A stretch of 64,000 nucleotides of DNA from Sulfuracidifex tepidarius. Its GTDB lineage: Archaea > Thermoproteota > Thermoprotei_A > Sulfolobales > Sulfolobaceae. Shown here piece by piece: positions 1 through 64,000 of the stretch. The notes under the pieces were generated by a model that worked only from the letters and a program-made list of their open reading frames with translations, did no database searches and was not told the origin of the DNA. The position numbers were made by a program, and so were the translations under genes. Positions within the stretch are counted from its first letter, which is position 1. Each line of letters starts with the position of its first letter. The stretch covers positions 62,001 through 126,000 of the forward strand of contig NZ_AP018929.1 of NCBI RefSeq assembly GCF_008326425.1, read 5' to 3'.

Positions 1-860
1 AGACCATCTATCTTGGAGCTTGAGAAGTCGAGTTGAGATACGTCTACTTTAACTCCGACCTCGGAAGCTAACCCTATAATATCGGATCTCTTATCTTCAA
101 TTATCCATCTGGTAGTCCATATTGACAAGTCCTTCACTTTCCCCGGAGAGAACTCCTTTATCACTGCGGCTACGGCTGTCATCTGCGTTCCTCCCGCCAG
201 CACTACCCTGTTCTCAAAACCCTCAGCCAAGGCAGAAGCCGTGATAATCATTGGGTCAGAGACCCTTGACAGTTTTTCTATTTTATCCTCTGGAAGATCA
301 ATTAAAGCTTGTTTTACTACACTTTCCTTTATCTCGACTGGGTTATTTGGAGAGGCTGAGCTGACCTTTCCAAAGGCTTTATACCCTAGAGCGAGGAGGG
401 TGCTTAAGGCTGTCGTAGTCCCTGCAGGAATGGATTCTCCTATAATGAGAGTATCAAAACCTCTGGAGAGCTGCCTCCCGAGTCTCTCAGCGTTTTCTCT
501 CATTCTAATCATGACCTCCTTGTCTAATGCTCCTTCTCTAATGTCCTTCCCTGGTTCTCCTCCCACTTCTATGAAGGGTATGCCAGTTGGTTTAATCCTA
601 GTTCCTCCGTTGACAACTAGAGAGGGTACCCCTGTCAAATTGAGCGAAGCCCTAGATATTATTGCAGGACTAGGTATTCCATCGGGGGTTATAGGTACTC
701 CGTTTATGACTTGACACCTTCCGTTAATTAGGAACTCAGCGTCGGCAGCCGGTGTGAACATGGTAAGCTCCGGAGTTGCCCCTGCTATAGTTATTCCAGG
801 GATTAGGCTCACATCGGTTGTACCTATAATCAAGGTGAAAAGCACTTTGTCCTGAAGCAT
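1..860 (-). CDS. CobT-like nicotinate-nucleotide phosphoribosyltransferase family protein (3' end outside window)
   Basis: Reading the minus strand from the ATG at 858-860 gives an open frame to the window edge (about 286 residues), so the C-terminus is missing. The N-terminus has a TTDVSLIPGITIAGATPELT stretch, then GIPSPAIISRASL, NGGTRIKPTGIPF near residues 84-96 and a glycine-rich GESIPAGTTTAL at about 141-152. This layout matches the archaeal CobT-like family related to nicotinate-mononucleotide:dimethylbenzimidazole phosphoribosyltransferase, which attaches the lower-ligand base in cobamide synthesis. The substrate in archaea is less certain than in bacteria. The gene is divergent from the small gene at 867, with almost no space between the starts. 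No other cobamide gene is visible. The family call is firm; the exact reaction is inferred. Confidence 0.85.
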   Translation of the reverse strand, partial: MLQDKVLFTLIIGTTDVSLIPGITIAGATPELTMFTPAADAEFLINGRCQVINGVPITPDGIPSPAIISRASLNLTGVPSLVVNGGTRIKPTGIPFIEVGGEPGKDIREGALDKEVMIRMRENAERLGRQLSRGFDTLIIGESIPAGTTTALSTLLALGYKAFGKVSSASPNNPVEIKESVVKQALIDLPEDKIEKLSRVSDPMIITASALAEGFENRVVLAGGTQMTAVAAVIKEFSPGKVKDLSIWTTRWIIEDKRSDIIGLASEVGVKVDVSQLDFSSSKIDG

Positions 861-866
861 AACTAT

Positions 867-1256
867 TTGTGGAACCTCAGGTATAAGAACCTCATGTTCT
901 GGGACTATTACAGCATGGTAGAGGATGGAACCAAGGTTACTTTGGAAGAGTTTCTGAACAACCCAGAACTTAGAAGAAGAGTGAAAGATGGGATAAGAGG
1001 CCTTTTCAACTGCTTCCTTAAGGTCTGTTCTTGGAAAGGAGAAGATCCTCTAGACTTGATATGGAAGTTAGGAAGGAAGGGAGTTTTCCCTGCGTATCTA
1101 GTCCAAGAGATGGACGATTTGTATAACTTAATTTTCAAGGACGTTGATAGTGCAGACGATAAGATCGTTTACTCTATGTTAGTGAGAATAATGGAGGACA
1201 TAGAAGAGGCGATAAATTACGTGAAGGGTGAAGGTCATAAAATGCCTTCGTCTTAA
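867..1256 (+). CDS. Small helical protein, HepT/DUF86-like fold without the catalytic motif
   Basis: This 129-residue reading opens with TTG at 867; in-frame ATGs at 894 and 915 are alternative starts. The pattern FWDYYSMVEDG, then VTLEEFLNNPELRRRVKDGI, a Gly/Pro break (RKGVFPAY) and a last amphipathic helix (VRIMEDIEEAINYV) follows the helix order of HepT-type (DUF86) toxin proteins. HepT toxins carry an R-x4-6-H-x-Y motif before the last helix. Here that place reads YNLIFKDVDSADD, with neither His nor the Arg. No MNT nucleotidyltransferase partner is adjacent. I therefore call it HepT-like only by shape; it could be a degenerate toxin, a structural relative or an unrelated helical protein. 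Confidence 0.5.
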   Translation: MWNLRYKNLMFWDYYSMVEDGTKVTLEEFLNNPELRRRVKDGIRGLFNCFLKVCSWKGEDPLDLIWKLGRKGVFPAYLVQEMDDLYNLIFKDVDSADDKIVYSMLVRIMEDIEEAINYVKGEGHKMPSS

Positions 1257-1501
1257 TTCATTGCTCCTTACGGGTTCATCTATCTTATGAAAGACTAGTT
1301 TCTCGGCTTCGAGGTTTAATTACAATGATCTTGTAGCTTAGGAATGTGAGTTCTCTAGGCAGCAAATGAATGACTCAGTTTCATCAGTACTCTCTCAATG
1401 TTCCTTCTCCTTTAGGGCTTCACATGCAAATATTTACTCTAATTTCCTTCATGCATAGTCTCTCCCAATAAAGTTAAAAGCATCAAGATTACATCGCTAA
1501 A

Positions 1502-2635
1502 GTGCAAGACCTGAACAAGCTTGCTATTATAGGCAGTGCAAGAGCATTAGGTACATCAATTGTGTGGCCGTTCATAGGTTTTGCATTGCTCTCAGTATAT
1601 CATTTTTCACTAGCGTTCATATCTCTCTTTTATTTACTTCAAGGGATAGTCAGCATTTTAGCCTACATAGTTTCAGGTTTCTTCACGGACTTCCTTGGCA
1701 GAACGAAAACAATGTTAACATTCTCGTTTCTGTCTTCGGTGAGCTTGCTATCAGCGTATTTCATACCAGTTTCGTTCTATATCACTTTAGCTGTATTGTT
1801 ACAGACTTTCTTCAATTCTGGGTATAACGTAGCTAACACCTCATTAGTAGGGGATATAAGGAAGAAGGATATTTCTTCCCTGATTAGGGCATTCTCCAGG
1901 TTAAGGGTCGGCATAAATATCGGGTGGGCTCTCGGTCCTACTGTAGGCGGCTTCGTCTTTTCTCTATACGGTTTCAAACCCTTGCTTTTAATCTCAGCTT
2001 TGATTTCCCTTTTTCCAGCTTTCTTCATAAAATCCCTTCCAGATCTGAAGACTAAGATAGAGTTTTCCTTAAAGGTTGAGAAGAACTTCGTAAAGTTTTT
2101 GATACCCAGTTTCTTCACTTTCGTCCTTATGGGCCAGCTTGGGTTCTCATACCTTACGTATTATGCTTCCGTTTTGAAATTTTCCACTTTTCAAGTAGGT
2201 ATTCTCTTCATGATAAACGGTCTTCTAATCGCTTTAATTCAAGATTTAATAGGGAGAAAGATAGAACCGCGCCATATAGTGTACGGGATGCTAATTTACT
2301 TTATTTCTTATTTCTCTATAAGCTTAGTCACAAATTTCATAGAGGCTGCTTTGGATATGATAGCAATAACTATAGCCGAAATGGTAGTCGCACCTCTATC
2401 GCAAGCACTGGCTTCATCTTTCTCCGACGATTCAAGCAGAGGAAGAACGATGGGAATATACGGTATGGTTACTTCTCTAGGTAGGGTTTCAGGATCGTCG
2501 ATAGCAGCTCTTATAATGGACGATTTTCTCTACAGACCTATAGCTTTCTGGGGGATCATATCCTCATTCGGCCTCATCTCATCAATTCTATATTTGGTTA
2601 TAGGAAACAAGGCGATCTTCTCCTCACGGAAGTAG
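1502..2635 (+). CDS. MFS transporter
   Basis: This 377-residue integral membrane protein starts at GTG 1502. About twelve hydrophobic segments run the whole length. The first cytoplasmic loop reads SGFFTDFLGRTKTM, the usual MFS D-x-x-G-R-[RK] motif between helices 2 and 3. A charged central loop near residues 180-195 (SLPDLKTKIEFSLKVEKN) separates two six-helix halves, and the C-half carries DDSSRGRTMGIYG, typical of the pseudo-repeat. It acts in the cytoplasmic membrane; substrate and direction cannot be read from the sequence. It stands alone, with about 245 bp upstream and an IS-end remnant downstream. A second, unrelated MFS gene lies at 15760. Confidence 0.85.
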   Translation: MQDLNKLAIIGSARALGTSIVWPFIGFALLSVYHFSLAFISLFYLLQGIVSILAYIVSGFFTDFLGRTKTMLTFSFLSSVSLLSAYFIPVSFYITLAVLLQTFFNSGYNVANTSLVGDIRKKDISSLIRAFSRLRVGINIGWALGPTVGGFVFSLYGFKPLLLISALISLFPAFFIKSLPDLKTKIEFSLKVEKNFVKFLIPSFFTFVLMGQLGFSYLTYYASVLKFSTFQVGILFMINGLLIALIQDLIGRKIEPRHIVYGMLIYFISYFSISLVTNFIEAALDMIAITIAEMVVAPLSQALASSFSDDSSRGRTMGIYGMVTSLGRVSGSSIAALIMDDFLYRPIAFWGIISSFGLISSILYLVIGNKAIFSSRK

Positions 2636-3087
2636 AGACTTTCTGTATATAAATCAGGAATGATACAAAAGATATTATTTGCGGAGATTCTTTATCTTAA
2701 TGGGGACACGCGGAGTTGAAGATTCCTTCTGTGAGGGCGGAGTATTTTGCAGTTTGAAAAGTAAATAAGCCTTTCTATCCTCTCTCTCCTTGCTCAGAAA
2801 GTTATGACAGCAGAAAACAGACATCTCTTATCGGAAAATCCTTGCAGAGTTACGTGACCTTAAGAATAATTTTATAGTGACGTGATAGACATCAAACAAT
2901 TAGCTATAGGTTCTAAGATATCCTTACTATAGAATGGATAAAATTTATTTTATCACACTACCAGGTGAAAAACATTTGGACTACAGGAATTCCCGTAGAC
3001 TGCTAAACACAAACTACTTAACATTTATTTTAATTAGCATTAAGTTAAATCCATTAATTATCAGAATAATTTAACCAGTCTTAAAAG
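2636..3087. other. Intergenic region holding an IS left-end remnant; otherwise AT-rich, no gene seen
   Basis: No credible coding frame. The left part contains the IS-like end at 2691-2790, listed separately. The right part is AT-rich and leads into the nadA promoter. Confidence 0.6.
2691..2790 (+). repeat. Orphan left-end remnant of the TnpB element family at 5921
   Basis: The segment begins TTTAT|CTTAATG and continues with a G-rich stretch, GTGAGGGCGG and then AAAAGTAAATAAGCCTTTCT. The same order of blocks appears at the left end of the TnpB element starting at 5921 (TTTAT|CTTAATG, GTGAGGGTGG, AAAAGATAAATACCCTTCT). A third partial copy is at 18564. No transposase follows here, so this is a solo or decayed end. 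Confidence 0.5.
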
Positions 3088-3118
3088 CTTTAATACTAGA
3101 AACCGAACATATGTTCGG
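3088..3118 (+). promoter_or_regulatory. nadA promoter with a perfect 16-bp palindrome (candidate operator)
   Basis: A TATA-like CTTTAATA at 3088-3095 is followed by CCGAACATATGTTCGG at 3103-3118, which equals its own reverse complement over all 16 bases. TATA spacing predicts transcription from about 3117-3120, so the palindrome covers the region between TATA and start, where a bound repressor would block initiation. The binding protein is unknown; the operator role is inferred from position and symmetry. Confidence 0.6.
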
Positions 3119-3119
3119 A

Positions 3120-4055
3120 ATGTCATCCGACCTCATAAAGGAGATACGAGAATTGAAAAAGGAAAGGAACGCTATCATTCTAGGTCATAACTACATGGAC
3201 TATGGGGTGCAGTTAGTTTCAGATTTCACAGGGGACTCTTATGACCTCGCAGTTAAGGCAATGAAGACTGACGCAGATGTAATAGTGTTCGCCGGAGTGT
3301 ACTTTATGGCGGAACAAGCTGCAGCGTTAAATCAGAACAAGACCGTTCTCTCTCCGGATCCCAATGCGGGTTGCACACTTTCCGATTCTTTGGACGTGGA
3401 TACACTAAGCGAGTTCAAAAAGATGTACCCGGACGCTCCAGTAGTCCTTTACATTAACACGAGCATATATACTAAAGCGTTAGCAGACTACATAGTCACT
3501 TCATCAACTGCAGTGAAGGTAGTAAGTAGTTTAGACAGTGACGTTGTTCTTTTCGGTCCAGACGCAAACTTAGCCAACTTCGTTGAAAAGAAGACTGGCA
3601 AGAAGATCATCAAGGTTCCTCCAAACGGCAGATGTATGGTTCACGCTAGCTATACCAAACAGTTGATGGAGGTAGCTAGAAGGAAATACAAAGGTGCAGT
3701 CCTCATGGCCCATCCGGAGTCTCCCTTGGAGATTTTGGAAGCGTCCGACTTCGTAGGTTCTACAAATCAGATGATAGAGTTTGCAAGGAAGTCTGAGTCG
3801 AGAGATTTCATAGTAGCTACGGAAATAGGAATGATCAATGCCCTCAAATTACAGGTACCGGAAAAGACATTCTACCCTCTAGTTACTACAGAGGCCTGCG
3901 GATGCGCAAGATGTCCGTATATGGCAATGGTAACACTCAAGAAGATAAGGGACTCACTGGTGGAAAACAAGCACGTAGTCAAAGTGGACTTAGAGACAGC
4001 TGAAAGAGCTAAGAGGGCCTTCGAGAACACTATGAAGATTCTGGGGAAGACATGA
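3120..4055 (+). CDS. nadA: Quinolinate synthase A
   Basis: NadA condenses iminoaspartate with dihydroxyacetone phosphate to quinolinate, the precursor of NAD, in the cytoplasm using a [4Fe-4S] cluster. The protein has the expected three-fold pseudo-symmetric layout and length (about 311 residues). Cluster-ligand cysteines lie in DPNAGCTLSDS, PNGRCMVHASY and EACGCARCPYMAM. GHNYMDYGVQLVSDFTGDS near the N-terminus and the HPESP motif are family hallmarks. An in-frame ATG at 3111 would add three residues, but TATA spacing favours the ATG at 3120 on an essentially leaderless transcript; the 3111 ATG lies inside the palindrome. Partners nadB and nadC are not in the window. The palindrome suggests dedicated control of this gene. 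Confidence 0.95.
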   Translation: MSSDLIKEIRELKKERNAIILGHNYMDYGVQLVSDFTGDSYDLAVKAMKTDADVIVFAGVYFMAEQAAALNQNKTVLSPDPNAGCTLSDSLDVDTLSEFKKMYPDAPVVLYINTSIYTKALADYIVTSSTAVKVVSSLDSDVVLFGPDANLANFVEKKTGKKIIKVPPNGRCMVHASYTKQLMEVARRKYKGAVLMAHPESPLEILEASDFVGSTNQMIEFARKSESRDFIVATEIGMINALKLQVPEKTFYPLVTTEACGCARCPYMAMVTLKKIRDSLVENKHVVKVDLETAERAKRAFENTMKILGKT

Positions 4056-4348
4056 GATAAGTTTCCTCTCTCTTTGACAACAGATTGAAGGGCAAGCAAA
4101 TACTATCGAAAACAAGGAAGTATGTAAATAGTGGATAACTTTTTGATTATGGATTTGAGAGGTGACTTTATTTGATTATGAAACGTTGCCAAAAGTATTT
4201 TTAAAAAAAAGAAAACTCTTTTTTACTTATCACGCCTTGATAGTCTGTTCGTTTCTTCAGTTACAAGTGCTTGAAGATTTCGAGACTATGTCCTTATCTT
4301 TAGATATTGCGTGTTCATAATTAGATCCTATAGAGTTAGCTAACCTTA

Positions 4349-5050
4349 CTAGAGCTCGAAGATAGTTCCGTCCCTGGCTATCAAGAACTTGTTACCTATT
4401 GCTTCGTAGATCTCCTTTTCTGAGTGGGCAGGAATGTGAGTTAGAATCATCTTTGCCTTGATGTCGCTGAACATAGACATGATTTCCTTGGCTGAGGTGT
4501 GCCCGAACTGCTTACAGTTATCCACGCAAGAGGCTTCATGTATCACCAGATTCGCGTCACGGATTTCCTTGACGACATCCTCGCATGGCTCTGCGGTGTC
4601 CCCTGTATAAACTATCTTCTTTCTCCCGTCGGTGATGACGTAAGATACAGCGTATATCGCATGACAAGCTTCGACGCTGTATACCTCCAGTTCTCCAACC
4701 TTAGCTCTAGGAAGGTCGAGCTCCTCGACGTTAGCACTGACTTGGTTTCCGACCTCCCTAAAGGAGGACAATACATGTCCGAAACCTGGAGGAGAATGCA
4801 CATACAAGTCCTTCAAACCCTGAACCTTCCTGGATACCATGTAGTCGAAAACTCCGTCGAAGTGGTCTATATGAAGGTGTGTGAAAAACACGTGATCCCC
4901 GTGAACGTGAAAATCTTCAACCCTCAGGTTTGATCCAGGCCCCATGTCAAGGAAGACTGAGTCGTACCCGTTACTCACATGTACTCCAGCCTTGAAACGT
5001 CTGCTATCCCTAGAGCTTCCAGATCCAGTACCGAGAAAGAGAACTCTCAT
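4349..5050 (-). CDS. MBL-fold metallohydrolase (RNase Z / PhnP-like)
   Basis: This 233-residue metallo-beta-lactamase-fold protein carries the zinc-binding HLHIDH (H-x-H-x-D-H) at residues 58-63. Further metal ligands are plausible at VEACHA and YTGDTAEPCED, and the late THIPAH histidine completes the usual set. The N-terminal MRVLFLGTGSGSS strand-loop is typical of small RNase Z-like and phosphodiesterase-like hydrolases. It lacks the flexible arm of true tRNase Z, so a cyclic-phosphate or other phosphodiester substrate is as likely as tRNA. It lies 49 bp downstream of the aldose-epimerase-like gene on the same strand, with a possible TATA of its own (CTTATGAAT) in that gap. Confidence 0.8.
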   Translation of the reverse strand: MRVLFLGTGSGSSRDSRRFKAGVHVSNGYDSVFLDMGPGSNLRVEDFHVHGDHVFFTHLHIDHFDGVFDYMVSRKVQGLKDLYVHSPPGFGHVLSSFREVGNQVSANVEELDLPRAKVGELEVYSVEACHAIYAVSYVITDGRKKIVYTGDTAEPCEDVVKEIRDANLVIHEASCVDNCKQFGHTSAKEIMSMFSDIKAKMILTHIPAHSEKEIYEAIGNKFLIARDGTIFEL

Positions 5051-5099
5051 AAGAGGAATGTATATGCGAGATTCATAAGCTTTCCTAGGTCTCTCGGCT

Positions 5100-5894
5100 C
5101 TAGCCGAAAGTCATTTTGAACCTATACTCTACCCCTGACTGGGGACGGAGTATCGTGAGCCCCATCCCGTTATTGTAAGCGTCTGGAGCACCGCTCATCG
5201 GCTCCAAGGCTACGGCACCTTCAACTCCGTTAAATATTTGCAAGTACTTCATGTTGTCGCTCTCCACTTCGACTCTTGACCACTCTGAAGTTAAGGTTAC
5301 CTTCCCGTCAAACAGAAAACAGTCGTCTATATGTGATGATGCGTCCACCCTCCATTCGTACATCTTGCCGTTAGGTATCTTGTTCTCAAGTTCTAACCTA
5401 GTGAAGACCTCTGGATTCAGACTCCACTTACCCTTCACGACGAAGTAAGGATGGGCTCCCACGGTTAAAGGCGCATCGTTATCTCCCACGTTGTTTATCT
5501 CTATGGAAACGCTTATTGAGTTTCCTGAGAGGGCGTAGATAACTTTACACTTTAAGGTGGAGGGATACCCCGCGTTCTTTAACGTAACGCTCAACCTAGC
5601 CGTATCCACGCTGGCTTCGTCTATGTTCCATTTGACATCTTTAGCGAAACCGTGGATTGCATTTCCCTCAGAATTTACTGGTAAACTGTAGGTCTTTCCC
5701 TCAAAGGTGTACTTCCCCTCTTTGATCCTATTTGCGAACGGTATGAGAAGAGCCATTCCTCCTCTCGTCTTTCTTTCCATATTGCCTTGAAGTATCAAGT
5801 CTTTGTCCCCGCGTTTCACGCTAAAAAGATAAGCTCCCTCTTCAGATATTTTAGCATTTAGTATATTATTGTATAAATTTATCATAAATGACAT
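5100..5894 (-). CDS. Aldose 1-epimerase (mutarotase) family protein
   Basis: This 264-residue beta-sandwich protein matches the galactose-mutarotase-like family, which interconverts alpha and beta anomers of sugars. Expected signs are MALLIPFANRIKEGKYTFEGKTY near the N-terminus, a first histidine in GNAIHGFAKD, a second in VGAHPYFVVKG and a C-terminal acidic VALEPMSGAPDAYNNG containing the catalytic glutamate region. In-frame Met codons at 5894 and 5885 are both possible starts. The left end of a TnpB element lies only about 27 bp upstream of the start, so the element has landed in or just beyond this promoter. The sugar specificity is unknown. Confidence 0.85.
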   Translation of the reverse strand: MSFMINLYNNILNAKISEEGAYLFSVKRGDKDLILQGNMERKTRGGMALLIPFANRIKEGKYTFEGKTYSLPVNSEGNAIHGFAKDVKWNIDEASVDTARLSVTLKNAGYPSTLKCKVIYALSGNSISVSIEINNVGDNDAPLTVGAHPYFVVKGKWSLNPEVFTRLELENKIPNGKMYEWRVDASSHIDDCFLFDGKVTLTSEWSRVEVESDNMKYLQIFNGVEGAVALEPMSGAPDAYNNGMGLTILRPQSGVEYRFKMTFG

Positions 5895-5956
5895 ATCCGT
5901 AGTCTATAACTAAAGTTTATCTTAATGAGGGTTTAAGGGGGCGTAAGATCCTATCC

Positions 5957-7230
5957 GTGAGGGTGGGGACGGATAGCCCCTTCCTCCTCATTTCCGTAGT
6001 AAAAGATAAATACCCTTCTCTCCGCATGATTAATGCCTACCTTGGCGTTCCGTTTCAGGACTTACGTAAACGCCCAAACCATGAGGGAGTTAAAGTCCCA
6101 GTTGAAGTTGTCGTGTCAGCTTACAACACGTTAAGGTGGGCTGACTCCTTCTTTTACTCAAGAGATGGGAAAGGTTTAACACACACTGAGTTGAGCAGCT
6201 CGCGTTAGACCTGAGGAAACAGGACAAGGAGTTCAAGAGGCTACACTCACAAGTAGCACAACAAGTAGCTGACCGCTTCCACTGCGCCAGGCAAAGGTTC
6301 TTCGACAAGTTAGCACGTTACCCCAGGGAGAAGAAAGCCCATAAGTGGTACTCCTTGGTGTACCCTCAGTCTGGATGGAAGGTCACTTACGTCAGGGAAA
6401 TCAGGAAGGGAAAGAAGAAGTTGATGACCTTGACCCTGTCTCACCTCGGCATCTTCCACGTGGTAGTGCACAGGGACTTCCCCCTAGACAGAGTGAAGAG
6501 AGTGGTCGTGAAGCTCACCAAGTCAGAGAAAGTGTATGTGACCTTCATCGTGGAGGACGTCACTATCCCTTCCCTGCCAAAGACTGGCAAGGTCGTTGCT
6601 CTCGACGTTGGTGTGGAGAAACTCCTTGTCACCTCAGACGGGGAATACGTGCCCAACACGAGACCTTACGAGAAAGCACTCTGGAGGGTGAAACACCTCC
6701 GCAAGGGGCTGTCCAGGAAGAAGTTCCTGTCACATAACTTGTTTTTAGCCAAGGTTAAGGTTGCGAGAGCGTACGAACACGTGAGACAACTCAGGAGAGA
6801 CCTCTACATGAAGCTAGGTAAGTACTTAGCCACGCATTACGACATGGTAGTCATGGAGGACATCCACGTCAAACAGATGGTGGGTAAATCCCTCCGAAAG
6901 ACCAGGGCAAGTCTCCACGACGTAGCCTTCCACGAGCTCAGGACGGTGGTCCATTATCAACTACAGAAGTACGGCAAGTCCCTCACCTTGGTCGACCCTG
7001 CTTACACTTCCAGAACATGTGCTAACTGCGGTTACGTGAAAGAAGACCTTACCCTTCAAGACCGCGTCTTTTCCTGTCAAAGGTGCGGTTGGGTCGCTGG
7101 CCGCGACTACAACGCTTCCCTGAACATTTTGAGGAGATCAGGGTCGGAACGACCCGCAGGGCCTGTGGAGTTCCGCCCTCTACCCTTCGTGGGCAAGGTG
7201 GGGGGCGTGAATCAGGAAGCCCCGCCGTAA
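5957..7230 (+). pseudogene. tnpB: TnpB (RuvC-like RNA-guided nuclease family), single frameshift
   Basis: The frame from 6355 (and open back to about 6190) carries the RuvC-like catalytic triad: Asp in [12 protein letters not shown], Glu in [12 protein letters not shown] and Asp in [10 protein letters not shown]. It also has an intact four-cysteine zinc ribbon (CANCG, then CQRCG). The N-terminal part ([26 protein letters not shown]) is in another frame. Adding one base near 6195 joins them as [17 protein letters not shown], so a single deletion broke the gene, unless it is a read error. TnpB proteins of this group are guided by an RNA from the element's right end. The true N-terminus is uncertain (GTG 5957 or ATG 6027). 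An internal start at 6355 would lack the first domain. Confidence 0.8.
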
Positions 7231-7250
7231 GGACGGGGTAGTTCACCTTA
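7140..7250 (+). ncRNA. Putative omegaRNA (reRNA) / right-end region of the TnpB element
   Basis: TnpB guide RNAs are normally made from the 3' end of tnpB plus the right end. The 3' part of this gene and the hairpin region are strongly conserved in the decayed copy at 27330 (minus strand): GTGGAGTT, then CTCTACCCTT, then AGGAAGCCC, then a GC hairpin and GTAGT. This conservation beyond the protein frame supports an RNA role. Ends are not defined. Confidence 0.35.
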
Positions 7251-7422
7251 ATAGAGGTGGGATGGAGACCCACCGGTGAGGGTGAGTAGTCCACCCTGAG
7301 AAGACCTCGATATTCGCAGGCATTAGAAAATCTGAACGAATTAAAAGTGTGGGCTTTTCATAATGGCTTGTCTGAATTTTAAAGCCTTTGATCGCTACCT
7401 GAGGAGACCATAGAGCGTGTCT
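7251..7422. other. Intergenic, second right-end-like hairpin sequence then unremarkable
   Basis: 7255-7310 contains a stem GTGGG/CCCAC and a GTAGTCCACC block that resembles the neighbouring TnpB right end. The remainder shows nothing recognisable. Confidence 0.35.
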
Positions 7423-7814
7423 CTATTTTTCTTTTACTATCCCGTACGTCGCCAAAAGGAAGATACACGCTATCAAGTCGTCTATAGGTATTCCTCTAAA
7501 GACGGGATAAAACCAAGCCCAACTATACGGCTTTTCCATAGCTATAACCCAATAGAGAACGTCCTCCAAGGTAGAGGCGTAAACGAAGTACTATAAGGTA
7601 GAGAAAGAAATAAGCTTTCCTGATGCGAGCCAAGAAGGGTAAAGGAAAATTACGTCATATATCACTCTGTAAAAGTACAGTGATACTGTGGGCGAGAAGA
7701 TTCCTTTCATCCAGGAGGTGATAAGGGATCTGTCGAAGGGTCCCATTGCATCCCCAATTCCAGAAGAGCGTAAAAAGCGGAGAAAATTCCCAGTAATAAT
7801 AACTTCCTTCTCAT
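7423..7814 (-). pseudogene. Decayed small membrane protein gene
   Basis: On the minus strand an ATG at 7812-7814 starts MRRKLLLLGIFSAFYALLELGMQWD. The frame then breaks, and the following frame reads MKGIFSPTVSLYFYRVIYDV, hits a TAG after about 30 more codons, and continues in the same frame as YFVYASTLEDVLYWVIAMEK, GIPIDDLIACIFLLATYG and a stop at 7423. Read together this was a protein of about 130 residues with three or four membrane segments; I do not recognise the family. It sits directly downstream of tpiA on the same strand. Confidence 0.55.
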
Positions 7815-7815
7815 G

Positions 7816-8490
7816 TTAAACGCTCTTGGCACTCCTCACGAATTCCTCCACGACTCTCATAGGGTCCTTAGCCTTCATCACAGCACTTGCTACTCCTATT
7901 CCTGAAGCTCCTAATTTTATCGCTGTCGCAACGTCTTCCCCACTGGTTATGCCTGCCCCGGCAATTAGCATGACCTCTGGGAACTCCTTGATCTGTTCTA
8001 CCGCTTCAGTTATTACCTCTGGTCTAGCCTTTGATACAGATATCCCACTACCTATAAGCTCTGGAGGCTCTATCAAGATTGATGTAGGTTTGAGAGTCCC
8101 TATAGCCCTAACTAGTTCGTTTCTATCCACGCATACAACTGAATCCAGATCGAGTTTTCTCGATCTGTTGATAGCTTCAGCTATCTCGTCAATCCTTATT
8201 CTCCTCTCGCTGTGGTTGAGGAGAGTCCCTTTCCCTCCAGCCTCCTTCACCATTTCAGGTGTAACTGAACCAGTGTAAGCTCCCAAAGAGTTAGAATCAA
8301 CATGTTCAGCGAAGACCGGTAACGACACCTCGCTTGCTATCCTGTAGATCTCAGTTGGAGGGACTGAAATGATGATCTCGGTGGAGTACTCCATGCTTAT
8401 TTTCTCTATCTGTTTAGCTATTTCAACGCCCTTCTTCCCGAAAGAGGTGTCGTATGCCTTGAAGTTAATTAGAATTACAGGTTTCTTCAT
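7816..8490 (-). CDS. tpiA: Triosephosphate isomerase
   Basis: This enzyme interconverts dihydroxyacetone phosphate and glyceraldehyde 3-phosphate in glycolysis and gluconeogenesis. At 224 residues it has the short archaeal form, which lacks helices found in bacterial enzymes and is usually tetrameric. The catalytic residues are visible: Lys11 in INFKAY, His93 in LLNHSERR and Glu141 in [11 protein letters not shown]. The phosphate-binding glycines are in [11 protein letters not shown] and [13 protein letters not shown]. It is divergent from the gene at 8517, with only 26 bp between start codons, so the two promoters must overlap. Confidence 0.97.
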
Positions 8491-8516
8491 AAAGTAAAGA
8501 CAAACGTGTAAAATAT

Positions 8517-9017
8517 ATGGCTTTCTGCGGGATAGATCTGGCGGTGAAAAGGGAGACCGATGTAGGTCTGATGATCGGTAACTCGGTGAAGGTTTACGAG
8601 GTCATGACAGACGAGGAAATCGTGTCAATTTGTATGAACGCTAAGGCATCAGCCCTAGACTCACCTTTCAATTACTACTATCGTGAGATAGACAGAGAAA
8701 TGCTGAAGCATGGGTATAAAGTCCTTCCTCCCTCTTTCATGAAGTCCCTTGTAGAGAGAGCTATGAGGCTGAGAAATAGCCTTAAGTTAGTCGAAACCCA
8801 CCCCACATCGTCCTTGAAGAACGCTGGAATAGATTGGAGGTCACTATCCCGCAAAAAAGACGTGATCGACGCTGTGATTTCAGCTTTAACAGCTCGCCTT
8901 TACTATGAAGGTAAAGCTCAGGTTATATACGCTCACGATGGAATAATTGCCTTGGCACCTAAAAGTAAGGTGAGCATAATTCCGCTAAGTGATTTTGATT
9001 TCATAGTTTTTCCTTGA
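8517..9017 (+). CDS. DUF429-like predicted RNase H-fold protein
   Basis: This 166-residue protein starts [17 protein letters not shown], an RNase H-like first strand with an acidic residue. It continues with [24 protein letters not shown] and a C-terminal [22 protein letters not shown], the order of conserved acidic motifs seen in the DUF429 group of predicted nucleases. The substrate is unknown. The start at ATG 8517 lies 26 bp from the divergent tpiA start, so the TATA elements of each gene must lie within or near the start of the other. Confidence 0.75.
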
Positions 9018-9505
9018 TCAATAGAGGAAATCTTAACATTGTCCAGACTTAGACGGATCTGGGATCAAGACAGTTAGTGGGAATAAACCGGGGAAATATT
9101 ACTTTTTGCTACATATAATTAAGAAAATTTAATGTAACATGTGAGTTTAAATGCAGTTATGCCCATGTTTTGGGCAATTCAGGTTTCCATTGCAAATTGT
9201 AATTATAGCAAAAATAGATCATATATAAGGAAATTGTTAAGCATGAATACCTACCTAGTCCGTAAGAGACCGTTTAATTAAATTCACTCTACCTCAATAA
9301 ATAAACTGAATTCGCAAAAGAGACGTGAATTACCCCATATTTTTCACAAAGCTAATTTATCAGTTTTTTATGTAATTTGTATCTAAAATATAAAATAAAT
9401 CAAAGTAAAACACCTGCTCTTTGAAAGAAAGGCTATCCGAAAATTCGTCCTCTTATGAACGGGAAAGTTTTATTATGTGCGGAACGCCTCTTTACAGAAC
9501 CCAAA
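9018..9505. other. AT-rich intergenic region, promoter of the SSB gene at its right end
   Basis: No gene is supported. A TATA-like AGTTTTATTA lies at about 9468-9478, some 30 bp before the SSB start. The rest is AT-rich without clear repeats. Confidence 0.5.
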
Positions 9506-9895
9506 ATGAAAGTAAGTGAATTGAAGCCCAGAGCTTCAGCTACAGTAACCGTAAAGGTATTGAAATTAGGAGAAGCAAAACAAGTTACAAACAAGGACGG
9601 TTCATTGCACAAGGTGTCAGACGTTCTTGTTGGAGATGACACAGGTTCAATCCTTATGAGTTTGTGGGATGACAACATAGGAAAAGTTAGCGAGAACGAC
9701 GTGATAGACGTAAATAACGGTTATGTATCAGTAGTTAGGGGCTCTATGAGGCTAACCCTAGGTAGGGAAGGAAAAATGGAGAAATCCACACAGACAATAG
9801 AGAACGTAAACACTGAAAATAACCTCTCTGATAAGAAAGTTGAGGATACAGGCTATCGTGGAGGAGGCTTTAGGAGAAGTTATAGGAGATATTGA
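9506..9895 (+). CDS. ssb: Single-stranded DNA-binding protein, single OB fold
   Basis: This 129-residue protein starts MKVSELKPRASATVTVKVLKLGEAKQV and continues with VSDVLVGDDTGSILMSLWDDNIGKV and NGYVSVVRGSMRLTLG. This is the OB-fold pattern of the Sulfolobus-type SSB/RPA32-like protein that coats single-stranded DNA in replication and repair. The tail is short and Arg/Gly-rich (GYRGGGFRRSYRRY) after an acidic linker, so it differs from the longer acidic tail of the main Sulfolobus SSB and may be a second paralog. The frame is open upstream to 9455, but the TATA-like box about 30 bp before 9506 supports the downstream ATG. It is convergent with the PYGQ-repeat gene. Confidence 0.85.
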   Translation: MKVSELKPRASATVTVKVLKLGEAKQVTNKDGSLHKVSDVLVGDDTGSILMSLWDDNIGKVSENDVIDVNNGYVSVVRGSMRLTLGREGKMEKSTQTIENVNTENNLSDKKVEDTGYRGGGFRRSYRRY

Positions 9896-9990
9896 GATCT
9901 AAAACAATTTAAGTAATATTTTCCTGTTATATTTATTTTCTCCTTAAAAAGAAATGTAACCTTTTACTTTTTTAAAAAAGTAGTTTTCCA
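9896..9990. terminator. Convergent intergenic region with T-rich and A/T hairpin tracts
   Basis: Between two convergent genes, 9965-9986 reads CTTTTTTAAAAAAGTAG, a short A/T-rich inverted repeat next to T-runs. Archaeal termination uses T-tracts, so this may end both transcripts. Confidence 0.35.
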
Positions 9991-10956
9991 TTATTGTTTT
10001 GCAGCTTGAGTGAGCGGAGATCCACAGTCGCCGCAGAACTTTGAGCTGGGAGGATTCTCTTTCCCGCACTTAGGGCACTTTATCGATGTAAGTGAGGCTC
10101 CACAGTTTTCACAGAACTTCGCGTTATTGTCGTTCTCATAACCGCACTTCCAACACTTCACTTTTTGAGCCTGAGGCTGAGCTTGCGTTTGAGAGGGCTG
10201 TGGCTGAGTTGGTTGTGTTTGTGCCTGAGGCTGTTGCGGATGCGGTTGCCCGTACTGAGGTTGCTGCCCATATTGTCCTTGTTGATAAGGTTGCCCTTGA
10301 TAAGGTTGTGGTGGTTGCCCGTAACCGTAAGGTTGTCCATACTGGCCGTAAGGTTGCCCATAGCCTTGTTGTCCATAAGGTTGAGAATATGACTGTGCAC
10401 TCATTATGGCCATCATTACAGTGTTCATGAGCTGTTCTTCTCCTGCATAGTCTTTATAGAGCCCGTATGCGTCCACACCTCCGCCTGCAAGAGTTAGAAG
10501 TTTATTGTGTAAAAGTTCGTCCGAAACCCCCACTGTAGCTCCAGCAGTAAGTAATTCTTGCATTAAGTTGGCAATCCCAGTTTCCACCATTACGAACTCA
10601 GGTCCGACACAGATTCTAACGGTGTAAGATTTGTTCTGATCGGTTAACGTGCCTAATATTGAACTGTGCTGAGCCTGTATTACAGCCATGTTCTGCCCAA
10701 CCATGGGGAACGTTTGAAAACCTTGCCCCATGAGGTACATTGTAACTTGCTGGACTACCATTTGAAGATTTATTGGCCCGTTTATTGGAACCATTTGCTG
10801 CTTTCCGCCTAGACCAACTGACTGCGAACACATCATCATGGTCATCATTGGGTTTCCTGCTGGCTGTCCATACGGCTGTCCATAAGGTGGTTGTCCATAA
10901 GGTGGTTGCCCATAGGGTGGCTGAGAACCGTAAGGTCCTCCATATGGATATGACAT
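9991..10956 (-). CDS. PYGQ-repeat low-complexity protein with two C-terminal zinc ribbons
   Basis: The start is taken at ATG 10954-10956 (MSYPYGG); the frame is open six codons further up. Order of parts: an N-terminal tract of repeated PYGQP units (about residues 1-35); a folded domain of about 150 residues with hydrophobic helices (INLQMVVQQVTMYLMGQGFQ, YTVRICVGPEFVMVETGIAN); a second long Q/P/Y/G tract; then two zinc ribbons, CWKCG...CENCG and CPKCG...CGDCG. The tracts look prion-like or condensate-forming, while the ribbons suggest nucleic-acid or protein binding. No enzyme motif is seen. It faces the SSB gene tail to tail. Function unknown; the domain reading is firm. Confidence 0.75.
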   Translation of the reverse strand: MSYPYGGPYGSQPPYGQPPYGQPPYGQPYGQPAGNPMMTMMMCSQSVGLGGKQQMVPINGPINLQMVVQQVTMYLMGQGFQTFPMVGQNMAVIQAQHSSILGTLTDQNKSYTVRICVGPEFVMVETGIANLMQELLTAGATVGVSDELLHNKLLTLAGGGVDAYGLYKDYAGEEQLMNTVMMAIMSAQSYSQPYGQQGYGQPYGQYGQPYGYGQPPQPYQGQPYQQGQYGQQPQYGQPHPQQPQAQTQPTQPQPSQTQAQPQAQKVKCWKCGYENDNNAKFCENCGASLTSIKCPKCGKENPPSSKFCGDCGSPLTQAAKQ

Positions 10957-11049
10957 AAAGATCTCTATAGTCAATTATGATGAACCAACATTTTAAATTT
11001 TTAAGATGACTTCTCTTATCTCATTCGATTTTTTTAGAAAAACTGAGTT

Positions 11050-11391
11050 TTAAGTTGAAATGTCTTCCTCCACATCAATTTTGCTTGTGAGACTATGATA
11101 ATTCATTTTCTTGTCTAAGGGTGGAACTCCTGATAAAGACTCTGCAAATTCAATGAGCTTAACTGCTTGTTCAGATATTACGTATACCGAGTTTTTGCCA
11201 ATGCGTTTCTTATTCACTATCCCTGCCTTTCTAAGGGTTGACAAGTGATGAGAAACTAGAGATTGATAGTTGTTGGTTGCCTTGGCTATTTCTCCTACAG
11301 AAGCTTCTCTCCTTTGACTTAAGTAAAGAATTATTTTCAATCTGTTCTCATCAGCCATGCATGAAAACAACTTTGCTAGTTCGTTTATCAT
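11050..11391 (-). CDS. ArsR-family winged-helix transcriptional regulator
   Basis: This 113-residue protein starts MINELAKLFSCMADENRLKIILYLSQRREASVGEIAKATNN, then QSLVSHHLSTLRKAGIVNKKRIGKNSVYVIS, the classic ArsR helix-turn-helix and beta-wing. The tail is short and acidic. A single Cys near the N-terminus is the only obvious metal-type residue, so the signal is unclear; it may not be metal. A 17-bp palindrome sits between a TATA-like box and the start, which points to self-regulation. The next gene on this strand is the PYGQ-repeat gene 93 bp downstream, so co-transcription is possible. Confidence 0.85.
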   Translation of the reverse strand: MINELAKLFSCMADENRLKIILYLSQRREASVGEIAKATNNYQSLVSHHLSTLRKAGIVNKKRIGKNSVYVISEQAVKLIEFAESLSGVPPLDKKMNYHSLTSKIDVEEDIST

Positions 11392-11397
11392 TACTAT

Positions 11398-11459
11398 ATT
11401 AGGGTAACCCTAATGTTTAAATTTTTTTCTTAAGAAACTTCGTTTAGGTTATCCCTATA
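11398..11459 (-). promoter_or_regulatory. arsR-type operator: palindrome plus a second imperfect copy
   Basis: ATTAGGGTAACCCTAAT at 11398-11414 has perfect 8-bp arms around one central base and ends 7 bp before the arsR start. An imperfect relative, TTAGGTTATCCCTATA, lies at 11444-11459. A TATA-like ATTTAAAC (minus strand) lies just upstream of the first site, so a bound dimer would block transcription. Confidence 0.6.
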
Positions 11460-11568
11460 TTTTTATACTAGTTGCCTCAATTGAAAGTATTCAGAAATGA
11501 TATGAAGATAAAAGAAATTGCGTAATGTATAATAAAATGTAGTATACATTAAAAACAAAATATTAGTG

Positions 11569-12180
11569 CTAAGGTGTTAAGCCGGTAACTTCATTCATAA
11601 TAAGCATCAAGAAGTTCCTATGGGCTTCCTTCATGTTTGACGTTCTAGAGGCGTGGTTGTAAAGGGAAGCCGAACTGAAGAACTCCTTTCCACATACAGG
11701 ACAAGTGTTGTTGTTCCTTTCAAGTTCTTTCTCTAGCCTAGAAAAAACAACTTGCTTCTTAAACTCCCTTAAGATGTCGTTCAGTGTAGACCTATCTATG
11801 TTCTCATTTTCGTTCTTCTTCTCTTCCTTCATGAAGTCCATGAAAGCTTTAGTGCTCTTTTGTTCTATCTTGTTTATGGTTTTTTCGTAGTTGTCCAGCT
11901 CTTCCTGAGCGTAGGTGAAGCCGATTTCAGCCATTTTCTTAAGGTCTTCAACGTCAACAGCGAACCTCAATACCAATGCGTGGAGAGCATCCTTTGAACT
12001 AGAGTAAATTCCGCCTCCAAAAGGTGTATCAATGTACCACTTTCCTGTACCATCTGAGAATTTTAGTTGAACTAAGTTATTTCCTCTAGAAAGGGTTCGT
12101 GGGGCAACCCTCAAATAACCGACGTGAAGAAGAGCTTTAAAGAGGGTTACCTTTTGGGGGTTCATAGTAATCTCTCTCAT
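11569..12180 (-). CDS. Protein with a C-terminal C2H2-type zinc finger
   Basis: This 203-residue protein may start at 12180 or at the Met at 12165. The N-terminal 75 residues look like a small beta-rich domain (NNLVQLKFSDGTGKWYIDTPFGG). A long charged helix with coiled-coil character follows (YEKTINKIEQKSTKAFMDFMKEEKKNE). The C-terminus has CPVCGKEFFSSASLYNHASRTSNMKEAH, a single C2H2 finger with an enlarged loop between the histidines. C2H2 fingers are frequent in crenarchaeal viruses and plasmids as well as in chromosomal regulators. No target can be named. Confidence 0.7.
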   Translation of the reverse strand: MREITMNPQKVTLFKALLHVGYLRVAPRTLSRGNNLVQLKFSDGTGKWYIDTPFGGGIYSSSKDALHALVLRFAVDVEDLKKMAEIGFTYAQEELDNYEKTINKIEQKSTKAFMDFMKEEKKNENENIDRSTLNDILREFKKQVVFSRLEKELERNNNTCPVCGKEFFSSASLYNHASRTSNMKEAHRNFLMLIMNEVTGLTP

Positions 12181-12817
12181 GGAGACGTTTTAAAACTAAT
12201 TTGACTGGCAAATCTGAATGCGGAAAAATATCATGGTTTAGTTTTAGTTTTCTTTTAAAGTAACCACGGTTCTTAATAGAATATTTTCATCGATCTCTCC
12301 TCCTTTTTTATTGCTTCCGATTAGATTTTGCCTTAATGTTTAGGTTTATCCTTGCGTTGACTTTAAAAGAGTTTAATTAAAAATAATAATAACCCTAAGA
12401 GGGGCGTTGAAGAAAAAAGTTTTACCTTTAGGGGAAGGTTAAAGCCAACTCCTCTATTTCACTTCTTTGAGGGTTGTTGGCTTTCTTTCTTCTCGCCCTT
12501 CTTCTTGCCTGCCATTTTTTTAAAACCTAAATTTTAGTTTACTCCTTAATCTTTTAAAGTATTTCTTACTATGATTTCAATCTTTTCTTAAAGATCTAGT
12601 TGAAGTGTTAAAGATGTGTAGTAACTGTAAGAAAAATTTAATTAATCTATTATTCATTTAACATTAGTATTCATAAAAAATAGGTATCTCTTTAATATCA
12701 TACCAAAATAAAGGATAAAACTGAAATTATTAACAATATTCATTATACGGAACAATGAAAATACGTGGCGAAATTCCTCAAATATAAGGAGGAACGCCGA
12801 GCTCATTTTGGTGAAAA
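12181..12817. other. Long AT-rich intergenic region with one possible 18-residue ORF
   Basis: Apart from the Lys-rich mini-ORF at 12459-12515 nothing coding is supported. An inverted pair CCAAC/GTTGG lies around that ORF. The right part leads to the operon at 12818; the GGTGA just before its ATG is a plausible ribosome-binding site. Confidence 0.4.
12459..12515 (-). CDS. Possible Lys-rich micro-ORF (18 residues)
   Basis: The minus strand encodes MAGKKKGEKKESQQPSKK from ATG 12513-12515 to TGA 12459. Upstream on that strand is TTTAAAAGATTAAGGAG, which could be a promoter. Ten of 18 residues are Lys, Gln or Glu. It could be a real small basic peptide or chance; there is no family match. Confidence 0.2.
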   Translation of the reverse strand: MAGKKKGEKKESQQPSKK

Positions 12818-14209
12818 ATGAAAACAAAGCTGTTGGTATCGCTCATAATAGCTTTATTTGCATCTGGATTAGTTTTTTCCAGTGCTGCAGTATCGAGTGG
12901 TATAATTCATTTAAATGGAATCAATTCAAATTCAGCCACAACAAGTTCAGCTGCTAATAACTTATCTCAGATAAATAATAATTCTGTAATAGTATCTCAT
13001 CACAGTCACGAACATGGCAAATCTAACGGTAGAAAACATGGGGTTGCATCAAATCATGAAAGACATGTGTTAAACCTGCTCTCAATGATACCTAACTTCA
13101 AGTTCGTTGGGTACAACTCGTCCTTCCTTAAAATAGGTAAGTTCTATGCATACGACCTTTACGGAAAGAATTTAGCATTGAATAAAACCGGCGGAGATCT
13201 AGTTCTCATGACTAACGATTCAGTGATAGCATTTGGAGAGATTCCACCATTAAAGGCTCAATACGTCATTATTAACTATTCTTCTGATATGACAGGACCG
13301 GTCGGAGTATACATGAAGATATTCAATAAATCTACTCCTGGTACTAATGATATGAAAGATTCAATTGTGATCCCCTTCTACGTTCCATCTAATGTAACTC
13401 CTCCCAACTCTACCTTTGTGAGATATGTCTACGCCAACGTTACTATAAATTCCACGTCTGAAGAGATCAAGTTCGCAGAATATGTTAGCGAAGACCACGT
13501 GTTTTTCCTGCCAAATACAACCCTGTTTGGGGAAGTTAAGATCCCGCTTAATCTCTTCGAAAGGTACTCTAACTACACGGGAAAATATCAAGTAGGGATC
13601 TTCGTACACTCCAAGTTGGTTGGGAACTCAACAAAGGTCTCCTATATGAGGATCAGTGAATGGAAGTTAGTTGGTGTTACTCAGATACACCATTGGAAAC
13701 GTGATCATGAGGTTGCCATAATTAGGGATGGATGCCTTACTTTCAAGGGGAAAAAGTTAAACGCATCTAATTCCATCATGTTCATCCACGGGAAGAACCT
13801 AACGTCAAGGTCATACAATGGCACCGCATATGTTACCTTGAAGTCTAAAGACGTGAAGTTCTCCTTCTTAGTTAAGGGAAATTCTACAATAGGAATAAGG
13901 ATAAACTCGAATGTATCAGTAGTCCTGCTACTTCACTCTTCACCGAACTTCACCAACTTCATCAACGTGACCATTCACCTGCGTTATGACGGTAAAGAGA
14001 GATCGCTTACTTTCCACGAGGTAAAGGAAGGAAACGTGTACTATCTAATTTCAGCTAGGGAGTTCTATAGAGGTACTATAGACGTGAATGCGGTTCAAGT
14101 CCTTAAGGAATTGGGTCTGAAAGTACCAGTTGATAGTGTTTCCATAGGCACGCTCCTTCCATCATATGGGACCGTCATGTTTAAGTTATCTTCCTCTATT
14201 TTTTCGTAG
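12818..14209 (+). CDS. Secreted, heavily glycosylatable surface protein
   Basis: This 463-residue protein starts with a clear signal peptide (MKTKLLVSLIIALFASGLVFSSAAVSS). A low-complexity Ser/Asn stretch and a histidine-rich segment (SHHSHEHGKSNGRKHG, about residues 60-75) follow. The remainder is beta-rich with about twenty N-x-S/T sequons, as in Sulfolobales exoproteins. No enzymatic motif is seen. The His-rich patch could bind metal. It is the first gene of a three-gene unit: 7 bp separate it from the membrane-spanning winged-helix gene, which in turn overlaps the third. GGTGA six bases before the ATG supports the start. It may be the sensed or regulated envelope component. Confidence 0.65.
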   Translation: MKTKLLVSLIIALFASGLVFSSAAVSSGIIHLNGINSNSATTSSAANNLSQINNNSVIVSHHSHEHGKSNGRKHGVASNHERHVLNLLSMIPNFKFVGYNSSFLKIGKFYAYDLYGKNLALNKTGGDLVLMTNDSVIAFGEIPPLKAQYVIINYSSDMTGPVGVYMKIFNKSTPGTNDMKDSIVIPFYVPSNVTPPNSTFVRYVYANVTINSTSEEIKFAEYVSEDHVFFLPNTTLFGEVKIPLNLFERYSNYTGKYQVGIFVHSKLVGNSTKVSYMRISEWKLVGVTQIHHWKRDHEVAIIRDGCLTFKGKKLNASNSIMFIHGKNLTSRSYNGTAYVTLKSKDVKFSFLVKGNSTIGIRINSNVSVVLLLHSSPNFTNFINVTIHLRYDGKERSLTFHEVKEGNVYYLISAREFYRGTIDVNAVQVLKELGLKVPVDSVSIGTLLPSYGTVMFKLSSSIFS

Positions 14210-14216
14210 ATAGAAC

Positions 14217-14927
14217 ATGGGAGGTCTGGCTTTGTTTTTCTTGCTGGTATTTTCTTTAACTGCAGCTTCAGCCCACGTTCAGGTTATAGACCAGACCTCT
14301 CACGAGTTGATAATTCCTAACAACGCTAGAGTGATCTCTTCTAACGTCTCTTTCTCCTTGAGAGGTAATTCAGTCTACCTTTCCTCACTTCCAGCAGAGG
14401 TAGAGCTCTCTTACAGCGGAGGATCTGTAGGCCTAGATGAGAATTTTTCGTTCCTAGCATCGGTCTTCCTCCCTGAAAACTCCGATATAGTTTACATGTC
14501 GTCCGAGCCTGTAGGATTTTCAGCAAACAGCAGTCTTTATAACATAACTTTCTACGGCCGAAATTTCACGTTGCTTTACTATTATAATAACGACTCTTCT
14601 CCAAGGTCTAGTCTGTCGACCTTTTATCTAGGTGGCATGGTAGTTACCTCAATCACAACTGTAGCTCTTTTAGTCCTCTTGTTCAGGAGCAGGGTTAAGA
14701 GAGTAGAGGTAAGCGAAGTTCCGCCGAATGAATTAGATGATAAAGACAAGATGATCATAGACAAGATAAAAGAAGGCAACTATAACTTAACTAAGATAGC
14801 TGAGCTCACTGGTATACCTAGAACTACTGTGTACAGGAGGATCAGGAGGTTGATAAAGCTGGGCTACTTAGTTGAGGAAAGGAAGGACGGTAAAGTTAGG
14901 TACGTAGTTAAAGGTGACGGGGGATGA
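14217..14927 (+). CDS. Membrane-spanning one-component regulator: signal peptide, outside domain, TM, inside winged helix
   Basis: This 236-residue protein begins with a signal peptide (GGLALFFLLVFSLTAASA). About 110 residues with several N-x-S/T sites follow, outside the cell, then one membrane helix (GGMVVTSITTVALLVLLF) near residues 140-160. A basic stop-transfer (RSRVKR) precedes a cytoplasmic winged helix-turn-helix (DDKDKMIIDKIKEGNYNLTKIAELTGIPRTTVYRRIRRLIKLGYL). Such one-component designs let an outside signal act directly on DNA. Haloarchaeal proteins with a similar order exist; the crenarchaeal version here is not one I can name. It likely controls its own operon or the neighbouring secreted protein. 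Confidence 0.75.
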   Translation: MGGLALFFLLVFSLTAASAHVQVIDQTSHELIIPNNARVISSNVSFSLRGNSVYLSSLPAEVELSYSGGSVGLDENFSFLASVFLPENSDIVYMSSEPVGFSANSSLYNITFYGRNFTLLYYYNNDSSPRSSLSTFYLGGMVVTSITTVALLVLLFRSRVKRVEVSEVPPNELDDKDKMIIDKIKEGNYNLTKIAELTGIPRTTVYRRIRRLIKLGYLVEERKDGKVRYVVKGDGG

Positions 14928-15316
14928 ACGTTAAAGTACTTCTCTTTCTCTTAGTACTGTCATTGGGCGTGTTTACGTTCCTTACTGTAAGTTACATTAA
15001 CGTTACTCATTTTTCTCAATCGAGTAAGACGTGGGAGTTTAAGAACAGGGTAGTCTTGATAGTTTATCCCAAGGAAAGAGGACTCTATAACTTCTCCTTT
15101 ACTTCGATTTATCACGGGCGTGTAGTGATTTTGCTTAAGATTGACCATTCTAAATCTACGTTGAATAGAAACGTAATTACCCTTAGCTCCAACTCAAGCG
15201 AAACTGTTTTGCTTCACCCTGGCAAATATATCGTGGAGGAATACGTGTTCATAAACTCTAACTCACCTCCATCACCATCCTCTTATAATGTGGAAATATA
15301 CAAGGTAGGAGATTGA
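14924..15316 (+). CDS. Small membrane-anchored exported protein
   Basis: This 130-residue protein overlaps the previous stop by ATGA (4 bp), so translation is coupled. An N-terminal hydrophobic helix (VKVLLFLLVLSLGVFTFLTVSYI) anchors or exports it. The rest is a beta-rich domain with several sequons (NFSFTSIYHGRVVILLKID, SSNSSETVLLHPGKYIVEEYVF). The family is unknown. By position it probably works with the membrane-spanning regulator, either as its outside partner or as part of the same envelope assembly. Confidence 0.6.
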   Translation: MNVKVLLFLLVLSLGVFTFLTVSYINVTHFSQSSKTWEFKNRVVLIVYPKERGLYNFSFTSIYHGRVVILLKIDHSKSTLNRNVITLSSNSSETVLLHPGKYIVEEYVFINSNSPPSPSSYNVEIYKVGD

Positions 15317-15759
15317 GTTTAGGAATTTTGAATTCTATTTTCTACACAGCCTCTTTATGGTCTGATATAGACTGGTATAGATCGACTCTTTTTTCCTTTC
15401 ATATTCATCGTATTAGCATCATTCAAAGCTATTCCCTTGATCTTCTGAGTAGATTGACACCTCGTCCTGAGTATACAAGGACTCAGTGAGATGATCAGTT
15501 AGATCACCAAGAACGTCATGAGATTACCTCACGGCTATTCTCTATCAACCTTATCACTCGAAACGTGGAAAAACGACTTTCCCTATTACCTTATTACCTT
15601 TTTACAAAAGTTTGAAAGCCTCGCCCCTTCTAGGGGCGGGGAGTAAGTCAGCTTAATGTATCAGCTTTCTAGAAAACGCTTCGTTCCTTTTCTCTGTTTC
15701 TAATTTTCTAGTTTAACGGACGGGGAGAAAGAGAGACGTTATTAACTTGTTTCTCCTCT
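15317..15759. other. Intergenic region with a 46-bp IS scar; otherwise nothing recognised
   Basis: Both neighbouring genes end here (convergent). Apart from the hairpin scar at 15606-15651 no gene, repeat or RNA is supported. Confidence 0.5.
15606..15651 (+). repeat. 46-bp scar made of fused left and right ends of the 29280-type element
   Basis: After the target TTAC (15602-15605) the sequence begins AAAAGTTTGAAAGCC, like the left end at 29280 (CAAAGATTGAATGCC). It passes through a hairpin (CTCGCCCC/GGGGCGGGG) and ends GGGGAGTAAGTCAG, like the right end at 30525-30538 (GGGGAGGAAGTCAG). Left start and right end thus share one hairpin, with the whole inside missing. Confidence 0.7.
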
Positions 15760-16863
15760 TCATCTCCTCACTGTCAAGACGATCGCTGATGCTATCAATG
15801 TCATCACTGCAGCGAAAGAATATGAGTAGAAAGGAGAGACCACATACAGGAACCCCATGACTAGGTTTCCTATGGATATTCCTAGTGCCCTTCCTAAAGA
15901 TAGTGTACCCATCCCAGTCGCTACCTTATCGGAACTTGTGAACTTGGAGATGATTGACGGTTCAAAAGTCTCTATCGCACCTACAGCTATTCCCATCAAA
16001 GCACTGAACACGTAAAGCAGTGTTAAGGACACGTCGTAAGTCAACGCAAAACCGAAGCTGGCTATCGCCGCAGTAGCGTAGCCTAGGAAGGCCAGCCCCT
16101 TTATCTCTCCTACCTTGCTCCTCCCATAGAAAAAGGCTGATAAAGCAGAAGTGCCGGAGAATATGGCGAAAGCCAATGTACCCAAATATTCCTTATGGGT
16201 CAGCTGAGCGACGCTTATTACAGGGAAGCCGAAGCTGAAGAAAGTGAAACCAAAGAAGAGGGTAGATAAGGTTATCGTTACAACTACTTTCACGTTAGTA
16301 TTTCCTCTCCTTTCCACACGTGCGGTCTTGGTCGTGGCTATCAGCAAGGTCGAGATCGCTAATGGGATCATTGTTCCTAGGAGGGCATATTTCACGGGTA
16401 AACCGAAGAGAAGGACTATAGAGATGTACACTATTGCCAGGAAAGCCCCAGTCTGGTCAAGCAAATGCATTATTCCGTACGCCTTTTTCCTCTCTTCTGT
16501 GGACGTGACCTCTGACAGGAGCGCTCTCCTTGCGGGAGTCCTGAAGTTCCTTGACCACCAACCCCCCACTATCAGCAACAAGGCTATCAACGGGTTCCCC
16601 ACTATCCCTGAAAGAGACATGAGTGCAATCAGGGAGTTCCCTACACTTCCAACTAGTCTTCTTCCATACTTGTCAGCTGCCAACCCACCAAGGAAAGACA
16701 TCACTGCACCTCCTCCGTAATTTACAGCCTCTATTATCCCGTAAACTGCAGGAGAAAGGCCGTAGTACACAGTGATGAGGAGAGGAAGGAAAGACATCAC
16801 TGCCATGTAACCAAGGTCTGCAAAGAAAGCGGAAAACGACAGCTTGTATACCTCTTTCTTCAT
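15760..16863 (-). CDS. MFS transporter
   Basis: This 367-residue integral membrane protein has about twelve hydrophobic helices. The loop after helix 2 reads GGLAADKYGRRLVG, the MFS D-x-x-G-R-R signature. A second charged loop (TSTEERKKAYG) and the central TTKTARVERRGNTN loop separate the halves. The substrate is unknown. It stands 43 bp downstream of the two coupled unknown genes on the same strand, so it may be the last gene of their transcript. It is not a close copy of the MFS protein at 1502. Confidence 0.85.
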   Translation of the reverse strand: MKKEVYKLSFSAFFADLGYMAVMSFLPLLITVYYGLSPAVYGIIEAVNYGGGAVMSFLGGLAADKYGRRLVGSVGNSLIALMSLSGIVGNPLIALLLIVGGWWSRNFRTPARRALLSEVTSTEERKKAYGIMHLLDQTGAFLAIVYISIVLLFGLPVKYALLGTMIPLAISTLLIATTKTARVERRGNTNVKVVVTITLSTLFFGFTFFSFGFPVISVAQLTHKEYLGTLAFAIFSGTSALSAFFYGRSKVGEIKGLAFLGYATAAIASFGFALTYDVSLTLLYVFSALMGIAVGAIETFEPSIISKFTSSDKVATGMGTLSLGRALGISIGNLVMGFLYVVSPFYSYSFAAVMTLIASAIVLTVRR

Positions 16864-16906
16864 GGGAAGAATGAACTTTACCTCATTAAAAACATTTTTA
16901 GAGAAG

Positions 16907-17470
16907 TCACGGGTTCTCTGACCCTAGACTTTTAAGGGTTATCTTGAAGAACCCTCCCTTCCTTTCGACGCTCTCAAGTACGTCTATCTCCCTGGCGATC
17001 TTCTCGAACAAGTTTATCAAGTTCTCGGCAGTCTCATCGTCTACGCTGGTCAAGTTCCCCCTCAACACGTTTTTCTCCACCGAGATCTGCAAGTTAGTGA
17101 ACAACCTAACTAAGGTAGACACTACACCGATGTAGAGTTTATCCTTCCCTGTCCTCCTTTCCTCCTGCATGGAGGAGATCGTGGCTGAAACAACTCTGAC
17201 TATTTCATCGTTGTCTATCTTCCCGTTGGACTTCAATACCCTGTAAAGTAGAAACGAAGAGGAAATTACGTTGATGCCCGTGAACTCATACCTCCTGCTC
17301 TCTTCGCTTATGTCTTCTCCAGACTTTATGAGCTCTATGGAGTACTTAAGGATCCTGTCCGAACATCTCTCTAGCTGTGTTATCCCGAGATCTTGACAGA
17401 CCTCCTCTAGTTCCTTCCTAGTCTCCTCTCCTATATGCCAAGGTATTCTCTTCCAAGGTTCTTCCCTCAT
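16907..17470 (-). CDS. Unknown helical protein, coupled to the upstream gene
   Basis: This 187-residue protein is mostly helical and charged, with no membrane segment or signal. Its start ATG overlaps the stop of the 360-residue gene by 4 bp (17467-17470), so the two are translated together. I recognise no family. The N-terminus (KRIPWHIGEETRKELEEVCQ) and the regular helices suggest a soluble protein that may form a complex with its partner. Confidence 0.6.
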   Translation of the reverse strand: MREEPWKRIPWHIGEETRKELEEVCQDLGITQLERCSDRILKYSIELIKSGEDISEESRRYEFTGINVISSSFLLYRVLKSNGKIDNDEIVRVVSATISSMQEERRTGKDKLYIGVVSTLVRLFTNLQISVEKNVLRGNLTSVDDETAENLINLFEKIAREIDVLESVERKGGFFKITLKSLGSENP

Positions 17471-18549
17471 ATCAGCTTCAGGGTCATTATATGACCTTTA
17501 CAAATAACCTTTTCCCTTAGGTTACTTTCTCCCAATATCTCAGATATCTTGTTCCCTATTTCGTTACACTCGTTCTCGATCTGAAACGGAAAAGCAAGCA
17601 AAATGTCCTTGTGGTTTATGTTCACTCTCACTCCGGGGTAAATAGACTCTATAAATGCCTTAGCCTTTGGGATATCGTTTATAGACCTCATTTTGAATGC
17701 TGGGTCATCGTATCCTTGACACGGAAGCATCGAGTATCCAGCGTCGGAGAAGTCCACGAAAACGCTGAAAATCTGGCTTATGTTTTCCTCCCCCGTCATA
17801 TCGTATATTCTTATAGATTGAGATAAAGCCGTGCTGGAGAAAGCAGATTTGTAGTTAGCGTCAACGTTGAACTTTCTCATCAACCTATCTCTTGTGTCTG
17901 CTACTGTCTCTGATACAGGTACGGTTTTTATGCCTTTAGCTTTAGTCCCTTGATTGTTAACGCCCTCAGCAATAAGGACACTGTGGAAGCCAGTGACGTT
18001 GTCTACCTTTAAGGTCAAATGCTCTCCTAGAAGTGACACAACGTAGTCTATCATTAACTTGAACTTTTCCTCGCTGACGTCCGCGGTCTGGCTTATTGAG
18101 ATAACGCATCTATCCCCTTCAACTTTTGAATTAATTAAGGACGAGTTCCTAGGGAAAATGAAGGACAGTACTGTAGGTAAGTCTTCTGCCCTCACGAAGT
18201 CAATGTATCGTGACACGGAATCCCCATGATAAATTAGATCCTCCCTTTTCACGTCCCTCAGTACCTTCACGTAAGGAACGAACCTATAGTAGAACTGGCG
18301 AGTTAACTTATGAATTAAAATAAAGGAAGAATCGAGCCCAATATAGCTTCTGTTATATCTTTCTATTGAATTGAAAATTTCTTGGAAGAGCCACGTGTTG
18401 AACGCCCTCTCGGATTTCTGTCCACCATTAAGCACTTCATATTTTCTCCTTATGAAATCTAGAAGATTTGCCACTTCGCTGTTCACTGTGGTAAGCGATC
18501 CCTTGTCATTGTTGTGGCTCTTCGTCACGACTATAAAACTTGTAAGCAT
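17467..18549 (-). CDS. Unknown soluble protein, first gene of a coupled pair
   Basis: This 360-residue protein has mixed helices and strands, with no signal, membrane segment or catalytic motif I recognise. The region LMIDYVVSLLGEHLTLKVDN and the C-terminal VRVNINHKDILLAFPFQIENECNEIG look like alpha/beta folds. Its stop overlaps the next start. The upstream 150 bp contains a decayed IS left end, placing an insertion remnant just before this gene. Function unknown. Confidence 0.6.
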   Translation of the reverse strand: MLTSFIVVTKSHNNDKGSLTTVNSEVANLLDFIRRKYEVLNGGQKSERAFNTWLFQEIFNSIERYNRSYIGLDSSFILIHKLTRQFYYRFVPYVKVLRDVKREDLIYHGDSVSRYIDFVRAEDLPTVLSFIFPRNSSLINSKVEGDRCVISISQTADVSEEKFKLMIDYVVSLLGEHLTLKVDNVTGFHSVLIAEGVNNQGTKAKGIKTVPVSETVADTRDRLMRKFNVDANYKSAFSSTALSQSIRIYDMTGEENISQIFSVFVDFSDAGYSMLPCQGYDDPAFKMRSINDIPKAKAFIESIYPGVRVNINHKDILLAFPFQIENECNEIGNKISEILGESNLREKVICKGHIMTLKLI

Positions 18550-18563
18550 TTTTTTAAAAACTT

Positions 18564-18640
18564 TTTATCTTAATGGAGTTCAAGGGGGAAAAGGAAGACC
18601 TCACATGCAAGGAGATGGATAGCCTCCTTTGTATAAGCTT
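18564..18640 (-). repeat. Decayed left end of the 5921-type TnpB element
   Basis: TTTAT|CTTAATGG at 18564 onward, then GTTCAAGGGGG and later GGATAGCCTCCTT, match blocks of the left end at 5921 (CTTAATGAGG, GTTTAAGGGGG, GGATAGCCCCTTCCT). No tnpB follows. It lies immediately upstream of the gene starting at 18549. Confidence 0.45.
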
Positions 18641-18707
18641 ATGTGGTCACGATTCCGAACTCTCTCAATGCCGGACGTGGGTTTAGATTTAGAGCCTAGA
18701 TGAGGAG

Positions 18708-19688
18708 TTAGTCCTTTTGCTCTATCTTTCCCATCTGCAACGCCTTGTAATATTTGCTGTTCCTCAGCATCTCCCTGATTTCCTTTGGTTTCAATCTTTC
18801 CTCTATCCCCGTTAAGGCAATACTTATGCCTTCCTTAGCCACCTCCCAATCTACTTCCTCCATGAACGATCTTAAGAGCTTAACGTCGATGTTGAAACCC
18901 AACAAGTTTACCGCGTAAGGCAACACGAACTTCTCGAGAGCTAAGTAGTTCGCTGTATCTCTGTTTTTAGTTCTGGATAATGATTCCCTATCCTTATGGT
19001 TAACCTTAGCACCTTGGAAGACCACTGAATGTAGACCCTTCTTGATTCCGTTCAACGCTATCAAGGTCTCGTTATAAGCCCCTCTCAACGTGAAGGTTAA
19101 GGGGGAATATCCTTCTATCGCTTTCCTCTTCACGCTCATGTTAACTCCCGCTACTGCGAGAGTCCTGTAGGTTCTCAGCGTCACTTCATTATCTTTATCA
19201 ACAGATAGACCTACCTTCGTTAAAAAACCTTGGTAATCTTCGAAAACATCGCAGTAAGGCTTCATGTATTCCTTATCCCTAAACTTATCGAAGAGCAGGT
19301 TGGGGTAATTTACCCACTTCTGTCCCTCTATTTCCCCAGTTGCCACTCCTATCTTATCCTTCTCCATGATTCTTAGGTGGTCCTCTATCCAGCTAGGCGA
19401 AACAAAAGCGTCGTCGTCTGACGTCAAATAGACGTCAGCCTTCTCCTTGAAGAGAAGTGCCAGAGCCTCCTCGAAGAGCCCTTCTTTTTGTTCTATCAAT
19501 TTGACATCAAGGGTCTTGGATAATCTTTCAATAGCTTCAAGTGTCTTCTCATCTCCTTCAGGATCTCCCCTCTTCATGATTATTACAACCCTGAAGTCTG
19601 TATAAGTTTGCCTAGTCAAGGAATCCAACAGATTCCCTATCGTAGAACCATTGTTCCTGTAAGTAGGTATTCCTATTATTACCTTCAT
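18708..19688 (-). CDS. GT2-family glycosyltransferase
   Basis: This 326-residue GT-A fold protein starts KVIIGIPTYRNNGSTIGNLLDSLTRQTYTDFRVVII, the normal nucleotide-sugar binding start of family 2. The metal-binding DxD appears as LTSDDDAFVSPSW near residues 93-105. The acceptor side is less conserved. It transfers a sugar from a nucleotide donor on the cytoplasmic side, for glycan or glycolipid building. No membrane helix is present. It stands apart from the main glycan locus at 34-44 kb. Confidence 0.85.
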   Translation of the reverse strand: MKVIIGIPTYRNNGSTIGNLLDSLTRQTYTDFRVVIIMKRGDPEGDEKTLEAIERLSKTLDVKLIEQKEGLFEEALALLFKEKADVYLTSDDDAFVSPSWIEDHLRIMEKDKIGVATGEIEGQKWVNYPNLLFDKFRDKEYMKPYCDVFEDYQGFLTKVGLSVDKDNEVTLRTYRTLAVAGVNMSVKRKAIEGYSPLTFTLRGAYNETLIALNGIKKGLHSVVFQGAKVNHKDRESLSRTKNRDTANYLALEKFVLPYAVNLLGFNIDVKLLRSFMEEVDWEVAKEGISIALTGIEERLKPKEIREMLRNSKYYKALQMGKIEQKD

Positions 19689-19998
19689 GCCTCTTCACTT
19701 TCATGGGGAATTAAATGTTTTTGTAATGAATTATTTTAATATCCATGATGGTTGCTGTACCTCCTAGATCTTAACAGATATTTAAAAGTCAAAATGATAT
19801 TATCATTAGCATATCTATTATTGAAAGAGAGCCAGACTTCGTCTACTGTACATGTTGTATATACACGCGTTAGCCTGTCCGACGAAGAAATACTGAAGCG
19901 TCCTAGAGTTTCTCCGAAATGTCCTTGTAAGGACATATCAAAGACGAACTTAAGTTTATCCTCACGTTAAGATTTAAGCCCGTTTTCCCTTAATATGT

Positions 19999-20778
19999 AT
20001 GGTAATATTGGACCTGATAGACAAGAAGCTAATCTTTTACCTCTTCAAAGACGGCCGAATGTCGCAGAGGAGTATAGCTAACGAGCTGGGTCTCACAGCG
20101 CCCAGCTTGAATTATAGATACAAGAAGCTCGAGGAAGACGGTGTAATAAAGGGTTTCAAGTTATACCTGAACCCTAATATCAACTTCAAGTACCAGATGT
20201 TCATAGCGTTCAAGAACTATGATGACTTTTCAGCTAACTGGATCTCGTTTAAATTGAAGTGCGTTGAATGGCTAAACGTTTATAACATTATAGGGGACTC
20301 TTTACCTGACCTCAAGGATAAGGTAGGGCAAATGACCTCTAAACTTGGAGAGCCGGCTATGTCCTACCTTCCTGTTCAATCAATGATCAAGATTTCATCT
20401 CTGTCAAGAAAGATCATTGATTACTTAGCTGAAGACCCTAGGAGGCCTCTTTCCGAAGTCAGCGAAAGGCTCAAGGTCAATACCAAGACAGTTGAGAGGC
20501 ATGTGAAGTATCTGATCTACAAAGGTATAATAATGATAATCCCCATGATAGACCTACCTAAGGCAGATGTGGTCATGTTCTCCATGTTCAGTAAGCAGAT
20601 AGACTCCTTAGATGACGTACTTCAGAGGTGCAAGGTGTGGAAGTTCAGCGATGGCACTGCAGGAGTTACCACTTGCGTATCTGAGAACATGGAGCTAGCT
20701 AAGAGGTTCATAGACGCTTCCAGACGTGTAGATCCTAAAGCGGATGTGATGATAGTGTACGACTACGAATTCAATTGA
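19999..20778 (+). CDS. Lrp-like regulator with two winged-helix domains
   Basis: This 259-residue protein has an N-terminal Lrp/AsnC-type HTH (DLIDKKLIFYLFKDGRMSQRSIANELGLTAPSLNYRYKKLEEDGVIKGF). A second winged helix lies near residues 135-185 (KIIDYLAEDPRRPLSEVSERLKVNTKTVERHVKYLIYKGII). It ends in an alpha/beta domain (DVVMFSMFSKQ...ADVMIVYDYEF) that may bind an effector. The gene at 22181 is a paralog with the same two-HTH layout and related ends. It acts on DNA in the cytoplasm; its targets are unknown. Confidence 0.8.
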   Translation: MVILDLIDKKLIFYLFKDGRMSQRSIANELGLTAPSLNYRYKKLEEDGVIKGFKLYLNPNINFKYQMFIAFKNYDDFSANWISFKLKCVEWLNVYNIIGDSLPDLKDKVGQMTSKLGEPAMSYLPVQSMIKISSLSRKIIDYLAEDPRRPLSEVSERLKVNTKTVERHVKYLIYKGIIMIIPMIDLPKADVVMFSMFSKQIDSLDDVLQRCKVWKFSDGTAGVTTCVSENMELAKRFIDASRRVDPKADVMIVYDYEFN

Positions 20779-21056
20779 TATATATAAAAAAGGTCTACAT
20801 AATCTAGCTTTCACGGATCTTAGTTTAGGATAGGAGATGAACTACACGTAAATATATATGACTGTTTCTAACTACTAGTCAGGCAAGTATAAGCGGTAAA
20901 TTTTGTAGTGGATTCTCACTTTTAACACTTGCTGAGATAAATAAAATACAGAAAACGAAAATAATATGATACCTTAACTTTTCATGTAGTTAAAATAAAG
21001 AGGACTGAATTTTTATTTTATTATATATATAAATAAAAATATTTATTTCTTTCCAT

Positions 21057-21365
21057 TTAGTAATAATACCTTACGATCTTCTTCTTTCTACCTTGTGTCT
21101 TGTTCATGTTCTTCAGTGCTCTGTACTCGTCTATTCTGGTGATCGCTTCTTTTACATCAGTAACTCCTTTCAACATCTCTGCTAACCCTTTCTCGCCTAT
21201 GTAGCCCAACCACGCCACGATATGGCCTTCCCTTAGGTGATACTCGACGCAAGCAGGATCGTTCTTATATAGTCTCGTCATCTCCTCCTTGAGTTCCTCA
21301 ACATTATGCGCTACACCGACTACTTTCTCATACGACTTGAAGTAGAAAGGTTCCATTTTCCTCAT
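21057..21365 (-). CDS. Small DUF5752-like protein
   Basis: This 102-residue protein has FYFKSYEKVVGVAHNVEELKEEMTRLYKNDPACVEYHLREGHIVAWLGYIGEKGLAEML. The pattern of a short strand, a helix, then EYHL-x-GHI-x-WL and a helix is what I associate with the DUF5752 type of small proteins. Function unknown. The tail is very basic (KTQGRKKKIVRYYY). It lies between the first Lrp-like regulator (convergent) and the RecB-like nuclease (divergent). Confidence 0.55.
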   Translation of the reverse strand: MRKMEPFYFKSYEKVVGVAHNVEELKEEMTRLYKNDPACVEYHLREGHIVAWLGYIGEKGLAEMLKGVTDVKEAITRIDEYRALKNMNKTQGRKKKIVRYYY

Positions 21366-21578
21366 CCTACTGCTTGCTCTAGCTTAGGTAAAAAGGAAAA
21401 ACGCTTAATCTCTTTCTCAAAAATTGCGAGGACAGTTTCTTCCTCCTACCTTACTCTATAAGCTAGACACGTTTCAGAAAACACGACGAGGAGAGTAGAA
21501 AGCTTTTTAATACATTCGTTTGTATACGTCTTTGTATAATTAAATAAATGTTTTTATAGTGGTTCGGTATAATTATTC

Positions 21579-22133
21579 ATGTTGGAGTCAAGCCTGAAGA
21601 AAAGGATAGGCGACTACATAAAGTACTCTGAGGTATACTACGAGATAATGAGGGCTGACCACGAGTCAGAGCTGAGGTTGCCCAGTAACGACAAGCTAGG
21701 CCAGATATTTCACTCTTTCGTGCAATACACTCTGACCGGAAGGAAGGTTTCCCTTTCCTCTTGGGTCAAGCCCCTCGAGGGTAAAATGGTGAAGGCAGTA
21801 GAAATCCTCAAGGAGGAACTTAGAGACCAACCAGTAGACGAGTGCGATAAGCTCACCGAGATAATTCACGGGGTTAAGGTAACGGGACAAGCTGACTTGT
21901 GTTCCTCTGAATACGTAGTCGAAATAAAGAGCAAGGAAGACATGAAGAAGGAAGACTTAATGCAGGCATTGATCTATACGTTCCTTTACAAGAAAGACGT
22001 CATCCTGTTCATGTTCAACATCTACACTGCAGATTACTGTTTAATTAAGGTATTCCATAACGACGAGAATGCCTCCCTGTTAATTGATGCAATTAGAAGA
22101 ATGGAATCTGATAGAAATTGTGGAAGATTGTAA
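21579..22133 (+). CDS. RecB/Cas4-like PD-(D/E)XK nuclease family protein
   Basis: This 184-residue protein shows the motif order of RecB-type nucleases: His in LGQIFHSFVQ (about residue 45), Asp in VTGQADLCSS (106), E-x-K in YVVEIKSK (115-117) and Q-x3-Y in LMQALIY (129-133). Cas4 enzymes add an iron-sulfur cysteine set; here only scattered cysteines are present, so it is not a canonical Cas4 and no CRISPR genes are near. It probably cuts DNA. The gap to the paralogous regulator at 22181 is 47 bp on the same strand, so the two may be one transcript. Confidence 0.75.
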   Translation: MLESSLKKRIGDYIKYSEVYYEIMRADHESELRLPSNDKLGQIFHSFVQYTLTGRKVSLSSWVKPLEGKMVKAVEILKEELRDQPVDECDKLTEIIHGVKVTGQADLCSSEYVVEIKSKEDMKKEDLMQALIYTFLYKKDVILFMFNIYTADYCLIKVFHNDENASLLIDAIRRMESDRNCGRL

Positions 22134-22180
22134 GTCGAAAGAGTATAAAAGGATATTAATAAGGGTAACAAATTGTAGTT

Positions 22181-22948
22181 ATGGATGAAATAGACAAGCA
22201 GATAATCAAGATCATGTTAAAAGACGCGAGAACACCGCAGAGGAAACTCGCCCAGAAGCTCAACATTTCCCCTCCTGCAGTCAGCTACAGGGTAAACAAA
22301 CTCATGGGCGACGTAATAAAGAGGCTTGTCCTTTACGTGAACCCTAACTTTTACGGTAAATACCACGGGTATGTGGCTTTCAACAACATCAAGGACTACG
22401 AGGGAGAGTACCTTGCGAAGATAAGGTGTATAGAGAGGTTGAACATATACGAAATAGAAGGGAGGAGCAGGGAAGAGCTGAAGGTCAAGATAGAGGGGAT
22501 GTCAGAGGAGTTAGGGGAACCCCACATGATCTATATACCCTCTCAAACACCTTATAACCCATCCAGGTTTGACCTCAAGCTGGTCAGTATATTGAAGGAA
22601 AGACCTCTAGTCAAACCTGTAGAGTTAGCTGAGGAGCTGGGGGTTTCCTCTAAGACAGTGAGGAGACACATGAGGTACATGTTCGGGAAGAACTTCTTCA
22701 GGCTGATACCTATAGTCGACCTCGAAAAGGCGGGAATACTGATGTACGCTGTGTTCACAAAGAAAGTGGAAATTGCACAGAAGTTCTTCTACAACACTAC
22801 GGTAAGGGAGATATCCGATGATAACGCTGGTATCTTCGTTAACGTTGCTGACAACGTAGACGAGATAAATAACATGACTTTGAAGTTCAGGAAGGAGTTC
22901 GACCAAGAAGCCGACGTAATGATAACCTCCAAATACGAGTTCCTCTGA
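22181..22948 (+). CDS. Lrp-like regulator with two winged-helix domains (paralog of 19999)
   Basis: This 255-residue protein has an N-terminal HTH (MDEIDKQIIKIMLKDARTP then AQKLNISPPAVSYRVNKLM). A second winged helix lies near residues 130-180 (LVSILKERPLVKPVELAEELGVSSKTVRRHMRYMFG). The C-terminus matches the 19999 protein in pattern (REISDDNAGIFVNVADN versus WKFSDGTAGVTTCVSEN; EADVMITSKYEFL versus KADVMIVYDYEFN). It follows the RecB-like nuclease closely and may control it. Confidence 0.8.
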   Translation: MDEIDKQIIKIMLKDARTPQRKLAQKLNISPPAVSYRVNKLMGDVIKRLVLYVNPNFYGKYHGYVAFNNIKDYEGEYLAKIRCIERLNIYEIEGRSREELKVKIEGMSEELGEPHMIYIPSQTPYNPSRFDLKLVSILKERPLVKPVELAEELGVSSKTVRRHMRYMFGKNFFRLIPIVDLEKAGILMYAVFTKKVEIAQKFFYNTTVREISDDNAGIFVNVADNVDEINNMTLKFRKEFDQEADVMITSKYEFL

Positions 22949-23323
22949 TTGGCGAGAACTCCCTCACTGAATATATTTCGGAGGAACTTAGAGACAGCTG
23001 ATTCCTTTTTTGATCGAGAACCCGACTACGTGTGTATTTTTAGCAAAATTAAGATTAATGGTGCGGGCGGAAGGACTTCAGGCGAGGTTAGATCCCTCAT
23101 GGGATCCTTTCATAGATTGACGGGAAGGTCATCCCTAGCTTCCTTGCGGTGTTGAAGTCCTCTTCTATTACTTTTCCCCGTCTTTATGTAGAGGTATAAA
23201 CAGCCACTATATTACATCTTATTACGTAAAAAAACAATTAAAGTACAAACACAAAATTAAGCGTGGAGAAAATAAAAATTATTATCTTATCTTGTTAAAT
23301 AAGCGTGGAACTCGGTGAAGCGT
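22949..23323. other. Intergenic region with a structured segment, no gene
   Basis: A short plus-strand frame follows the regulator directly but has no RBS and no recognisable content. The segment 23060-23165 is rich in inverted repeats and is listed separately. The part before speD is AT-rich. Confidence 0.4.
23060..23165. repeat. Nested inverted repeats, possible structured RNA or IS remnant
   Basis: An outer stem pairs GGACTTCA (23073-23080) with TGAAGTCC (23153-23160). Inside are GATCCC-TCAT-GGGATC (23091-23106) and GGGA-AGGTCA-TCCC (about 23122-23135). The GC content is higher than its surroundings. No promoter or known RNA class is recognised. Confidence 0.35.
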
Positions 23324-23698
23324 TCAGTTAGAGCTCCTATCAGCGAAGAACTTCTGAAAGCGTTTCGGTTTCAACACTCCTACCAAGTAGTCGAACGCTG
23401 CTTGTGGGTCGCTGTTCTCACCGCAAGTATATACGTCTAGAGTAGCGTAGTTGTACTCGTTCCACGTGTGTAACGCTATGTGGCTCTCCTCTATCAGGGC
23501 TATCACTGATACGCCTCCCTTATTCCCCTCGAACTTCCAAGCCTTCTCTTCAACTAGATGCATGTTAGCTATCTTAATTGCCTCCCTGACAGCCTCTTCG
23601 AGCCTATCTTTGTCGGTCAGAATGCTTTCATCTATTTCGTACAAGTTGCCAAAAACATGCTTCCCGATTATCTTTTCATTTAAGAGCTCTACTTGCAT
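23324..23698 (-). CDS. Pyruvoyl-dependent decarboxylase, AdoMet/arginine decarboxylase proenzyme
   Basis: This 124-residue proenzyme has the self-cleavage site in [28 protein letters not shown]. Cleavage before Ser72 would give the pyruvoyl group; His77 and Cys92 are the usual processing and catalytic residues. [17 protein letters not shown] and the end [13 protein letters not shown] fit the prokaryotic class. Crenarchaea carry two close paralogs, one decarboxylating S-adenosylmethionine and one arginine, both feeding polyamine synthesis. I cannot tell from one sequence which activity this copy has, so I give no symbol. It is a single gene on its strand. Confidence 0.9.
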
Positions 23699-24108
23699 CT
23701 CTCTAAAGATACGTGCGTGATGCGTGGGAAATAAAGGTATTCATTCTCGTTTAAAGTGTTATCTGGCTAATAGAAGTCTCCTACCTTAGAAAAAATTTGA
23801 AAGTAAAAGAAAGCTCATTTTAAATGTAATAAAAAGGTGCGTGCACTTTAAACCCATTTGTAAATTCAAGGAATGTCATCTAAAAACTTTACAAGAACAT
23901 TGAGGTTTCTTCACGAGACATTTTTAGCAATAATGAGATAGAAAAAAAGGATGTTGTCGCACTTTCTAGGTTTAATCCAGGAGTCACCACCTTCCTCTTG
24001 ATGTGCAGGATGTGAAGCAAGTCTTCCGGAATGATGAGCTTTTGACTCACGAAAAGAGTCATATTTATGAACTTTTGACTTGAATTTTGGTATAAGGAGC
24101 AGTTCGTC
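23699..24108. other. Intergenic region upstream of a decayed ATPase; no gene seen
   Basis: It contains GACTC/GAGTC short inverted repeats near 24044-24060 and repeated CTTTTGACT words. These might be what is left of an operator for the ruined ATPase gene that follows. Confidence 0.3.
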
Positions 24109-25313
24109 GGCTATCCAAGGTGCTACGCCGAGAAAGTATTAGAAGTAATGGACTCAGGTTTCGTAGCTGATGTCGTAGGGGTCAAGAGGAGGGTAAGTCA
24201 ACAATTTTCAACTAGGTAGTTCATATCCTAGTGAAGGAAAGGGGGGTTGACCCTCTCTCTACCCTCATAGTTAACTTTGAAGACGCTAGGCTGTCGGAGG
24301 TAAGTTACGCAGATAAGCTCTTCGAACTCCTTAAAATATACAAGGAAGAGACAGGGGTAAAGGGGAAGCCTTATATTTTCTTAGATGAGATCCAGAAAGT
24401 TGAAGGCTAGGAGGGCTTAGTCCAGTCTTTAGTGGACAGGAAAGAGGCTTAAGTGGCTGTATCAGGGTCAACCCGAATGATTAATAAAGGGGAAGTAAGG
24501 GAAGTCCTGTCGGGTAGACATATCTCCCTGGAAGTACTCCCCCTCTCTTTCAGTGAGTTCCTTTCGTTCCATGGGGTTAGGATGGGTTCTACCCTTGATG
24601 TCTTAGCTAAAGAGAGAGAAGTGAAGAAGCTCTTCTTGGAGTTCCTCAAGTTCGGCGGCTACCCTTCCGTGGTAGGGAGTAACCTTAAGGAAAAAATTCT
24701 TCTGGAGCTCTACAACGATATTTTAACTAGGGATATAGTACAGGCATGCAGGGGTCAAACGACAGGGAAGATCGAGGAGCTTTCGTCTTTTTATATTTCG
24801 AACATAGGGAACAGGGTTTCTTTCAGGAGGATATCACGTTCCTTAGACATGCCGTTGAGGATGGTAGAGAGGTTCACGTCTTGCATTTCTGACTCCCTCC
24901 TGCTCTACTTCGTGTCGCCTCTGTCCCCTTCGTTTTAAGAGATGGTGAGAGGGGAGAAGAAAGTATACTCAGTAGACCAGGGGTTGTCAAATGGGGTGGG
25001 TTACAGACTCAATCAGAATTTAGGCTCCCTCCTTGAGAACGCGGTCTATCTGGAGTTGAGGAGGTATGGGGAGAAATCCATTTTCTATTATTACGGCAAA
25101 AACGAGGTCGACTTCCTGATAGTACAAGACAACGAGGTGAGGAAGGCTTATCAAGTCTCCTTCACTCTGAACGACGAAAAGGAGGTGAAAGGTCTGCGGG
25201 AAGTCTTGAAGAGGAGGAAAGTTGAAGCATATGTGTTAACCTTCGACGATGATGAGAGGGAAATCGAGGACATCAAGGTCAGGAAGGTATGGAAGTGGAT
25301 GCTGTCTTTGTAA
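24109..25313 (+). pseudogene. Ruined DUF4143-type archaeal ATPase
   Basis: The remains read, in order: EVMDSGFVADVVGVKRR; a frame change; GKSTIFN (Walker A); a TAG at 24213; TLIVNFEDARLSEV; KPYIFLDEIQKVEG (Walker B); a TAG at 24408; a TAA at 24450; VAVSGSTRMINKGEV; LSGRHISLEVLPLSFSEFL; the DUF4143 region (FGGYPSVV, ILTRDIVQ); a TAA at 24936; and a C-terminal nuclease-like part ([16 protein letters not shown]). Four in-frame stops and one frameshift make it clearly dead, yet the family order is complete to the stop at 25313. These ATPases are numerous and dispensable in Sulfolobales; their biological role is not settled. Confidence 0.8.
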
Positions 25314-25858
25314 CCTCCTTTCTCTACCTCATGAATCTCGTGCTTCGTGAAGATTTGCTTTCGCAACAATTACTGTAAAATACCTTGTACTCTAGAGGCT
25401 CTATAACCGTTCCCCTTTTCCTATATCACGAGAAAAGGAAGGCGGTTCTGTTTATCTAACCTGAGCTGGAAAACCATATATTTCATCTCGCTCTCCATAC
25501 CACTCTATTAACTTTCCAACAAGTTGGTTAATTCAATTCTAAAATATTATCGCTATAGGGATTATTAAGTGAGGTGAAAGAATCTCTTTAATAGAGACAA
25601 ATAGATATAATAAAAACATATACTAAAAAATCTCAAGCATTTTATCTTCTATTTTTAACAATCAATTTAGTCTCCTTCAGTGTTTCAACTCCTGTTACGT
25701 TTACAGTATATACACAAGGCTATCCGAACAGATGGGCTCTAACCTAGGTATTCCGTGATGTCTCGTGTTTCCCTCCCATTTCATAGCGTTTCCCCATTCT
25801 AGAACGCAGAGATGAAAGAGAATACTCATTTTCCCTGACTGAGAGGCTCATCCCTTCT
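25314..25858. other. Intergenic region, nothing recognised
   Basis: AT-rich, with no open frame of note, no clear repeat and no RNA-like fold that I can support. Confidence 0.4.
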
Positions 25859-26233
25859 TTACCCTTTCATCTCCTTCATTTTCCTGAATAACTTGTTTAC
25901 TTCCCTCTGGTTCACTTTCTTTCCGTGTGGCCTCAGTCCTCCGCTGAATTTACTTGGGATATGAAGGAGTTCGTGTATCATTACCTTGTCCTTGGTGTCG
26001 TCGTTTAACAAGGAGTACCTTTCCCAGACTAACTCTATGGCGTAAAGAGTACCTAGACCGAACCCGAATGACACAGCACGCGGCACAGACCAGATCCTAG
26101 CAATAGCCCTTCCTTTAGAACCGAGCGATCCTACGACTCTGACCTTGCGCGGATCTATATATTCCATTTTCAATAGCCTAACGATTCTCCTCATTCTTTC
26201 CTCTTCTTCCTGAACCTCGAAATACCTGATCAA
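25859..26233 (-). CDS. Putative phage-type metallopeptidase (HExxH)
   Basis: This 124-residue protein has VMIHELLHIPSKFSGGLRPHG, where H87, E88 and H91 form the HExxH zinc site and a later His (about 103) is a likely third ligand. The family of small putative phage metallopeptidases has this same HELLHIP pattern followed by a second conserved His. The N-terminus is helical and basic. The substrate is unknown, and such genes occur in archaeal chromosomes and mobile DNA. It lies alone between decayed genes. Confidence 0.7.
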   Translation of the reverse strand: MIRYFEVQEEEERMRRIVRLLKMEYIDPRKVRVVGSLGSKGRAIARIWSVPRAVSFGFGLGTLYAIELVWERYSLLNDDTKDKVMIHELLHIPSKFSGGLRPHGKKVNQREVNKLFRKMKEMKG

Positions 26234-26586
26234 GGAGACCTCACTTATGTTTCCATTAACAAAATAAAATACTTAGGAATCCCTACCTCTAACAGTTTCT
26301 GAGATCAAAAGATCAGGTGACGATATGGTTAGCAGAGGTATGAATGCGTCTGGAGTCCTTCCTCACGATTTTCAGCTGACATATCACCTTCAGGTGGAAG
26401 ATACCGAGCCTCTTGTCATGACCTCTAACCTACAGTGGAAAGTACGTGTCCTCAGTTGAATTTAATCTAACCTAATTGGTCTCATTTTTTTTCTGTCTGT
26501 TTTGATATGGAAAATGCCGTTATAGTAAAAGGGAAACGTCAGCAGACCAGCATTTAAACTTGAAAAAAGAGAAAAGATGATAAAGA
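26234..26586. other. Intergenic region, nothing recognised
   Basis: No gene, repeat or regulatory element is supported. Confidence 0.4.
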
Positions 26587-26978
26587 TCAAACAAAGCTGC
26601 AAGGGTCTATCCTGTTTACTCTATCGAAATCTTTGTCCGCGGATTACTATAGCTCTAAACCTTTTTACTACATATGCATGTAGCGCGTCGTAAGGTGATA
26701 AGGTAGTTGATAAACTCTCTACCACTTCCTCCTTTCTTGGCTCTATCATCTTGATCGGGAGCGACAAGATAGGATTCAGCTCTTCTATGTGCTCGTAACT
26801 CTTGAGGAATTTAGCTAATGAGTTAGCCACTTCTAGGAGGACTACCGTATCTATGTATGGATCTACCTCTCCCTCGAAAACCTTTTTGATAACTCTCTTA
26901 CAACACTCTCCATATTTTTATCTCCAATTTTAGCATAAAAAATACATTGCTGTCTATGAAATACCTATCTTTCTGCAA
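26587..26978 (-). pseudogene. vapC: VapC PIN-domain toxin, frameshifted
   Basis: Read through three frame changes the remnant gives RYFIDSNVFF, YAKIGDKNMESVVR, VIKKVFEGEVDPYIDTVVLLEVANSLAKFL, LSPYDALHAYVVKRFRAIVIRG and DKDFDRVNRIDP. These are the PIN-domain blocks with the acidic residues that bind magnesium (D in FIDSN, E in LLEVANS, D in SPYDALH, D in DKDFD). VapC enzymes cut RNA. The probable TTG start at 26978 overlaps the end of vapB, as in intact vapBC operons. As it stands it cannot make the toxin unless the frame changes are sequence errors. Confidence 0.75.
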
Positions 26979-27189
26979 TTTCGTCTACCTTTTCTGGATC
27001 TATCTCTAGTTCTATCTGCTCTCCTATCAGAACTGATAGAGGGTCCTTCATTTTCTTAATTTTCCTCTTTATTAAAATTTCATTGTCGCTGACTGCTCGT
27101 ACCTCAACTTCTTCTCCCGGCTTCAACCCAAGTTGTCTCCTGACTTCTTCTGGGATCGTTACTTGGAACTTCTCTGTTATCTTAACCAT
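26965..27189 (-). CDS. vapB: VapB-type AbrB/SpoVT antitoxin
   Basis: This 74-residue protein starts MVKITEKFQVTIPEEVRRQLGLKPGEEVEVRAV, the swapped-hairpin AbrB DNA-binding domain, with a C-terminal tail that would bind VapC. It should repress its own promoter and neutralise the toxin. The following toxin gene is frameshifted, so the antitoxin is orphaned. A palindrome-like ATACGTATACGTTAT lies just upstream of its start (27199-27213), a plausible operator. Confidence 0.85.
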   Translation of the reverse strand: MVKITEKFQVTIPEEVRRQLGLKPGEEVEVRAVSDNEILIKRKIKKMKDPLSVLIGEQIELEIDPEKVDEIAER

Positions 27190-27329
27190 GAGAGGGTATA
27201 CGTATACGTTATTATATAAACTTGAAATGGATAGACTGTGCCCCTATACCGGGAAGAATTATTGATAGAATTATCATAAAATTTCTAAATAAGTGCAAAG
27301 TTATGTAAACTATTAAAGGATAGGAAAGA

Positions 27330-27760
27330 AAGTGATGCGGACTACCACGCCCTTCGGGCTTCCTGCTTCACTGTTGAGGCTTGCCAAGGGTAGAGGCCTC
27401 AACTCCACAGACACTGTCGTCTCCCTCAGTAAGTTGAGGGAGCGTTGTAGTCACAATCGGAGACTCAACCGCAATAACACACGGTAAGCCAAAGTTAGGT
27501 CTCTCCTCACGTGACCGCACCTAACACAAGTCATGGACGCGAAAGCGAGTTCATGAAACGAGCCTCCTTACCGTAATTCCCTGACTGATACTCCATGAAG
27601 CTCCTAAGTTCGTGGAAGGCGTCGTGTAGTATCAGCCTCCGAAGGGACTTACCAACAATTTACTTAACACGAATGTCCTCCGTGACTAGGACGTCGTAAT
27701 GCTCAGCGAAATACTTACCGAGTTTCATGTACGTGCCCATCCTAATGTTCTTCAAGTGTT
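27330..27760 (-). pseudogene. tnpB: Remnant of a 5921-type tnpB gene and right end
   Basis: The minus strand reads [22 protein letters not shown], stop, IVGKSLRRLILHDAFHELRSFMEYQ, matching the intact copy's [29 protein letters not shown] and [15 protein letters not shown]. At the 3' side, nucleotide identity with the right end of the 5921 element is high (GTGGAGTT, CTCTACCCTT, AGGAAGCCC, GC hairpin, GTAGT). The N-terminal half is gone. The right end is better preserved than the coding part. Confidence 0.7.
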
Positions 27761-28669
27761 AGTAAATAGATTTGTGACCCATTGGACTAATTTGTCCCAG
27801 ACCCGAGACCCACGTGTGCCTCATCTGAACGATAAAACGCTCAACATCGAAGTGCACATGAGAGACTCTCTTTAGTTAAGCTCTAGAATTCAATGCGAAT
27901 CAAGGGCACTTATCATCTGAAGGAATTGAAGGATCTACAAGTCAAACGAAACAGAAATCTAGTGCCTTAGTTTTCGAAATTATGAAAGACCCACTTGATT
28001 GAGTTCTTATTTCGTATTTATTTCTAAAACTGGATGCGTAGTTAAACGAGAGCGATGTTGATAGAGATGATAGCTATTAGTGCGCTTAAAATAAGATCAT
28101 ACTAAAGTCTGCACGATATTAGATCTTATAATTATTTCATATTTTGAAAGGATTCCTTTGTGTTATAAATAATCCAATTTCCCTTTAAGGCAGATTAAAA
28201 ACTATTTATCATGGTATTCCACTGGTTAACGGGTTCACCTATTAAAACGTGTGGAAAGAGAGAGCGTAATGTTGCCATCACATATAAAATTACGGGGGAA
28301 TCTACCACATCTAAAAATCACGTTTTATTAGATGTCCTACCAAGTTTACAGCTTAGCGACAGCACTATGAGAAAGACTTCATCTAAATTTTCCTTAATTT
28401 AAGCCTATCCTTGTGGAATCTGTAAGGAAAAATGAGAGAACTCTGTGAATTATTTGCCTTTATTTAAATAAATATTACATATATGACCTCGGCTATTATT
28501 TATTCTTTCATCTTAAATTTCTTTTGATTGTTAAAGATTCATAAACTTTAATCAAAAAGCTATAGATATTTAAGAATGTATTTATTTCTTAGAATAGAGT
28601 TCAGCTATCATTTATGGCAGGGAAAATCGACTCTTACCTTAAATCTTAGAGAACTACTTTACCTTATAG
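27761..28669. other. Decayed intergenic DNA, no gene supported
   Basis: A 15-bp word GGTCTGGGACAAATT (minus strand, near 27793-27807) recurs at about 59017-59031 on the plus strand. No reading frame here has family features; the 63-residue frame at 28211 looks like chance. Confidence 0.4.
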
Positions 28670-28720
28670 TTTGTCATATGTGACAAACTTTTTACGTCTT
28701 AGTTTGTCACAAGAGACAAA
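28670..28720 (+). promoter_or_regulatory. Two tandem palindromes upstream of the split ATPase
   Basis: TTTGTCATATGTGACAAA (28670-28687) and TTTGTCACAAGAGACAAA (28703-28720) are 18-bp inverted repeats with arms TTTGTC(A)/(T)GACAAA, 33 bp apart start to start. They precede the ATPase start at 28758. Paired, gene-specific palindromes also precede the ATPases at 55871 and 57220. Confidence 0.55.
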
Positions 28721-28757
28721 ATTCATATTACATGGAGCGTTCCTCTATAAGAGGAAA

Positions 28758-29279
28758 ATGGATGAGAATGAATTCCTTTCTATGATGGTGGAGCGGAACG
28801 CTTGGAGAAAGCCTTTAGAGACAGGGAAGCCTAGGGAAGCCTACACGGAATACATCACCCGTCTACTGGAGAACGTAAGGATAGTTGCAATCACGGGGAT
28901 AAGGAGGGCAGGTAAGTCGTTCATAGCTAGGCAAGTAGTGAATAACCTCATCAAACTAGGGAAATACGAACCTGAAGACACACTGATCATTAGACTGGAT
29001 GACGAGAGGCTTCTTACTCTGGAGTATGACATACTATTGAAGCTATACCAGACGTATCTAGACAACGTGAAGACGGGGAAAAAGAAACGCTCATAGTGAT
29101 AGATGAAGCTCAAGAGGTAGGCCAATGGGAACGGTTCGTAAGGGGATTAACGGAAAGGGGAAAGGCGAGAGTAGTGGTGAGTGGTTCCTCAGCTAAGTTA
29201 CTCTCCTCAGAGTACGCTTCCCTCCTCTCGGGGAGGCACGTCGAGGTGCGCGTCTTTCCTCTGTCTTTCAGGGAGTTAC
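28758..29279 (+). pseudogene. DUF4143-type archaeal ATPase, N-terminal part (split by an IS)
   Basis: From ATG 28758 (GAGG just upstream) the frame gives NAWRKPLETGKPREAYTEYI and VAITGIRRAGKSFIARQV (Walker A). It hits a TAG at 29094 after an A5 tract (GGGGAAAAAGAAACG). One frame back, the protein continues ETLIVIDEAQEVGQWERF (Walker B), VVVSGSSAKLL, LLSGRHVEVRVFPLSFREL and is then cut by the element inserted after TTAC at 29276-29279. The family is a P-loop ATPase with a C-terminal DUF4143/nuclease-like part. It was probably a normal gene before the insertion and frameshift. Confidence 0.8.
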
Positions 29280-30538
29280 CAAAGATTGAATGCCTCGCCC
29301 TTTAGGGCGGGGATGGAAATTTAAATACTTCTTTCTCGAAATTCTTTTAATGGCTAGGAGGAGTAAAAAAGCGATCAGAGCTACTGTTTCTATGAAGATC
29401 GTACTCTCTGAACCCCTCCTAGACCTCGTGAACAACTACGTGAAAGCAATACGTTTTTCGTTATTCTGGTTGAAAGAGGACGTGAGAAATCCGGAAGAGA
29501 AGGGAGTTTTAGGAAAAGTCCATGAGGGGCTGTACAGGAAGTTAAGGAAGGAATACAATCTACCCTCAAAGGTTGCTGAGGACTGTTATAGAGACGCTCT
29601 CGCGACGTACAAGGGTTGGTACAATAATCCCAAGAGGGGTCGTTTTCCTAGGGTATATAAGCCCACTCTATGGTTAACTCCTAAAGCGAGCTATAGTGTA
29701 GACTTCGAGACAAGGAGTGTTAAGATTGCTGGTGTTGGTGAACTACCAATTCTGGGTTATCCTAGGAACTTGAAGGAATATGCAGACTGGAGGATGAGGG
29801 AGGCTAGGCTAGTAGTCAAGGGTGATAAGGCTTTTCTAAAAGTAGTTTTTGAAAGAGAGGAAGAGAAGGTTGAGGTGAAGGGGAGTATTGCCGTAGACGT
29901 TAACATGGGTGAGGTAGTTGTTGGCAAGGATGGTACCCATTATGTTAGGATTCCAACAAGGCTTGAGGAAGCTCACCGCTTCAAGTCTTTAGCTGAGAGG
30001 TCACAGAAGAAGTATCAAAGAAGGTGGAAGGAGAATAAGAGGATACTGTATAGGATTCACTCCTTCCACCTAAAGGCTAAGATGGTCATGGAGGATTATG
30101 CTAGGAAAGTGGGAAAATGGGTTGTTGAAATAGCAAGGATGATGGGTGCCAACGTCATAAAGTTAGAGAACCTTAAGAACCTCATCAAGAACGTGGATAA
30201 ATTATCTAAGGAGTTTAGGGATAAGTTATATCTAATGCAATACCGTCGTGTTCAGTACTGGATAGTGTGGCAAGCTAGGAAGCGTGGCGGTCGTAGAATT
30301 CGTGAATCCCAGTTACTCTTCCGTTTCATGCCCTAAAAGTAGGAAAAGGATGGAGGAGATCTCTCATAGGTATTTTTCCGCTTTCCGTCTTGTGGTTATG
30401 AGAACGATCGTGACGTTATTGCAATTATGAATCTTAATGGGAGGGGTTCTCTGACCCTCTCGACTGCCCCTCAAATGAGAGATGTAAACCCGAAATCGAT
30501 GAGGGGAACCCTCGCCCTTTAGGCGGGGAGGAAGTCAG
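29280..30538 (+). mobile_element. TnpB-only IS200/IS605-type element inserted after TTAC
   Basis: The element is about 1259 bp. The left end has CAAAGATTGAATGCC and a hairpin, CTCGCCC-TTTA-GGGCGGG. The right end has a matching hairpin (CTCGCC-CTTTA-GGCGGGG) and ends GGAAGTCAG. Removing 29280-30538 joins GAGTTAC to TCCAATTTAAGG and restores the ATPase frame (REL-LQ-FKGIEF), which defines the ends to the base. Insertion 3' of TTAC is the rule for IS608-like elements. No TnpA is present. Confidence 0.8.
29350..30522 (+). pseudogene. tnpB: TnpB with two frameshifts and damaged zinc ribbon
   Basis: The start is ATG 29350 ([17 protein letters not shown]); the frame is open 60 bases further up inside the left end. 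The RuvC acidic residues remain: Asp in [13 protein letters not shown], Glu in [11 protein letters not shown] and Asp in [12 protein letters not shown]. Near 30290 the frame shifts so that [28 protein letters not shown] is read in the next frame. Near 30370, at a T5 tract, it returns, giving CGYENDRD and [21 protein letters not shown]. In the zinc ribbon CPKC has become CPKS, and the expected RCPSC has become RFPSC, so two of four cysteines are lost. The protein is probably inactive. Confidence 0.8.
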
Positions 30539-31305
30539 TCCAATTTAAGGGAATAGAATTTCAAGGGAAGTTGGACTATTCTCTGCATTTAGAGAAGATA
30601 AAGCAGACCTTGGTCGACATGATGACGAACGGAGGGTTCCCAGACGTTGTGCTTCGAAACGAAATTAGAAGGGAAATCCTATCCAGCTATTTTGAAACCG
30701 TCGTAATCAAGGACGTTGTCTCTAGGTACGGGTTAAGAAGGGAGGACAAGGTTAGGTCCCTTTCTAACTTCTACTTGTCAGCCACTGCGTCCAAGGTAAC
30801 TTTCAACAGCACGTCTAAATTCCTCAAGATACCCGTGAAGAGCGTGGAAAGGTACTCTCGTTACTTAGAGAATTCCTATCTCTTGTTCTTCCTGAAGGAG
30901 TTCTCTACCTCGCCTAAGGCTTTGGAGACCTCACCCAGGAAAGTTTATGCGGTAGATAACGGGTTTCTTCAACCCTTCAACGTCTCTATAGGGAGGAGGT
31001 TGGAGACGTTAGTTGCACAGCACTTGTATCGTCATGCTCTCAAGGAACACTGAGAGCTATTTTACTGGTCACAAGGGAAGAGCGAGGTCGACTTCGTATT
31101 CAAGGGTAGGAAGGTCACTGCGATTCAAGTGGCGTACGTACTGGACGAGAAGAACGTGAAGAGGGAGCTAAAGGGTTTCGAGGATTTTAGGAAAATGATC
31201 AAGGTCGACAAAGAGTTGCTACTTATATTCACGAATGAAACCAAGGTTGATTCCACACCAGTGTACGAGTTTCTCGCTAAGGACGAAGACATTGACGAGA
31301 GTTGA
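30539..31305 (+). pseudogene. DUF4143-type archaeal ATPase, C-terminal part
   Basis: This continues the gene interrupted at 29279: FKGIEFQGKLDYSLHLEKI, NGGFPDVVLRNEIRREILSSYFETVVIKDVV (the DUF4143 core), then FNSTSKFLKIPVKSVERYSRYLENSYLLFFL and KVYAVDNGFLQ. An in-frame TGA at 31051 stops it. After that TGA the same frame goes on with ELFYWSQGKSEVDFVFKGRKVTAIQV, the C-terminal nuclease-like part, to a TGA at 31303. There are thus three separate lesions in one gene: A-tract frameshift, IS insertion and nonsense codon. Confidence 0.8.
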
Positions 31306-32105
31306 CTTGCAATCTCCTTTTCATGAAATCAGTTAGAGTAGATGCGTCCTGTCCTTCAATCCCTGGAGAAAAACGTGTCTTATATGTGTATCCGTTAGTC
31401 TGCAAATTTCTATTTATATAAAATCTCTATGAAAAATCCAGAACTTACGTTAAAAAATAATTGGTAAAATGCAATGTAAGATAAAAAGTGTTATATAAAT
31501 TATAAGATTTCTGGAATAAATTCATAATGTATCCCTTTGGTATAAGTGTTCGAATGAGGTGTTACTTATGGGTAAGTCATAATTAAGCTAGACTTTCGTG
31601 CTCTTACCATGATAAACATGTGGTTGAGCATGAAGTCTGGGGTAAAGTATTCGTGTAGGTGAGGTAAGCGTTTAGTGAAAGGTGTAAGTCCTTACATTTA
31701 CCAGGCCATGGAGATAACTTGACGATCCTGAATGTAAAGATGAGACATCCGAGGTTTTAATGCTCTTGTGTCTTGTTCGCTTGTAAGAATCGTGAAGAGA
31801 AGTACGAGGAGCCCGTGAAGGCGTGAGAGGTCGGACTTGGTGAAGGATAGTGTGGCCATTAAGGTAGTTGACGGGTTGACTTTCTTTCACAAGCCACGCT
31901 TTCCAGAGATCTTCAGTTGTTACATAATGTTGGGATTTGCTCTATCTCAGTTAAGTAGATGAGAACGGTTTCTGAAGTCTGAAGGTTATATCGAAATTAT
32001 GAATTAATAATTCAAAGATAATACTAGAAACATTGTATTTCTAGATCAATCTTCTAGCTCTTCGTATTAAAATTTTATATACTACTTCTTCAAAATGCAG
32101 TTGAA
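31306..32105. other. Decayed DNA, no gene supported
   Basis: Short frames around 31670-31890 contain many stops and no family pattern. I suspect an old insertion-element remnant (phrases such as IKVVDGLTFFHK in broken frames), but I cannot support a call. Confidence 0.3.
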
Positions 32106-33149
32106 TTGTCAAGTCTTTCTCTTGGAGTCCTAGTAACAGTATACAAAAGATACGACTTCATAAAAGATGCTTTATCCTCTTTGAAATCTCAGGACGTCCT
32201 TCCAGATAAGGTTGTAATAATGGCTGACGATAAGAGTAAAGTGCCTAAAATAGACGGGCTTAACGTAGAAATAATAGAAAATATCAGGAAAAAGAATTAG
32301 GTCCTGAAATCATGACTGGCGTAGAGGCATTGGATACTGACCTTATATCCTTCCTAGATGACGACGATATTTTCATGCCCTGCAAGGTAAGAGTAGTAAA
32401 GGAGATCTTCAACGAAAGACCATACTTGACAGGGGTCCATAACTTCCAGAAGTTTATCACTCCAACTGGAGCGGAGATAAATAAACCCTTTAACAATACT
32501 CTAGTAAAGCAGTATGTTAAACTACAACCTTCTAGGGACGTAGAAATCAACAAGGATAATGCACTATCTCTTTATAAAAAATATCCAAGTATTCATCATA
32601 ATAATAGCTCCTTTACAGTGAGAAGATATCTCATTGAAAAATACAGAGACCTATTTGTTAATCTGTCCCTTATACTTGATTTACTCCTCTATTTCATAAC
32701 GGCTAAGGAGGGACTCTTTTACAACTTTCTAGGCCATTGACGAAGTATAGAGTCGGGGTAGGTACGAGTAATTCATTCTTAGAAGATCAGCAACAAATAT
32801 CCATTAGAATCAGGGAAAAGTTAGAGTTTTGTTGTAGAAGCTTACACGATGAATACCTCATTGCCACTTATTTTGATAGATCTTGGCCAGAACTATCCAG
32901 TTATATGAAAAAAAATTATCGGCTTATAGAGCTATTTATATCAAAAGAATGGAAAATACTCTCGATAAATTCGAGTGTAGTTTGGATATTCGTCAACTTA
33001 ATCTAGTTAAATTGTATTTCAGCTACTTATATACTCTAAATATAGTAAGGACATTCTTCTTTATTCTAAGTCTCATCAGTTTGAGAAACAATTGGCTAAG
33101 AAATAAGTTGAATTACTACTCATTAAAAAGAGAATTCAAACTAAAATAA
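32106..33149 (+). pseudogene. GT2-type glycosyltransferase with three frameshifts
   Basis: The first part, SLGVLVTVYKRYDFIKDALSSLKSQDVLPDKVVIMAD, is the start of a GT-A fold. After GGAAAAAGAATTAG the frame must step back one base to give KELGPEIMTGVEALDTDLISFLDDDDIF, containing the DxD. A second step back near 32737 gives LTKYRVGVGTSNSFLEDQQQI, and a third at an A8 tract (near 32910) gives AYRAIYIKRMENTLDKF and the basic C-terminus. Two of the three breaks lie at A-runs, so slippage or base-call error is possible. The three pieces together have the size of a normal family 2 enzyme. Confidence 0.75.
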
Positions 33150-34056
33150 TACTATAATATAAAATACTTTTTCAAATATAAAACAATTTTAGTATTAACT
33201 ATAAAAATTTTACTGTTTCGAGATTCTCATTAATAGTCTTAGTCCTCTCGAAACCTACAAGCTTGTTCCTATACTTCCTTGATTTTTAAAAGGCAAGGTG
33301 ACTGTATAATGATCTTAAACCAATGACCTTGGTGGAACATGTCTATACCGCATATCGGCGAAAGTTCTTGCTCTATGAAGTTAAGAAAGTATAAGATGGT
33401 TTAGAGTAATAGATAGAGAGGCCGTGCCTCAATCTTTATAACCGTATAAGTTATTCCTTGCCCCCGTCTAGAGTAAGGAATAACTTGATATGACAGAAAG
33501 TTTTCTAGTCTTTATCAACGTTATGTAATCTCACTCGTGTAGACATAACATAGTGAAGGTATAGTAGAGTCACTTGTAAAATATCTTAGCTCTACAAGCA
33601 AATCTGTATCTTATCAACAGTCTCAGCAACTTAGTTATAACTATCTCGCAAATCTACATTTAAGAATAATAATTTCACTTCTCACAATGGCTCATTAACA
33701 GGACACTATACCTCTGCAGGCTCAGATATCGGGATAAGCTATCATAACTTAAACCACGACAGTTAGATTTTGAGATGTCTCTCACTTTTTCTATCTATTA
33801 CTATCAAGGATCATCTAAATCTCTGCAGCACATCTATCTGAATCCCGAACTTGGTCATATGGTCACTGAAAGAAGGACAGAGTAAATCTTTCCTAATTAT
33901 TATCTCTGCTTGTAAGTAATACTTATCGCTAAAATATATCGGTGTGAACGCTTCTAAGAGATTTAAAAAAATGCAAATGAAACAGTCTTATAACAGGATA
34001 TTATTATAGAAGCTAGTCCATGAAGGAAATAGCTCGTCTGTTTTAAACTTCATCTC
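33150..34056. other. Gene-free 0.9 kb with one strong hairpin
   Basis: Stops occur in all frames and nothing is recognisable except the 11-bp stem at 33449-33485. Probably decayed sequence between the pseudogene and the flippase gene. Confidence 0.4.
33449..33485. repeat. Perfect 11-bp inverted repeat
   Basis: AGTTATTCCTT (33449-33459) and AAGGAATAACT (33475-33485) are exact reverse complements around a 15-base loop containing a C5 run. It could be a terminator hairpin, an IS end or an RNA stem; no neighbouring gene explains it. Confidence 0.5.
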
Positions 34057-35445
34057 CTAACTCTGGAACATGACTCTGATCAGTCTTGCTAGTGGGGATA
34101 ACCTTTCGGGCAACAACGCATTTATTAAGGTTATCTCCTCTTCCTCTATTATTCCTGCAAGTTTAGTCACAACGATAACTAGCAGGAGGGAGATTATCCA
34201 TGAGACTAGGGAGAGTGGTGCGATCAGGAGAAGCGAGAATGCTAATGCCTCTTTCTTCCCTAACGTAAAGGTTCTCTGCTTCACGGATATGATGGTAATC
34301 AAAGCTGAAAACGTCATATTGCTTACAATCTGTGAGAGCGCCGCTCCAAGTATGCCCATCTTAGGAATGAGCATGAAAGAAAAGAGCACTATCTCCATAG
34401 CTATGCCCACACCTAGAAGAAAGAAGAGCATGTAACTCTTCCTAGCTACTACTGTAATTGATGGGAGAAATTGAAAGGGAATTAGGGACATGGTAGTAAG
34501 GAATAGGAGCTGAAGTGGTTCTATCCCTTCAACGTAGGCAGGGAAAAGGTAATGAATGATGAAGGGAGATAAGCCGTATCCTAGTATGGCTATGATGACG
34601 CTCAATGGCATAATAGTCCTCAGAAATAGTGAGCCCATAGAGGTCAAGTCCCTCCCTTTGGTGGTATGATAAGATAAAGACGACACCAAGGCGTTAGCTA
34701 TAGAATTTAACAAGAAGGTGGGGATTGTGGCTATGAGCGCTATGAACTGATATAACCCTAATTCGTATGTACCAAGCAAGTACACGGTTACTACTCTGTC
34801 ACCTTGCCCAGAGAAAAACCAAGAGACTGCAGATGCGTATAGCGGTAAACTTGATCTTATTAACTCCTTTACTTTTCCCCACTCTAAACGAAACCGAAAG
34901 GGTATGTGGTGGTTATAGTATAATGCCCTGATCAGGGCTCCCAAAGTCCAGAAAAAAACCAAGAGGGCCACGTTGTCAAGGAAAATCGATATTAGGGATA
35001 AACCCCATCTGAAAATGAGGATCAATACATTCCCTATGTTTATCTGGTCGAACTTGCCTAAACCTGAAAGGATAGCCATCTGGTAAGTGGAAAAAGTGAA
35101 GACGACGAAGTAGGGGATTGAGATCCATAAGTTTTCAGGCATAAAGAAGACGAAAAGCAGGAATAAAGGTGACTCAAGAACAGAGAAGGAAAGTACTACA
35201 CTAGAAAGGCTATCCCTTTTCCCCAGAGCTAGATCCCTAGCTATATCCCTGACTATGACGGGTTGTGATATGATACCTAGAAAGCTCTTGCTTAGAACTT
35301 CCACCAGTTGTAGGATCGCTATTTCACCCACAAACTCAGGCGAGACTAATCTAGTAGCAAAGAGGAAGAAAACGAAGATAATGATAATGTTGAAGGTACT
35401 GGTAGCAAGGAACTTGAGCGACGCTGTGAGCGGGTTCATGGACAA
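34057..35445 (-). CDS. Polysaccharide flippase (Wzx/MATE-like)
   Basis: This 462-residue protein has about fourteen membrane helices. The N-terminus TASLKFLATSTFNIIIIFVFFLFATRLVSPEFVGEIAILQLVEVLSK is typical of the oligosaccharide flippase family, with the conserved small/charged first helices and Leu-rich later ones. It would move lipid-linked sugar from the inner to the outer face of the membrane. It lies 127 bp downstream of the GT4 gene on the same strand and at the edge of the glycan locus, fitting export of the glycans built by genes 35.5-44.5 kb. Confidence 0.85.
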   Translation of the reverse strand: MSMNPLTASLKFLATSTFNIIIIFVFFLFATRLVSPEFVGEIAILQLVEVLSKSFLGIISQPVIVRDIARDLALGKRDSLSSVVLSFSVLESPLFLLFVFFMPENLWISIPYFVVFTFSTYQMAILSGLGKFDQINIGNVLILIFRWGLSLISIFLDNVALLVFFWTLGALIRALYYNHHIPFRFRLEWGKVKELIRSSLPLYASAVSWFFSGQGDRVVTVYLLGTYELGLYQFIALIATIPTFLLNSIANALVSSLSYHTTKGRDLTSMGSLFLRTIMPLSVIIAILGYGLSPFIIHYLFPAYVEGIEPLQLLFLTTMSLIPFQFLPSITVVARKSYMLFFLLGVGIAMEIVLFSFMLIPKMGILGAALSQIVSNMTFSALITIISVKQRTFTLGKKEALAFSLLLIAPLSLVSWIISLLLVIVVTKLAGIIEEEEITLINALLPERLSPLARLIRVMFQS

Positions 35446-35572
35446 TGTACTTCATTTTCCTTTAATTAAAAATTTACTAGAAGAGAGATGTCATGTCTAG
35501 ATTAGAAAAACCTCATGCATTCTAGCTATGACTTTCATTGCTTTATTATTTAATATAATTATGTAGAAAATT

Positions 35573-36709
35573 CTATCTCTCTTTTTCTACTTTCTCTTCC
35601 TTGATAAGGCATAGCCATTGTTTCACTATTGAGTCTTTACTATACCTCTTTGACTTCATCATCGCATTTATTCTCATCTTTGGGTCATATCCCTTCTTCC
35701 ATATCTCAATTGCCTTCTTTATCATCTCATCCCTGCTCGCCACAAGCCAACCGCATTTCTCACAAACGCTTTCAGAAGGACCTTGTTTATTATAACTCAG
35801 TACTGGAGTACCGCATGCCATACTCTCAATTGGTACGTAGCCGAAAGGTTCATGGTTGAATACCACCAAAGTGAATAGAGCGTTTGAGTAGAGGTCTACC
35901 AGCTTTTTCTCATCAACGAAACCCAAGAACTCTACGTTCTTTCCTATCTGTTTCTCAACCTTCATCCTTCCAAATGCCTTCACCTTTACTCCGGCGTCAG
36001 AGAGACGTCTAAGTACTTCAAGGTCAGTCTCCTTTCCCTCAACGCCAACGTATGTGACTACGTAATCCCCTTCTGGGTTTGTCGTAGGCCTAAAAAGCGT
36101 ATCATCAACTGGTGGATATATTACGTCGTCTACCTTTATACTCCAACTTTCGTAAAGTTTTCTAGAGTAGTTAGAATTTGCTATAAAAAAACTAGTCATA
36201 CCTCTAAGCTTGTTAACATGCTTCATCTCGAGCCTCCTGAAGATGGGCCCGAAAGAGTTATACACAATTCTGTATCTCCAGGGGAAGTCTTTCGCCTTTA
36301 CTATGTCGTCTAAAGCCTTAGTTATTTGTCCTTGTCCATAGTAAACGGTAGAGTTAACCAACACGGAACTAGAGGAGTTCACCACCACGTCGCCTTCGAC
36401 CTCAATCTCGGAGGGAAGTATCATAGCCTTCATCCAATCCCTGAGTATAGGTATAGAACTGAATAGAGAGTTACCTACCTTCTCCCTGAGTATAGGTATA
36501 GAACTGAATAGAGAGTTACCTACCTTCGTCTTTCGCTTTATTAAGGTTACGTTAGCCCAGCTCAGTTCTTCCTTTGCTTTCTCGCTTATCTGTGTGCTAA
36601 CAAAAGAAACCTCATGACCCATCTTGTTTAATTCCTTCCCTACGATAACCGCAGGCTTAACAGCACCATAGATAGAGGTGAGTGGGTCAGTTACAAATGT
36701 AAATAACAT
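35573..36709 (-). CDS. GT4-family glycosyltransferase with an internal 15-residue duplication
   Basis: This 378-residue GT-B fold protein begins FTFVTDPLTSIYGAVKPAVIVGKELNKMGHEVSFV. The donor half has YVVTYVGVEGKETDLEVLRRLSDAGVKVKAFG and HEPFGYVPIESMACGTPVLSY, the E-x7-E retaining GT4 signature. Residues about 60-90 contain KVGNSLFSSIPILRE followed at once by KVGNSLFSSIPILRD, the product of a 45-bp tandem repeat. The reading frame is kept. It would transfer sugars in glycan assembly on the cytoplasmic face of the membrane. Confidence 0.85.
   Translation of the reverse strand: MLFTFVTDPLTSIYGAVKPAVIVGKELNKMGHEVSFVSTQISEKAKEELSWANVTLIKRKTKVGNSLFSSIPILREKVGNSLFSSIPILRDWMKAMILPSEIEVEGDVVVNSSSSVLVNSTVYYGQGQITKALDDIVKAKDFPWRYRIVYNSFGPIFRRLEMKHVNKLRGMTSFFIANSNYSRKLYESWSIKVDDVIYPPVDDTLFRPTTNPEGDYVVTYVGVEGKETDLEVLRRLSDAGVKVKAFGRMKVEKQIGKNVEFLGFVDEKKLVDLYSNALFTLVVFNHEPFGYVPIESMACGTPVLSYNKQGPSESVCEKCGWLVASRDEMIKKAIEIWKKGYDPKMRINAMMKSKRYSKDSIVKQWLCLIKEEKVEKER
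36441..36530. repeat. 45-bp tandem duplication inside the GT4 gene
   Basis: The block beginning CTGAGTATAGGTATAGAAC occurs at 36441 and again at 36486, with identity over about 42-45 bases and differences only at the last few bases. It adds exactly 15 codons. The near-identity indicates a recent event. Confidence 0.8.
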
Positions 36710-37122
36710 TGACAGTGGAAAGATTTTTCTCTATTTAAATTTTACTAGAATAGGTATATCAAGGAATACTTCACAGATAAATTCAGTGAATATCTGGTAT
36801 CCTTATACGGAACCATGTGAGAAGTTACCAAAATGACGTGAAGAGAATTATCATCTGCAATCTTGAGCATTGCGATCCAATTAAAAGTAGTTGATAAAAG
36901 TCTTAGTTATGCGGGCTATACTTATTTATTCTCCTGGCTGGAGCAACTTTTTTAATAATTTGTTAATAGCAGTATAATTATAATAAAATTGAAAATATAA
37001 GTTTTTGAGAGCTTAGACTAAATATCTGTTATTGGGGAATATGGCGAATAATACTTTCTGTTTCATCAAAACATTTACTGAAAAGCAAAGTTATTTAGTA
37101 GTGCTTTTTCATTTTATATTAG
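36710..37122. other. AT-rich intergenic region between divergent glycosyltransferases
   Basis: It contains promoters for the flanking divergent genes but no clear motif that I can assign. No gene. Confidence 0.4.
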
Positions 37123-38136
37123 ATGGTTCCAGCTATTTCTGTAATTATTACTGCACATAATAGGAAAAAGTTTATTGTTGATGCAATTAGTTCTGTGTTA
37201 AATCAGACATTGCAGAAGAGTTTCTATGAAATTATAGTTGTAAAGAATTTTGAGGATAAGACTATAGATAATTTTATTTATAGAAATAATATTAAAGATA
37301 TATATTTAAGTGAAGAACCGATAGGTCCGAAATACGTTAAAGGTATTCAGAATTCGACGGGCGAAATAACTTGCATCCTTGAGGATGATGATAAATTTAA
37401 GGTAGATAAGTTACAAAAAGTTTATAATAAGTTTAAGAACCAACAATTAGGTTTCTATCATAATAATTTTGAGTTAATAAATGAGAGTGGTAACTTAATG
37501 AAGAGTAAATTCTATAATAACTACGAGGGCCCTACCTTATATATAAAAAATAGTGAAAAAAATAAGTATTATAAGGAAATAGTAAATCATGATCAAATTT
37601 TTAGAAATAGTAGTTCTATCTGTTTTAGACGTCAACTGGTAGAAGATAGAATGTCTTCTCTTAAACAGATGAGGATTTCCCCTGATTATTTTCTAATGAT
37701 GTTAGCAATGGATAGCAACCTAGATCTTTTGTTCGATAATGAAATCCTTACTCAATATAGATTTCACACTGAGAATATGTCGATAATTAAAAAATCTAAT
37801 TTTAATCAATATTTATCCAATTTAATTCAATATTATAGTAATCTTATAGAAGATAACAACGTACTCATGAGATCTCTTAATAAAAAATATCTTATTGATG
37901 CAACTAGGTTCAAATCATTTTTATTTGAAATAGAGGTTACTGCATTTAATCAACTTCTTGGGAAGAAACAGAAAGAAAACAAGACAGTAGGTTATGAAAA
38001 TATTTTATTTCTTTTTAAGAAATCTATAGAAATGAGATATAAACATGGTTTCATCTCATTATTTCTTTATTTAGCTCCTATTTTTATAAAGAGAAGAATA
38101 ATGGAAACATCGTACAGAAGGTCGTTAGAAAGGTAG
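37123..38136 (+). CDS. GT2-family glycosyltransferase, unusually AT-rich
   Basis: This 337-residue protein starts AISVIITAHNRKKFIVDAISSVLNQTLQKSFYEIIVVKNF. The metal-binding site is CILEDDDKFKVDKL near residues 90-103, with HNNFELINESG and FRRQLVEDRMSSLKQMRISPDYFLM further on. The C-terminal part is helical and basic. Its codons are strongly AT-biased (many ATA, AAT, TTA), clearly more than the neighbouring genes, which suggests recent transfer into this locus. It transfers a sugar in surface glycan building. Confidence 0.85.
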   Translation: MVPAISVIITAHNRKKFIVDAISSVLNQTLQKSFYEIIVVKNFEDKTIDNFIYRNNIKDIYLSEEPIGPKYVKGIQNSTGEITCILEDDDKFKVDKLQKVYNKFKNQQLGFYHNNFELINESGNLMKSKFYNNYEGPTLYIKNSEKNKYYKEIVNHDQIFRNSSSICFRRQLVEDRMSSLKQMRISPDYFLMMLAMDSNLDLLFDNEILTQYRFHTENMSIIKKSNFNQYLSNLIQYYSNLIEDNNVLMRSLNKKYLIDATRFKSFLFEIEVTAFNQLLGKKQKENKTVGYENILFLFKKSIEMRYKHGFISLFLYLAPIFIKRRIMETSYRRSLER

Positions 38137-38192
38137 AGAAAGATGCTCTTTTTATATTAAAAAGAGTTTTTTCCTATGTGTGATATCTTTAA

Positions 38193-39263
38193 ATGCCTAA
38201 GAGGGCACTCTTCATCGAAGAGTTCACCAGACTGGGAGGTGGGCAAATAGCTTTCGTTAACGTGTACAATGCTTTAAAGGAGAGATTTAACACGATATCG
38301 CTTTACACGGATAGGGATCATCCTAGGCTCCCTCCGTTACATTTTGATAAGGTGATAGAGGGAGGTTACTCCTACTCGGAGGACGATCCTATCTATAAGG
38401 TCGGATTCAGGATCCTCAGGGAAAGAAGGAGGCTATCTAAAGTCAAGGAGGAATTCACTTTCAACAATCACCCTAATGTTTTCGTGTATAACGCCACACT
38501 TAACTTCGTACATGAGAACTTTCTTACACCTTTCATGGACGAACATGGCAACCTCAAGAAGAAATTTATGGTATATGCACTGAAGGCATCCAAGCTATAT
38601 AAGGTATATGACCGCGCTAATATCGTTGTTGCAGGGGAGTACTCTAAGAGCGTGGTGAACAAGTCTCTCTCGATTTTAGGCGTGAAACCAAAGAGGATAG
38701 CAGTGGTTAACCTACCCGTAGAACAACCACGTGATGTAGACCTGGAGGGTAAAGAAGGTTTAGTTCTGCTTTTTGGCAGGATAAACAGAGAGAAGAGATT
38801 GGAGGTTGGGCTTGAGGTTGCAAGAAGGTCTACCCAGAAGTTCATTATTGCGGGTTCCGTGAATAGAGGGGACGAGACATACCTAGAATTCCTAAAAGCT
38901 CACGCCCCCCCTAACGTTAATATCATACCTAATCCTACAATAGAAGAAAAGGATGCCCTTTTTAGGAAAGCCTCAGTTTTCTTACAAACTAAACTATTGG
39001 AACACTATGGCTTAGCAGTGGCCGAAGCTGTCTCTTACGGTCTTGTGCCCATAGTGCCTAAGGTAGGCGGGCCTTGGGTAGATATAGTCATGGAAGGTAA
39101 ATACGGGTTAGGTTACTCGAGATTAGAAGACATCCCAGCTTTGATAACTCAAGCTGTGCACTCACCTCTTTCGATTAGGAAAGAAATATTTGAATCCAGA
39201 GAAAGGTTTTCATTTAGTAAATTTAAGGAGAGTATTAATAAAGAGGTAGATGCTGTAATATAA
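38193..39263 (+). CDS. GT4-family glycosyltransferase
   Basis: This 356-residue GT-B protein begins RALFIEEFTRLGGGQIAFVNVYNALKERF. The donor-binding half has LVLLFGRINREKRLEVGLEVARRS, FIIAGSVNRGDETYL and TKLLEHYGLAVAEAVSYGLVPIVPKVGGPWVDI, where the first E of EHYGLAVAEA fits the retaining catalytic signature. No membrane segment. 56 bp separate it from the upstream GT2 gene on the same strand. Confidence 0.85.
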   Translation: MPKRALFIEEFTRLGGGQIAFVNVYNALKERFNTISLYTDRDHPRLPPLHFDKVIEGGYSYSEDDPIYKVGFRILRERRRLSKVKEEFTFNNHPNVFVYNATLNFVHENFLTPFMDEHGNLKKKFMVYALKASKLYKVYDRANIVVAGEYSKSVVNKSLSILGVKPKRIAVVNLPVEQPRDVDLEGKEGLVLLFGRINREKRLEVGLEVARRSTQKFIIAGSVNRGDETYLEFLKAHAPPNVNIIPNPTIEEKDALFRKASVFLQTKLLEHYGLAVAEAVSYGLVPIVPKVGGPWVDIVMEGKYGLGYSRLEDIPALITQAVHSPLSIRKEIFESRERFSFSKFKESINKEVDAVI

Positions 39264-39447
39264 ATAAAAAGGAGAGAGGAAATCTCTCTAGGAATAAACT
39301 ACGATTCTCCGAATGATAAACAAATAACATGTAATAGATCTGCAATTGTTTGCCTTTTCGCTAGTTTCTATTTATCTTTTCCACGATAATTTCAATCTCC
39401 TGTTTTTTAGTAGTGCATAAATAATAGAAATATTCCAAAGATTAGTG

Positions 39448-40533
39448 ATGTTGAGAGTCCTACTGGTAACACACGGAGAACTTAGCATAAAAAAGATGGG
39501 ATACATAGTAAGGGTAAATAACTTGATCCATTGTTTGAAACAGAGAGACGACGTTTACTTAAAAATTATAGAATATCCTAACCTTATGGTGGCAGAAGGG
39601 AAACAAGTTCCGCAAGAGGACACAATAAGACTGAATGCCCCAAGGAACTGGTTCGTTTTCGGCCCAAAACTAATTTTTGATTCCATACTTAAAATGCCAT
39701 TTATAAAAAAATTTGATATAATAGTAATAGAAGGCTCTGTATTTTTCCCTTATGCCTTCATTGGCAGGATATTAGGGAAGAAGGTGGTTTATGACTCCCA
39801 CGCGTTCATCTCGATGATCTCAAGGAAGACGGCGGGAATATCAAACTTCATTAAAAGGAGAATTATAGGAGAATCACTTGATTGGTTGGCAGTTAAAACT
39901 TCACACTATACCATAACAGTATCTAACTATGACCTAGAATATGCAAAAAATTATTTTAAAATAAAACCAAATAAGATTTTTACTATTCCCAACTCAGTGG
40001 AAATAAAGGCTTGCCACCCAGTCAATAACGTAGGAAAGTATTGGCTGTTCGTGGGAGACATGACATTTGAGCCGAACTACCTAGCTGTCTTGGAAATATT
40101 TAAGATCGCTGAGAGACTTAGAAACGAGAGGTTCGTGATAGTGGGCAGGGGAAATGAGAGGTTCTTACACCACCCTAGCAACGTCGATTTCACGGGAATG
40201 GTAGACAGTCTAGATGAACTTTACATGAACGCTAAAGGTTGCCTTATTCCTTTGTTCATAGGCGCTGGAATAAAAACTAAGGTCATAGAATGCATGAGTT
40301 ACGGTAAAAGGGTACTGACTACAAGGGTAGGCGTGGAGGGTTTAGAGAACTTGCATGAAGTAGAAGGTCATGGTTTGACCGTAAAGGACGATATTGATGG
40401 CTTAATCGAAGAGGTCTCGCATGATGATAAAACAAACATCTACTTGGAGTTGATCCAATATGTAAAAAAATACTATTCATTATGCGTAATGTGCAAAAAG
40501 CTAGACGAGTTTATAGACGTCGTAAAACAGTGA
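39448..40533 (+). CDS. GT4-family glycosyltransferase
   Basis: A GTG at 39445 precedes an ATG at 39448; the ATG is taken as start (MLRVLLVTHGELSIKKMGYIVRV). The acceptor half has FDIIVIEGSVFFPYAFIGRILGKKVVYDSHAF. The donor half has KYWLFVGDMTFEPNYLAVLEIFKIAERLRNERFVIVGRG and the late IPLFIGAGIKTKVIECMSYGKRVLTT signature with its E. GT-B fold, retaining type expected. It lies between another GT4 gene and the DUF2079 gene on one strand. Confidence 0.85.
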   Translation: MLRVLLVTHGELSIKKMGYIVRVNNLIHCLKQRDDVYLKIIEYPNLMVAEGKQVPQEDTIRLNAPRNWFVFGPKLIFDSILKMPFIKKFDIIVIEGSVFFPYAFIGRILGKKVVYDSHAFISMISRKTAGISNFIKRRIIGESLDWLAVKTSHYTITVSNYDLEYAKNYFKIKPNKIFTIPNSVEIKACHPVNNVGKYWLFVGDMTFEPNYLAVLEIFKIAERLRNERFVIVGRGNERFLHHPSNVDFTGMVDSLDELYMNAKGCLIPLFIGAGIKTKVIECMSYGKRVLTTRVGVEGLENLHEVEGHGLTVKDDIDGLIEEVSHDDKTNIYLELIQYVKKYYSLCVMCKKLDEFIDVVKQ

Positions 40534-40812
40534 TGAAGTAAAGCATTAGTGATTATAATTCTAGGTTATAAGGCAAAAAGTTGCCACCTTTTAATGCAAT
40601 TCAAAAAGAATCATGGCTGAAAGGGTATGGCTAGAGTCTGGCTTTAAGGACTTAATAAATACACTTAATAAATACAAAACTGGAGAGAGTGATAAAGAAG
40701 GAATTAAGTTGATTTAATTTGGTCTTTATCTAAGTATACTGATAACATTTAATTGACTCATAAATAGAAACTAGGAAAAAATTTAAAGGTAGTGCACTGT
40801 CTCTATTTTTGA
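40534..40812. other. Intergenic region before the DUF2079 gene
   Basis: AT-rich. A TATA-like AAATTTAAAGG near 40778-40788 is well placed for a start near 40813. Nothing else. Confidence 0.35.
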
Positions 40813-43257
40813 ATGTATTCGATAAGGATTAAGGTTAACTATCTTTTGTTGCTTATGGGCTCCACTACTTTCATGGTCACTCTTAGGTCTTGGTACATGG
40901 TTTACCAGACCTTCATGCTTAATAACGGTAACGTAATAGACACTTCAACTTTCATACAGTCGCTCTCAAGCGCGCTTTTCTCTCATCTCCCTTTTGTTAA
41001 CACAGTCCCTGGTGGATCATTCTTCTCGGTTCACGGATCGCCCATACTCTTCTTGTTGTTACCTTTCTATGCTGTCTTACCCAGTTTCGTGTCCCTTTAT
41101 ATCATACTTAATATAGTGAATTACTTCCCTTCTATACCCCTCTTCCTCATGGCTAAGAAGTCCTTAAGGTCGGAAAAGTTAGCCTTCCTTTACGGTTTTT
41201 CATACCTCTTTTACCCGTTCATTTACACTTATCCATTTGAGGTCCTGACTCTCTTCTCAGGACTTTTCATATTCGCCTTCTATTTTTACACAGAGAGGAA
41301 GTGGGTACAGTTCTTTATCCTGTTTGCTCTATCCCTTTCCACTATAGAGTTTTCTCCTATAGTGGGAGCATTCTTCACTTTTTACCTTATTGCAGAGAGG
41401 ATATCTAAGAAGGAACTAGTCTTGAAGAGGAGTTTAGCGTTAATGCTAAAGAGTTACTGGCTTGAGATATCAGTCTTCCTGGTAAGCGTAATTTTCTTTT
41501 TGATAGAGAAGGACATGATAAGTTACTTCTCCCTCTCATCCCATTCAGTCTTCTCTAACATTTATGGGACCGACCCGTTCTCACTTAAGAGCATAATTAA
41601 CGGCATAACCGACGACCCGCAGGGAAAACTAAACTACTTGGTGTTGCTTAACATGCCATTCCTCTTCCTGTCCTTCCTTGACCCAATTCTCATCCTTGAG
41701 TTACCGTGGCTTTTAGTGACCTTTATCTCGGTTTTCGGACCTTACTGGGACCCGTATGTGTATTACGCCAGTTATGTAACGCCTTTCGTTGTTTTAGGTT
41801 TCCTTAAGGGCGTAGACAGGATAAAGAACATGATGAACTCCAAGGCTATAAAGAAGATATTCCAGCTGTCCTTGGCGATAAACGTGTTGGTGTGGGTAGC
41901 GGTAGACGGGTTAACCATGTTCTACAGTTCCCCGGTTTACCCTGTCTCACCTCAAAATCAGGGCGTATTCCAGTTAGCCGATATGATACCTCAAAACTCA
42001 TCCGTTTACACTTACACTGGATGTTTACCCATTGCAAGTTCCCACTCTTGGAACTCGTGGTTTTACGGTTACACCAACAAGACTTACATCCTTTTTAATT
42101 CCTATAGCGGTCCTCCTTCAAACCTCTCAGGCTATGGGTTATACGGGGTTCAGGGCGACTTCATGTTGTACAGGCAGAACTTCACCGGTTCCCCCGTTAT
42201 CGATAGCTATTACTTGAACGCCAGCGGAGGGCAGACTAGCCCAGGTCAGCCTTATGTGGAGTCGTATTCCTTCTTCATACCTAAGGGTAATTACACAGCT
42301 CAGGTCTTCGTAAAGAGTAACGGAACGTACCCGAAGTTGGTTAACTACAATTTCGGTAACGTAGACGCACAGTTCCAAGCTAATGACTCTTACGCCGTTG
42401 TGCAAGAGTTCTCCGTTAGCGAGCCAATCACGCTGGGACAAGTTGTGATATTCGGGATACCCACATATGGTTACTATGGGTTTACGGCAGAGATAAGCAC
42501 GTCATTAGACCCCACCACGGTGATCCAGTCTTCTTCTTTTGCGCAATACGCGTACAAGCTAGACGGCTACGAAGTCTTCTCCTTCAGTAACTTGGAGCTT
42601 GAGCCAGGCAGGACTTACTACCTTTGGGTATACACGGGTGGAGATCCCGGAGGTCTGTTTCTACAAGGGAAACATGTAGGCAACGGTCTTTATTACGTGA
42701 AGCTGAGCTCTAACGCGGTTTCCCACGTGAGTGGATCAATGAAGTTCTCACTTGTGGCCTCAAACATAATGTGCCCCGTGATACACCCTAGCAATATCAC
42801 GATCACTATAAACAACGTCTCTCATTTCTTCACAGTACAGCAGAGCAACGTGTTCACGGTCCACTTCAGAGTGCAGAACTCGTCCTTCGTGGGAATAACC
42901 CTCCACGTTAACGAACCGTATTCGTATTTCCTTCTCACGCTGTCTGTGCATAACCACGACAAAGAGCTTCATTCCTTCATGTTACAAGAACCTTACGAGG
43001 TACTTCTGATCTTCTTGATTCCAAGCGTAGCATTGATGTTCGCTTCGCTAAAGCTTAGGAGACTGTCTATACCCTTCTCAAGGCTTTCCTGGTTATCTCT
43101 AGTTGTGCTTTTAGGGATTTTCTACATAACGTTCATGTTAGACTATTTTAACTTGGCTGTAGTCAGTCCCACGTTGTTAGCTTTGGAAGGGATAGCGGTT
43201 ACCGTGAACTTAGCGTTCTCGTTCTTCTCTTCCATAAGTAAGAAAGAGGTAACTTGA
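40813..43257 (+). CDS. DUF2079 large membrane protein (GT-C-like) with extracellular C-terminal domain
   Basis: This 814-residue protein has about ten membrane helices in residues 1-370, then a beta-rich outside domain with many N-x-S/T sites, then two or three final helices. The motif SFFSVHGSPILFLLLPFYAV and the preceding FIQSLSSALFSH are the DUF2079 signature (F...H..P, then small and aromatic residues). The family is thought to be related to GT-C glycosyltransferases that use lipid-linked sugars, though direct proof is lacking. It is followed 27 bp on by a GT4 gene and then by a pilin gene. Confidence 0.8.
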   Translation: MYSIRIKVNYLLLLMGSTTFMVTLRSWYMVYQTFMLNNGNVIDTSTFIQSLSSALFSHLPFVNTVPGGSFFSVHGSPILFLLLPFYAVLPSFVSLYIILNIVNYFPSIPLFLMAKKSLRSEKLAFLYGFSYLFYPFIYTYPFEVLTLFSGLFIFAFYFYTERKWVQFFILFALSLSTIEFSPIVGAFFTFYLIAERISKKELVLKRSLALMLKSYWLEISVFLVSVIFFLIEKDMISYFSLSSHSVFSNIYGTDPFSLKSIINGITDDPQGKLNYLVLLNMPFLFLSFLDPILILELPWLLVTFISVFGPYWDPYVYYASYVTPFVVLGFLKGVDRIKNMMNSKAIKKIFQLSLAINVLVWVAVDGLTMFYSSPVYPVSPQNQGVFQLADMIPQNSSVYTYTGCLPIASSHSWNSWFYGYTNKTYILFNSYSGPPSNLSGYGLYGVQGDFMLYRQNFTGSPVIDSYYLNASGGQTSPGQPYVESYSFFIPKGNYTAQVFVKSNGTYPKLVNYNFGNVDAQFQANDSYAVVQEFSVSEPITLGQVVIFGIPTYGYYGFTAEISTSLDPTTVIQSSSFAQYAYKLDGYEVFSFSNLELEPGRTYYLWVYTGGDPGGLFLQGKHVGNGLYYVKLSSNAVSHVSGSMKFSLVASNIMCPVIHPSNITITINNVSHFFTVQQSNVFTVHFRVQNSSFVGITLHVNEPYSYFLLTLSVHNHDKELHSFMLQEPYEVLLIFLIPSVALMFASLKLRRLSIPFSRLSWLSLVVLLGIFYITFMLDYFNLAVVSPTLLALEGIAVTVNLAFSFFSSISKKEVT

Positions 43258-43284
43258 TATTTTTAGCGTGAAAAGTGACAATTT

Positions 43285-44502
43285 ATGTTGTATGAAATTG
43301 CTGTTAGAGCAAGGAACATGATATGGCGTTACCCTTTAGGTGGAGCGGAGAACGTTACGCTTAACTGGTTGTCTAGATTCAGGCGTATTAAGGTACACAT
43401 GATTCCCGTGGTAGATGATATTTACGTGAGGATGTGCTTCAATGGTAAGGTAAGTAGAGAGGAGGTCGAAGAGATAGCGAAGGGTCAGCCTTTCTCTTAC
43501 GACCAAGACATCCTGAGCATGTACTTGGATTGCAAGTTACACCTAGATCCTGGCGGGTATAGAAAACTGGACTACAATTACGTATTTGACCCAGTCCTTT
43601 TTCCGGATACATTACCTTTGAGGAAGCAATTCAGTAAAGAAACCGGTAATCCCTTAGTCTCCTACGCGCTTAAGAAAGGATCAATTCTGATCTCATCGCT
43701 TATAGGTATAGGTGACATTAACCTGACTAACACTTACCTTTTGAAGAACGCATTCTACATGTCCCTCTACGGCGGTCTAAGCGATAACTTACTCCTGAAA
43801 TTCCTTTACTTAAGAACGATAGAAAGGCACCTTTTTCTAAACCTCAGGAAATACAAGGACAGAGTGCTGCTTCTGTCAACCTCCGAAGGCGTTAAGGACA
43901 AGCTACCTAAGGGTATGGAAGCCAAGGTAGTTTTCCCCCATTTCGCCCTTGATGAGGACGTGAGGAAATACAAGACTAGCGACAAGTGCGACTACGCTGT
44001 CTTTTTCGCCAGGGTTACCACACTCAAGGGAATATATGAGGCAATAAGAGCGTTCAAGCTCATTAAGGGAGAGAATATAAAATCGCTCCTAGTTATAGGT
44101 GAGAACTTTTCATCCGCACGTTCAGAGGAAGACGTTCAGTTCCTCGGAAGGATAAAGGACCGACAGGAAGTCTATAAAATCATTTCCCATGCTAGGGTAA
44201 GCATATACCCCTCCCATTCTGATGCCTTTGGGATTTCCGTGCTAGAGACCTTGGGTGTTGGAACTCCTGTGTCGATGTACTATAATCCTGCAAATTATGA
44301 ATATTTTTCGAAGTCAAAAATGGTGAAGATTGCAAGAGAATATGACGTCAAGGGGCTGGCTAGGAACGCATTGGAGCTGAATTACAATGACGATGAGTAC
44401 ACGGATTCATTGATAAGCTCTCATCTTAACTGGGAAACAGTAGCACAGAAAATAGAGGGCATAATCACGAAGTGGTTAGAAGGTAAGAGTCAAACCTGGT
44501 GA
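43285..44502 (+). CDS. GT4-family glycosyltransferase
   Basis: This 405-residue GT-B protein has a donor half with CDYAVFFARVTTLKGIYEAIRAFKLIKGENIKSLLVIG and RVSIYPSHSDAFGISVLETLGVGTPVSMYYNP, where DAFGISVLE holds the E-x7-E signature. The N-terminal acceptor half (WRYPLGGAENVTLNWLSRF) starts with a GG-A-E motif typical of GT4. It lies directly after the DUF2079 gene and before the pilin gene, so it may act on the same glycan or on the pilin. Confidence 0.85.
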   Translation: MLYEIAVRARNMIWRYPLGGAENVTLNWLSRFRRIKVHMIPVVDDIYVRMCFNGKVSREEVEEIAKGQPFSYDQDILSMYLDCKLHLDPGGYRKLDYNYVFDPVLFPDTLPLRKQFSKETGNPLVSYALKKGSILISSLIGIGDINLTNTYLLKNAFYMSLYGGLSDNLLLKFLYLRTIERHLFLNLRKYKDRVLLLSTSEGVKDKLPKGMEAKVVFPHFALDEDVRKYKTSDKCDYAVFFARVTTLKGIYEAIRAFKLIKGENIKSLLVIGENFSSARSEEDVQFLGRIKDRQEVYKIISHARVSIYPSHSDAFGISVLETLGVGTPVSMYYNPANYEYFSKSKMVKIAREYDVKGLARNALELNYNDDEYTDSLISSHLNWETVAQKIEGIITKWLEGKSQTW

Positions 44503-45082
44503 CATTAGTTTACACCTTAACCAAGGTAATGCTGCAAGAAAGAGTGGGAGAAAGGGCCTACGCCCGAAGCGTAGGTATAAGGACTGGCTTCTAATTGTTC
44601 AAATAATTCAAAGGTCTTAATGAATTAAGAGCGACTAGCCATTAAAGTCAGATTCTACTCTCCCAATAAGGGGAGCCGAGCAAACTCTTATATGCTCCAT
44701 GGACAGTGAAAAGGATTTTTCTCTTCCTTCATGAATAATATCTAGAACAACCATAGTGCCTATACTGAGCTACTATATTCGAATACTAAATTATCTCAAT
44801 TTATTATAAAGTTAAGGTTGTAATACTCTATAAGCTCATCACGATGAAATTTTTCTGTAGTTAATCCAAATAAATCCTAGATGGTGGAAATCGTGTAAAC
44901 CAGGAGAAACCATCATACAGCAGGGAGTAATTCTTTGCATGATTATCTAAATTACATACTTCTATTGAGTTTAAGCCTTTCTCTTTTCCTTAACTCTTGT
45001 TACGAGTGTAATTTCAGTTATTTTTAATTCTACGAAAGATATATAGACAAAGCTTTATATAGACAATAAATGAAAGATATGT
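44503..45082. other. 580-bp intergenic region with a GC hairpin, pilin promoter at the end
   Basis: CCTACGC-CCGAA-GCGTAGG at 44557-44575 is a perfect 7-bp stem. Near 45050 a TATA-like CTTTATATA stands about 33 bp before the pilin start. No coding frame is supported. Confidence 0.45.
44557..44575. terminator. GC-rich hairpin after the GT4 gene
   Basis: The stem CCTACGC/GCGTAGG with loop CCGAA is 55 bp downstream of the gene end. It could mark transcript processing or be an IS right-end relic, since the loop resembles that of the TnpB right ends. Confidence 0.35.
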
Positions 45083-45484
45083 GTGGTTCAGAGAAAGAAT
45101 AGAAGGGGTATATCAGGTTCCCTAACTTCTTTTATCCTTATTGCTGCATCAGTTGTGATCTCACTTGTGGTCATAGGTTTCGCCTTTGGGACTCTTACAT
45201 ACACCTCCACGCCAACAGTGAAACAGGACGGGGAAATGTTGATATTGAGCAAAGGTGAAGAGTACTGTCTAACTGGAGTCGTTACCTCCTCTGGGAACGT
45301 GATAATAGATTCTGTAAGTGTTAATGGAAATATGGAGTCGATAAGCGTGAAGATAAATCAGGGGCAGAACAACCTTGATATTCCTTTACCTTCAAGTTTC
45401 AACCCACAACAAGGGCAGCACTATAACGTGATCCTGGGTTTGAGTGATGGGACTAATCTAAATGCTTACGCTTACTATAGTTAG
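45083..45484 (+). CDS. Type IV (Aap-like) pilin
   Basis: This 133-residue protein begins QRKNRRGISGSLTSFILIAASVVISLVVIGFAFGTL. That is a basic class III signal, cleavage expected after the Gly (RRG|ISG) by the archaeal prepilin peptidase PibD, then the hydrophobic assembly helix. The C-terminal beta domain ends NVILGLSDGTNLNAYAYYS, which is shared with the pilin at 49565 (VTLGLSDGQSVAISATYQ) and the ruined copy at 52875. It would assemble into adhesive pili on the cell surface. A TATA-like box stands about 33 bp before the GTG start. No pilus ATPase or platform gene is in the window. Confidence 0.85.
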   Translation: MVQRKNRRGISGSLTSFILIAASVVISLVVIGFAFGTLTYTSTPTVKQDGEMLILSKGEEYCLTGVVTSSGNVIIDSVSVNGNMESISVKINQGQNNLDIPLPSSFNPQQGQHYNVILGLSDGTNLNAYAYYS

Positions 45485-45674
45485 GATCTTACCACTTTAT
45501 GGTTTACTTTTTCCGTTATCCACCCTAGTGGTCCGTTAGGATCTTTCACCTTATGATAATCTCAATAAATTAGAAAAATGCGTCTAGCACTTTCCCACTG
45601 TTTTCCAGTCTTAGGATTCCTTCTAAATACTACTATGAAATAACTTGATAATCTCTATAAGTTTTAAGGAAATA

Positions 45675-47990
45675 TTAAATGTGTGCAGTCACTTCTTTTA
45701 TCCATTTAATGATATGTTTCCTCAACACGAAAAGCATCAGGGCTAGCGTTGTGACGCCGTTGAGTGAAAGCTCTAGATCAAGGTGTGACATGCTAGTTGG
45801 TTCAGAGAAGCTTCTTCCAAGAAGCGACCCCGAGTTGGGGTAAGACGTAATCGGAACGGCATTCATGGTACCGTTAAGCTTCAGGTTAACCGGTATCAAG
45901 ATAACACCAGCTAAAAGGGAAATAGAGTCCCCCGTGAAACGTAGCTGAAGCTCTCCGCTGTCCCTGATCTCGCCGGCGCAGTAGAAGTTCAAGTTCATGG
46001 AGGAGTTGGTATTCACAGAAACAGAGGTGGTTCCGTTGAAGACGCTGAACACCCCTCCTCCGGGGAGAGAGACGTATTCGAATATGACGCGGTAAACCCC
46101 TTGGCTGACGTTAAGGTTAAGGAAAGAGTTGTTTCCTACTTCATAAAAGAAGAGGTAAGGGTATGCGTTCTCCACGTCCAATATCTCATAAGTGGTGTAT
46201 ATAGAATCCGTAAAGTTGGTAGGATAAGGTAGGTGTTTGACTTCGAGGCTAACAGGCTTTATTCCGTACTCTTTGTAGTAAAGGAATGCAATTCTCTCCG
46301 CTTGGTTACCTCCCAGGATTCCTCCTAAATACTTGGGACTGATGGAATACATCAAGTATTCAGGCAAAACATTGACGGATTTGTTAAGCCCCAAGAGTTG
46401 GTTGAAGCTGGTGTAAACGTAAACTGGTGAGTTTATCTCGTAAGTGAAGTCCATGTTTTTGTACACCGTTATGTTTCCTTCACTCCACACCGGGATCAAG
46501 TTAGTGACATTGGGTTTCATTCCTTCCGTAACCACGTACTGGAAACCTAGGGCGTTTAGTTCCTCCGCCGAAACCTGCGTGAAGGGGAGGGAAGCTTGTT
46601 TGTGATTCATGAAACCGTACGGATCCAGATCGTGGGGTAGATCGTCAAGATACGAAGAGTAGCCAACTCCGTAACCCAGGAAAGCTACGTCCCCTTGACT
46701 TCCCTTCAGGAAGTCAGCTAGGTTCATCATGATGGGAGGTGGGTCATGTGTCACGTATTCCCCGAAGTAATTTCCCGACAGGACTGCTGGGGACGAGAAT
46801 ATCCCCTGAGATACCAGAACCATCACTAGTACCGGTAAAAGTATCTTCCTCTTAGACATCTCCCCTAATACCATGGCTACCAACAAGAATAGGGGAGCCA
46901 TGACCATCTCAGAGATGTAAGTCGGTAAGATAATCCACAAGTATCCGTATGCGAAGGTGTTCTGTAGCACGTGTAGTAAGGGATAAATCAAATCAAGAGT
47001 TATCGTGAACGGACCTAGAGGTACAGTGGACGTGATGAAAAGCACAGTGAAGAGATAAAGGAAGAGAAGGTAAGTGGAGATGGACTTTCTCTTTTTTAAG
47101 AAGAGGTATCCCAGGATTCCTGTCTCAATGAAGATAAAGGAAATAGGGTAGAAAAAGAACAAGTTCCCCGTGTAGAACGTCACGTCAGGATTGAATACGC
47201 CTATACCCCTCATCGACTCTAGGATAGAATAAGTCTGATAGTTTATCCAAAGCTGACCGCTTTCTATATCAAGACTGAGCTGGGAATAATAACTATGGCC
47301 AAGGAGAAGGTAAAGGAAAACTCTGCTCTCCAGGAGGAGGTACGGGATCACCGATTTCAGGAAAGTATAGAAACCTCTTTTATACAAGGTCATGGTCAGT
47401 ACAATGAAGAGAGTGAAAACGAAACCTCTAGGGTCAGTTGATGAAACTGCCGAAATGATGGCTAGGAGAAGGTAGTTTCCCTTCTCGAGGGCGTAGTCCG
47501 CTCCCGTTATTGTCGCTGGTAGGAAAGCGTAGAAGGAGGCGTAGTTATACCAGTGTGAGAAATAGAAAGCCGTAGGTGAGATAGCGTAAAGGAAAGCCAA
47601 GGAGGCTGAAATCAGGATTACCCTAATTCCGTAAAGCCCCGTTTTCCTAAGTAAGTATCTCGATGCGAAATACATGGAAGGCACAGCCAAGGCAAACGGG
47701 AAAATGAACTGTCCGATGTAATCGAACATCATGAAAGAAAGGATGCCTACTCTCATCAACCCATCCATGAAAAGTATGAACACATCCATGTCTAACGGGA
47801 AACACGATAAGGCATATGATGCTCTCTCTGGAGTAGCGTAGAAAGGAGGGTAATAATCTCTATCAAATATGAAACCAGGCTTTCCTACTATCGAGTGAAG
47901 CGCAATGATAGGTGTTATCACAGTAAGTACAGTGACGATGGCTAAGTCGAGTTTCAATGAGAGCGTAAAGCGTAGCGTCTGCTTAAGCAT
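45675..47990 (-). CDS. Large GT-C-like membrane protein with extracellular domain
   Basis: This 771-residue protein has about twelve membrane helices in its first 400 residues, then an outside beta-rich domain with many sequons, and a last anchor helix (TTLALMLFVLRKHIIKWIKE). Near residues 40-70, FIFDRDYYPPFYATPERASYAL holds acidic residues on the first outside loop, as in GT-C enzymes. It overlaps the previous gene by 8 bp, and an AGGAGG ribosome-binding site lies within that gene's end. It belongs to the pilin transcript on this strand. An oligosaccharyl- or glycosyl-transfer role is inferred from layout only. Confidence 0.65.
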   Translation of the reverse strand: MLKQTLRFTLSLKLDLAIVTVLTVITPIIALHSIVGKPGFIFDRDYYPPFYATPERASYALSCFPLDMDVFILFMDGLMRVGILSFMMFDYIGQFIFPFALAVPSMYFASRYLLRKTGLYGIRVILISASLAFLYAISPTAFYFSHWYNYASFYAFLPATITGADYALEKGNYLLLAIISAVSSTDPRGFVFTLFIVLTMTLYKRGFYTFLKSVIPYLLLESRVFLYLLLGHSYYSQLSLDIESGQLWINYQTYSILESMRGIGVFNPDVTFYTGNLFFFYPISFIFIETGILGYLFLKKRKSISTYLLFLYLFTVLFITSTVPLGPFTITLDLIYPLLHVLQNTFAYGYLWIILPTYISEMVMAPLFLLVAMVLGEMSKRKILLPVLVMVLVSQGIFSSPAVLSGNYFGEYVTHDPPPIMMNLADFLKGSQGDVAFLGYGVGYSSYLDDLPHDLDPYGFMNHKQASLPFTQVSAEELNALGFQYVVTEGMKPNVTNLIPVWSEGNITVYKNMDFTYEINSPVYVYTSFNQLLGLNKSVNVLPEYLMYSISPKYLGGILGGNQAERIAFLYYKEYGIKPVSLEVKHLPYPTNFTDSIYTTYEILDVENAYPYLFFYEVGNNSFLNLNVSQGVYRVIFEYVSLPGGGVFSVFNGTTSVSVNTNSSMNLNFYCAGEIRDSGELQLRFTGDSISLLAGVILIPVNLKLNGTMNAVPITSYPNSGSLLGRSFSEPTSMSHLDLELSLNGVTTLALMLFVLRKHIIKWIKEVTAHI

Positions 47991-48681
47991 GTTTTATCCT
48001 CCTAATTACAATAATTAGAGGTATTGCAATTAAATTGAAAGGTATTATGCAATCGCGTATTAAGAACAAGAAGTTCTGGTTTTCTTTGATATTTTCTAGG
48101 GCAGAAAAGGGTTTAAGTCCTGGAGGTATTACTGGTTCTTCATCAAGGAAACTTGTTGGAATAAGGTTGTAAGTAGCGTTTCTAATTAGATCTCTTTCAT
48201 CATTAGTTTGGGTTATTATAATTTTGGATGGAACACCGGAAGAATTTACAAAATATGTGCACTGAATAATTGCTCCACAAAAGCGTTCGGTTCCATAGTA
48301 TGTAAACACTCCGTTGTCTTCACCATTTAGACTTAAATTTAAAACCCTTTGGAGATTCCCCTTACCTAGCAGGTAAGTAGGTATATAATAGAATGACTTT
48401 GGGTATGACAAATTATCTAGTTCTGACGACGTAGGGAATTCTATGGAGTTATTCATGCATATTATGTTAACGGAGAAAACGAAAGTACCGTTGTTATTGA
48501 TCTTTGTAACGTTTTCTATTAGTAATTTACAAATTATTTTGCTCTCTCCAGCTTCCGGAGAGATCAACGATCTTATCTTGTATTCTACGAATGATCCCTG
48601 GCTTAAATGCGGTATTAACGACGGATTTGTTAAGACGGAAATTACCATCAAAGTGACTGTAAGGATGATGGTAATTCGCAT
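47983..48681 (-). CDS. Exported protein with C-terminal membrane anchor (232 aa)
   Basis: A signal-type N-terminus (ITIILTVTLMVISVLT), a glycosylatable outside domain and a last helix (NLIAIPLIIVIRRIKHA) give a bitopic surface protein. It has the same length and layout as the next gene upstream (48765-49463), both with an early GSF-V-YK motif (LSQGSFVEYK versus LEKGSFTVYK), so they are ancient paralogs. It is in one strand-run with a pilin and the GT-C-like protein. Family unknown. Confidence 0.65.
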   Translation of the reverse strand: MRITIILTVTLMVISVLTNPSLIPHLSQGSFVEYKIRSLISPEAGESKIICKLLIENVTKINNNGTFVFSVNIICMNNSIEFPTSSELDNLSYPKSFYYIPTYLLGKGNLQRVLNLSLNGEDNGVFTYYGTERFCGAIIQCTYFVNSSGVPSKIIITQTNDERDLIRNATYNLIPTSFLDEEPVIPPGLKPFSALENIKENQNFLFLIRDCIIPFNLIAIPLIIVIRRIKHA

Positions 48682-48764
48682 AAAATATATAGAAAAACTT
48701 GTCTAAAAATCTTTACCTACTATCTTACTAGAAAATAAAAATTATGTTTCTCTTATACTCATTA

Positions 48765-49463
48765 TTAATTTCCTTTTCTAAATATAAAAATAATAATTAT
48801 AGCAATAATGGCTGTGCCTATGATGTATTCATCTATGCGCTCTTGAGTTGTAACTATTGTATTGACGAAGTTTACGTCTGTAGGTGTCTTAAGTTGATAT
48901 GAATAAGATGGTATAGAGGCCGACGAATTACCTATATTTGTGGATACTAACGTGACACAAGTCGACGAGACTAAAGCTCCTGAACTGGTTTGATTGAAGA
49001 CGATCTTGTATGCAACTCCATTAGGCATGAAATAATAAATACCTAATACATTAACATCTTGGATGGAGTTAGAAGATGCATAAATATAATATCCGTCTTT
49101 TATATCTTCGAATGTAAGCCCGCTTATATTTTGCCCTAGAAGTGTAGGAGATATATAACGCATACCTATGCAGTAAGAAGAATTCCCAATTGTAAAGATT
49201 CTTAATCCAATATGTTGAATTGAAGAACAATCTATATCAGTTGAATTTAAAAGGATAGACCCGTTTTGAAAAACTTGTTCAACCACGTTTATGTAAATAT
49301 TTGTCAAGTTATATTTATAAGGGTAGTAAATATGATCAGTTGATTTATACACTGTAAAACTACCTTTTTCAAGGTAGGCATTTGGTGTTATGGCTTGCAG
49401 ATTTAGGTGAACTAACATTGCTAGTAAAAAAAATAAAAAGATACCATATAATTTTCTGTTCAT
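48765..49463 (-). CDS. Exported protein with C-terminal membrane anchor (232 aa), paralog of the neighbour
   Basis: The N-terminal helix (LYGIFLFFLLAMLVHLNLQAI) exports it. The outside domain has many Tyr/Asn and sequons (YYPYKYNLTNIYINVVEQVFQNGSILLNST). A last helix (YIIGTAIIAIIIIFIFRKGN) anchors it. It resembles the 47983 protein in length and order. The gap to the pilin gene upstream is about 100 bp. The role is probably in the envelope with the pilin. Confidence 0.65.
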   Translation of the reverse strand: MNRKLYGIFLFFLLAMLVHLNLQAITPNAYLEKGSFTVYKSTDHIYYPYKYNLTNIYINVVEQVFQNGSILLNSTDIDCSSIQHIGLRIFTIGNSSYCIGMRYISPTLLGQNISGLTFEDIKDGYYIYASSNSIQDVNVLGIYYFMPNGVAYKIVFNQTSSGALVSSTCVTLVSTNIGNSSASIPSYSYQLKTPTDVNFVNTIVTTQERIDEYIIGTAIIAIIIIFIFRKGN

Positions 49464-49564
49464 TATTATAATAACTGATTTGCCAGTATTTAAGTCTTGA
49501 CTTCAAAACAAAGAAAGATAAAAAAAAGAAGACCTATAAAATATTTTTTTAGATAAAAATATTT

Positions 49565-49999
49565 TTATTGATAGGTTGCTGAGATTGCCACGCTCTGCCC
49601 ATCAGAAAGGCCTAAGGTTACGGTGTAGGTTCCTCCTGGGTTGAGAGAGGCTGAGGTAGGTAGGGTAATGGTCAGTGATGTAGTACCTGGGCTTATTGGT
49701 ATGTTGGCAGACTCTAAAGCTCCATTTACTCCCACAGAGTCTATGACTGTATTCCCTGTGGAAGTCAATACTACACTGAGAGTTGTACCACCGTTGGTTA
49801 TGTATGCAGCTCCGCTCTGTTGTACTGTAGGTGCACCGCCGAAGCTCAGGAAGCCGAAGGCGAAAGCAACGACTATTAGAGCTATCAGAACTGAAGCTAT
49901 GACTAATATCAGGGCTGTTACAGCGCCTGACAGACCTTTCCTGTTTTTCCTACTCTTTATGAGGAGACTTTTCATGTTCTCTGAATCTTTTCTATACAT
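49565..49999 (-). CDS. Type IV (Aap-like) pilin
   Basis: This 144-residue reading has SRKNRKGLSGAVTALILVIASVLIALIVVAFAFGFLSF, a class III signal with cleavage expected after KG|LSG. A Met nearer the signal (49975, MKSLLIKSRKNRKG) is an alternative start. The beta domain (GAAYITNGGTTLSVVLTSTGNTVIDSVGVNGALES) matches the 45083 pilin in order (STGNTVIDSVGVNG versus SSGNVIIDSVSVNG). It is divergent from the DUF2079 gene at 50170 and upstream of two exported proteins and a GT-C-like protein on its own strand. Confidence 0.85.
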   Translation of the reverse strand: MYRKDSENMKSLLIKSRKNRKGLSGAVTALILVIASVLIALIVVAFAFGFLSFGGAPTVQQSGAAYITNGGTTLSVVLTSTGNTVIDSVGVNGALESANIPISPGTTSLTITLPTSASLNPGGTYTVTLGLSDGQSVAISATYQ

Positions 50000-50169
50000 T
50001 TCTTCTATTTAAGCTTTTCTTATTAGTTAAATCCGATACCTATCCATTTAAAGTAATTTATTATTTTATCATCATTAAATGTATTTAATATTTGTATTGG
50101 GACTGTCTTGATAGAAACACTTTTTATATCAGCAATAGTTAAGACGAAATTCTCAGAGGGTTATAGAGA

Positions 50170-51732
50170 ATGACGAAAGTGAAAATAGAAAAGACAGGAA
50201 AAACAGTGCTCTCTATAGTAAAATATGTTCTTCCATTAACGTTTTACATCACATGGGTTCTCTATTTCCTATACCTTCTGCCTAGTTCCGTCATTTTCCC
50301 TTCTGCTCTAGTTACCTTGATTTCCACGTTGTACTTATTCCGCAATCCACTTTACACTTGGCTCAAGAAGTGGCCTACCCTGACTTCTGTAGTATTCCTT
50401 TTCACTTTCTTCGTAACGTTGTGGATGTACCTGAAATATCTATCCTTCGAAGTGTACGCCTTTGACCTTGGAACGTTCCAGCAGTCCCTTTATACTACCG
50501 TGTTCTCTCACAGGTGGTTCTTGGACAACCCAGACATGGCAACTTTTTACGGCACTCACCCTGAAGGTTACGTTTCCATCTGGAACATCCTTTTCTCTCC
50601 CTTCATGTTGTTATTACTCCCTGAATATGCCTTGTTCCCTTCTCCAGTAACTCTCTTCTTCATTCAAGCTTTAGCCATTTCTTCTTCATCTATCTTACTC
50701 AGGGAAGTATCTACAGGATGGCTAGGGGAGTCCAAGGCAAGGGTTCTCTCTTACCTCTGGTTCGCCTACCCTTTCACCTACTTTTCAGGCTTTTACGACT
50801 TCCACTTAGAGTCTTTCATACCATTCTTCACCTTCCTTACCTTACTCTCTATACAGAGAGGGGGAAGGTTGTTCAGAGCGAGTTCCCTCGTTGTATACCT
50901 GACAATAATTAAGGCTACTCCTTTCCTCATGATAGCCTTGTTACCTTGGTTGTACAGGAAGAAGCTCATAGGCAAAAATGTTGTAGCATATATGTTTACG
51001 TCTATCTTCTTCGCCTTTTTCGACGTGATAATGGAAAGAATACCTTACGACGGTAAGCTGACACATTTTTACGTGTTAGGAGTTAAAGTTCCCTTGCTGA
51101 GTGAGAGTTACGTTTTCCATTACATACCAATATTGTTGTATCACCTTGCCCCGCAACTGGGAGTTACCATCCTTTCCTGGTTCGTGGGGGTTCTCTTCCT
51201 CCCCTTGTTTTCCCTGTCAATCCTCCCTGCCTTGGTATGGATGGGTGGAGGGCTCATCACGTGAGACCTGCTTTACGTGAACGGATTTTATCAGTATGGT
51301 AACATAATTTTACCATTCATCTTCTTGGGAATCATGGACTTCGCCAGTAGACACGACTTCGATCTGAGGTATCTGATACCTACTTCTCTAATCACCGGGC
51401 TCGTGGTACTTACTTTATCCTTCCACTATGGATTAGGTTTCATAACTACTGCATACTCCCTCCAAGTACCTCACTTGAACCAGGAAGATGAGGGGCTCTC
51501 TAACTTCCTCTCAAAGATACCCAGCAACGCATCTCTCTTAGTAAGCTCGCGGGTCTTTCCACACGTGGCTGACGATCCTAACGCTTACATCGTTACGCCT
51601 CCTTGGGTAGTACCTGAATACGTGGTATTGAACACGACACCTTCCTCTCATACCTTTGAGCAATTAAGGGAGGAAGGTTACGTCGTAGTGTATAACGCTT
51701 CGAATTGCCTCGTTATGTATCATGAGAAGTGA
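50170..51732 (+). pseudogene. DUF2079 membrane protein, interrupted by one in-frame TGA
   Basis: Reading starts at ATG 50170 and gives nine or ten helices with the DUF2079 motif (AFDLGTFQQSLYTTVFSHRWF, FYGTHPEGYVSIWNILFSPFMLLLLPEYALFPSPV). At 51262-51264 a TGA interrupts. The same frame continues DLLYVNGFYQYGNIILPFIFLGIMDF and ends at 51732. The intact paralog at 53559 has the matching part (YVPYYNDLYQYNFIVIPFLFIAF), so the TGA is a lesion rather than a normal end. It is otherwise full length, about 520 residues, and shorter at the C-terminus than the paralog. Confidence 0.8.
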
Positions 51733-52414
51733 AAGGATTGGAGCACTCCTCTACTCGACTCCCTGTTTCGTCACGCTATAGATGGGACGAGGTCAAAAAC
51801 TCCTTGAGAGTAGTTTCAACAGGGGAAATCAACTTCTTTTTATGATTTCTTTGATGAATTTTCTAATGAAGGAGAGGGATCTATTGATAGTCGGAGGTGA
51901 CAGTTAGAGGAGGTGACTTACAAAGACGAGGCCCTAGCTTTTTATGATAATAGGTCCTGACACAGAAGTTATATCTATACGTCTCAGCAGGGCGTAACGT
52001 AGATGAGATCCAGAGTTCATAACGTAGCTTGAAAACGCGGGTCTGTGTATTACGAATTATGAAAAGCAACAATATCTACAGAGTTATTGAGGCGTTGTAG
52101 AAGAATAGTTAAGCGCTTCCACAATTCTCCTTATGTAGGGAAAAAATGCAGAGATTGAGTGCTTAATCTGTGTTTAGATAAAGGTTGAGATACACACTTT
52201 TTTAACTTTACGTGGGTTAAGGGGGCGAAAGTCCCCGCTATCAGAGCATCAACATTTGATCTGTCAGCAATGGCTAGACAGTTCGTGTGTGTGATGAGTT
52301 GAGCCAATGTTAAGAGCTAATAAAACTATGATGTGAATAGTCGTCTCTACTCTTTGCTGTCTAATGGGAAAAGTATAAACTCACTCTCTCATATTTTTAC
52401 ATAAAGTGAACTAC
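51733..52414. other. Decayed intergenic DNA with a TnpB left-end-like block
   Basis: 52205-52250 carries GGGTTAAGGGGGCGAAAG, which resembles the inner left-end block at 5930-5946 (GGGTTTAAGGGGGCGTAAG). Other short frames here have many stops. No gene is supported. Confidence 0.35.
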
Positions 52415-52816
52415 ATGGATGACGTAAAGGAGATCATAAATGGTGAGTGACCCTGAACTAATGGATGTCCTGACACAGAAGGTAGGAGAGAGACTAAAGG
52501 AAGACAAACTCGTGACGGACGTTGAAGGTTTGAAGAAAGACGTCTCCGAACTCAAGGACATGGTCGCACGCAATGTCAGGGAAACCAATGACCTTAAGGT
52601 TCGGGTAGAGACACACAACAAGATACCGAGGAGCACTCAAAAAGCATAGAGGAGAACACTAAGGCAATAAAGGAGATGCAAGCTCAAGTATGGGAAGCAA
52701 TCAAGAGGATCGACGAGAACTCTAAGAGGATAATAGAGCTAAATGAAAGAATGGATGAGCGTTCCCACGTCATTGAGGAGCACACGAAGGTTATCGCAGA
52801 ACAATCTCGTAAATAA
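52415..52816 (+). pseudogene. Frameshifted coiled-coil protein
   Basis: Pieces in three frames give MDDVKEII, PELMDVLTQKVGERLKED then GLKKDVSELKDMVARNV and, after a frame change near 52625, TEEHSKSIEENTKAIKEMQA followed by VWEAIKRIDENSKRIIELNE and IEEHTKVIAEQSRK. Heptad patterns run through the length. Similar coiled coils precede nuclease domains in DUF3782-type proteins, but no such domain follows. Probably the ruined front half of one. Confidence 0.55.
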
Positions 52817-52874
52817 ACATTTCATATGAATTAATGTTATGATAAACCTAGTCATGAGCCAGTTATAATACTTC

Positions 52875-53268
52875 TTAACTATAGTAAGTGTAAGCGTTTA
52901 AGCTAACTCCGTCGCTAAAGCCTAGGATTACGTTATAGTGTTGCCCTTGTTGAGGAATGAAACCAGGAGCAGACAGACGTTTAAGTTGTTCTCTACCTGG
53001 ATCTCCAGGCTCAGTGTTTCCATTTTTCCATTCATGCTCACAGAGTCAACGTTCACTTTCCTGAAGATGAAACTACTCCAATGAGGAAATATGTTCCGCC
53101 TTTTTCACTATTCTCATTGATCCATCCTGTTTAACTGTAGGTGTGGAGGTGTAAGTAATCGTGGAGAAAGTGAAACCTATTACCACAAATGAGATCACGA
53201 CAGAAGCTGTGATAAGTACAAAAGGTTAAAGGGGCTGATATAGCTTTCTTGGTCTTTCCTTGTTTCAT
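52875..53268 (-). pseudogene. Ruined type IV pilin, paralog of the 45083 pilin
   Basis: The minus strand reads MKQGKTKKAISAPLT, frame change, FVLITASVVISFVVIGFTFSTITYTSTPTVKQDGSM, further changes, and ends NVILGFSDGVSLNAYTYYS. The intact pilin at 45083 has ILIAASVVISLVVIGFAFGTLTYTSTPTVKQDGEM and NVILGLSDGTNLNAYAYYS, so the two are recent duplicates. It lies 290 bp downstream of the DUF2079 gene at 53559 on the same strand. Confidence 0.8.
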
Positions 53269-53558
53269 ACTAATGCCTCTTCATTTATCCATAGAAGTCT
53301 TCTTGGATTATTATCTTTAATAAAATAATTTTTGGCATTACCTGGTGTACAGCTTTAGTTAATTTAGAACTGGAAAAGTAATCGGTTGGAGGTAGTATTT
53401 TCAATGGATATCAAAAACTACTATTAGTAATAATATTATATTTTACTTCATCACCCTTCTCTATTCCGATTTTAAACTACTCATTTTTTATAGAATTATG
53501 ATAACACTAAAATAATATTATAATTTACAATAAAGAATCAAACTACTTATAAATAAAA
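53269..53558. other. AT-rich intergenic region
   Basis: No gene. TATA-like AATAAAATAATTTTT stretches may serve the pilin remnant. Confidence 0.35.
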
Positions 53559-55316
53559 TTAGATAAATTCCTCATTTATTGTCACATAAGTAAACGAATA
53601 AGAGCTAATATTCAAGCACGAACTATTCACCTCAATCAGTGCTTGGGTCGCATTGATGAGCTCGGTTCCTTCTACGTAACCAGTGAAGGGTCTAGAGAAA
53701 CTGATATTGTATACGCCCGGTTCTACTGTAAAGCTTTGGTTATTGTTCGGATAGACGAAGAAGGAAGCATTAAAAGGTAGGAAGGCTAGTACACTCTGCT
53801 CAGTCCTAGATAGAGCTACATAAGGTGGAATTTCAGCAATTACATGATACCCGTTTTTAATATAATGATTTATCTGATTCGAATGAAAATAAATGCAGTC
53901 AAATACGTAATTAGGAGTGACATTGGGAGGTGCTTCACAGAAAGTGTACATACTGTTCGCTAAATGTGGAAAGATGGAGTTAGAGGCTACGATAACCCCA
54001 GACATATGTGAAACCACTTCATTTATACTGGCGATCTTTTGGTCTATGTGAGGTATTTCAAGTGACGCTATGCCCCTATCATACCCGTATACAGATGTTA
54101 GTGCTGCAATCGAACTAATAACGAGAAATGATATCACCAAAGATAACTTAAACGAGTTAATATTAATGTTTATATTAGAAACTGAAAAAGCAATGAAAAG
54201 GAACGGTATAACGATGAAGTTATACTGGTATAAATCGTTGTAATAAGGAACGTAAAGCGAGAACCATGAATATGCTAGCCATACCCATGCTGGTAGCATT
54301 TGTAAAGGTTTACTCAGAGGTAACAGAAGTAATGGAGCTAGGAGAAACAAAAGATACATAGACTCTAAAGGAATGTTATACAAAACATGGAATAAGTTAT
54401 AACGTAAGCCAAAATAATGGAAAGAGGTCGTAGTAAGAGCATTCTTAACCAAGTACAGCTTACCGTCGTAAGGTACTTTCTCCATGAGTGTAGAGAAACC
54501 AAGGTAGAGCAAAGCACCCGCCCCGGAAATCAGAGCTACAATTTTCTCTCTGGTTTCTCTATATAAGAAGGGGATAGAGAAGAGGAAGAGGACTGGTGTG
54601 ACCTTGATGATGGTGAAGTACGTGACGAGCAAGGGCCACATATACCTCCACCTCATGGTCAGGTAGAAGTAAAGCGTGATGAAAGTGAAGAAAGGTATGA
54701 AAGACTCGAGGTGAAAGTCGTAGAACGACGAGAGGTAGAGGAAAGGGTATCCCAAGTAAACGTATGGCACGACCCTAGAGGCGCGTGGGTTCAGGACCTC
54801 CACCAGTTTCTTCAGTGGGACTGACGCTGTAGTGACCACTAATGCCTCGACTGTGAAGAGGGTCAGAGGCGATGGGAAGAGAGCGTAAAGCGGTAGGAGG
54901 AGCAACATGAAAGGGGAGAACAGAATGTTCCACAGAGACACATATCCCTGAGGATGAGACCCGTAAAAAGTAACCATATCTGGGTTGTCCAGGAACCATC
55001 TGTGCGAGAATGCTGTTGTGTATAACGACTGTTCAAATATGCCCAAGTCGAAAGCGTAAGTCTCGTATGAGAGATACTTCAAGTACATCCAAAGGATCAT
55101 GAAGGACGAAATCGTCAAGGATACAGCGAGGAGCTTCCATTCATACTTCACTACACGGATTATCTTTCTCACGAGCAGAAACGCTGCAGATGACACGGTG
55201 ACGATCGAAGCAGGGGCTAGGGCAAAGTACGAATCAGGTATGACACGCAGGAAGGCCAGTGCCCAAACCACGTAGAAAGTGGAAGGTATGACATATTTAG
55301 CTTTTTCAATCTTCAT
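53559..55316 (-). CDS. DUF2079 membrane protein
   Basis: This 585-residue intact paralog of the 50170 gene shares with it YETYAFDLGIFEQSLYTTAFSHRWF and FYGSHPQGYVSLWNILFSPFMLLLLPLYALFPSPLTLF. Ten or more helices are followed by an outside domain (VVASNSIFPHLANSMYTFCEAPPNVTPNYVFDC) and a beta-rich end with sequons (FNASFFVYPNNNQSFTVEPGVYNISFSRPF). The family is thought to be GT-C-like, working with lipid-linked sugar outside the membrane. Its downstream neighbour is a pilin remnant, the same association as at the other pilins in this window. Confidence 0.8.
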   Translation of the reverse strand: MKIEKAKYVIPSTFYVVWALAFLRVIPDSYFALAPASIVTVSSAAFLLVRKIIRVVKYEWKLLAVSLTISSFMILWMYLKYLSYETYAFDLGIFEQSLYTTAFSHRWFLDNPDMVTFYGSHPQGYVSLWNILFSPFMLLLLPLYALFPSPLTLFTVEALVVTTASVPLKKLVEVLNPRASRVVPYVYLGYPFLYLSSFYDFHLESFIPFFTFITLYFYLTMRWRYMWPLLVTYFTIIKVTPVLFLFSIPFLYRETREKIVALISGAGALLYLGFSTLMEKVPYDGKLYLVKNALTTTSFHYFGLRYNLFHVLYNIPLESMYLLFLLAPLLLLPLSKPLQMLPAWVWLAYSWFSLYVPYYNDLYQYNFIVIPFLFIAFSVSNINININSFKLSLVISFLVISSIAALTSVYGYDRGIASLEIPHIDQKIASINEVVSHMSGVIVASNSIFPHLANSMYTFCEAPPNVTPNYVFDCIYFHSNQINHYIKNGYHVIAEIPPYVALSRTEQSVLAFLPFNASFFVYPNNNQSFTVEPGVYNISFSRPFTGYVEGTELINATQALIEVNSSCLNISSYSFTYVTINEEFI

Positions 55317-55834
55317 GAAAAAGAGTATATCTCATGTTTTAAAACTTTATCTTAGTTTTTAAGAGAGGCAGAAGACCTTCAAAAGAGGTAGATAGCCATT
55401 GCGTTCGAATAATATTTCTTCTAGTCGTTATAAATTTTGACGGTATTTACTAACTGAGTAATACTCATTGGATGCATTGAGGAGGATCAGTGAGGTATGG
55501 CTCTACCTTAACTAATCCCTGGAATGGATAAGGTCACGTGAGATTTAGGATTGGATGACACATTGTGGGGTCACCTCATCGGCAACTATGGAGCATGAAA
55601 ATCATCACGGTAGAGCCAAAATTGAAATAATCGAATAAATCTATGCAAAAGATCATATGGGATTATTCAAAAGTAAGATCTAATAGAATAAAATTTTGAA
55701 TTTTTATTTGAGTTAGAGTGGAGGGTAATACTTAACTGTGACAAGAACCGTGTAGAACATATGAATGTGAAACCCTAGATAGATTACCATAAATGTTTGG
55801 TCACTTTAGGTTTATCAAGGCATAAGACTCTTAT
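55317..55834. other. Intergenic region with a pair of 9-bp inverted repeats
   Basis: GGCTCTACC (55499-55507) and GGTAGAGCC (55609-55617) are exact inverted repeats enclosing about 100 bp. This might be a MITE-like relic; nothing else is recognised. Confidence 0.35.
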
Positions 55835-55835
55835 A

Positions 55836-55871
55836 ACTTCTGGGGGAGAAGTATACTTCTGGAGGAGAAGT
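55836..55871 (+). promoter_or_regulatory. Two tandem 17-bp palindromes at the ATPase start
   Basis: ACTTCTGGGGGAGAAGT (55836-55852) and ACTTCTGGAGGAGAAGT (55855-55871) are inverted repeats with arms ACTTCT/AGAAGT, one base different between copies. A TATA-like CTTATAAC just precedes the first. The second holds GGAGG, which also serves as the ribosome-binding site, and runs into the TTG start at 55871. This is consistent with both transcriptional and translational control. Confidence 0.6.
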
Positions 55872-56887
55872 TGATTTTAGATGAGAGGCCTAAGAGCAGG
55901 AAGGAGGACTTGTTCGACAGAGACGAGGAACTTGGTCTGCTGTTGAAAGCGATCAGGGATGGGAAGCCTTTGATCCTCCTGACGGGGATAAGGAGGATAG
56001 GGAAGACCTCCGTGTTTCAGGTCGCATTGAACGAGTGGGGAGGGTCCTCAGTGGTGTTGGACTGCAGGAAGCTCAAGGAGAACTACGGCAGGAAAGACCT
56101 TTACTCTCTCCTTTCAGGAGCGCTATCGAGGACAGAGAAAATCAGGGATCTGTTGTCAAAAGTCCAAGGGGTAAGCGTGGTGGGGAACTACGTTGAGTTG
56201 AAGTGGGGAGGAGAAAGATACGTTAGCCTAGCTGACCTCTTCGACCACCTCAATGAAAGGAAAGTGATCGTAGCTATAGACGAGGCCCAGAAGCTCAGAG
56301 GTCCCCTATCCTCGGAAGTGAAGGACGCCATAGCTCACGCCTACGACTACGATAGGAACGTCACTTTTCTCCTCACCGGATCTGAGGTAGGGCTCCTCAG
56401 GGAATTCCTGGGGGTAGACGACGAGGGGTCGCCTCTCTTCGGGAGGCATTACGTAGAGGTCGAGCTTTCCAGGTTCACAAGGGAGAAGAGCGAGGAGATG
56501 TTGAGGAAGGGTTTCGCTGAGGTAGGCGCTGAGGAGGGAGGAGTGGGGGAGCTGGTTGACGCCTTCGACGGTATCCCTGGGTGGCTCGTATTCGCCGGGT
56601 TAAGGTACGTCCAAGGTAAGCCCATAGAGGAGGTAAAGGACTTGGCTTCCAAGTTAGCACTGAACGAGATGAGGGGACTCTCGAGGAGGGAGAGAGAGGT
56701 CTTGAAGTGTATCGGGAAAGGAAGGAAGGGCTGGAAGGCAATGAAGGAGTGCGTGGAAGAGATGGAGAGGTCCACTGTGTCCACAAGTGTCCTAGACAGA
56801 GCGTTGAGGAACTTGGAGAAGATGAGCCTCGTGAGGGACTACTCGTTCCTTGACCCGGTGTATGAGGAGGCATCGAAAAGGCTGTAA
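55871..56887 (+). CDS. Archaeal ATPase (PF01637-like)
   Basis: This 338-residue protein starts at TTG 55871, with GGAGG five bases before. Walker A is TGIRRIGKTSV (about 38-48) and Walker B is KVIVAIDEAQKL (131-142), followed by a sensor-like TFLLTGSEVGLL. A C-terminal winged helix (SRREREVLKCIGKGRKGWKAM) completes the STAND-like archaeal ATPase layout. The biological role of this family is unknown. Its GC-rich codon use differs from the AT-rich flanks. The overlapping palindromes suggest self-regulation. Confidence 0.85.
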   Translation: MILDERPKSRKEDLFDRDEELGLLLKAIRDGKPLILLTGIRRIGKTSVFQVALNEWGGSSVVLDCRKLKENYGRKDLYSLLSGALSRTEKIRDLLSKVQGVSVVGNYVELKWGGERYVSLADLFDHLNERKVIVAIDEAQKLRGPLSSEVKDAIAHAYDYDRNVTFLLTGSEVGLLREFLGVDDEGSPLFGRHYVEVELSRFTREKSEEMLRKGFAEVGAEEGGVGELVDAFDGIPGWLVFAGLRYVQGKPIEEVKDLASKLALNEMRGLSRREREVLKCIGKGRKGWKAMKECVEEMERSTVSTSVLDRALRNLEKMSLVRDYSFLDPVYEEASKRL

Positions 56888-57190
56888 AACGCAGGGCAAT
56901 AGAGAGGAGATTCGTACTAACGTGAAGATAGACTTGCAGAGTTGAAACTATTCACGGAATAGATAAAAAACCATCAACCACGTGATCCAGCAAGGTTAAC
57001 AAGTAACTCCTAGGTATTTAAAGCACGGGTTACGCGTCTGCTCACCATCAAGTCGTACAACATTTATCGAAAAAAAGTCAGATCGCTTCTAGTGTAAAAA
57101 GAGAAGTCTATCTTGAGGTCGTGAGTTCAAGGGTGCATCGAAAGTGCAAACGTCGGCTCATGGCCTTGTGAAGGTGAACTCTCATATTCT
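56888..57190. other. Intergenic region between the two ATPases
   Basis: No gene. GAGGTCGTGAGTTCAA near 57115-57130 resembles a tRNA variable/T-loop start, but the T-stem does not close, so I do not call a tRNA. Confidence 0.35.
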
Positions 57191-57221
57191 TATATTCGTG
57201 AATATATATTCCCCAATATAT
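57191..57221 (+). promoter_or_regulatory. Two overlapping palindromes at the DUF234-type ATPase start
   Basis: TATATTC-GT-GAATATA (57191-57206) and ATATATT-CCCC-AATATAT (57204-57221) are perfect 7-bp-arm inverted repeats. The second ends in the ATG at 57220. A TATA-like box overlaps the first. As at 55836 and 28670, two palindromes lie between promoter and gene, but with a different sequence. Confidence 0.6.
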
Positions 57222-58404
57222 GTTTGACATAGAAAGGAGAGAATGTGAAGAGATAAAGAACGTAATGGGTTGGAAGCTGATTTACGGAAGGAGGAAGGTC
57301 GGGAAAACATATCTAGCTAGGAAGTGTCTTGACTACGATGATTACTACTTAATTTCTAGAAATTTGAGCATAATTCGTGGAGACGAAGAACTTTCCTTAG
57401 ACGAGGGGATAAGGAGAGTTGTGGGTGAGTTGAAAGGAGGCAAAAAAGTGATATTCGATGAATTTCAAAGGTTGCCCGAAAAATACCTCGATCAGATAGC
57501 AACGGCTTATCCTAATGGTACTTTAACACTCTTGGCGAGCTCACTGGGAGCTGTGAGCAAGGTCGTTGAAAGGAACAGCCCCCTTCTTGGATACGTCGTA
57601 CCTTACAGAATGGGGGTAGTGAAGTTCAGCGACGCCGTGTTAAGCGTTAAAGATCCCTTTAAGGCTTTACTTTTCAGGGATCCTTGGACTGTTCAACACG
57701 CAACGGGCTGGAGTGACATAGAGAGAAACCCTCAATCATTCTACTATATTACAAAAGGTCTGATTGGGGAAATCTTTCAGGAAGAGGACAGAAAGCTGAC
57801 TAAAACGTATGAAGCGATACTTTTAGAGGTAGCTGAAGGTATGTGGAACACCTCAATGATTTCGGCTCGGTTACAGTCCAAGATGGACATGAATACCTCG
57901 AAAGCCTCTTCCTACATTAACACCTTGTTTAACCTTGGGCTCATAAAGAAGATCAAGGTATACAAGGGAGGAAAGGGAAGCGAGTGGTACTACGACCTCG
58001 ATTCACCCATCATGGAAACTACCTTTTACGCCGAAGCCAAGTATAGGGTATCCGAAGGAACCAAGGTGGTATTAGATCTGACTTATCCTATTTCAAAGGA
58101 AATGCAATTCTCTATAGGGGAAATGCTGGCTGAGTATTACAACGCAGAGCTAGCTTACACCCCACAAGGCGATATAGACGTGGTTTTGCTGAAGAAGGGG
58201 AAACCATTCATCGCTTATGAAGTCAAGAACAGGTTCAGCGATAAGGAAGCGAGGAAAGCGATAGAGAGGATAAAGGATTTCGGAATTCCAAGAGCGGGTC
58301 TGGTTGGAGTGTTAGAAGATCCGCCCAGTTCAGAGGACTCAATAGGGCGGGATAGGTTGGTGGAGATTGCAAGAGAAATAAAGGAAGCCAGAAATAGAAA
58401 CTAA
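57220..58404 (+). CDS. Archaeal ATPase with C-terminal nuclease-like (DUF234-type) domain
   Basis: This 394-residue protein has Walker A IYGRRKVGKTYLA (21-33), Walker B KKVIFDEFQRL (75-85), TLTLLASSLGAV, then a winged-helix region (MDMNTSKASSYINTLFNLGLIKKIKVY). The C-terminal GDIDVVLLKKGKPFIAYEVKNRFSDKEA is a PD-(D/E)XK-like pattern (D..., E-x-K). This is the DUF234-type arrangement of archaeal ATPases. A DNA-related role is likely; its target is unknown. The start lies within the second palindrome of its own promoter region. Confidence 0.85.
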   Translation: MFDIERRECEEIKNVMGWKLIYGRRKVGKTYLARKCLDYDDYYLISRNLSIIRGDEELSLDEGIRRVVGELKGGKKVIFDEFQRLPEKYLDQIATAYPNGTLTLLASSLGAVSKVVERNSPLLGYVVPYRMGVVKFSDAVLSVKDPFKALLFRDPWTVQHATGWSDIERNPQSFYYITKGLIGEIFQEEDRKLTKTYEAILLEVAEGMWNTSMISARLQSKMDMNTSKASSYINTLFNLGLIKKIKVYKGGKGSEWYYDLDSPIMETTFYAEAKYRVSEGTKVVLDLTYPISKEMQFSIGEMLAEYYNAELAYTPQGDIDVVLLKKGKPFIAYEVKNRFSDKEARKAIERIKDFGIPRAGLVGVLEDPPSSEDSIGRDRLVEIAREIKEARNRN

Positions 58405-59146
58405 CCTGCGCATGCAAGTTAAGGAGAAATTACACTCTTTCTTTTTTTACATACATAGCTTTATCTTAAACGATGCTAATAGAGCTGAAGGTCTTGTGAG
58501 GTGATGAATAGTACTAGTGAATTACGAGTTTTCCGATATATCTATCGAAACCGGGACGTACAGAGCCCCGAAGCTAGTGACTACGTAGGTGTCTGTCCCT
58601 CAAAAGTCAGATGTTTGCTAGTCGCTAGATGGAGTTGGAAAGACTTAAAGACGTCTGAACTCCTTTGCAAGATAATGAAGTAGGAAGCTTGAGCTAATTT
58701 CACCACTTTCTCCGTGTCGAATTCGGTCAGGATTATCTTCACCTTAAGAGAGCTTAACATATCCTCTACCTTGCTGAAAGGGGAGTAATACGGTAGCGAA
58801 TTTCTAAGCTTTGTTCAACCCTCTCACCCTCTCAGTGAAAACCCTTACACCCTCAAGACTGGGGATATGGTAGTACTTAGTCACTTATACCTAGCTTCAC
58901 GATCTCTTCACTAGCGTGCTTCTTGGGTAATGCCTTATACAAAAAATTCCTATATTTTGAATTGAGACATATAAAAAGGAGAAAAGAGACCCAAAGTACT
59001 AAAAGGTTTCCTGATCTGGTCTGGGACAAATTCCCTTACTGAAATGGACTTTTTGACACGTTAACCTTCCATTATTGCATTCCCTTATAAACAAAGTTTA
59101 AATAGAACGAAAACTAGTCAAAAAATAGATAACATGGTGATTTCGA
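58405..59146. other. Decayed DNA with possible HTH remnant; operon promoter at right end
   Basis: 58501-58683 encodes a short HTH-like stretch (RVFRYIYRNRDVQSPEASDYVGVCPSKVRCLLVA). 58690-58960 on the minus strand has broken phrases (SLEGVRVFTERVRGLN, SKVEDMLSSLKVKIILTEFDTEKVVKLAQ) of an unidentified lost gene. GTTTAAATA near 59096-59104 is a TATA-like element and GGTGAT before 59147 a ribosome-binding site. Confidence 0.4.
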
Positions 59147-59701
59147 ATGGATGATGTAGTAGAGGACATGATAGTCCTCATCGCGGTAGTTATAATTGGC
59201 CTGGTGATTGCTTCCTTTGCCTTCAGTTACTTCGTGCCCAAGATCAGCTTCTCTAATGCTGAGTCGCTCTCGAACAGCATGGCGTCCTCAATGAGCGTGT
59301 CGAACGGCCCTCTCCTGGTGAGCGGAGGAGAGGGAAGCGCACTCTTCGAGGCATATGACCCGTCTTACAACTATAACTATACCGTGATCGCGTTTGTAGA
59401 ACCTTCCTCTTATGCTTCCTCAGTTGGGTTAGTAACCCCTTCTACCCCAACTACCTCGTCTTCCTTCCAAGTGATTATGCCTAACGGGAAGGTGGCGTCA
59501 ACGGTGAACGTGGGGACAGTTTACTCACTTTCGGGAACAATACTTGTCACTTCAGGGGTAGGGTACACAGTGCCTGCTAACACTCCCTTCACAGTGAAAA
59601 TACCTGCGAACTCAGGGGACATATTGGTAGTCTGGTTCCTCTACCAGGAGGACGGGTACACTTTCAGGGTAGACTACGCTTACAGCGGGGTGCCCTCATG
59701 A
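59147..59701 (+). CDS. Pilin-like secreted protein, first of a coupled operon
   Basis: This 184-residue protein has an N-terminal helix (VVEDMIVLIAVVIIGLVIASFAFSYFVPK) that looks like a type IV pilin assembly helix with little or no basic leader. The rest is a beta-rich domain ending ILVVWFLYQEDGYTFRVDYAYSG. The last gene of the window (63231) ends a domain with the same pattern (LILWVFTEYDGKFYRLAITYL), so the two share a fold. GGTGAT five bases before the ATG supports the start. The stop overlaps the next start. Confidence 0.65.
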   Translation: MDDVVEDMIVLIAVVIIGLVIASFAFSYFVPKISFSNAESLSNSMASSMSVSNGPLLVSGGEGSALFEAYDPSYNYNYTVIAFVEPSSYASSVGLVTPSTPTTSSSFQVIMPNGKVASTVNVGTVYSLSGTILVTSGVGYTVPANTPFTVKIPANSGDILVVWFLYQEDGYTFRVDYAYSGVPS

Positions 59702-61260
59702 TCGTGAACGTGAGTAAGGTAAAGAGAGGAGTAGCTGTAGCAGTGTTCATGCTGATCATGATCATAGTCCTTGTAGCTGTCCTAGTTCCAGCTTACTTCG
59801 TATTCGAGAGCACTCCCTCCTACTACCAGCAGGTGCATTACTCAGGGGAGTCGCAGCTCCAGGGTTACCAGAAACAAGAGGTGTTCAAAGGAGAGCCTTC
59901 AATTTACTATAACTCTAGCGAATCCCCTTACTTGGAGTTCAACTACTCCTCTGTTCCCATAGTTTTCAACATAAGCGAGGTATATTACTTCTCGCCTACC
60001 TCATCGCAATGGGTTGTAGCTGTTAACAACACGATGGTTGAGGGGAGTGGTGACTTGCCTTTACCCACGTCAGCTTTCAACAATCCAATTTTAATTGTGA
60101 CAAGCGTCGGTAACATTTTCTTCCTCAACCCCAACTCCTCTATAGCTTCAGTATCGACTGTAGCCCTAGCAGGTAAATCTCCTGTGTATATCCTAGCAGT
60201 TGGGTTGAACGGTACCAACGTGATACCCCTCACAGCTGGGATAGTGTTTAACGGTCAGACCGCAAAGACCCCTGAGGTGTTTTACGTGGACCCCGGGACT
60301 TACACGCTCTCTGCAGAACAGAGCCAAGTCTTCATTGACGGGCTCACGGGTAATTTCTATCAGTGGACTTCTGTAGGCTCAGGAGGCGTCAGGTCTCCCA
60401 CGTCTATGTCCACTGGGGTGTCAGTGTCAGGTCCCCTTATAATAACGCTAGAGTACAAGATGGTGTTCACCAAGTATGAAGTGACGTTTAGCGAAAGCGG
60501 GATACCTCTCAACGGGAAGATACAGGAAGGAACAGTGAGTATATGTCCCGTGAACTCCACTATCACTCTCGTGGTCGACAATAAGACGTACCAGCTCGGT
60601 CCTAACGGGCTTACCCTTGACCTCACATACGGTTATCACGAGGTACAGTTCCAAGACCCAGTTTACGAGTACTTCAACTACGATGCCCCTTCCATAGGGA
60701 AAGTCCCTTACGGGGAGATACAGGAGTACAAGATAAGCGGGAATGTTACTAACAGTAACGTCTCAGTTTCGGGCGAATACATTTTCGTTTCCGGGAACGG
60801 AGAGTTCTCCGAAAAATACGAATCGAGTGAGGTGTTATACGCTTTGATCACTGAGAATCACTTTTATCTGCCTCAAGGTTCTCTTTTAGAACAGAACAGT
60901 ACTCCAATACTTGGGGACATTGCTGGTCAACTCATAGAGACAGAAATAGATGGTCAAACTGTAGTGTTAGGTCCTACTAAAAACTTCGAAAATGAGACAT
61001 TGTACTATCCTTCAGGTACTAATATACAGGTAAATTATGACTATCTAGATTCAATTAGTGGAAAATTTGAGATAGATTTATCATATTATAAGGATTTACT
61101 TTCAAATCCTACTCTTATCGAGGTTTACTGCGCCGGAAACATGGTTAGCCATAAAGTAAACATCGCTAATTATCCAGATGTATCTTTTTCCTTTACCCTG
61201 TATTCCCCTACCCTCTTGGTAAATCAGGAGGAATGGAACGAAGGAGGTGTTACGTTATGA
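59698..61260 (+). CDS. Large pilin-like exported protein (520 aa)
   Basis: It overlaps the previous stop by 4 bp. The N-terminus KVKRGVAVAVFMLIMIIVLVAVLVPAYFVFES is a basic leader plus pilin-type helix with possible cleavage at RG|V. A long outside domain follows with many sequons, including KGEPSIYYNSSESPYLEFNY and LIVTSVGNIFFLNPNSSI. The next protein has matching blocks (DGKPAILYSNASLVFQF, AIVTTLGNVFYLTPESSI), so they are tandem paralogs. At 520 residues it is several times the usual pilin size; it might be a tip adhesin or a thread subunit. Confidence 0.65.
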   Translation: MIVNVSKVKRGVAVAVFMLIMIIVLVAVLVPAYFVFESTPSYYQQVHYSGESQLQGYQKQEVFKGEPSIYYNSSESPYLEFNYSSVPIVFNISEVYYFSPTSSQWVVAVNNTMVEGSGDLPLPTSAFNNPILIVTSVGNIFFLNPNSSIASVSTVALAGKSPVYILAVGLNGTNVIPLTAGIVFNGQTAKTPEVFYVDPGTYTLSAEQSQVFIDGLTGNFYQWTSVGSGGVRSPTSMSTGVSVSGPLIITLEYKMVFTKYEVTFSESGIPLNGKIQEGTVSICPVNSTITLVVDNKTYQLGPNGLTLDLTYGYHEVQFQDPVYEYFNYDAPSIGKVPYGEIQEYKISGNVTNSNVSVSGEYIFVSGNGEFSEKYESSEVLYALITENHFYLPQGSLLEQNSTPILGDIAGQLIETEIDGQTVVLGPTKNFENETLYYPSGTNIQVNYDYLDSISGKFEIDLSYYKDLLSNPTLIEVYCAGNMVSHKVNIANYPDVSFSFTLYSPTLLVNQEEWNEGGVTL

Positions 61261-62795
61261 CTCGACTTCCCCGTAGTAGAGGTATAAGTACTTCAATCTC
61301 CGTGTTGATACTCCTTGTGGTAGTCCTTTCAGTAGGTATTCCTTTCCTCTTCTACTTGGAGTACTCTTCTCAGTACTCACAAGTATCGTCGGCTATCTCT
61401 AACAACTACGTTACTCTGAAGGGAGACCAATACAAGAACGTGTTGGACGGTAAACCGGCAATACTTTACTCTAATGCATCCCTAGTTTTCCAGTTTGTGA
61501 ACGGTACTTTCTCTTCACAGACGTCTTTCACCATCAAGAAGGTACTTCAATTCACCTCTTCGGGTTTCTGGCAGGAGATACCATCTGCCTGTGTGTCTTT
61601 TGAGAACGGTACCAAGGAGTACATAAATCTGGAGGGGCTAACTGTTAACACCGGGACTCAAATACAGTTTAAAGACTTAAGTGGTCCAGTAGCTATCGTA
61701 ACGACTCTAGGTAACGTGTTCTACCTCACGCCTGAGTCCTCAATAGGTCCTTACGTGAGCGTGGGTAAGGGTGGGTTCACCATCATATCGCAAGCGGTTT
61801 CAAAACAGGGGTTAGTGGGGATACAGACTACCGTCGTGTCCAACATTAAGGGTGCCTATGCAGACTACAAGACGCCCGTGACCTTTGCGAACCTGACAGG
61901 GTCCTTTGTGGTAAACGAGCCTGAGCAGTACGTGTATTTCACCAACGCATCAGGAATCTACACTGCAGAGTTTCATAACTGGTACGTGATAGGTAACGCC
62001 TTGGTGACTGCTCTGAACTCCACTGCTGTGAGGGTTACTTTGGAGGGTTCATCAGCAGTCCTTGTGAGCAACTACACTGTACTGACTTCAAAGGTGACAG
62101 TGGACATAGTTAACAAATACTACTCCGAGACCGGTTCAGTATACATCGATGTGGACGGTCATGAATACGAAGTGGGGTCCTCGCTCCCTGTTCAGGTTAG
62201 GGCTGGGTACGTGAATATCACCGCGATAACTACCTCAACTTGTTTGAAACAGGACAACGGCGAAGAGAAGAGTTACTTTAACTTCTCTAACTTTACTTAT
62301 AACGGAGTTACGTACAAGGGAACTGAGGCGTTAATACTCATCCCGCCCACATCATCATCTTCCACTGTTTACCTGAATTATTACAATGGAGTAAACTGCT
62401 TCCAAGTTACTATAGTGCAGAAAGTATATAACAACGGCTATCCTAATAACGTGAGTGGAATTGAACCGCAACCTAGCGAATACCCAGAAGAAGCTTATTT
62501 CAATGGGACTGGATATTCCTTAAATTCAATACCTAATACCTTCTGGCTAAAGCAGGGTAATTACAGCATTGGAGGTACAGGAAGTCCAGAAGGTGGCAAC
62601 TCTTTGGACTGTTATATCGTCTATTATAATGATGATACTTATCAGTACTTCTCTGAAATTAATTGGATGTGCTATTACGTTCAAACGAGTTCTGGTGAGA
62701 AAGTAGCCAATGGCTACTATTATGTGGACTCCCCAGTTACTCTCTATTTCTATTACTACTTTGGTGTGGGTTATAACCCTATAATAGGTGTTTAA
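61257..62795 (+). CDS. Large pilin-like exported protein (512 aa), paralog of the previous gene
   Basis: ATG 61257 overlaps the upstream TGA. The leader TRLPRSRGISTSISVLILLVVVLSVGIPFLFYLE has the class III form (RSRG|IST). Blocks DGKPAILYSNAS and IVTTLGNVFYLTPESSI match the preceding protein. The C-terminal quarter is rich in Tyr, Asn and Gly and has four cysteines (CLKQ, NCFQ, DCYI, MCYY) that could form outside disulfides. The position and size suggest a surface adhesin-type subunit. Confidence 0.65.
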   Translation: MTRLPRSRGISTSISVLILLVVVLSVGIPFLFYLEYSSQYSQVSSAISNNYVTLKGDQYKNVLDGKPAILYSNASLVFQFVNGTFSSQTSFTIKKVLQFTSSGFWQEIPSACVSFENGTKEYINLEGLTVNTGTQIQFKDLSGPVAIVTTLGNVFYLTPESSIGPYVSVGKGGFTIISQAVSKQGLVGIQTTVVSNIKGAYADYKTPVTFANLTGSFVVNEPEQYVYFTNASGIYTAEFHNWYVIGNALVTALNSTAVRVTLEGSSAVLVSNYTVLTSKVTVDIVNKYYSETGSVYIDVDGHEYEVGSSLPVQVRAGYVNITAITTSTCLKQDNGEEKSYFNFSNFTYNGVTYKGTEALILIPPTSSSSTVYLNYYNGVNCFQVTIVQKVYNNGYPNNVSGIEPQPSEYPEEAYFNGTGYSLNSIPNTFWLKQGNYSIGGTGSPEGGNSLDCYIVYYNDDTYQYFSEINWMCYYVQTSSGEKVANGYYYVDSPVTLYFYYYFGVGYNPIIGV

Positions 62796-62796
62796 C

Positions 62797-63234
62797 ATGT
62801 TTCCATCTCCCCGTTTTACTAAGGCTCAGGCTAACCTTATCGCATTCCTCATCGCAATAGTCGTGATCTTGATCTTCGTGTTCGGGATCTTCTTCGCCAT
62901 CTCAAACGTGTCCTCTCCTGCTCAACACAACTTGGACTACCACTCCGTGATCCAGCAACAAGTGAACGGAGGGGCAGTCCTCATCTACTACAACGCAACG
63001 TCAAATCCTTTTCTTTACGTGGTGAACTCCACCTCGGGTTACAAGCTCGAGGCGGTTTACGCGAACGAGGGTGGTGTGTGGGTTCAGGTATATAACACGC
63101 CTACACCCCTTTCACCAAAGGAGAAGATCTACCTCCCCGCCCAAGTGGCAGGGGACGAAGTGTCCCTTCTCCTGTTCGCTTATAACACCACCCAGTTCGC
63201 GTTCGCTACACCTAATTCAACGGTGGTATCATGA
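62797..63234 (+). CDS. Short pilin-like exported protein (145 aa)
   Basis: The start is ATG 62797, one base after the previous stop codon; a GTG at 62788 is in frame but less likely. The N-terminus PRFTKAQANLIAFLIAIVVILIFVFGIFFAISNV is a pilin-type helix after a basic leader. The outside part (VNGGAVLIYYNATSNPFLYVVNSTSGYKLEAVY) resembles the N-terminal blocks of the two large proteins. The stop overlaps the next ATG by 4 bp. Probably a minor subunit of the same surface structure. Confidence 0.65.
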   Translation: MFPSPRFTKAQANLIAFLIAIVVILIFVFGIFFAISNVSSPAQHNLDYHSVIQQQVNGGAVLIYYNATSNPFLYVVNSTSGYKLEAVYANEGGVWVQVYNTPTPLSPKEKIYLPAQVAGDEVSLLLFAYNTTQFAFATPNSTVVS

Positions 63235-64000
63235 ACGGCCCTACTCGTATAATTTTAATAGTAGCAACAGTCTTGATCTCCCTGGTTTTCTTTTCCCTAT
63301 ACTCGTTTTACGGGGCCATGTTCACGGGTCAAGCTAACGTAGAGAACACCTTGGTCTCTGAGGGAAAGAGCATATCGGTCTCTTTCTCTCCTACTTCCAT
63401 AGTGAATAGCTCTTCATATACGGAACAAGTTAATGGACAGTACCTGAAGTTCGAGATAGACGTGCTTTCCTCTATAGATGGTCCGTTGCCTTGGTACATC
63501 GTAGTCCCGTTCGTACAGAACGGTACTTATAACCTAGATACCACATTCCAGAACGGCGGACAGAACGCTACCATACAAGGTATCTCCCCTATCACGCTCA
63601 CAAAGGAGTACATCCCTCAGACTAACAGCTTCTACTCGTTCACCCTGAAGGGATATAACGTGAGTAACCTGCAGGTGTTCAATATCACAGCTAACATGAC
63701 CAGGGGAGAGTCCCTTATCCTGTGGGTCTTCACAGAGTATGACGGTAAATTCTACAGGCTAGCAATAACTTACCTTACACCAAATGACGAGTCTATAGTT
63801 CCACCAAAGGGTACCGTGGGTCTTGAACTTTGCACTAACATATACGTGATACATCAGGATACCAAGAGTCCCGTGACTTTGCAGTACGACGGAAACACCA
63901 TCTATTTGTCCAATAATTCCATCATCATAACTCCCATCCAAGTTTTACCAAAGGTAGCATCAGGAGACATTACCTTAAGCCTACCTCAAGGAACAGTGAT
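63231..64000 (+). CDS. Pilin-like exported protein (3' end outside window)
   Basis: At least 256 residues, cut by the window edge. The N-terminal PTRIILIVATVLISLVFFSLYSFYGAMF is a short leader and membrane helix. The outside domain (SSYTEQVNGQYLKFEIDVL, VFNITANMTRGESLILWVFTEYDGKFYRLAITYL) matches the first protein's end. It is coupled to the previous gene by a 4-bp overlap. The operon may continue beyond the window. Confidence 0.65.
   Translation, partial: MNGPTRIILIVATVLISLVFFSLYSFYGAMFTGQANVENTLVSEGKSISVSFSPTSIVNSSSYTEQVNGQYLKFEIDVLSSIDGPLPWYIVVPFVQNGTYNLDTTFQNGGQNATIQGISPITLTKEYIPQTNSFYSFTLKGYNVSNLQVFNITANMTRGESLILWVFTEYDGKFYRLAITYLTPNDESIVPPKGTVGLELCTNIYVIHQDTKSPVTLQYDGNTIYLSNNSIIITPIQVLPKVASGDITLSLPQGTV

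Follow-up and report, generated by a model that had tools for sequence, protein, structure and literature searches.

The window, that is, the whole 64,000-nucleotide stretch of DNA that was analysed, carries between 40.8 and 55.3 kb three pilin genes (two intact and one ruined), three DUF2079 genes and one gene for a 771-aa polytopic protein, which we call gtc771. Table 1 summarizes the features of this locus and of the genes preceding it. Judging from their Pfam matches, the genes at 34057-40533 form a putative glycan-building neighbourhood. DUF2079 A ends 27 bp upstream of the GT4 gene that follows it, and the p232a and gtc771 genes overlap by 8 bases. Two 232-aa genes, p232a and p232b, lie between pilin2 and gtc771; they were absent from the initial annotation of this DNA and prove relevant.

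Table 1. Genes and gene remnants at the pilin locus and in the preceding neighbourhood, with positions in the window.
Feature	Position	Strand	Description
Flippase-like gene	34057-35445	-	Pfam match
GT4	35573-36709	-	Pfam match
GT2	37123-38136	+	Pfam match
GT4	38193-39263	+	Pfam match
GT4	39445-40533	+	Pfam match
DUF2079 A	40813-43257	+	814 aa; Pfam E 1.7e-31; inside glycosyltransferase gene run
GT4 glycosyltransferase	43285-44502	+	Pfam PF00534, 1.1e-13
pilin1 (second pilin type)	45083-45484	+	class III signal; 20% Ser/Thr; no sequon
gtc771	45675-47990	-	polytopic, 771 aa; profile-level likeness to GT-C; candidate O-glycosyl/oligosaccharyltransferase of the pilin
p232a	47983-48681	-	a membrane helix at either end; outer domain rich in strands, 7 N-sequons
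p232b	48765-49463	-	architecture as p232a; pilin-side partner (putative); b clade of p232 tree
pilin2	49565-49999	-	adhesive (Aap/PilA-type) pilin; class III signal; 31% Ser/Thr
DUF2079 B	50170-51732	+	two pieces, Pfam E 2.6e-15 and 5.4e-10
Ruined pilin	about 52878-53270	-	closest to pilin1, 48% identical (tblastn)
DUF2079 C	53559-55316	-	585 aa; Pfam E 2.9e-28

The initial annotation had described pilin genes with large membrane proteins as neighbours at 40813-55316, and this anatomy was confirmed. The frames at 40813, 50170, 51277 and 53559 all score above 28.2 bits, the curated cut-off for DUF2079 (PF09852). The assignment of pilin2 to the adhesive pilins, which have a class III signal, a hydrophobic helix and an Ig-like domain, is supported by its signal and by its sequence matches in PDB, which include 8q30 as well as four solved adhesive pilins from Sulfolobales, 8tib (E 6.3e-19), 8fjs (3.5e-17), 6nav (7.8e-14) and 6w8x (2.5e-12); its outer domain has no N-x-S/T sequon. 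The duplication claimed earlier is borne out by the identity of 47% between pilin1 and pilin2 and of 46-50% between DUF2079 B and C (40% over 525 columns), while A and C are about 26% identical. One copy of each kind is indeed broken. The ruined pilin consists of pieces in different frames, with four stops within the tblastn match, and DUF2079 B is split by a single in-frame TGA at 51262-51264. These lesions, a rearranged and shorter equivalent locus in a sister genome and a gtc771 gene broken in one other genome (G179) show the expansion and decay of the modules that had been suggested earlier.

In the family, gtc771 is found in 17 of the 31 genomes, as a single copy each (broken in one). The rest of the order (183 genomes) gave no good match and one marginal fragment (G059). 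In a scan of genome contigs the one relative was L095 (Sulfolobales archaeon HS-7), and a scan of viral contigs gave none. The nearest adhesive pilin lies within 4.6 kb of gtc771 in all 17 genomes and within 1.7 kb in 16 of them. The chance of a pilin within 5 kb of gtc771 is 1-3% per genome, and the product over six genera is about 5e-11, the genomes being relatives and not independent samples. In the window and in relatives the pilin, p232b, p232a and gtc771 are four consecutive genes in this order on one strand; genomes G189, G190 and G191 have the same succession.

The distribution of DUF2079 is different. It is present in 4 of the 31 family genomes and absent from 27, and a gene with a class III signal lies within 5 kb of only 1 of the 13 DUF2079 loci outside the window, two further, orthologous loci having one at 5.4-5.5 kb. 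The signal scan was run with known pilins as controls and its criteria were loosened once to admit archaellin-like genes; a random background of 20 stretches (400 kb) yielded a single, doubtful match. The pairing of DUF2079 genes with pilins was therefore rejected as a general rule. When the genomes are compared, gtc771-pilin proximity exceeds chance and DUF2079-pilin proximity does not, so that the initial annotation merges two unlike things, a local DUF2079-pilin pairing and a conserved gtc771-pilin linkage. Its proposal that a membrane glycosyltransferase serves the pilins specifically is supported for gtc771, where every locus has a pilin nearby, but not for DUF2079.

The label "GT-C-like" given earlier to the protein at 45675-47990 was upheld by profile comparison, although gtc771 has no Pfam match; PDB gave no match either. 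Against the gtc771 profile, hhalign scored PTPS_related at 49.6, PMT_2 at 41.6, STT3 at 38.6 and DUF2079 at 37.3, compared with 15.0-26.5 for six unrelated polytopic groups and 18.3-30.0 for eight reversed profiles. All four GT-C profiles thus exceed all 14 controls, with moderate probabilities of 12-61%. The profiles were made from 24 of the 25 loci supplied for STT3 (L146 not being among the 25), 6 of 6 for PTPS_related (L155 and L156 not being among the six), 30 of 30 for PMT_2 and 11 of 13 for DUF2079 (from 19 fetched). A DUF2079 cluster that stood at first among the negatives (score 35.5) is itself GT-C and hence does not count among the six controls. In 101 genomes no match to YfhO passed its cut-off, and the comparison does not include this family. 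All the GT-C alignments start near the N-terminus of gtc771, and, as printed, they place D45 at or next to the Asp in the first loop of STT3 and PMT_2. D45 is invariant in 16 of 16 sequences and lies between hydrophobic stretches 13-31 and 71-89; the invariant residues comprise R44-D45..P48, D69, D186-P-R188-G and E361. The AlphaFold model, built from two sequences only, has a pLDDT of 31.8 and is of no value. With moderate confidence, we assign gtc771 as a putative member of the GT-C glycosyltransferases.

The p232 proteins are a family of two-helix membrane proteins that travels with gtc771. Two copies are present in the 17 gtc771 genomes (one of them in pieces in G193). The p232a clade (support 99/97 in a tree of 32 of the 37 matched pieces) was never found without gtc771, and the only p232 proteins in genomes lacking gtc771 are single b-clade copies in G201 and G181. 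The family had no match in PDB and at most single weak matches in Pfam; the AlphaFold model of p232b (four sequences) has a pLDDT of 46.6.

The pilins themselves differ in composition. Where gtc771 is present they have a high Ser/Thr content and are depleted of N-sequons, unlike the pilins of the other genomes. Taking the best pilin per genome from a set of 30 loci (G182 gave no pilin and G202 had no match), we counted 5 sequons against 22.5 in shuffles for the 17 genomes with gtc771, and 31 against 29.9 for the 12 genomes without it. With one pilin per genus, the counts are 2 against 7.9 (P 0.006) and 14 against 13.4, respectively. A Mann-Whitney test on the sequons at the genus level gave P 0.003 with the pilin1 type of G201, weakening to 0.02 with the other pilin of that genome. 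Three genomes run against a link to gtc771: G201 lacks the gene but has a Ser/Thr-rich pilin with zero sequons, and the pilins of G197 and G200, also without gtc771, are sequon-poor and Ser/Thr-rich.

The presence or absence of gtc771 agrees with the published type of pilin glycosylation in three species. The G191 pilin that precedes gtc771 shows 2 differences from the solved pilin structure 6w8x in an alignment of 129 positions, and the available text of PMC7347861 gives seven O-linked Ser/Thr for S. solfataricus pili. The module pilin of G190 matches 8tib (E 1.3e-59); for S. islandicus pili, the available text of PMC11178852 gives five O-sites and no N-glycan. The G199 pilin is identical to 8q30 and G199 has neither gtc771 nor p232; the Aap pili of S. 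acidocaldarius carry N-glycans and no O-glycans according to the portions available of PMC11178815.

From the linkage, co-occurrence, GT-C resemblance, pilin composition and literature match, we infer the reaction, its donor and acceptor, and the part played by each p232 protein as follows. We consider it rather probable that gtc771 is an integral-membrane O-glycosyl- or oligosaccharyltransferase dedicated to pilins. With a lipid-linked sugar or oligosaccharide as donor, it would transfer the glycan to Ser/Thr of the Ig-like outer domain of the pilin, while the pilin is still membrane-bound and before assembly. The obligate partner of gtc771 would be p232a, and p232b may serve as an adaptor or chaperone on the pilin side.

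A second reading, which we regard as unlikely, is that the O-glycosyltransferase of Sulfolobaceae is a stand-alone PMT_2-type GT-C protein (373-429 aa), gtc771 then elongating or flipping the glycan or having another substrate, and being linked to the pilin because the glycan matters to pili. The stand-alone protein is indeed present in 21 of the 31 family genomes, among them 16 of the 17 that carry gtc771, and S. acidocaldarius has one PMT_2 and a thread with a putative single O-mannose (PMC11607397, from the text available). Nevertheless, G180 has gtc771 and no stand-alone PMT_2, the PMT_2 gene in the genome of the window is distant from the pilins (G000:C1:1837177), and S. acidocaldarius has the protein while its Aap pili lack O-glycan. 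It is also quite improbable that gtc771 and p232 are non-enzymatic factors of pilus assembly or anchoring and that the GT-C likeness reflects a common membrane layout. The close pilin linkage, the outer domains of the two p232 partners and the moderate GT-C probability would suit such factors, but the forward profile scores lie above every control in alignments that begin near the N-terminus and conserve the first-loop Asp, and S. acidocaldarius assembles homologous pili without gtc771. That the DUF2079 proteins are the pilin-dedicated transferases, as the initial annotation had it, is very improbable given their rarity in the family and at class III-signal genes elsewhere, even though each of the three in the window is near a pilin and one in G007 lies in an archaellum-like operon. 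DUF2079 A is placed inside the glycosyltransferase run 37123-44502, as are some DUF2079 genes in other genomes within such runs, and so a general glycan-building role fits better; the DUF2079 genes are best read as a lineage-specific addition for glycan assembly, outside the conserved module. The literature searched, from which subscription papers and preprints were out of scope, makes no mention of DUF2079.

Returning to gtc771 as the pilin transferase, no Sulfolobales pilin O-glycosyltransferase is named in the titles and abstract openings searched (the same scope), and the available text of PMC11607397 calls the O-glycosyl transferase of the S. acidocaldarius thread "currently elusive". Glycan reportedly accounts for over a third of S. 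islandicus pilus mass (PMC11178852, in part), and the pilus glycan coat is credited with acid survival and may decide virus binding (PMC7347861, in part). The module points to one Saccharolobus gene as a candidate for O-glycosylation of archaeal filaments, and knock-outs of pilus genes already exist in Saccharolobus, as far as the available text of PMC7217056 and PMC11178852 goes. The module yields a testable rule for other species as well, namely that gtc771-adjacent pilins are O-glycosylated and avoid N-sequons. More tentatively, the module may be a three-part archaeal cassette for pilin O-glycosylation, in which the dedicated GT-C protein gtc771 and its obligate outer-domain partner p232a are joined by a pilin-matched adaptor of the p232b type, exchanged together with the Ig domain of the pilin. 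If so, swap or loss of the cassette would turn an O-glycan coat of the adhesive pilus into an N-glycan coat or the reverse, and so change the viruses able to bind.

Among known systems, TfpO/PilO and TfpW of Pseudomonas are pilin-linked membrane transferases encoded beside the pilin that they modify, and they belong to sequence families other than that of gtc771. To our knowledge, the two p232 partners have no counterpart there. With the GT-C enzymes (STT3/AglB, PMT_2, PTPS_related and DUF2079) gtc771 shares N-terminal membrane helices, the first-loop Asp and a C-terminal outer domain; unlike them, it matches no Pfam model, occurs within the order searched only in Sulfolobaceae and is always near a pilin. 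The Aap pilus of S. acidocaldarius has a homologous pilin, yet differs from the window in being N-glycosylated, with no O-glycan found in what is available of PMC11178815. The PilA1/PilA2 locus of S. islandicus is described in PMC7217056 and PMC11178852, whose available parts do not discuss the p232 and gtc771 genes; in the former, which alone in the literature searched contains locus tags presumed to neighbour SiRe_2654 (the pilin of S. islandicus REY15A) and M164_2742, with two occurrences, M164_2741 marks one end of a cloned stretch. As far as these parts go, that locus resembles the window in its pilin family, its two neighbouring pilins and its O-glycosylated pili, whereas the window has in addition the extra DUF2079 copies and the glycosyltransferase run.

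Genes of the pilin locus at window 40.8-55.3 kb
Feature	Position	Strand
DUF2079 A	40813-43257	+
GT4	43285-44502	+
pilin1	45083-45484	+
gtc771, 771-aa polytopic protein	45675-47990	-
p232a, 232 aa	47983-48681	-
p232b, 232 aa	48765-49463	-
pilin2	49565-49999	-
DUF2079 B, one in-frame TGA	50170-51732	+
ruined pilin	about 52878-53270	-
DUF2079 C	53559-55316	-

The initial annotation listed pairs of pilins and membrane proteins at this locus, and the gene layout agrees with that list, from which the p232 genes between pilin2 and gtc771 were missing. A run of glycosyltransferase genes with a flippase-like gene lies upstream, and from this neighbourhood the gene run of DUF2079 A may be guessed to build the glycan. 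DUF2079 B reads open apart from a single TGA at 51262-51264, which is a young lesion, and lacks the final part of DUF2079 C. Elsewhere in the window, two ORFs (6355-7230 and 29290-30336, both +) resemble IS605-type TnpB proteins by eye and would represent mobile elements. Five secreted or anchored proteins form a run at 59147-63998 (+), two of them 520 aa long and class III-like at the N-terminus; the four scanned against Pfam gave no match over the cut-off, and the run is perhaps another filament or secretion locus.

Of the 214 genomes in the order, 13 carry DUF2079, and within the family 4 of 31 do; all three copies in the window's genome lie within this locus. Around the 13 DUF2079 loci outside the window, we searched for genes with a class III signal: at one locus (G007) one lies no more than 5 kb away, inside an archaellum-like operon, the orthologous loci of G199 and G200 have one 5.4-5.5 kb away, and at the other 10 none occurs in the available stretch, which in G107 and G211 is only 3-4 kb long. 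The pairing of DUF2079 with pilins within 5 kb, which the initial annotation proposed to check in other genomes, is therefore ruled out as a general rule. In the G007 locus (L093), the DUF2079-type gene (9188-11161) immediately follows genes named by eye as FlaH/FlaI/FlaJ-like and is 1.4 kb from an archaellin-like gene (such genes are at 2393-3052 and 12545-13180); it is possibly an archaellin-dedicated GT-C in another family.

Unlike for DUF2079, pilin pairing is the general rule for gtc771. This gene is present in 17 of the 31 family genomes, with one copy per genome (broken in G179), while the rest of the 214 genomes searched yielded one marginal fragment. In all 17 genomes a pilin lies no more than 4.6 kb from gtc771, and in 16 of them no more than 1.7 kb, a proximity with a chance of 1-3% per genome given the 2 to 7 pilins matched in each. 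Since the flanking genes vary from genus to genus, the linkage is not merely an inherited chromosome stretch. The proposal that membrane proteins act on the pilins thus gains support for gtc771 and its partners from the 17/17 linkage, and loses it for DUF2079 with 1/13 loci. A natural loss mutant was seen in G179 (L091, 8891-10286), where gtc771 is in pieces and p232 and a pilin are still present.

The order pilin, p232, p232, gtc771 on one strand is found in six genomes (G188, G189, G190, G191, G193 and G194, with one p232 in pieces in G193), and the window has the same order from pilin2 on; other genera have the parts in different arrangements, mostly still within a few kb. The 19 genomes with p232 among the 214 are the 17 with gtc771 plus G201 and G181. 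The p232 tree splits into two clades (support 99/97). Most genomes have their pilin-side copy in the b clade, to which the lone p232 copies of G201 and G181 also belong, and the a clade occurs only alongside gtc771. In G188, G193 and G194 the pilin-side p232 is a second a-clade type, and the pilin Ig type of these genomes (L076, L079, L081) differs from that of G189, G190 and G191 (L080, L077, L078), so that pilin and p232 types change together in 6/6 genomes, a small number.

The sister genome G201 lacks gtc771 and p232a; its two pilins and p232b are clustered within some 3 kb, next to genes that the window also has but in another orientation. Because six genera share gtc771, its loss in G201 is likelier than a gain in the window's genome, and from this comparison local decay and rearrangement are real. 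The expansion and decay suggested earlier are both seen, with the ruined pilin, the TGA-split DUF2079 B, the rearranged and shorter G201 locus and the broken gtc771 of G179.

None of 16 gtc771 homologues has a Pfam match, and the gtc771 profile found nothing convincing among PDB sequences; the best hit, at E 0.075, covers a short part of an unrelated protein. With hhalign against our own profiles, gtc771 gave 49.6 for PTPS_related, 41.6 for PMT_2, 38.6 for STT3 and 37.3 for DUF2079, all of which we take to be GT-C from the Pfam clans, compared to 15.0-26.5 for six unrelated polytopic groups and 18.3-30.0 for eight reversed profiles; the four score 40-109 against one another. Their alignments to gtc771 span 370-570 columns and begin near the N-terminus. 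In the printed alignments, the invariant Asp of the 'RDSYP' motif (D45), which follows the first hydrophobic stretch, aligns with or next to the Asp in the first loop of STT3 and PMT_2, and all nine N-glycosylation sequons of gtc771 lie at 494-706, which fits an outer C-terminal domain. We assign gtc771 to GT-C with moderate confidence.

In the best pilin of each gtc771 genome, Ser/Thr make up 28-38% of the outer domain. These 17 pilins contain 5 sequons against 22.5 in shuffled sequences, while those of 12 genomes without gtc771 contain 31 against 29.9. Taking one genome per genus gives 2 sequons where shuffling gives 7.9 (P 0.006) with gtc771, and 14 where it gives 13.4 without. The genus means differ with P 0.003 (0.02 with the other pilin of G201, 0.006 without that genus); G201, G197 and G200 are exceptions, with sequon-poor pilins though lacking gtc771.

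The G191 pilin before gtc771 differs at 2 of 129 aligned positions from 6w8x, presumably the published S. solfataricus pilus, and the G199 pilin is identical across all 141 residues to the chain of 8q30, which we take to be the S. acidocaldarius Aap structure. A homologue search found neither gtc771 nor p232 in G199. According to extracts of the respective papers, the S. solfataricus pilus is about 37% Ser/Thr and is O-linked at seven Ser/Thr residues (PMC7347861), five residues bear O-glycans in S. islandicus pili and no Asn is glycosylated (PMC11178852), and on the Aap pilus three N-glycans were seen and no O-glycan (PMC11178815); these extracts name no enzyme for pilus O-glycosylation. The three family species with published adhesive-pilus glycosylation, two with gtc771 and one without, thus fit our reading of gtc771.

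GT-C enzymes draw on lipid-linked donors and work at the outer face. Beside the linkage, co-occurrence, composition and profile similarity observed for the module, we propose that gtc771 would move a sugar or oligosaccharide onto pilin Ser/Thr ahead of assembly, with p232a as its probable partner and p232b presumably fitted to the pilin. Alternatively, gtc771 may have a non-enzymatic role in assembly. The O-glycosyltransferase could also be a stand-alone PMT_2 protein, which is present in 21 of the 31 family genomes, including 16 of the 17 with gtc771, but S. acidocaldarius has this protein and an Aap without O-glycan, and G180 has gtc771 without it. These PMT_2-type GT-C proteins (373-429 aa; G000:C1:1837177-1837557 and 20 other family genomes) are candidates for the O-mannosylation of S. 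acidocaldarius threads; a passage of PMC11607397 calls the O-glycosyl transferase for threads 'currently elusive'. Pilin-linked glycosyltransferases are already known, and the gtc771 module would be a variant of this kind.

Follow-up and report, generated by a model that had tools for sequence, protein, structure and literature searches.

The stretch of Sulfuracidifex tepidarius DNA analysed here (the window; 64,000 nucleotides, C1:62001–126000 of the single 2.56-Mb contig of genome G000) ends in an operon of five pilin-like genes, A-B-B′-b-A′. On sequence grounds, this is a real, family-wide pilin module that had been uncharacterised until now, and we give an about even chance to its products being an accessory set (minor pilins, tip adhesin or S-layer anchor) of the Sulfolobaceae Aap pilus, assembled in trans. 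Next to nothing is known of minor pilins or an adhesive tip in archaeal type IV pili, and the role of AapA is unclear (PMC11178815, PMC11178785); two leaderless, stator-like proteins together with three long class III pilins would make a concrete candidate for such minor pilins or an adhesive tip.

All five genes lie on the plus strand. The first, A (59147..59701), encodes a leaderless pilin-like protein of 184 aa with an N-terminal helix (residues 2–48) and an ArlG-like beta head. It is followed by B (59698..61260), a class III (RGVA) pilin-like protein of 520 aa with Ig-like stalk domains, and by its paralogue B′ (61257..62795), which bears the class III signal RGIS and measures 512 aa, or 520 aa from an upstream ATG. 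The gene b (62797..63234) has a pilin-like product of only 145 aa with the class III signal KAQA, a homologue of the N-terminal domains of the two preceding proteins, and A′ encodes a leaderless A paralogue of 793 aa with a long lectin-like C-terminal region. A′ starts at 63231, and the window end at 64000 falls within this fifth gene, which runs on to 65612. A overlaps B, B overlaps B′ and b overlaps A′ by 4 bp (ATGA) in each case, and a 1-bp gap separates B′ from b. The initial annotation had proposed a translationally coupled operon of at least five genes, including two for proteins of about 520 residues, and both points were confirmed; moreover, a sixth gene (g6; 65617–67122) follows 4 bp after A′ and encodes a 501-aa protein bearing a Sec-type signal and, at its C-terminus, a transmembrane helix. 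By sequence inspection, a TATA-like box, TTTAAATA (59097..59104, plus strand), lies ~45 nt upstream of A as the putative promoter of the A-B-B′-b-A′ operon. Immediately upstream of the operon, two archaeal ATPase_2/AAA_14 genes occupy positions 55871–58404 of the window. On its downstream side, the minus strand of L002 carries a nucleotidyltransferase gene and a small ORF resembling a HEPN/MNT toxin-antitoxin pair (13610–14289), as well as a gene for a thermopsin-family protease (16293–17360; E = 7e-50).

Profile comparison sorted the proteins into two families. A aligned with A′ (hhalign 99%, E = 5e-19), B with B′ (100%, E = 5e-41) and b with either B or B′ (97%, E ~1e-11); A against B gave nothing in hhalign. 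One family therefore consists of A and the first 180 residues of A′, and the other of B, B′ and b, the last corresponding to the N-terminal domain of the two larger proteins. The likeness previously noted between the first and last proteins, and among the second, third and fourth, is thus far beyond chance. None of the six proteins (A, B, B′, b, A′ and g6) matched a significant family in Pfam, NCBIfam or PHROGs, and PDB sequence profiles returned nothing for B, B′, b and A′ and only weak matches to Saccharolobus pilins for A (E = 0.001). Identity of the set to its orthologues was 36–46%, compared with 56–69% for AapE outside the genus.

To define prepilin signals, we looked for [KR][GA] ahead of the hydrophobic helix in full-length proteins across the Sulfolobaceae, using the other ORFs of the same loci as background. 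The motif was present in 72 of 75 proteins of the B family (B, 23/25; B′, 25/25; b, 24/25; for example KGLS, RGIS or KAQS), compared with 11 of 332 background ORFs. It occurred in none of 28 A proteins and in three of 33 A′ proteins, two of which were B-type fusions. The set thus divides into three proteins with the predicted class III signal of the type IV pilin superfamily (B, B′ and b) and two that are leaderless (A and A′). The initial description of a pilin-like N-terminal helix, in most cases preceded by a basic leader, accordingly holds for B, B′ and b, but there is no such leader on A and nearly none on A′. A gene for the prepilin peptidase PibD is present in G000 at 1.70 Mb.

For A, AlphaFold2 returned a model with a pLDDT of 88.8 from six sequences, in which helix 2–48 leads into a beta head, the predicted architecture of the type IV pilin superfamily. 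Its top Foldseek match was an archaeal type IV pilus, and VIA-align matched archaellins and an archaeal T4 pilus over the full length. This predicted fold and the class III signals of the B family support the earlier view of the set as pilin-like. The A head also resembled that of the archaellum stator ArlG (5tuh; VIA-align Z 6.3, rmsd 2.6, 89 residues), although a Z of ~6 is modest, within the common range and similar to scores given by unrelated beta-sandwich proteins. In N-terminal helix profiles A came closest to ArlG, B to AapB, and B′ matched UpsB (59%). Between the A and ArlG heads hhalign found no sequence similarity (~0–1%), and A was rejected as a sequence-level ArlG homologue beyond the first 22 columns of the alignment.

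The ArlG-like helix and head of A, and the fact that ArlG and ArlF, too, are a pair of leaderless pilin-like proteins, raise the question of whether the set is a second archaellum stator, made of ArlG/ArlF paralogues with stalks. A deletion covering the set does raise archaellation in S. acidocaldarius (PMC11607397). However, the heads are dissimilar in sequence, A and A′ are coupled to long class III pilins, and the set occurs in genomes without an archaellum: ArlI was found in only 15 of 31 genomes, so that about half of the carriers lack it. G000 has no ArlI orthologue and hence no archaellum, and the archaellum reading was rejected for this genome; for the set at large, we regard it as highly improbable.

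The model of B was weaker, with a mean pLDDT of only 57. Helix 9–37 and a beta domain were predicted; the N-terminal helix, the first beta domain (68–143) and the second (159–257) were fairly confident, while the C-terminal half was too weak for claims about its fold. In this low-confidence model the second domain resembles Ig-type domains found in pilins and adhesins of Gram-positive bacteria (Z 8–9), as does, with less certainty, the C-terminal part; the likeness refers to the Ig-type arrangement only. The extra C-terminal half of long A′ proteins is lectin-like, with a Laminin_G_3 match in two of six long members (best E = 2.6e-6). In G000 the same C-terminus follows an A′-type start, but in G016 and G025 it follows a class III start of the B/b type, so stalk types have exchanged heads. 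In loci L058 and L059, two short class III proteins come after a divergent A′ (803/758 aa).

The lectin-like and Ig-like domains favour the adhesin part of the original proposal of a surface filament or adhesin complex; the separate filament, by contrast, found no support (see below). Large ectodomains of this kind would also befit membrane-anchored surface proteins that act as lectins or bind substrates and are processed by PibD yet never assembled into a pilus. Sulfolobus has class III sugar-binding proteins, and class III signals occurred on other surface proteins as well, among them large ORFs of the loci studied here. Against this stand the conserved co-operonic A and A′ with their missing leaders, pilin fold and ArlG-like helix, the fixed two-plus-three composition and the lack of conserved transporter genes nearby, and we consider such free-standing binding proteins rather unlikely. 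A tentative reading, short of an even chance, is a lineage-specific portal or tip complex of a retractable archaeal pilus, in which uncleaved, ArlG/ArlF-like A and A′ anchored in the S-layer, Ig-stalk prepilins B and B′ and exchangeable lectin heads would form a modular adhesive tip or base not yet described.

A full or variant set was present in all 31 Sulfolobaceae genomes searched; a scan of named genomes returned six loci. In its usual form, found in 22 genomes, A′ is divergent from A-B-B′-b. A is inverted in G023 (S. acidocaldarius) and its sister species G024, and five other genomes hold variants in which a leaderless A-like gene adjoins a class III gene. Only in the window's genus (G000 and draft G026) do all five genes point in one direction, so the nested A-B-B′-b-A′ order described initially does exist here but is peculiar to this genus among the 31 genomes. 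Elsewhere, 183 other genomes of the order yielded two marginal matches only, and the set is confined to the Sulfolobaceae. The locus is conserved throughout the family and has the gene order of no named appendage, in line with the initial annotation; it is without a name in the literature we searched, and a search with S. acidocaldarius locus tags retrieved only the paper on the deletion described below. B and/or B′ are decayed or interrupted by stop codons (L063, L057, L074) in G008 (M. javensis), which is among the 22 genomes of usual form and in which both B and B′ are decayed, and in both copies of G002, a pattern that reads as repeated loss of large predicted surface pilins.

In the 20 kb around the set, no genome had an ATPase, a platform gene or any other conserved neighbour. 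The absence of a pilus ATPase or platform gene, first noticed within the window, therefore extends past position 64000 and to all carriers, and the locus lacks the secretion ATPase and TadC-type platform of a self-contained type IV pilus. No T2SSE or TadC match lay near the set in G000, the nearest being at 370 kb, 1.7 Mb and 2.5 Mb. Of the three T2SSE ATPases encoded in this genome, one is an AapE orthologue accompanied by AapF but by no adjoining pilins (L092), one belongs to Ups (L093) and one to a locus with its own pilins (L091). Besides its ATPase, L091 (9280–17347), the third type IV pilus locus of G000, has genes for a platform, for three pilins and for a surface protein of 1190 aa that carries a membrane helix at its N-terminus. 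Of the 31 genomes, 30 encode an AapE orthologue, and the one that does not is an 87% complete draft; L091-type ATPases were limited to about ten, and UpsE, present in most carriers, was intact in neither G002 nor G003. In G002, the set occurs with Aap as the sole intact engine. The Aap type is hence the only candidate engine common to all carriers, a co-occurrence that is suggestive only and discriminates weakly because the Aap engine is nearly universal. Candidate partners lie in the window itself, 9–14 kb upstream of the operon: an Aap-type major pilin of 144 aa (49565..49999, minus strand), 40% identical to S. acidocaldarius AapB, and a second Aap-type pilin of 133 aa (45083..45484, plus strand). 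G000 thus combines AapE/AapF with AapB-type pilins. The two pilin genes are surrounded by genes for glycosyltransferase-like and large multi-spanning membrane proteins (39445–55316), possibly a surface-glycosylation island.

Service to the Ups or bindosome machine instead of Aap would agree with UpsE in most carriers and with the UpsB-like helix of B′. UpsC is likewise a prepilin-domain protein encoded outside its core operon (PMC11868833). Yet the ups locus of G000 is separate, no Ups genes lie near the set, the set is kept in G002 although UpsE is not intact there, and only ten or so genomes have the L091-type engine; this alternative appears quite improbable.

If the set does serve the Aap pilus, B, B′ and b would be made as prepilins, cut by PibD at [KR][GA] and held in the membrane by their pilin helix, with stacked Ig-like domains turning B and B′ into long stalks. 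A and A′, whose pilin helix has no leader, as in ArlG and ArlF, would stay uncleaved as a base or cap, and in the window's genus A′ would bear the lectin-like head. AapE as the ATPase and AapF as the platform, encoded elsewhere, would then incorporate the five, acting together, into a pilus whose major pilin is of the AapB type, or attach them to it, and there the set might confer adhesion from the tip or the base. With the Aap system of S. acidocaldarius (aapX, aapE, aapF, aapA, aapB) the set shares class III pilin signals, and G000 has the orthologous engine and AapB-type pilins; its genes, however, lie outside the aap locus and are not among the named Aap components, and B, B′ and A′ are 3–5 times larger than AapA and AapB. 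It also counts against the Aap reading that AapB is the sole pilin in the Aap filament structures available (PMC11178815). Bacterial type IV pili have co-operonic minor pilins and a tip adhesin (FimU/PilV/PilW/PilX/PilY1), including large adhesin-like ones, with the engine encoded elsewhere. The archaeal set is similar by analogy only, in its co-operonic minor pilin-like proteins, its large adhesin-like members and its remote engine, and differs in that two members are leaderless.

Five proteins with their own undescribed thin filament or fibril, for which Aap, Ups or another engine is merely a shared motor, would fit a two-plus-three set whose members stay together throughout the family while their genomic surroundings vary, and sizes unlike those of known Aap, Ups or archaellum subunits. 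But no member resembles an abundant small major pilin, no genome has an engine beside the genes, and the four filament types described for S. acidocaldarius are all assigned to other genes (PMC11607397). Thread (Saci_0406) is likewise a Sulfolobales surface fibre with beta-rich, Ig-like subunits; it maps to another locus and is PibD-independent and not T4P-like (PMC11607397). The class III signal that B, B′ and b share speaks against a Thread-type filament. Given also the Aap engine in carriers, the Aap-type pilins in the window and a hyperarchaellation phenotype common to two S. acidocaldarius mutants, the separate filament suggested initially is unlikely, and less likely than Aap accessory parts supplied in trans.

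The two mutants are MW2106 (Δsaci_1676–saci_1686), which is hyperarchaellated and yields archaella and some threads as sheared filaments (PMC11607397), and the Aap-less engine mutant ΔaapF, whose cells are also described as hyperarchaellated (PMC11178785). The published MW2106 primers match G023 exactly and place the deletion at ~1433739 to 1446702 of the 2,225,959-bp genome. By our count, 11 genes fall within it, and the final five are A, A′, B, B′ and b (individual gene numbers are inferred). As four genes outside the module and a second A/B-like pair are also deleted, and MW2106 is not stated to be free of Aap, the phenotype is a lead and not proof. A published strain already without the set makes the Aap reading directly testable on Aap assembly, twitching, adhesion and cross-talk with archaella. 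Further points against this reading are that the A and ArlG heads are unlike in sequence and that the S. acidocaldarius B gene (L056 9155–10839) is frameshifted by a 1-nt deletion relative to G024, so that the laboratory strain probably has no functional B. The second pair within the deletion adjoins the set (L056 4539–6871) and consists of overlapping genes for a leaderless and a class III protein of 176 and 601 aa.
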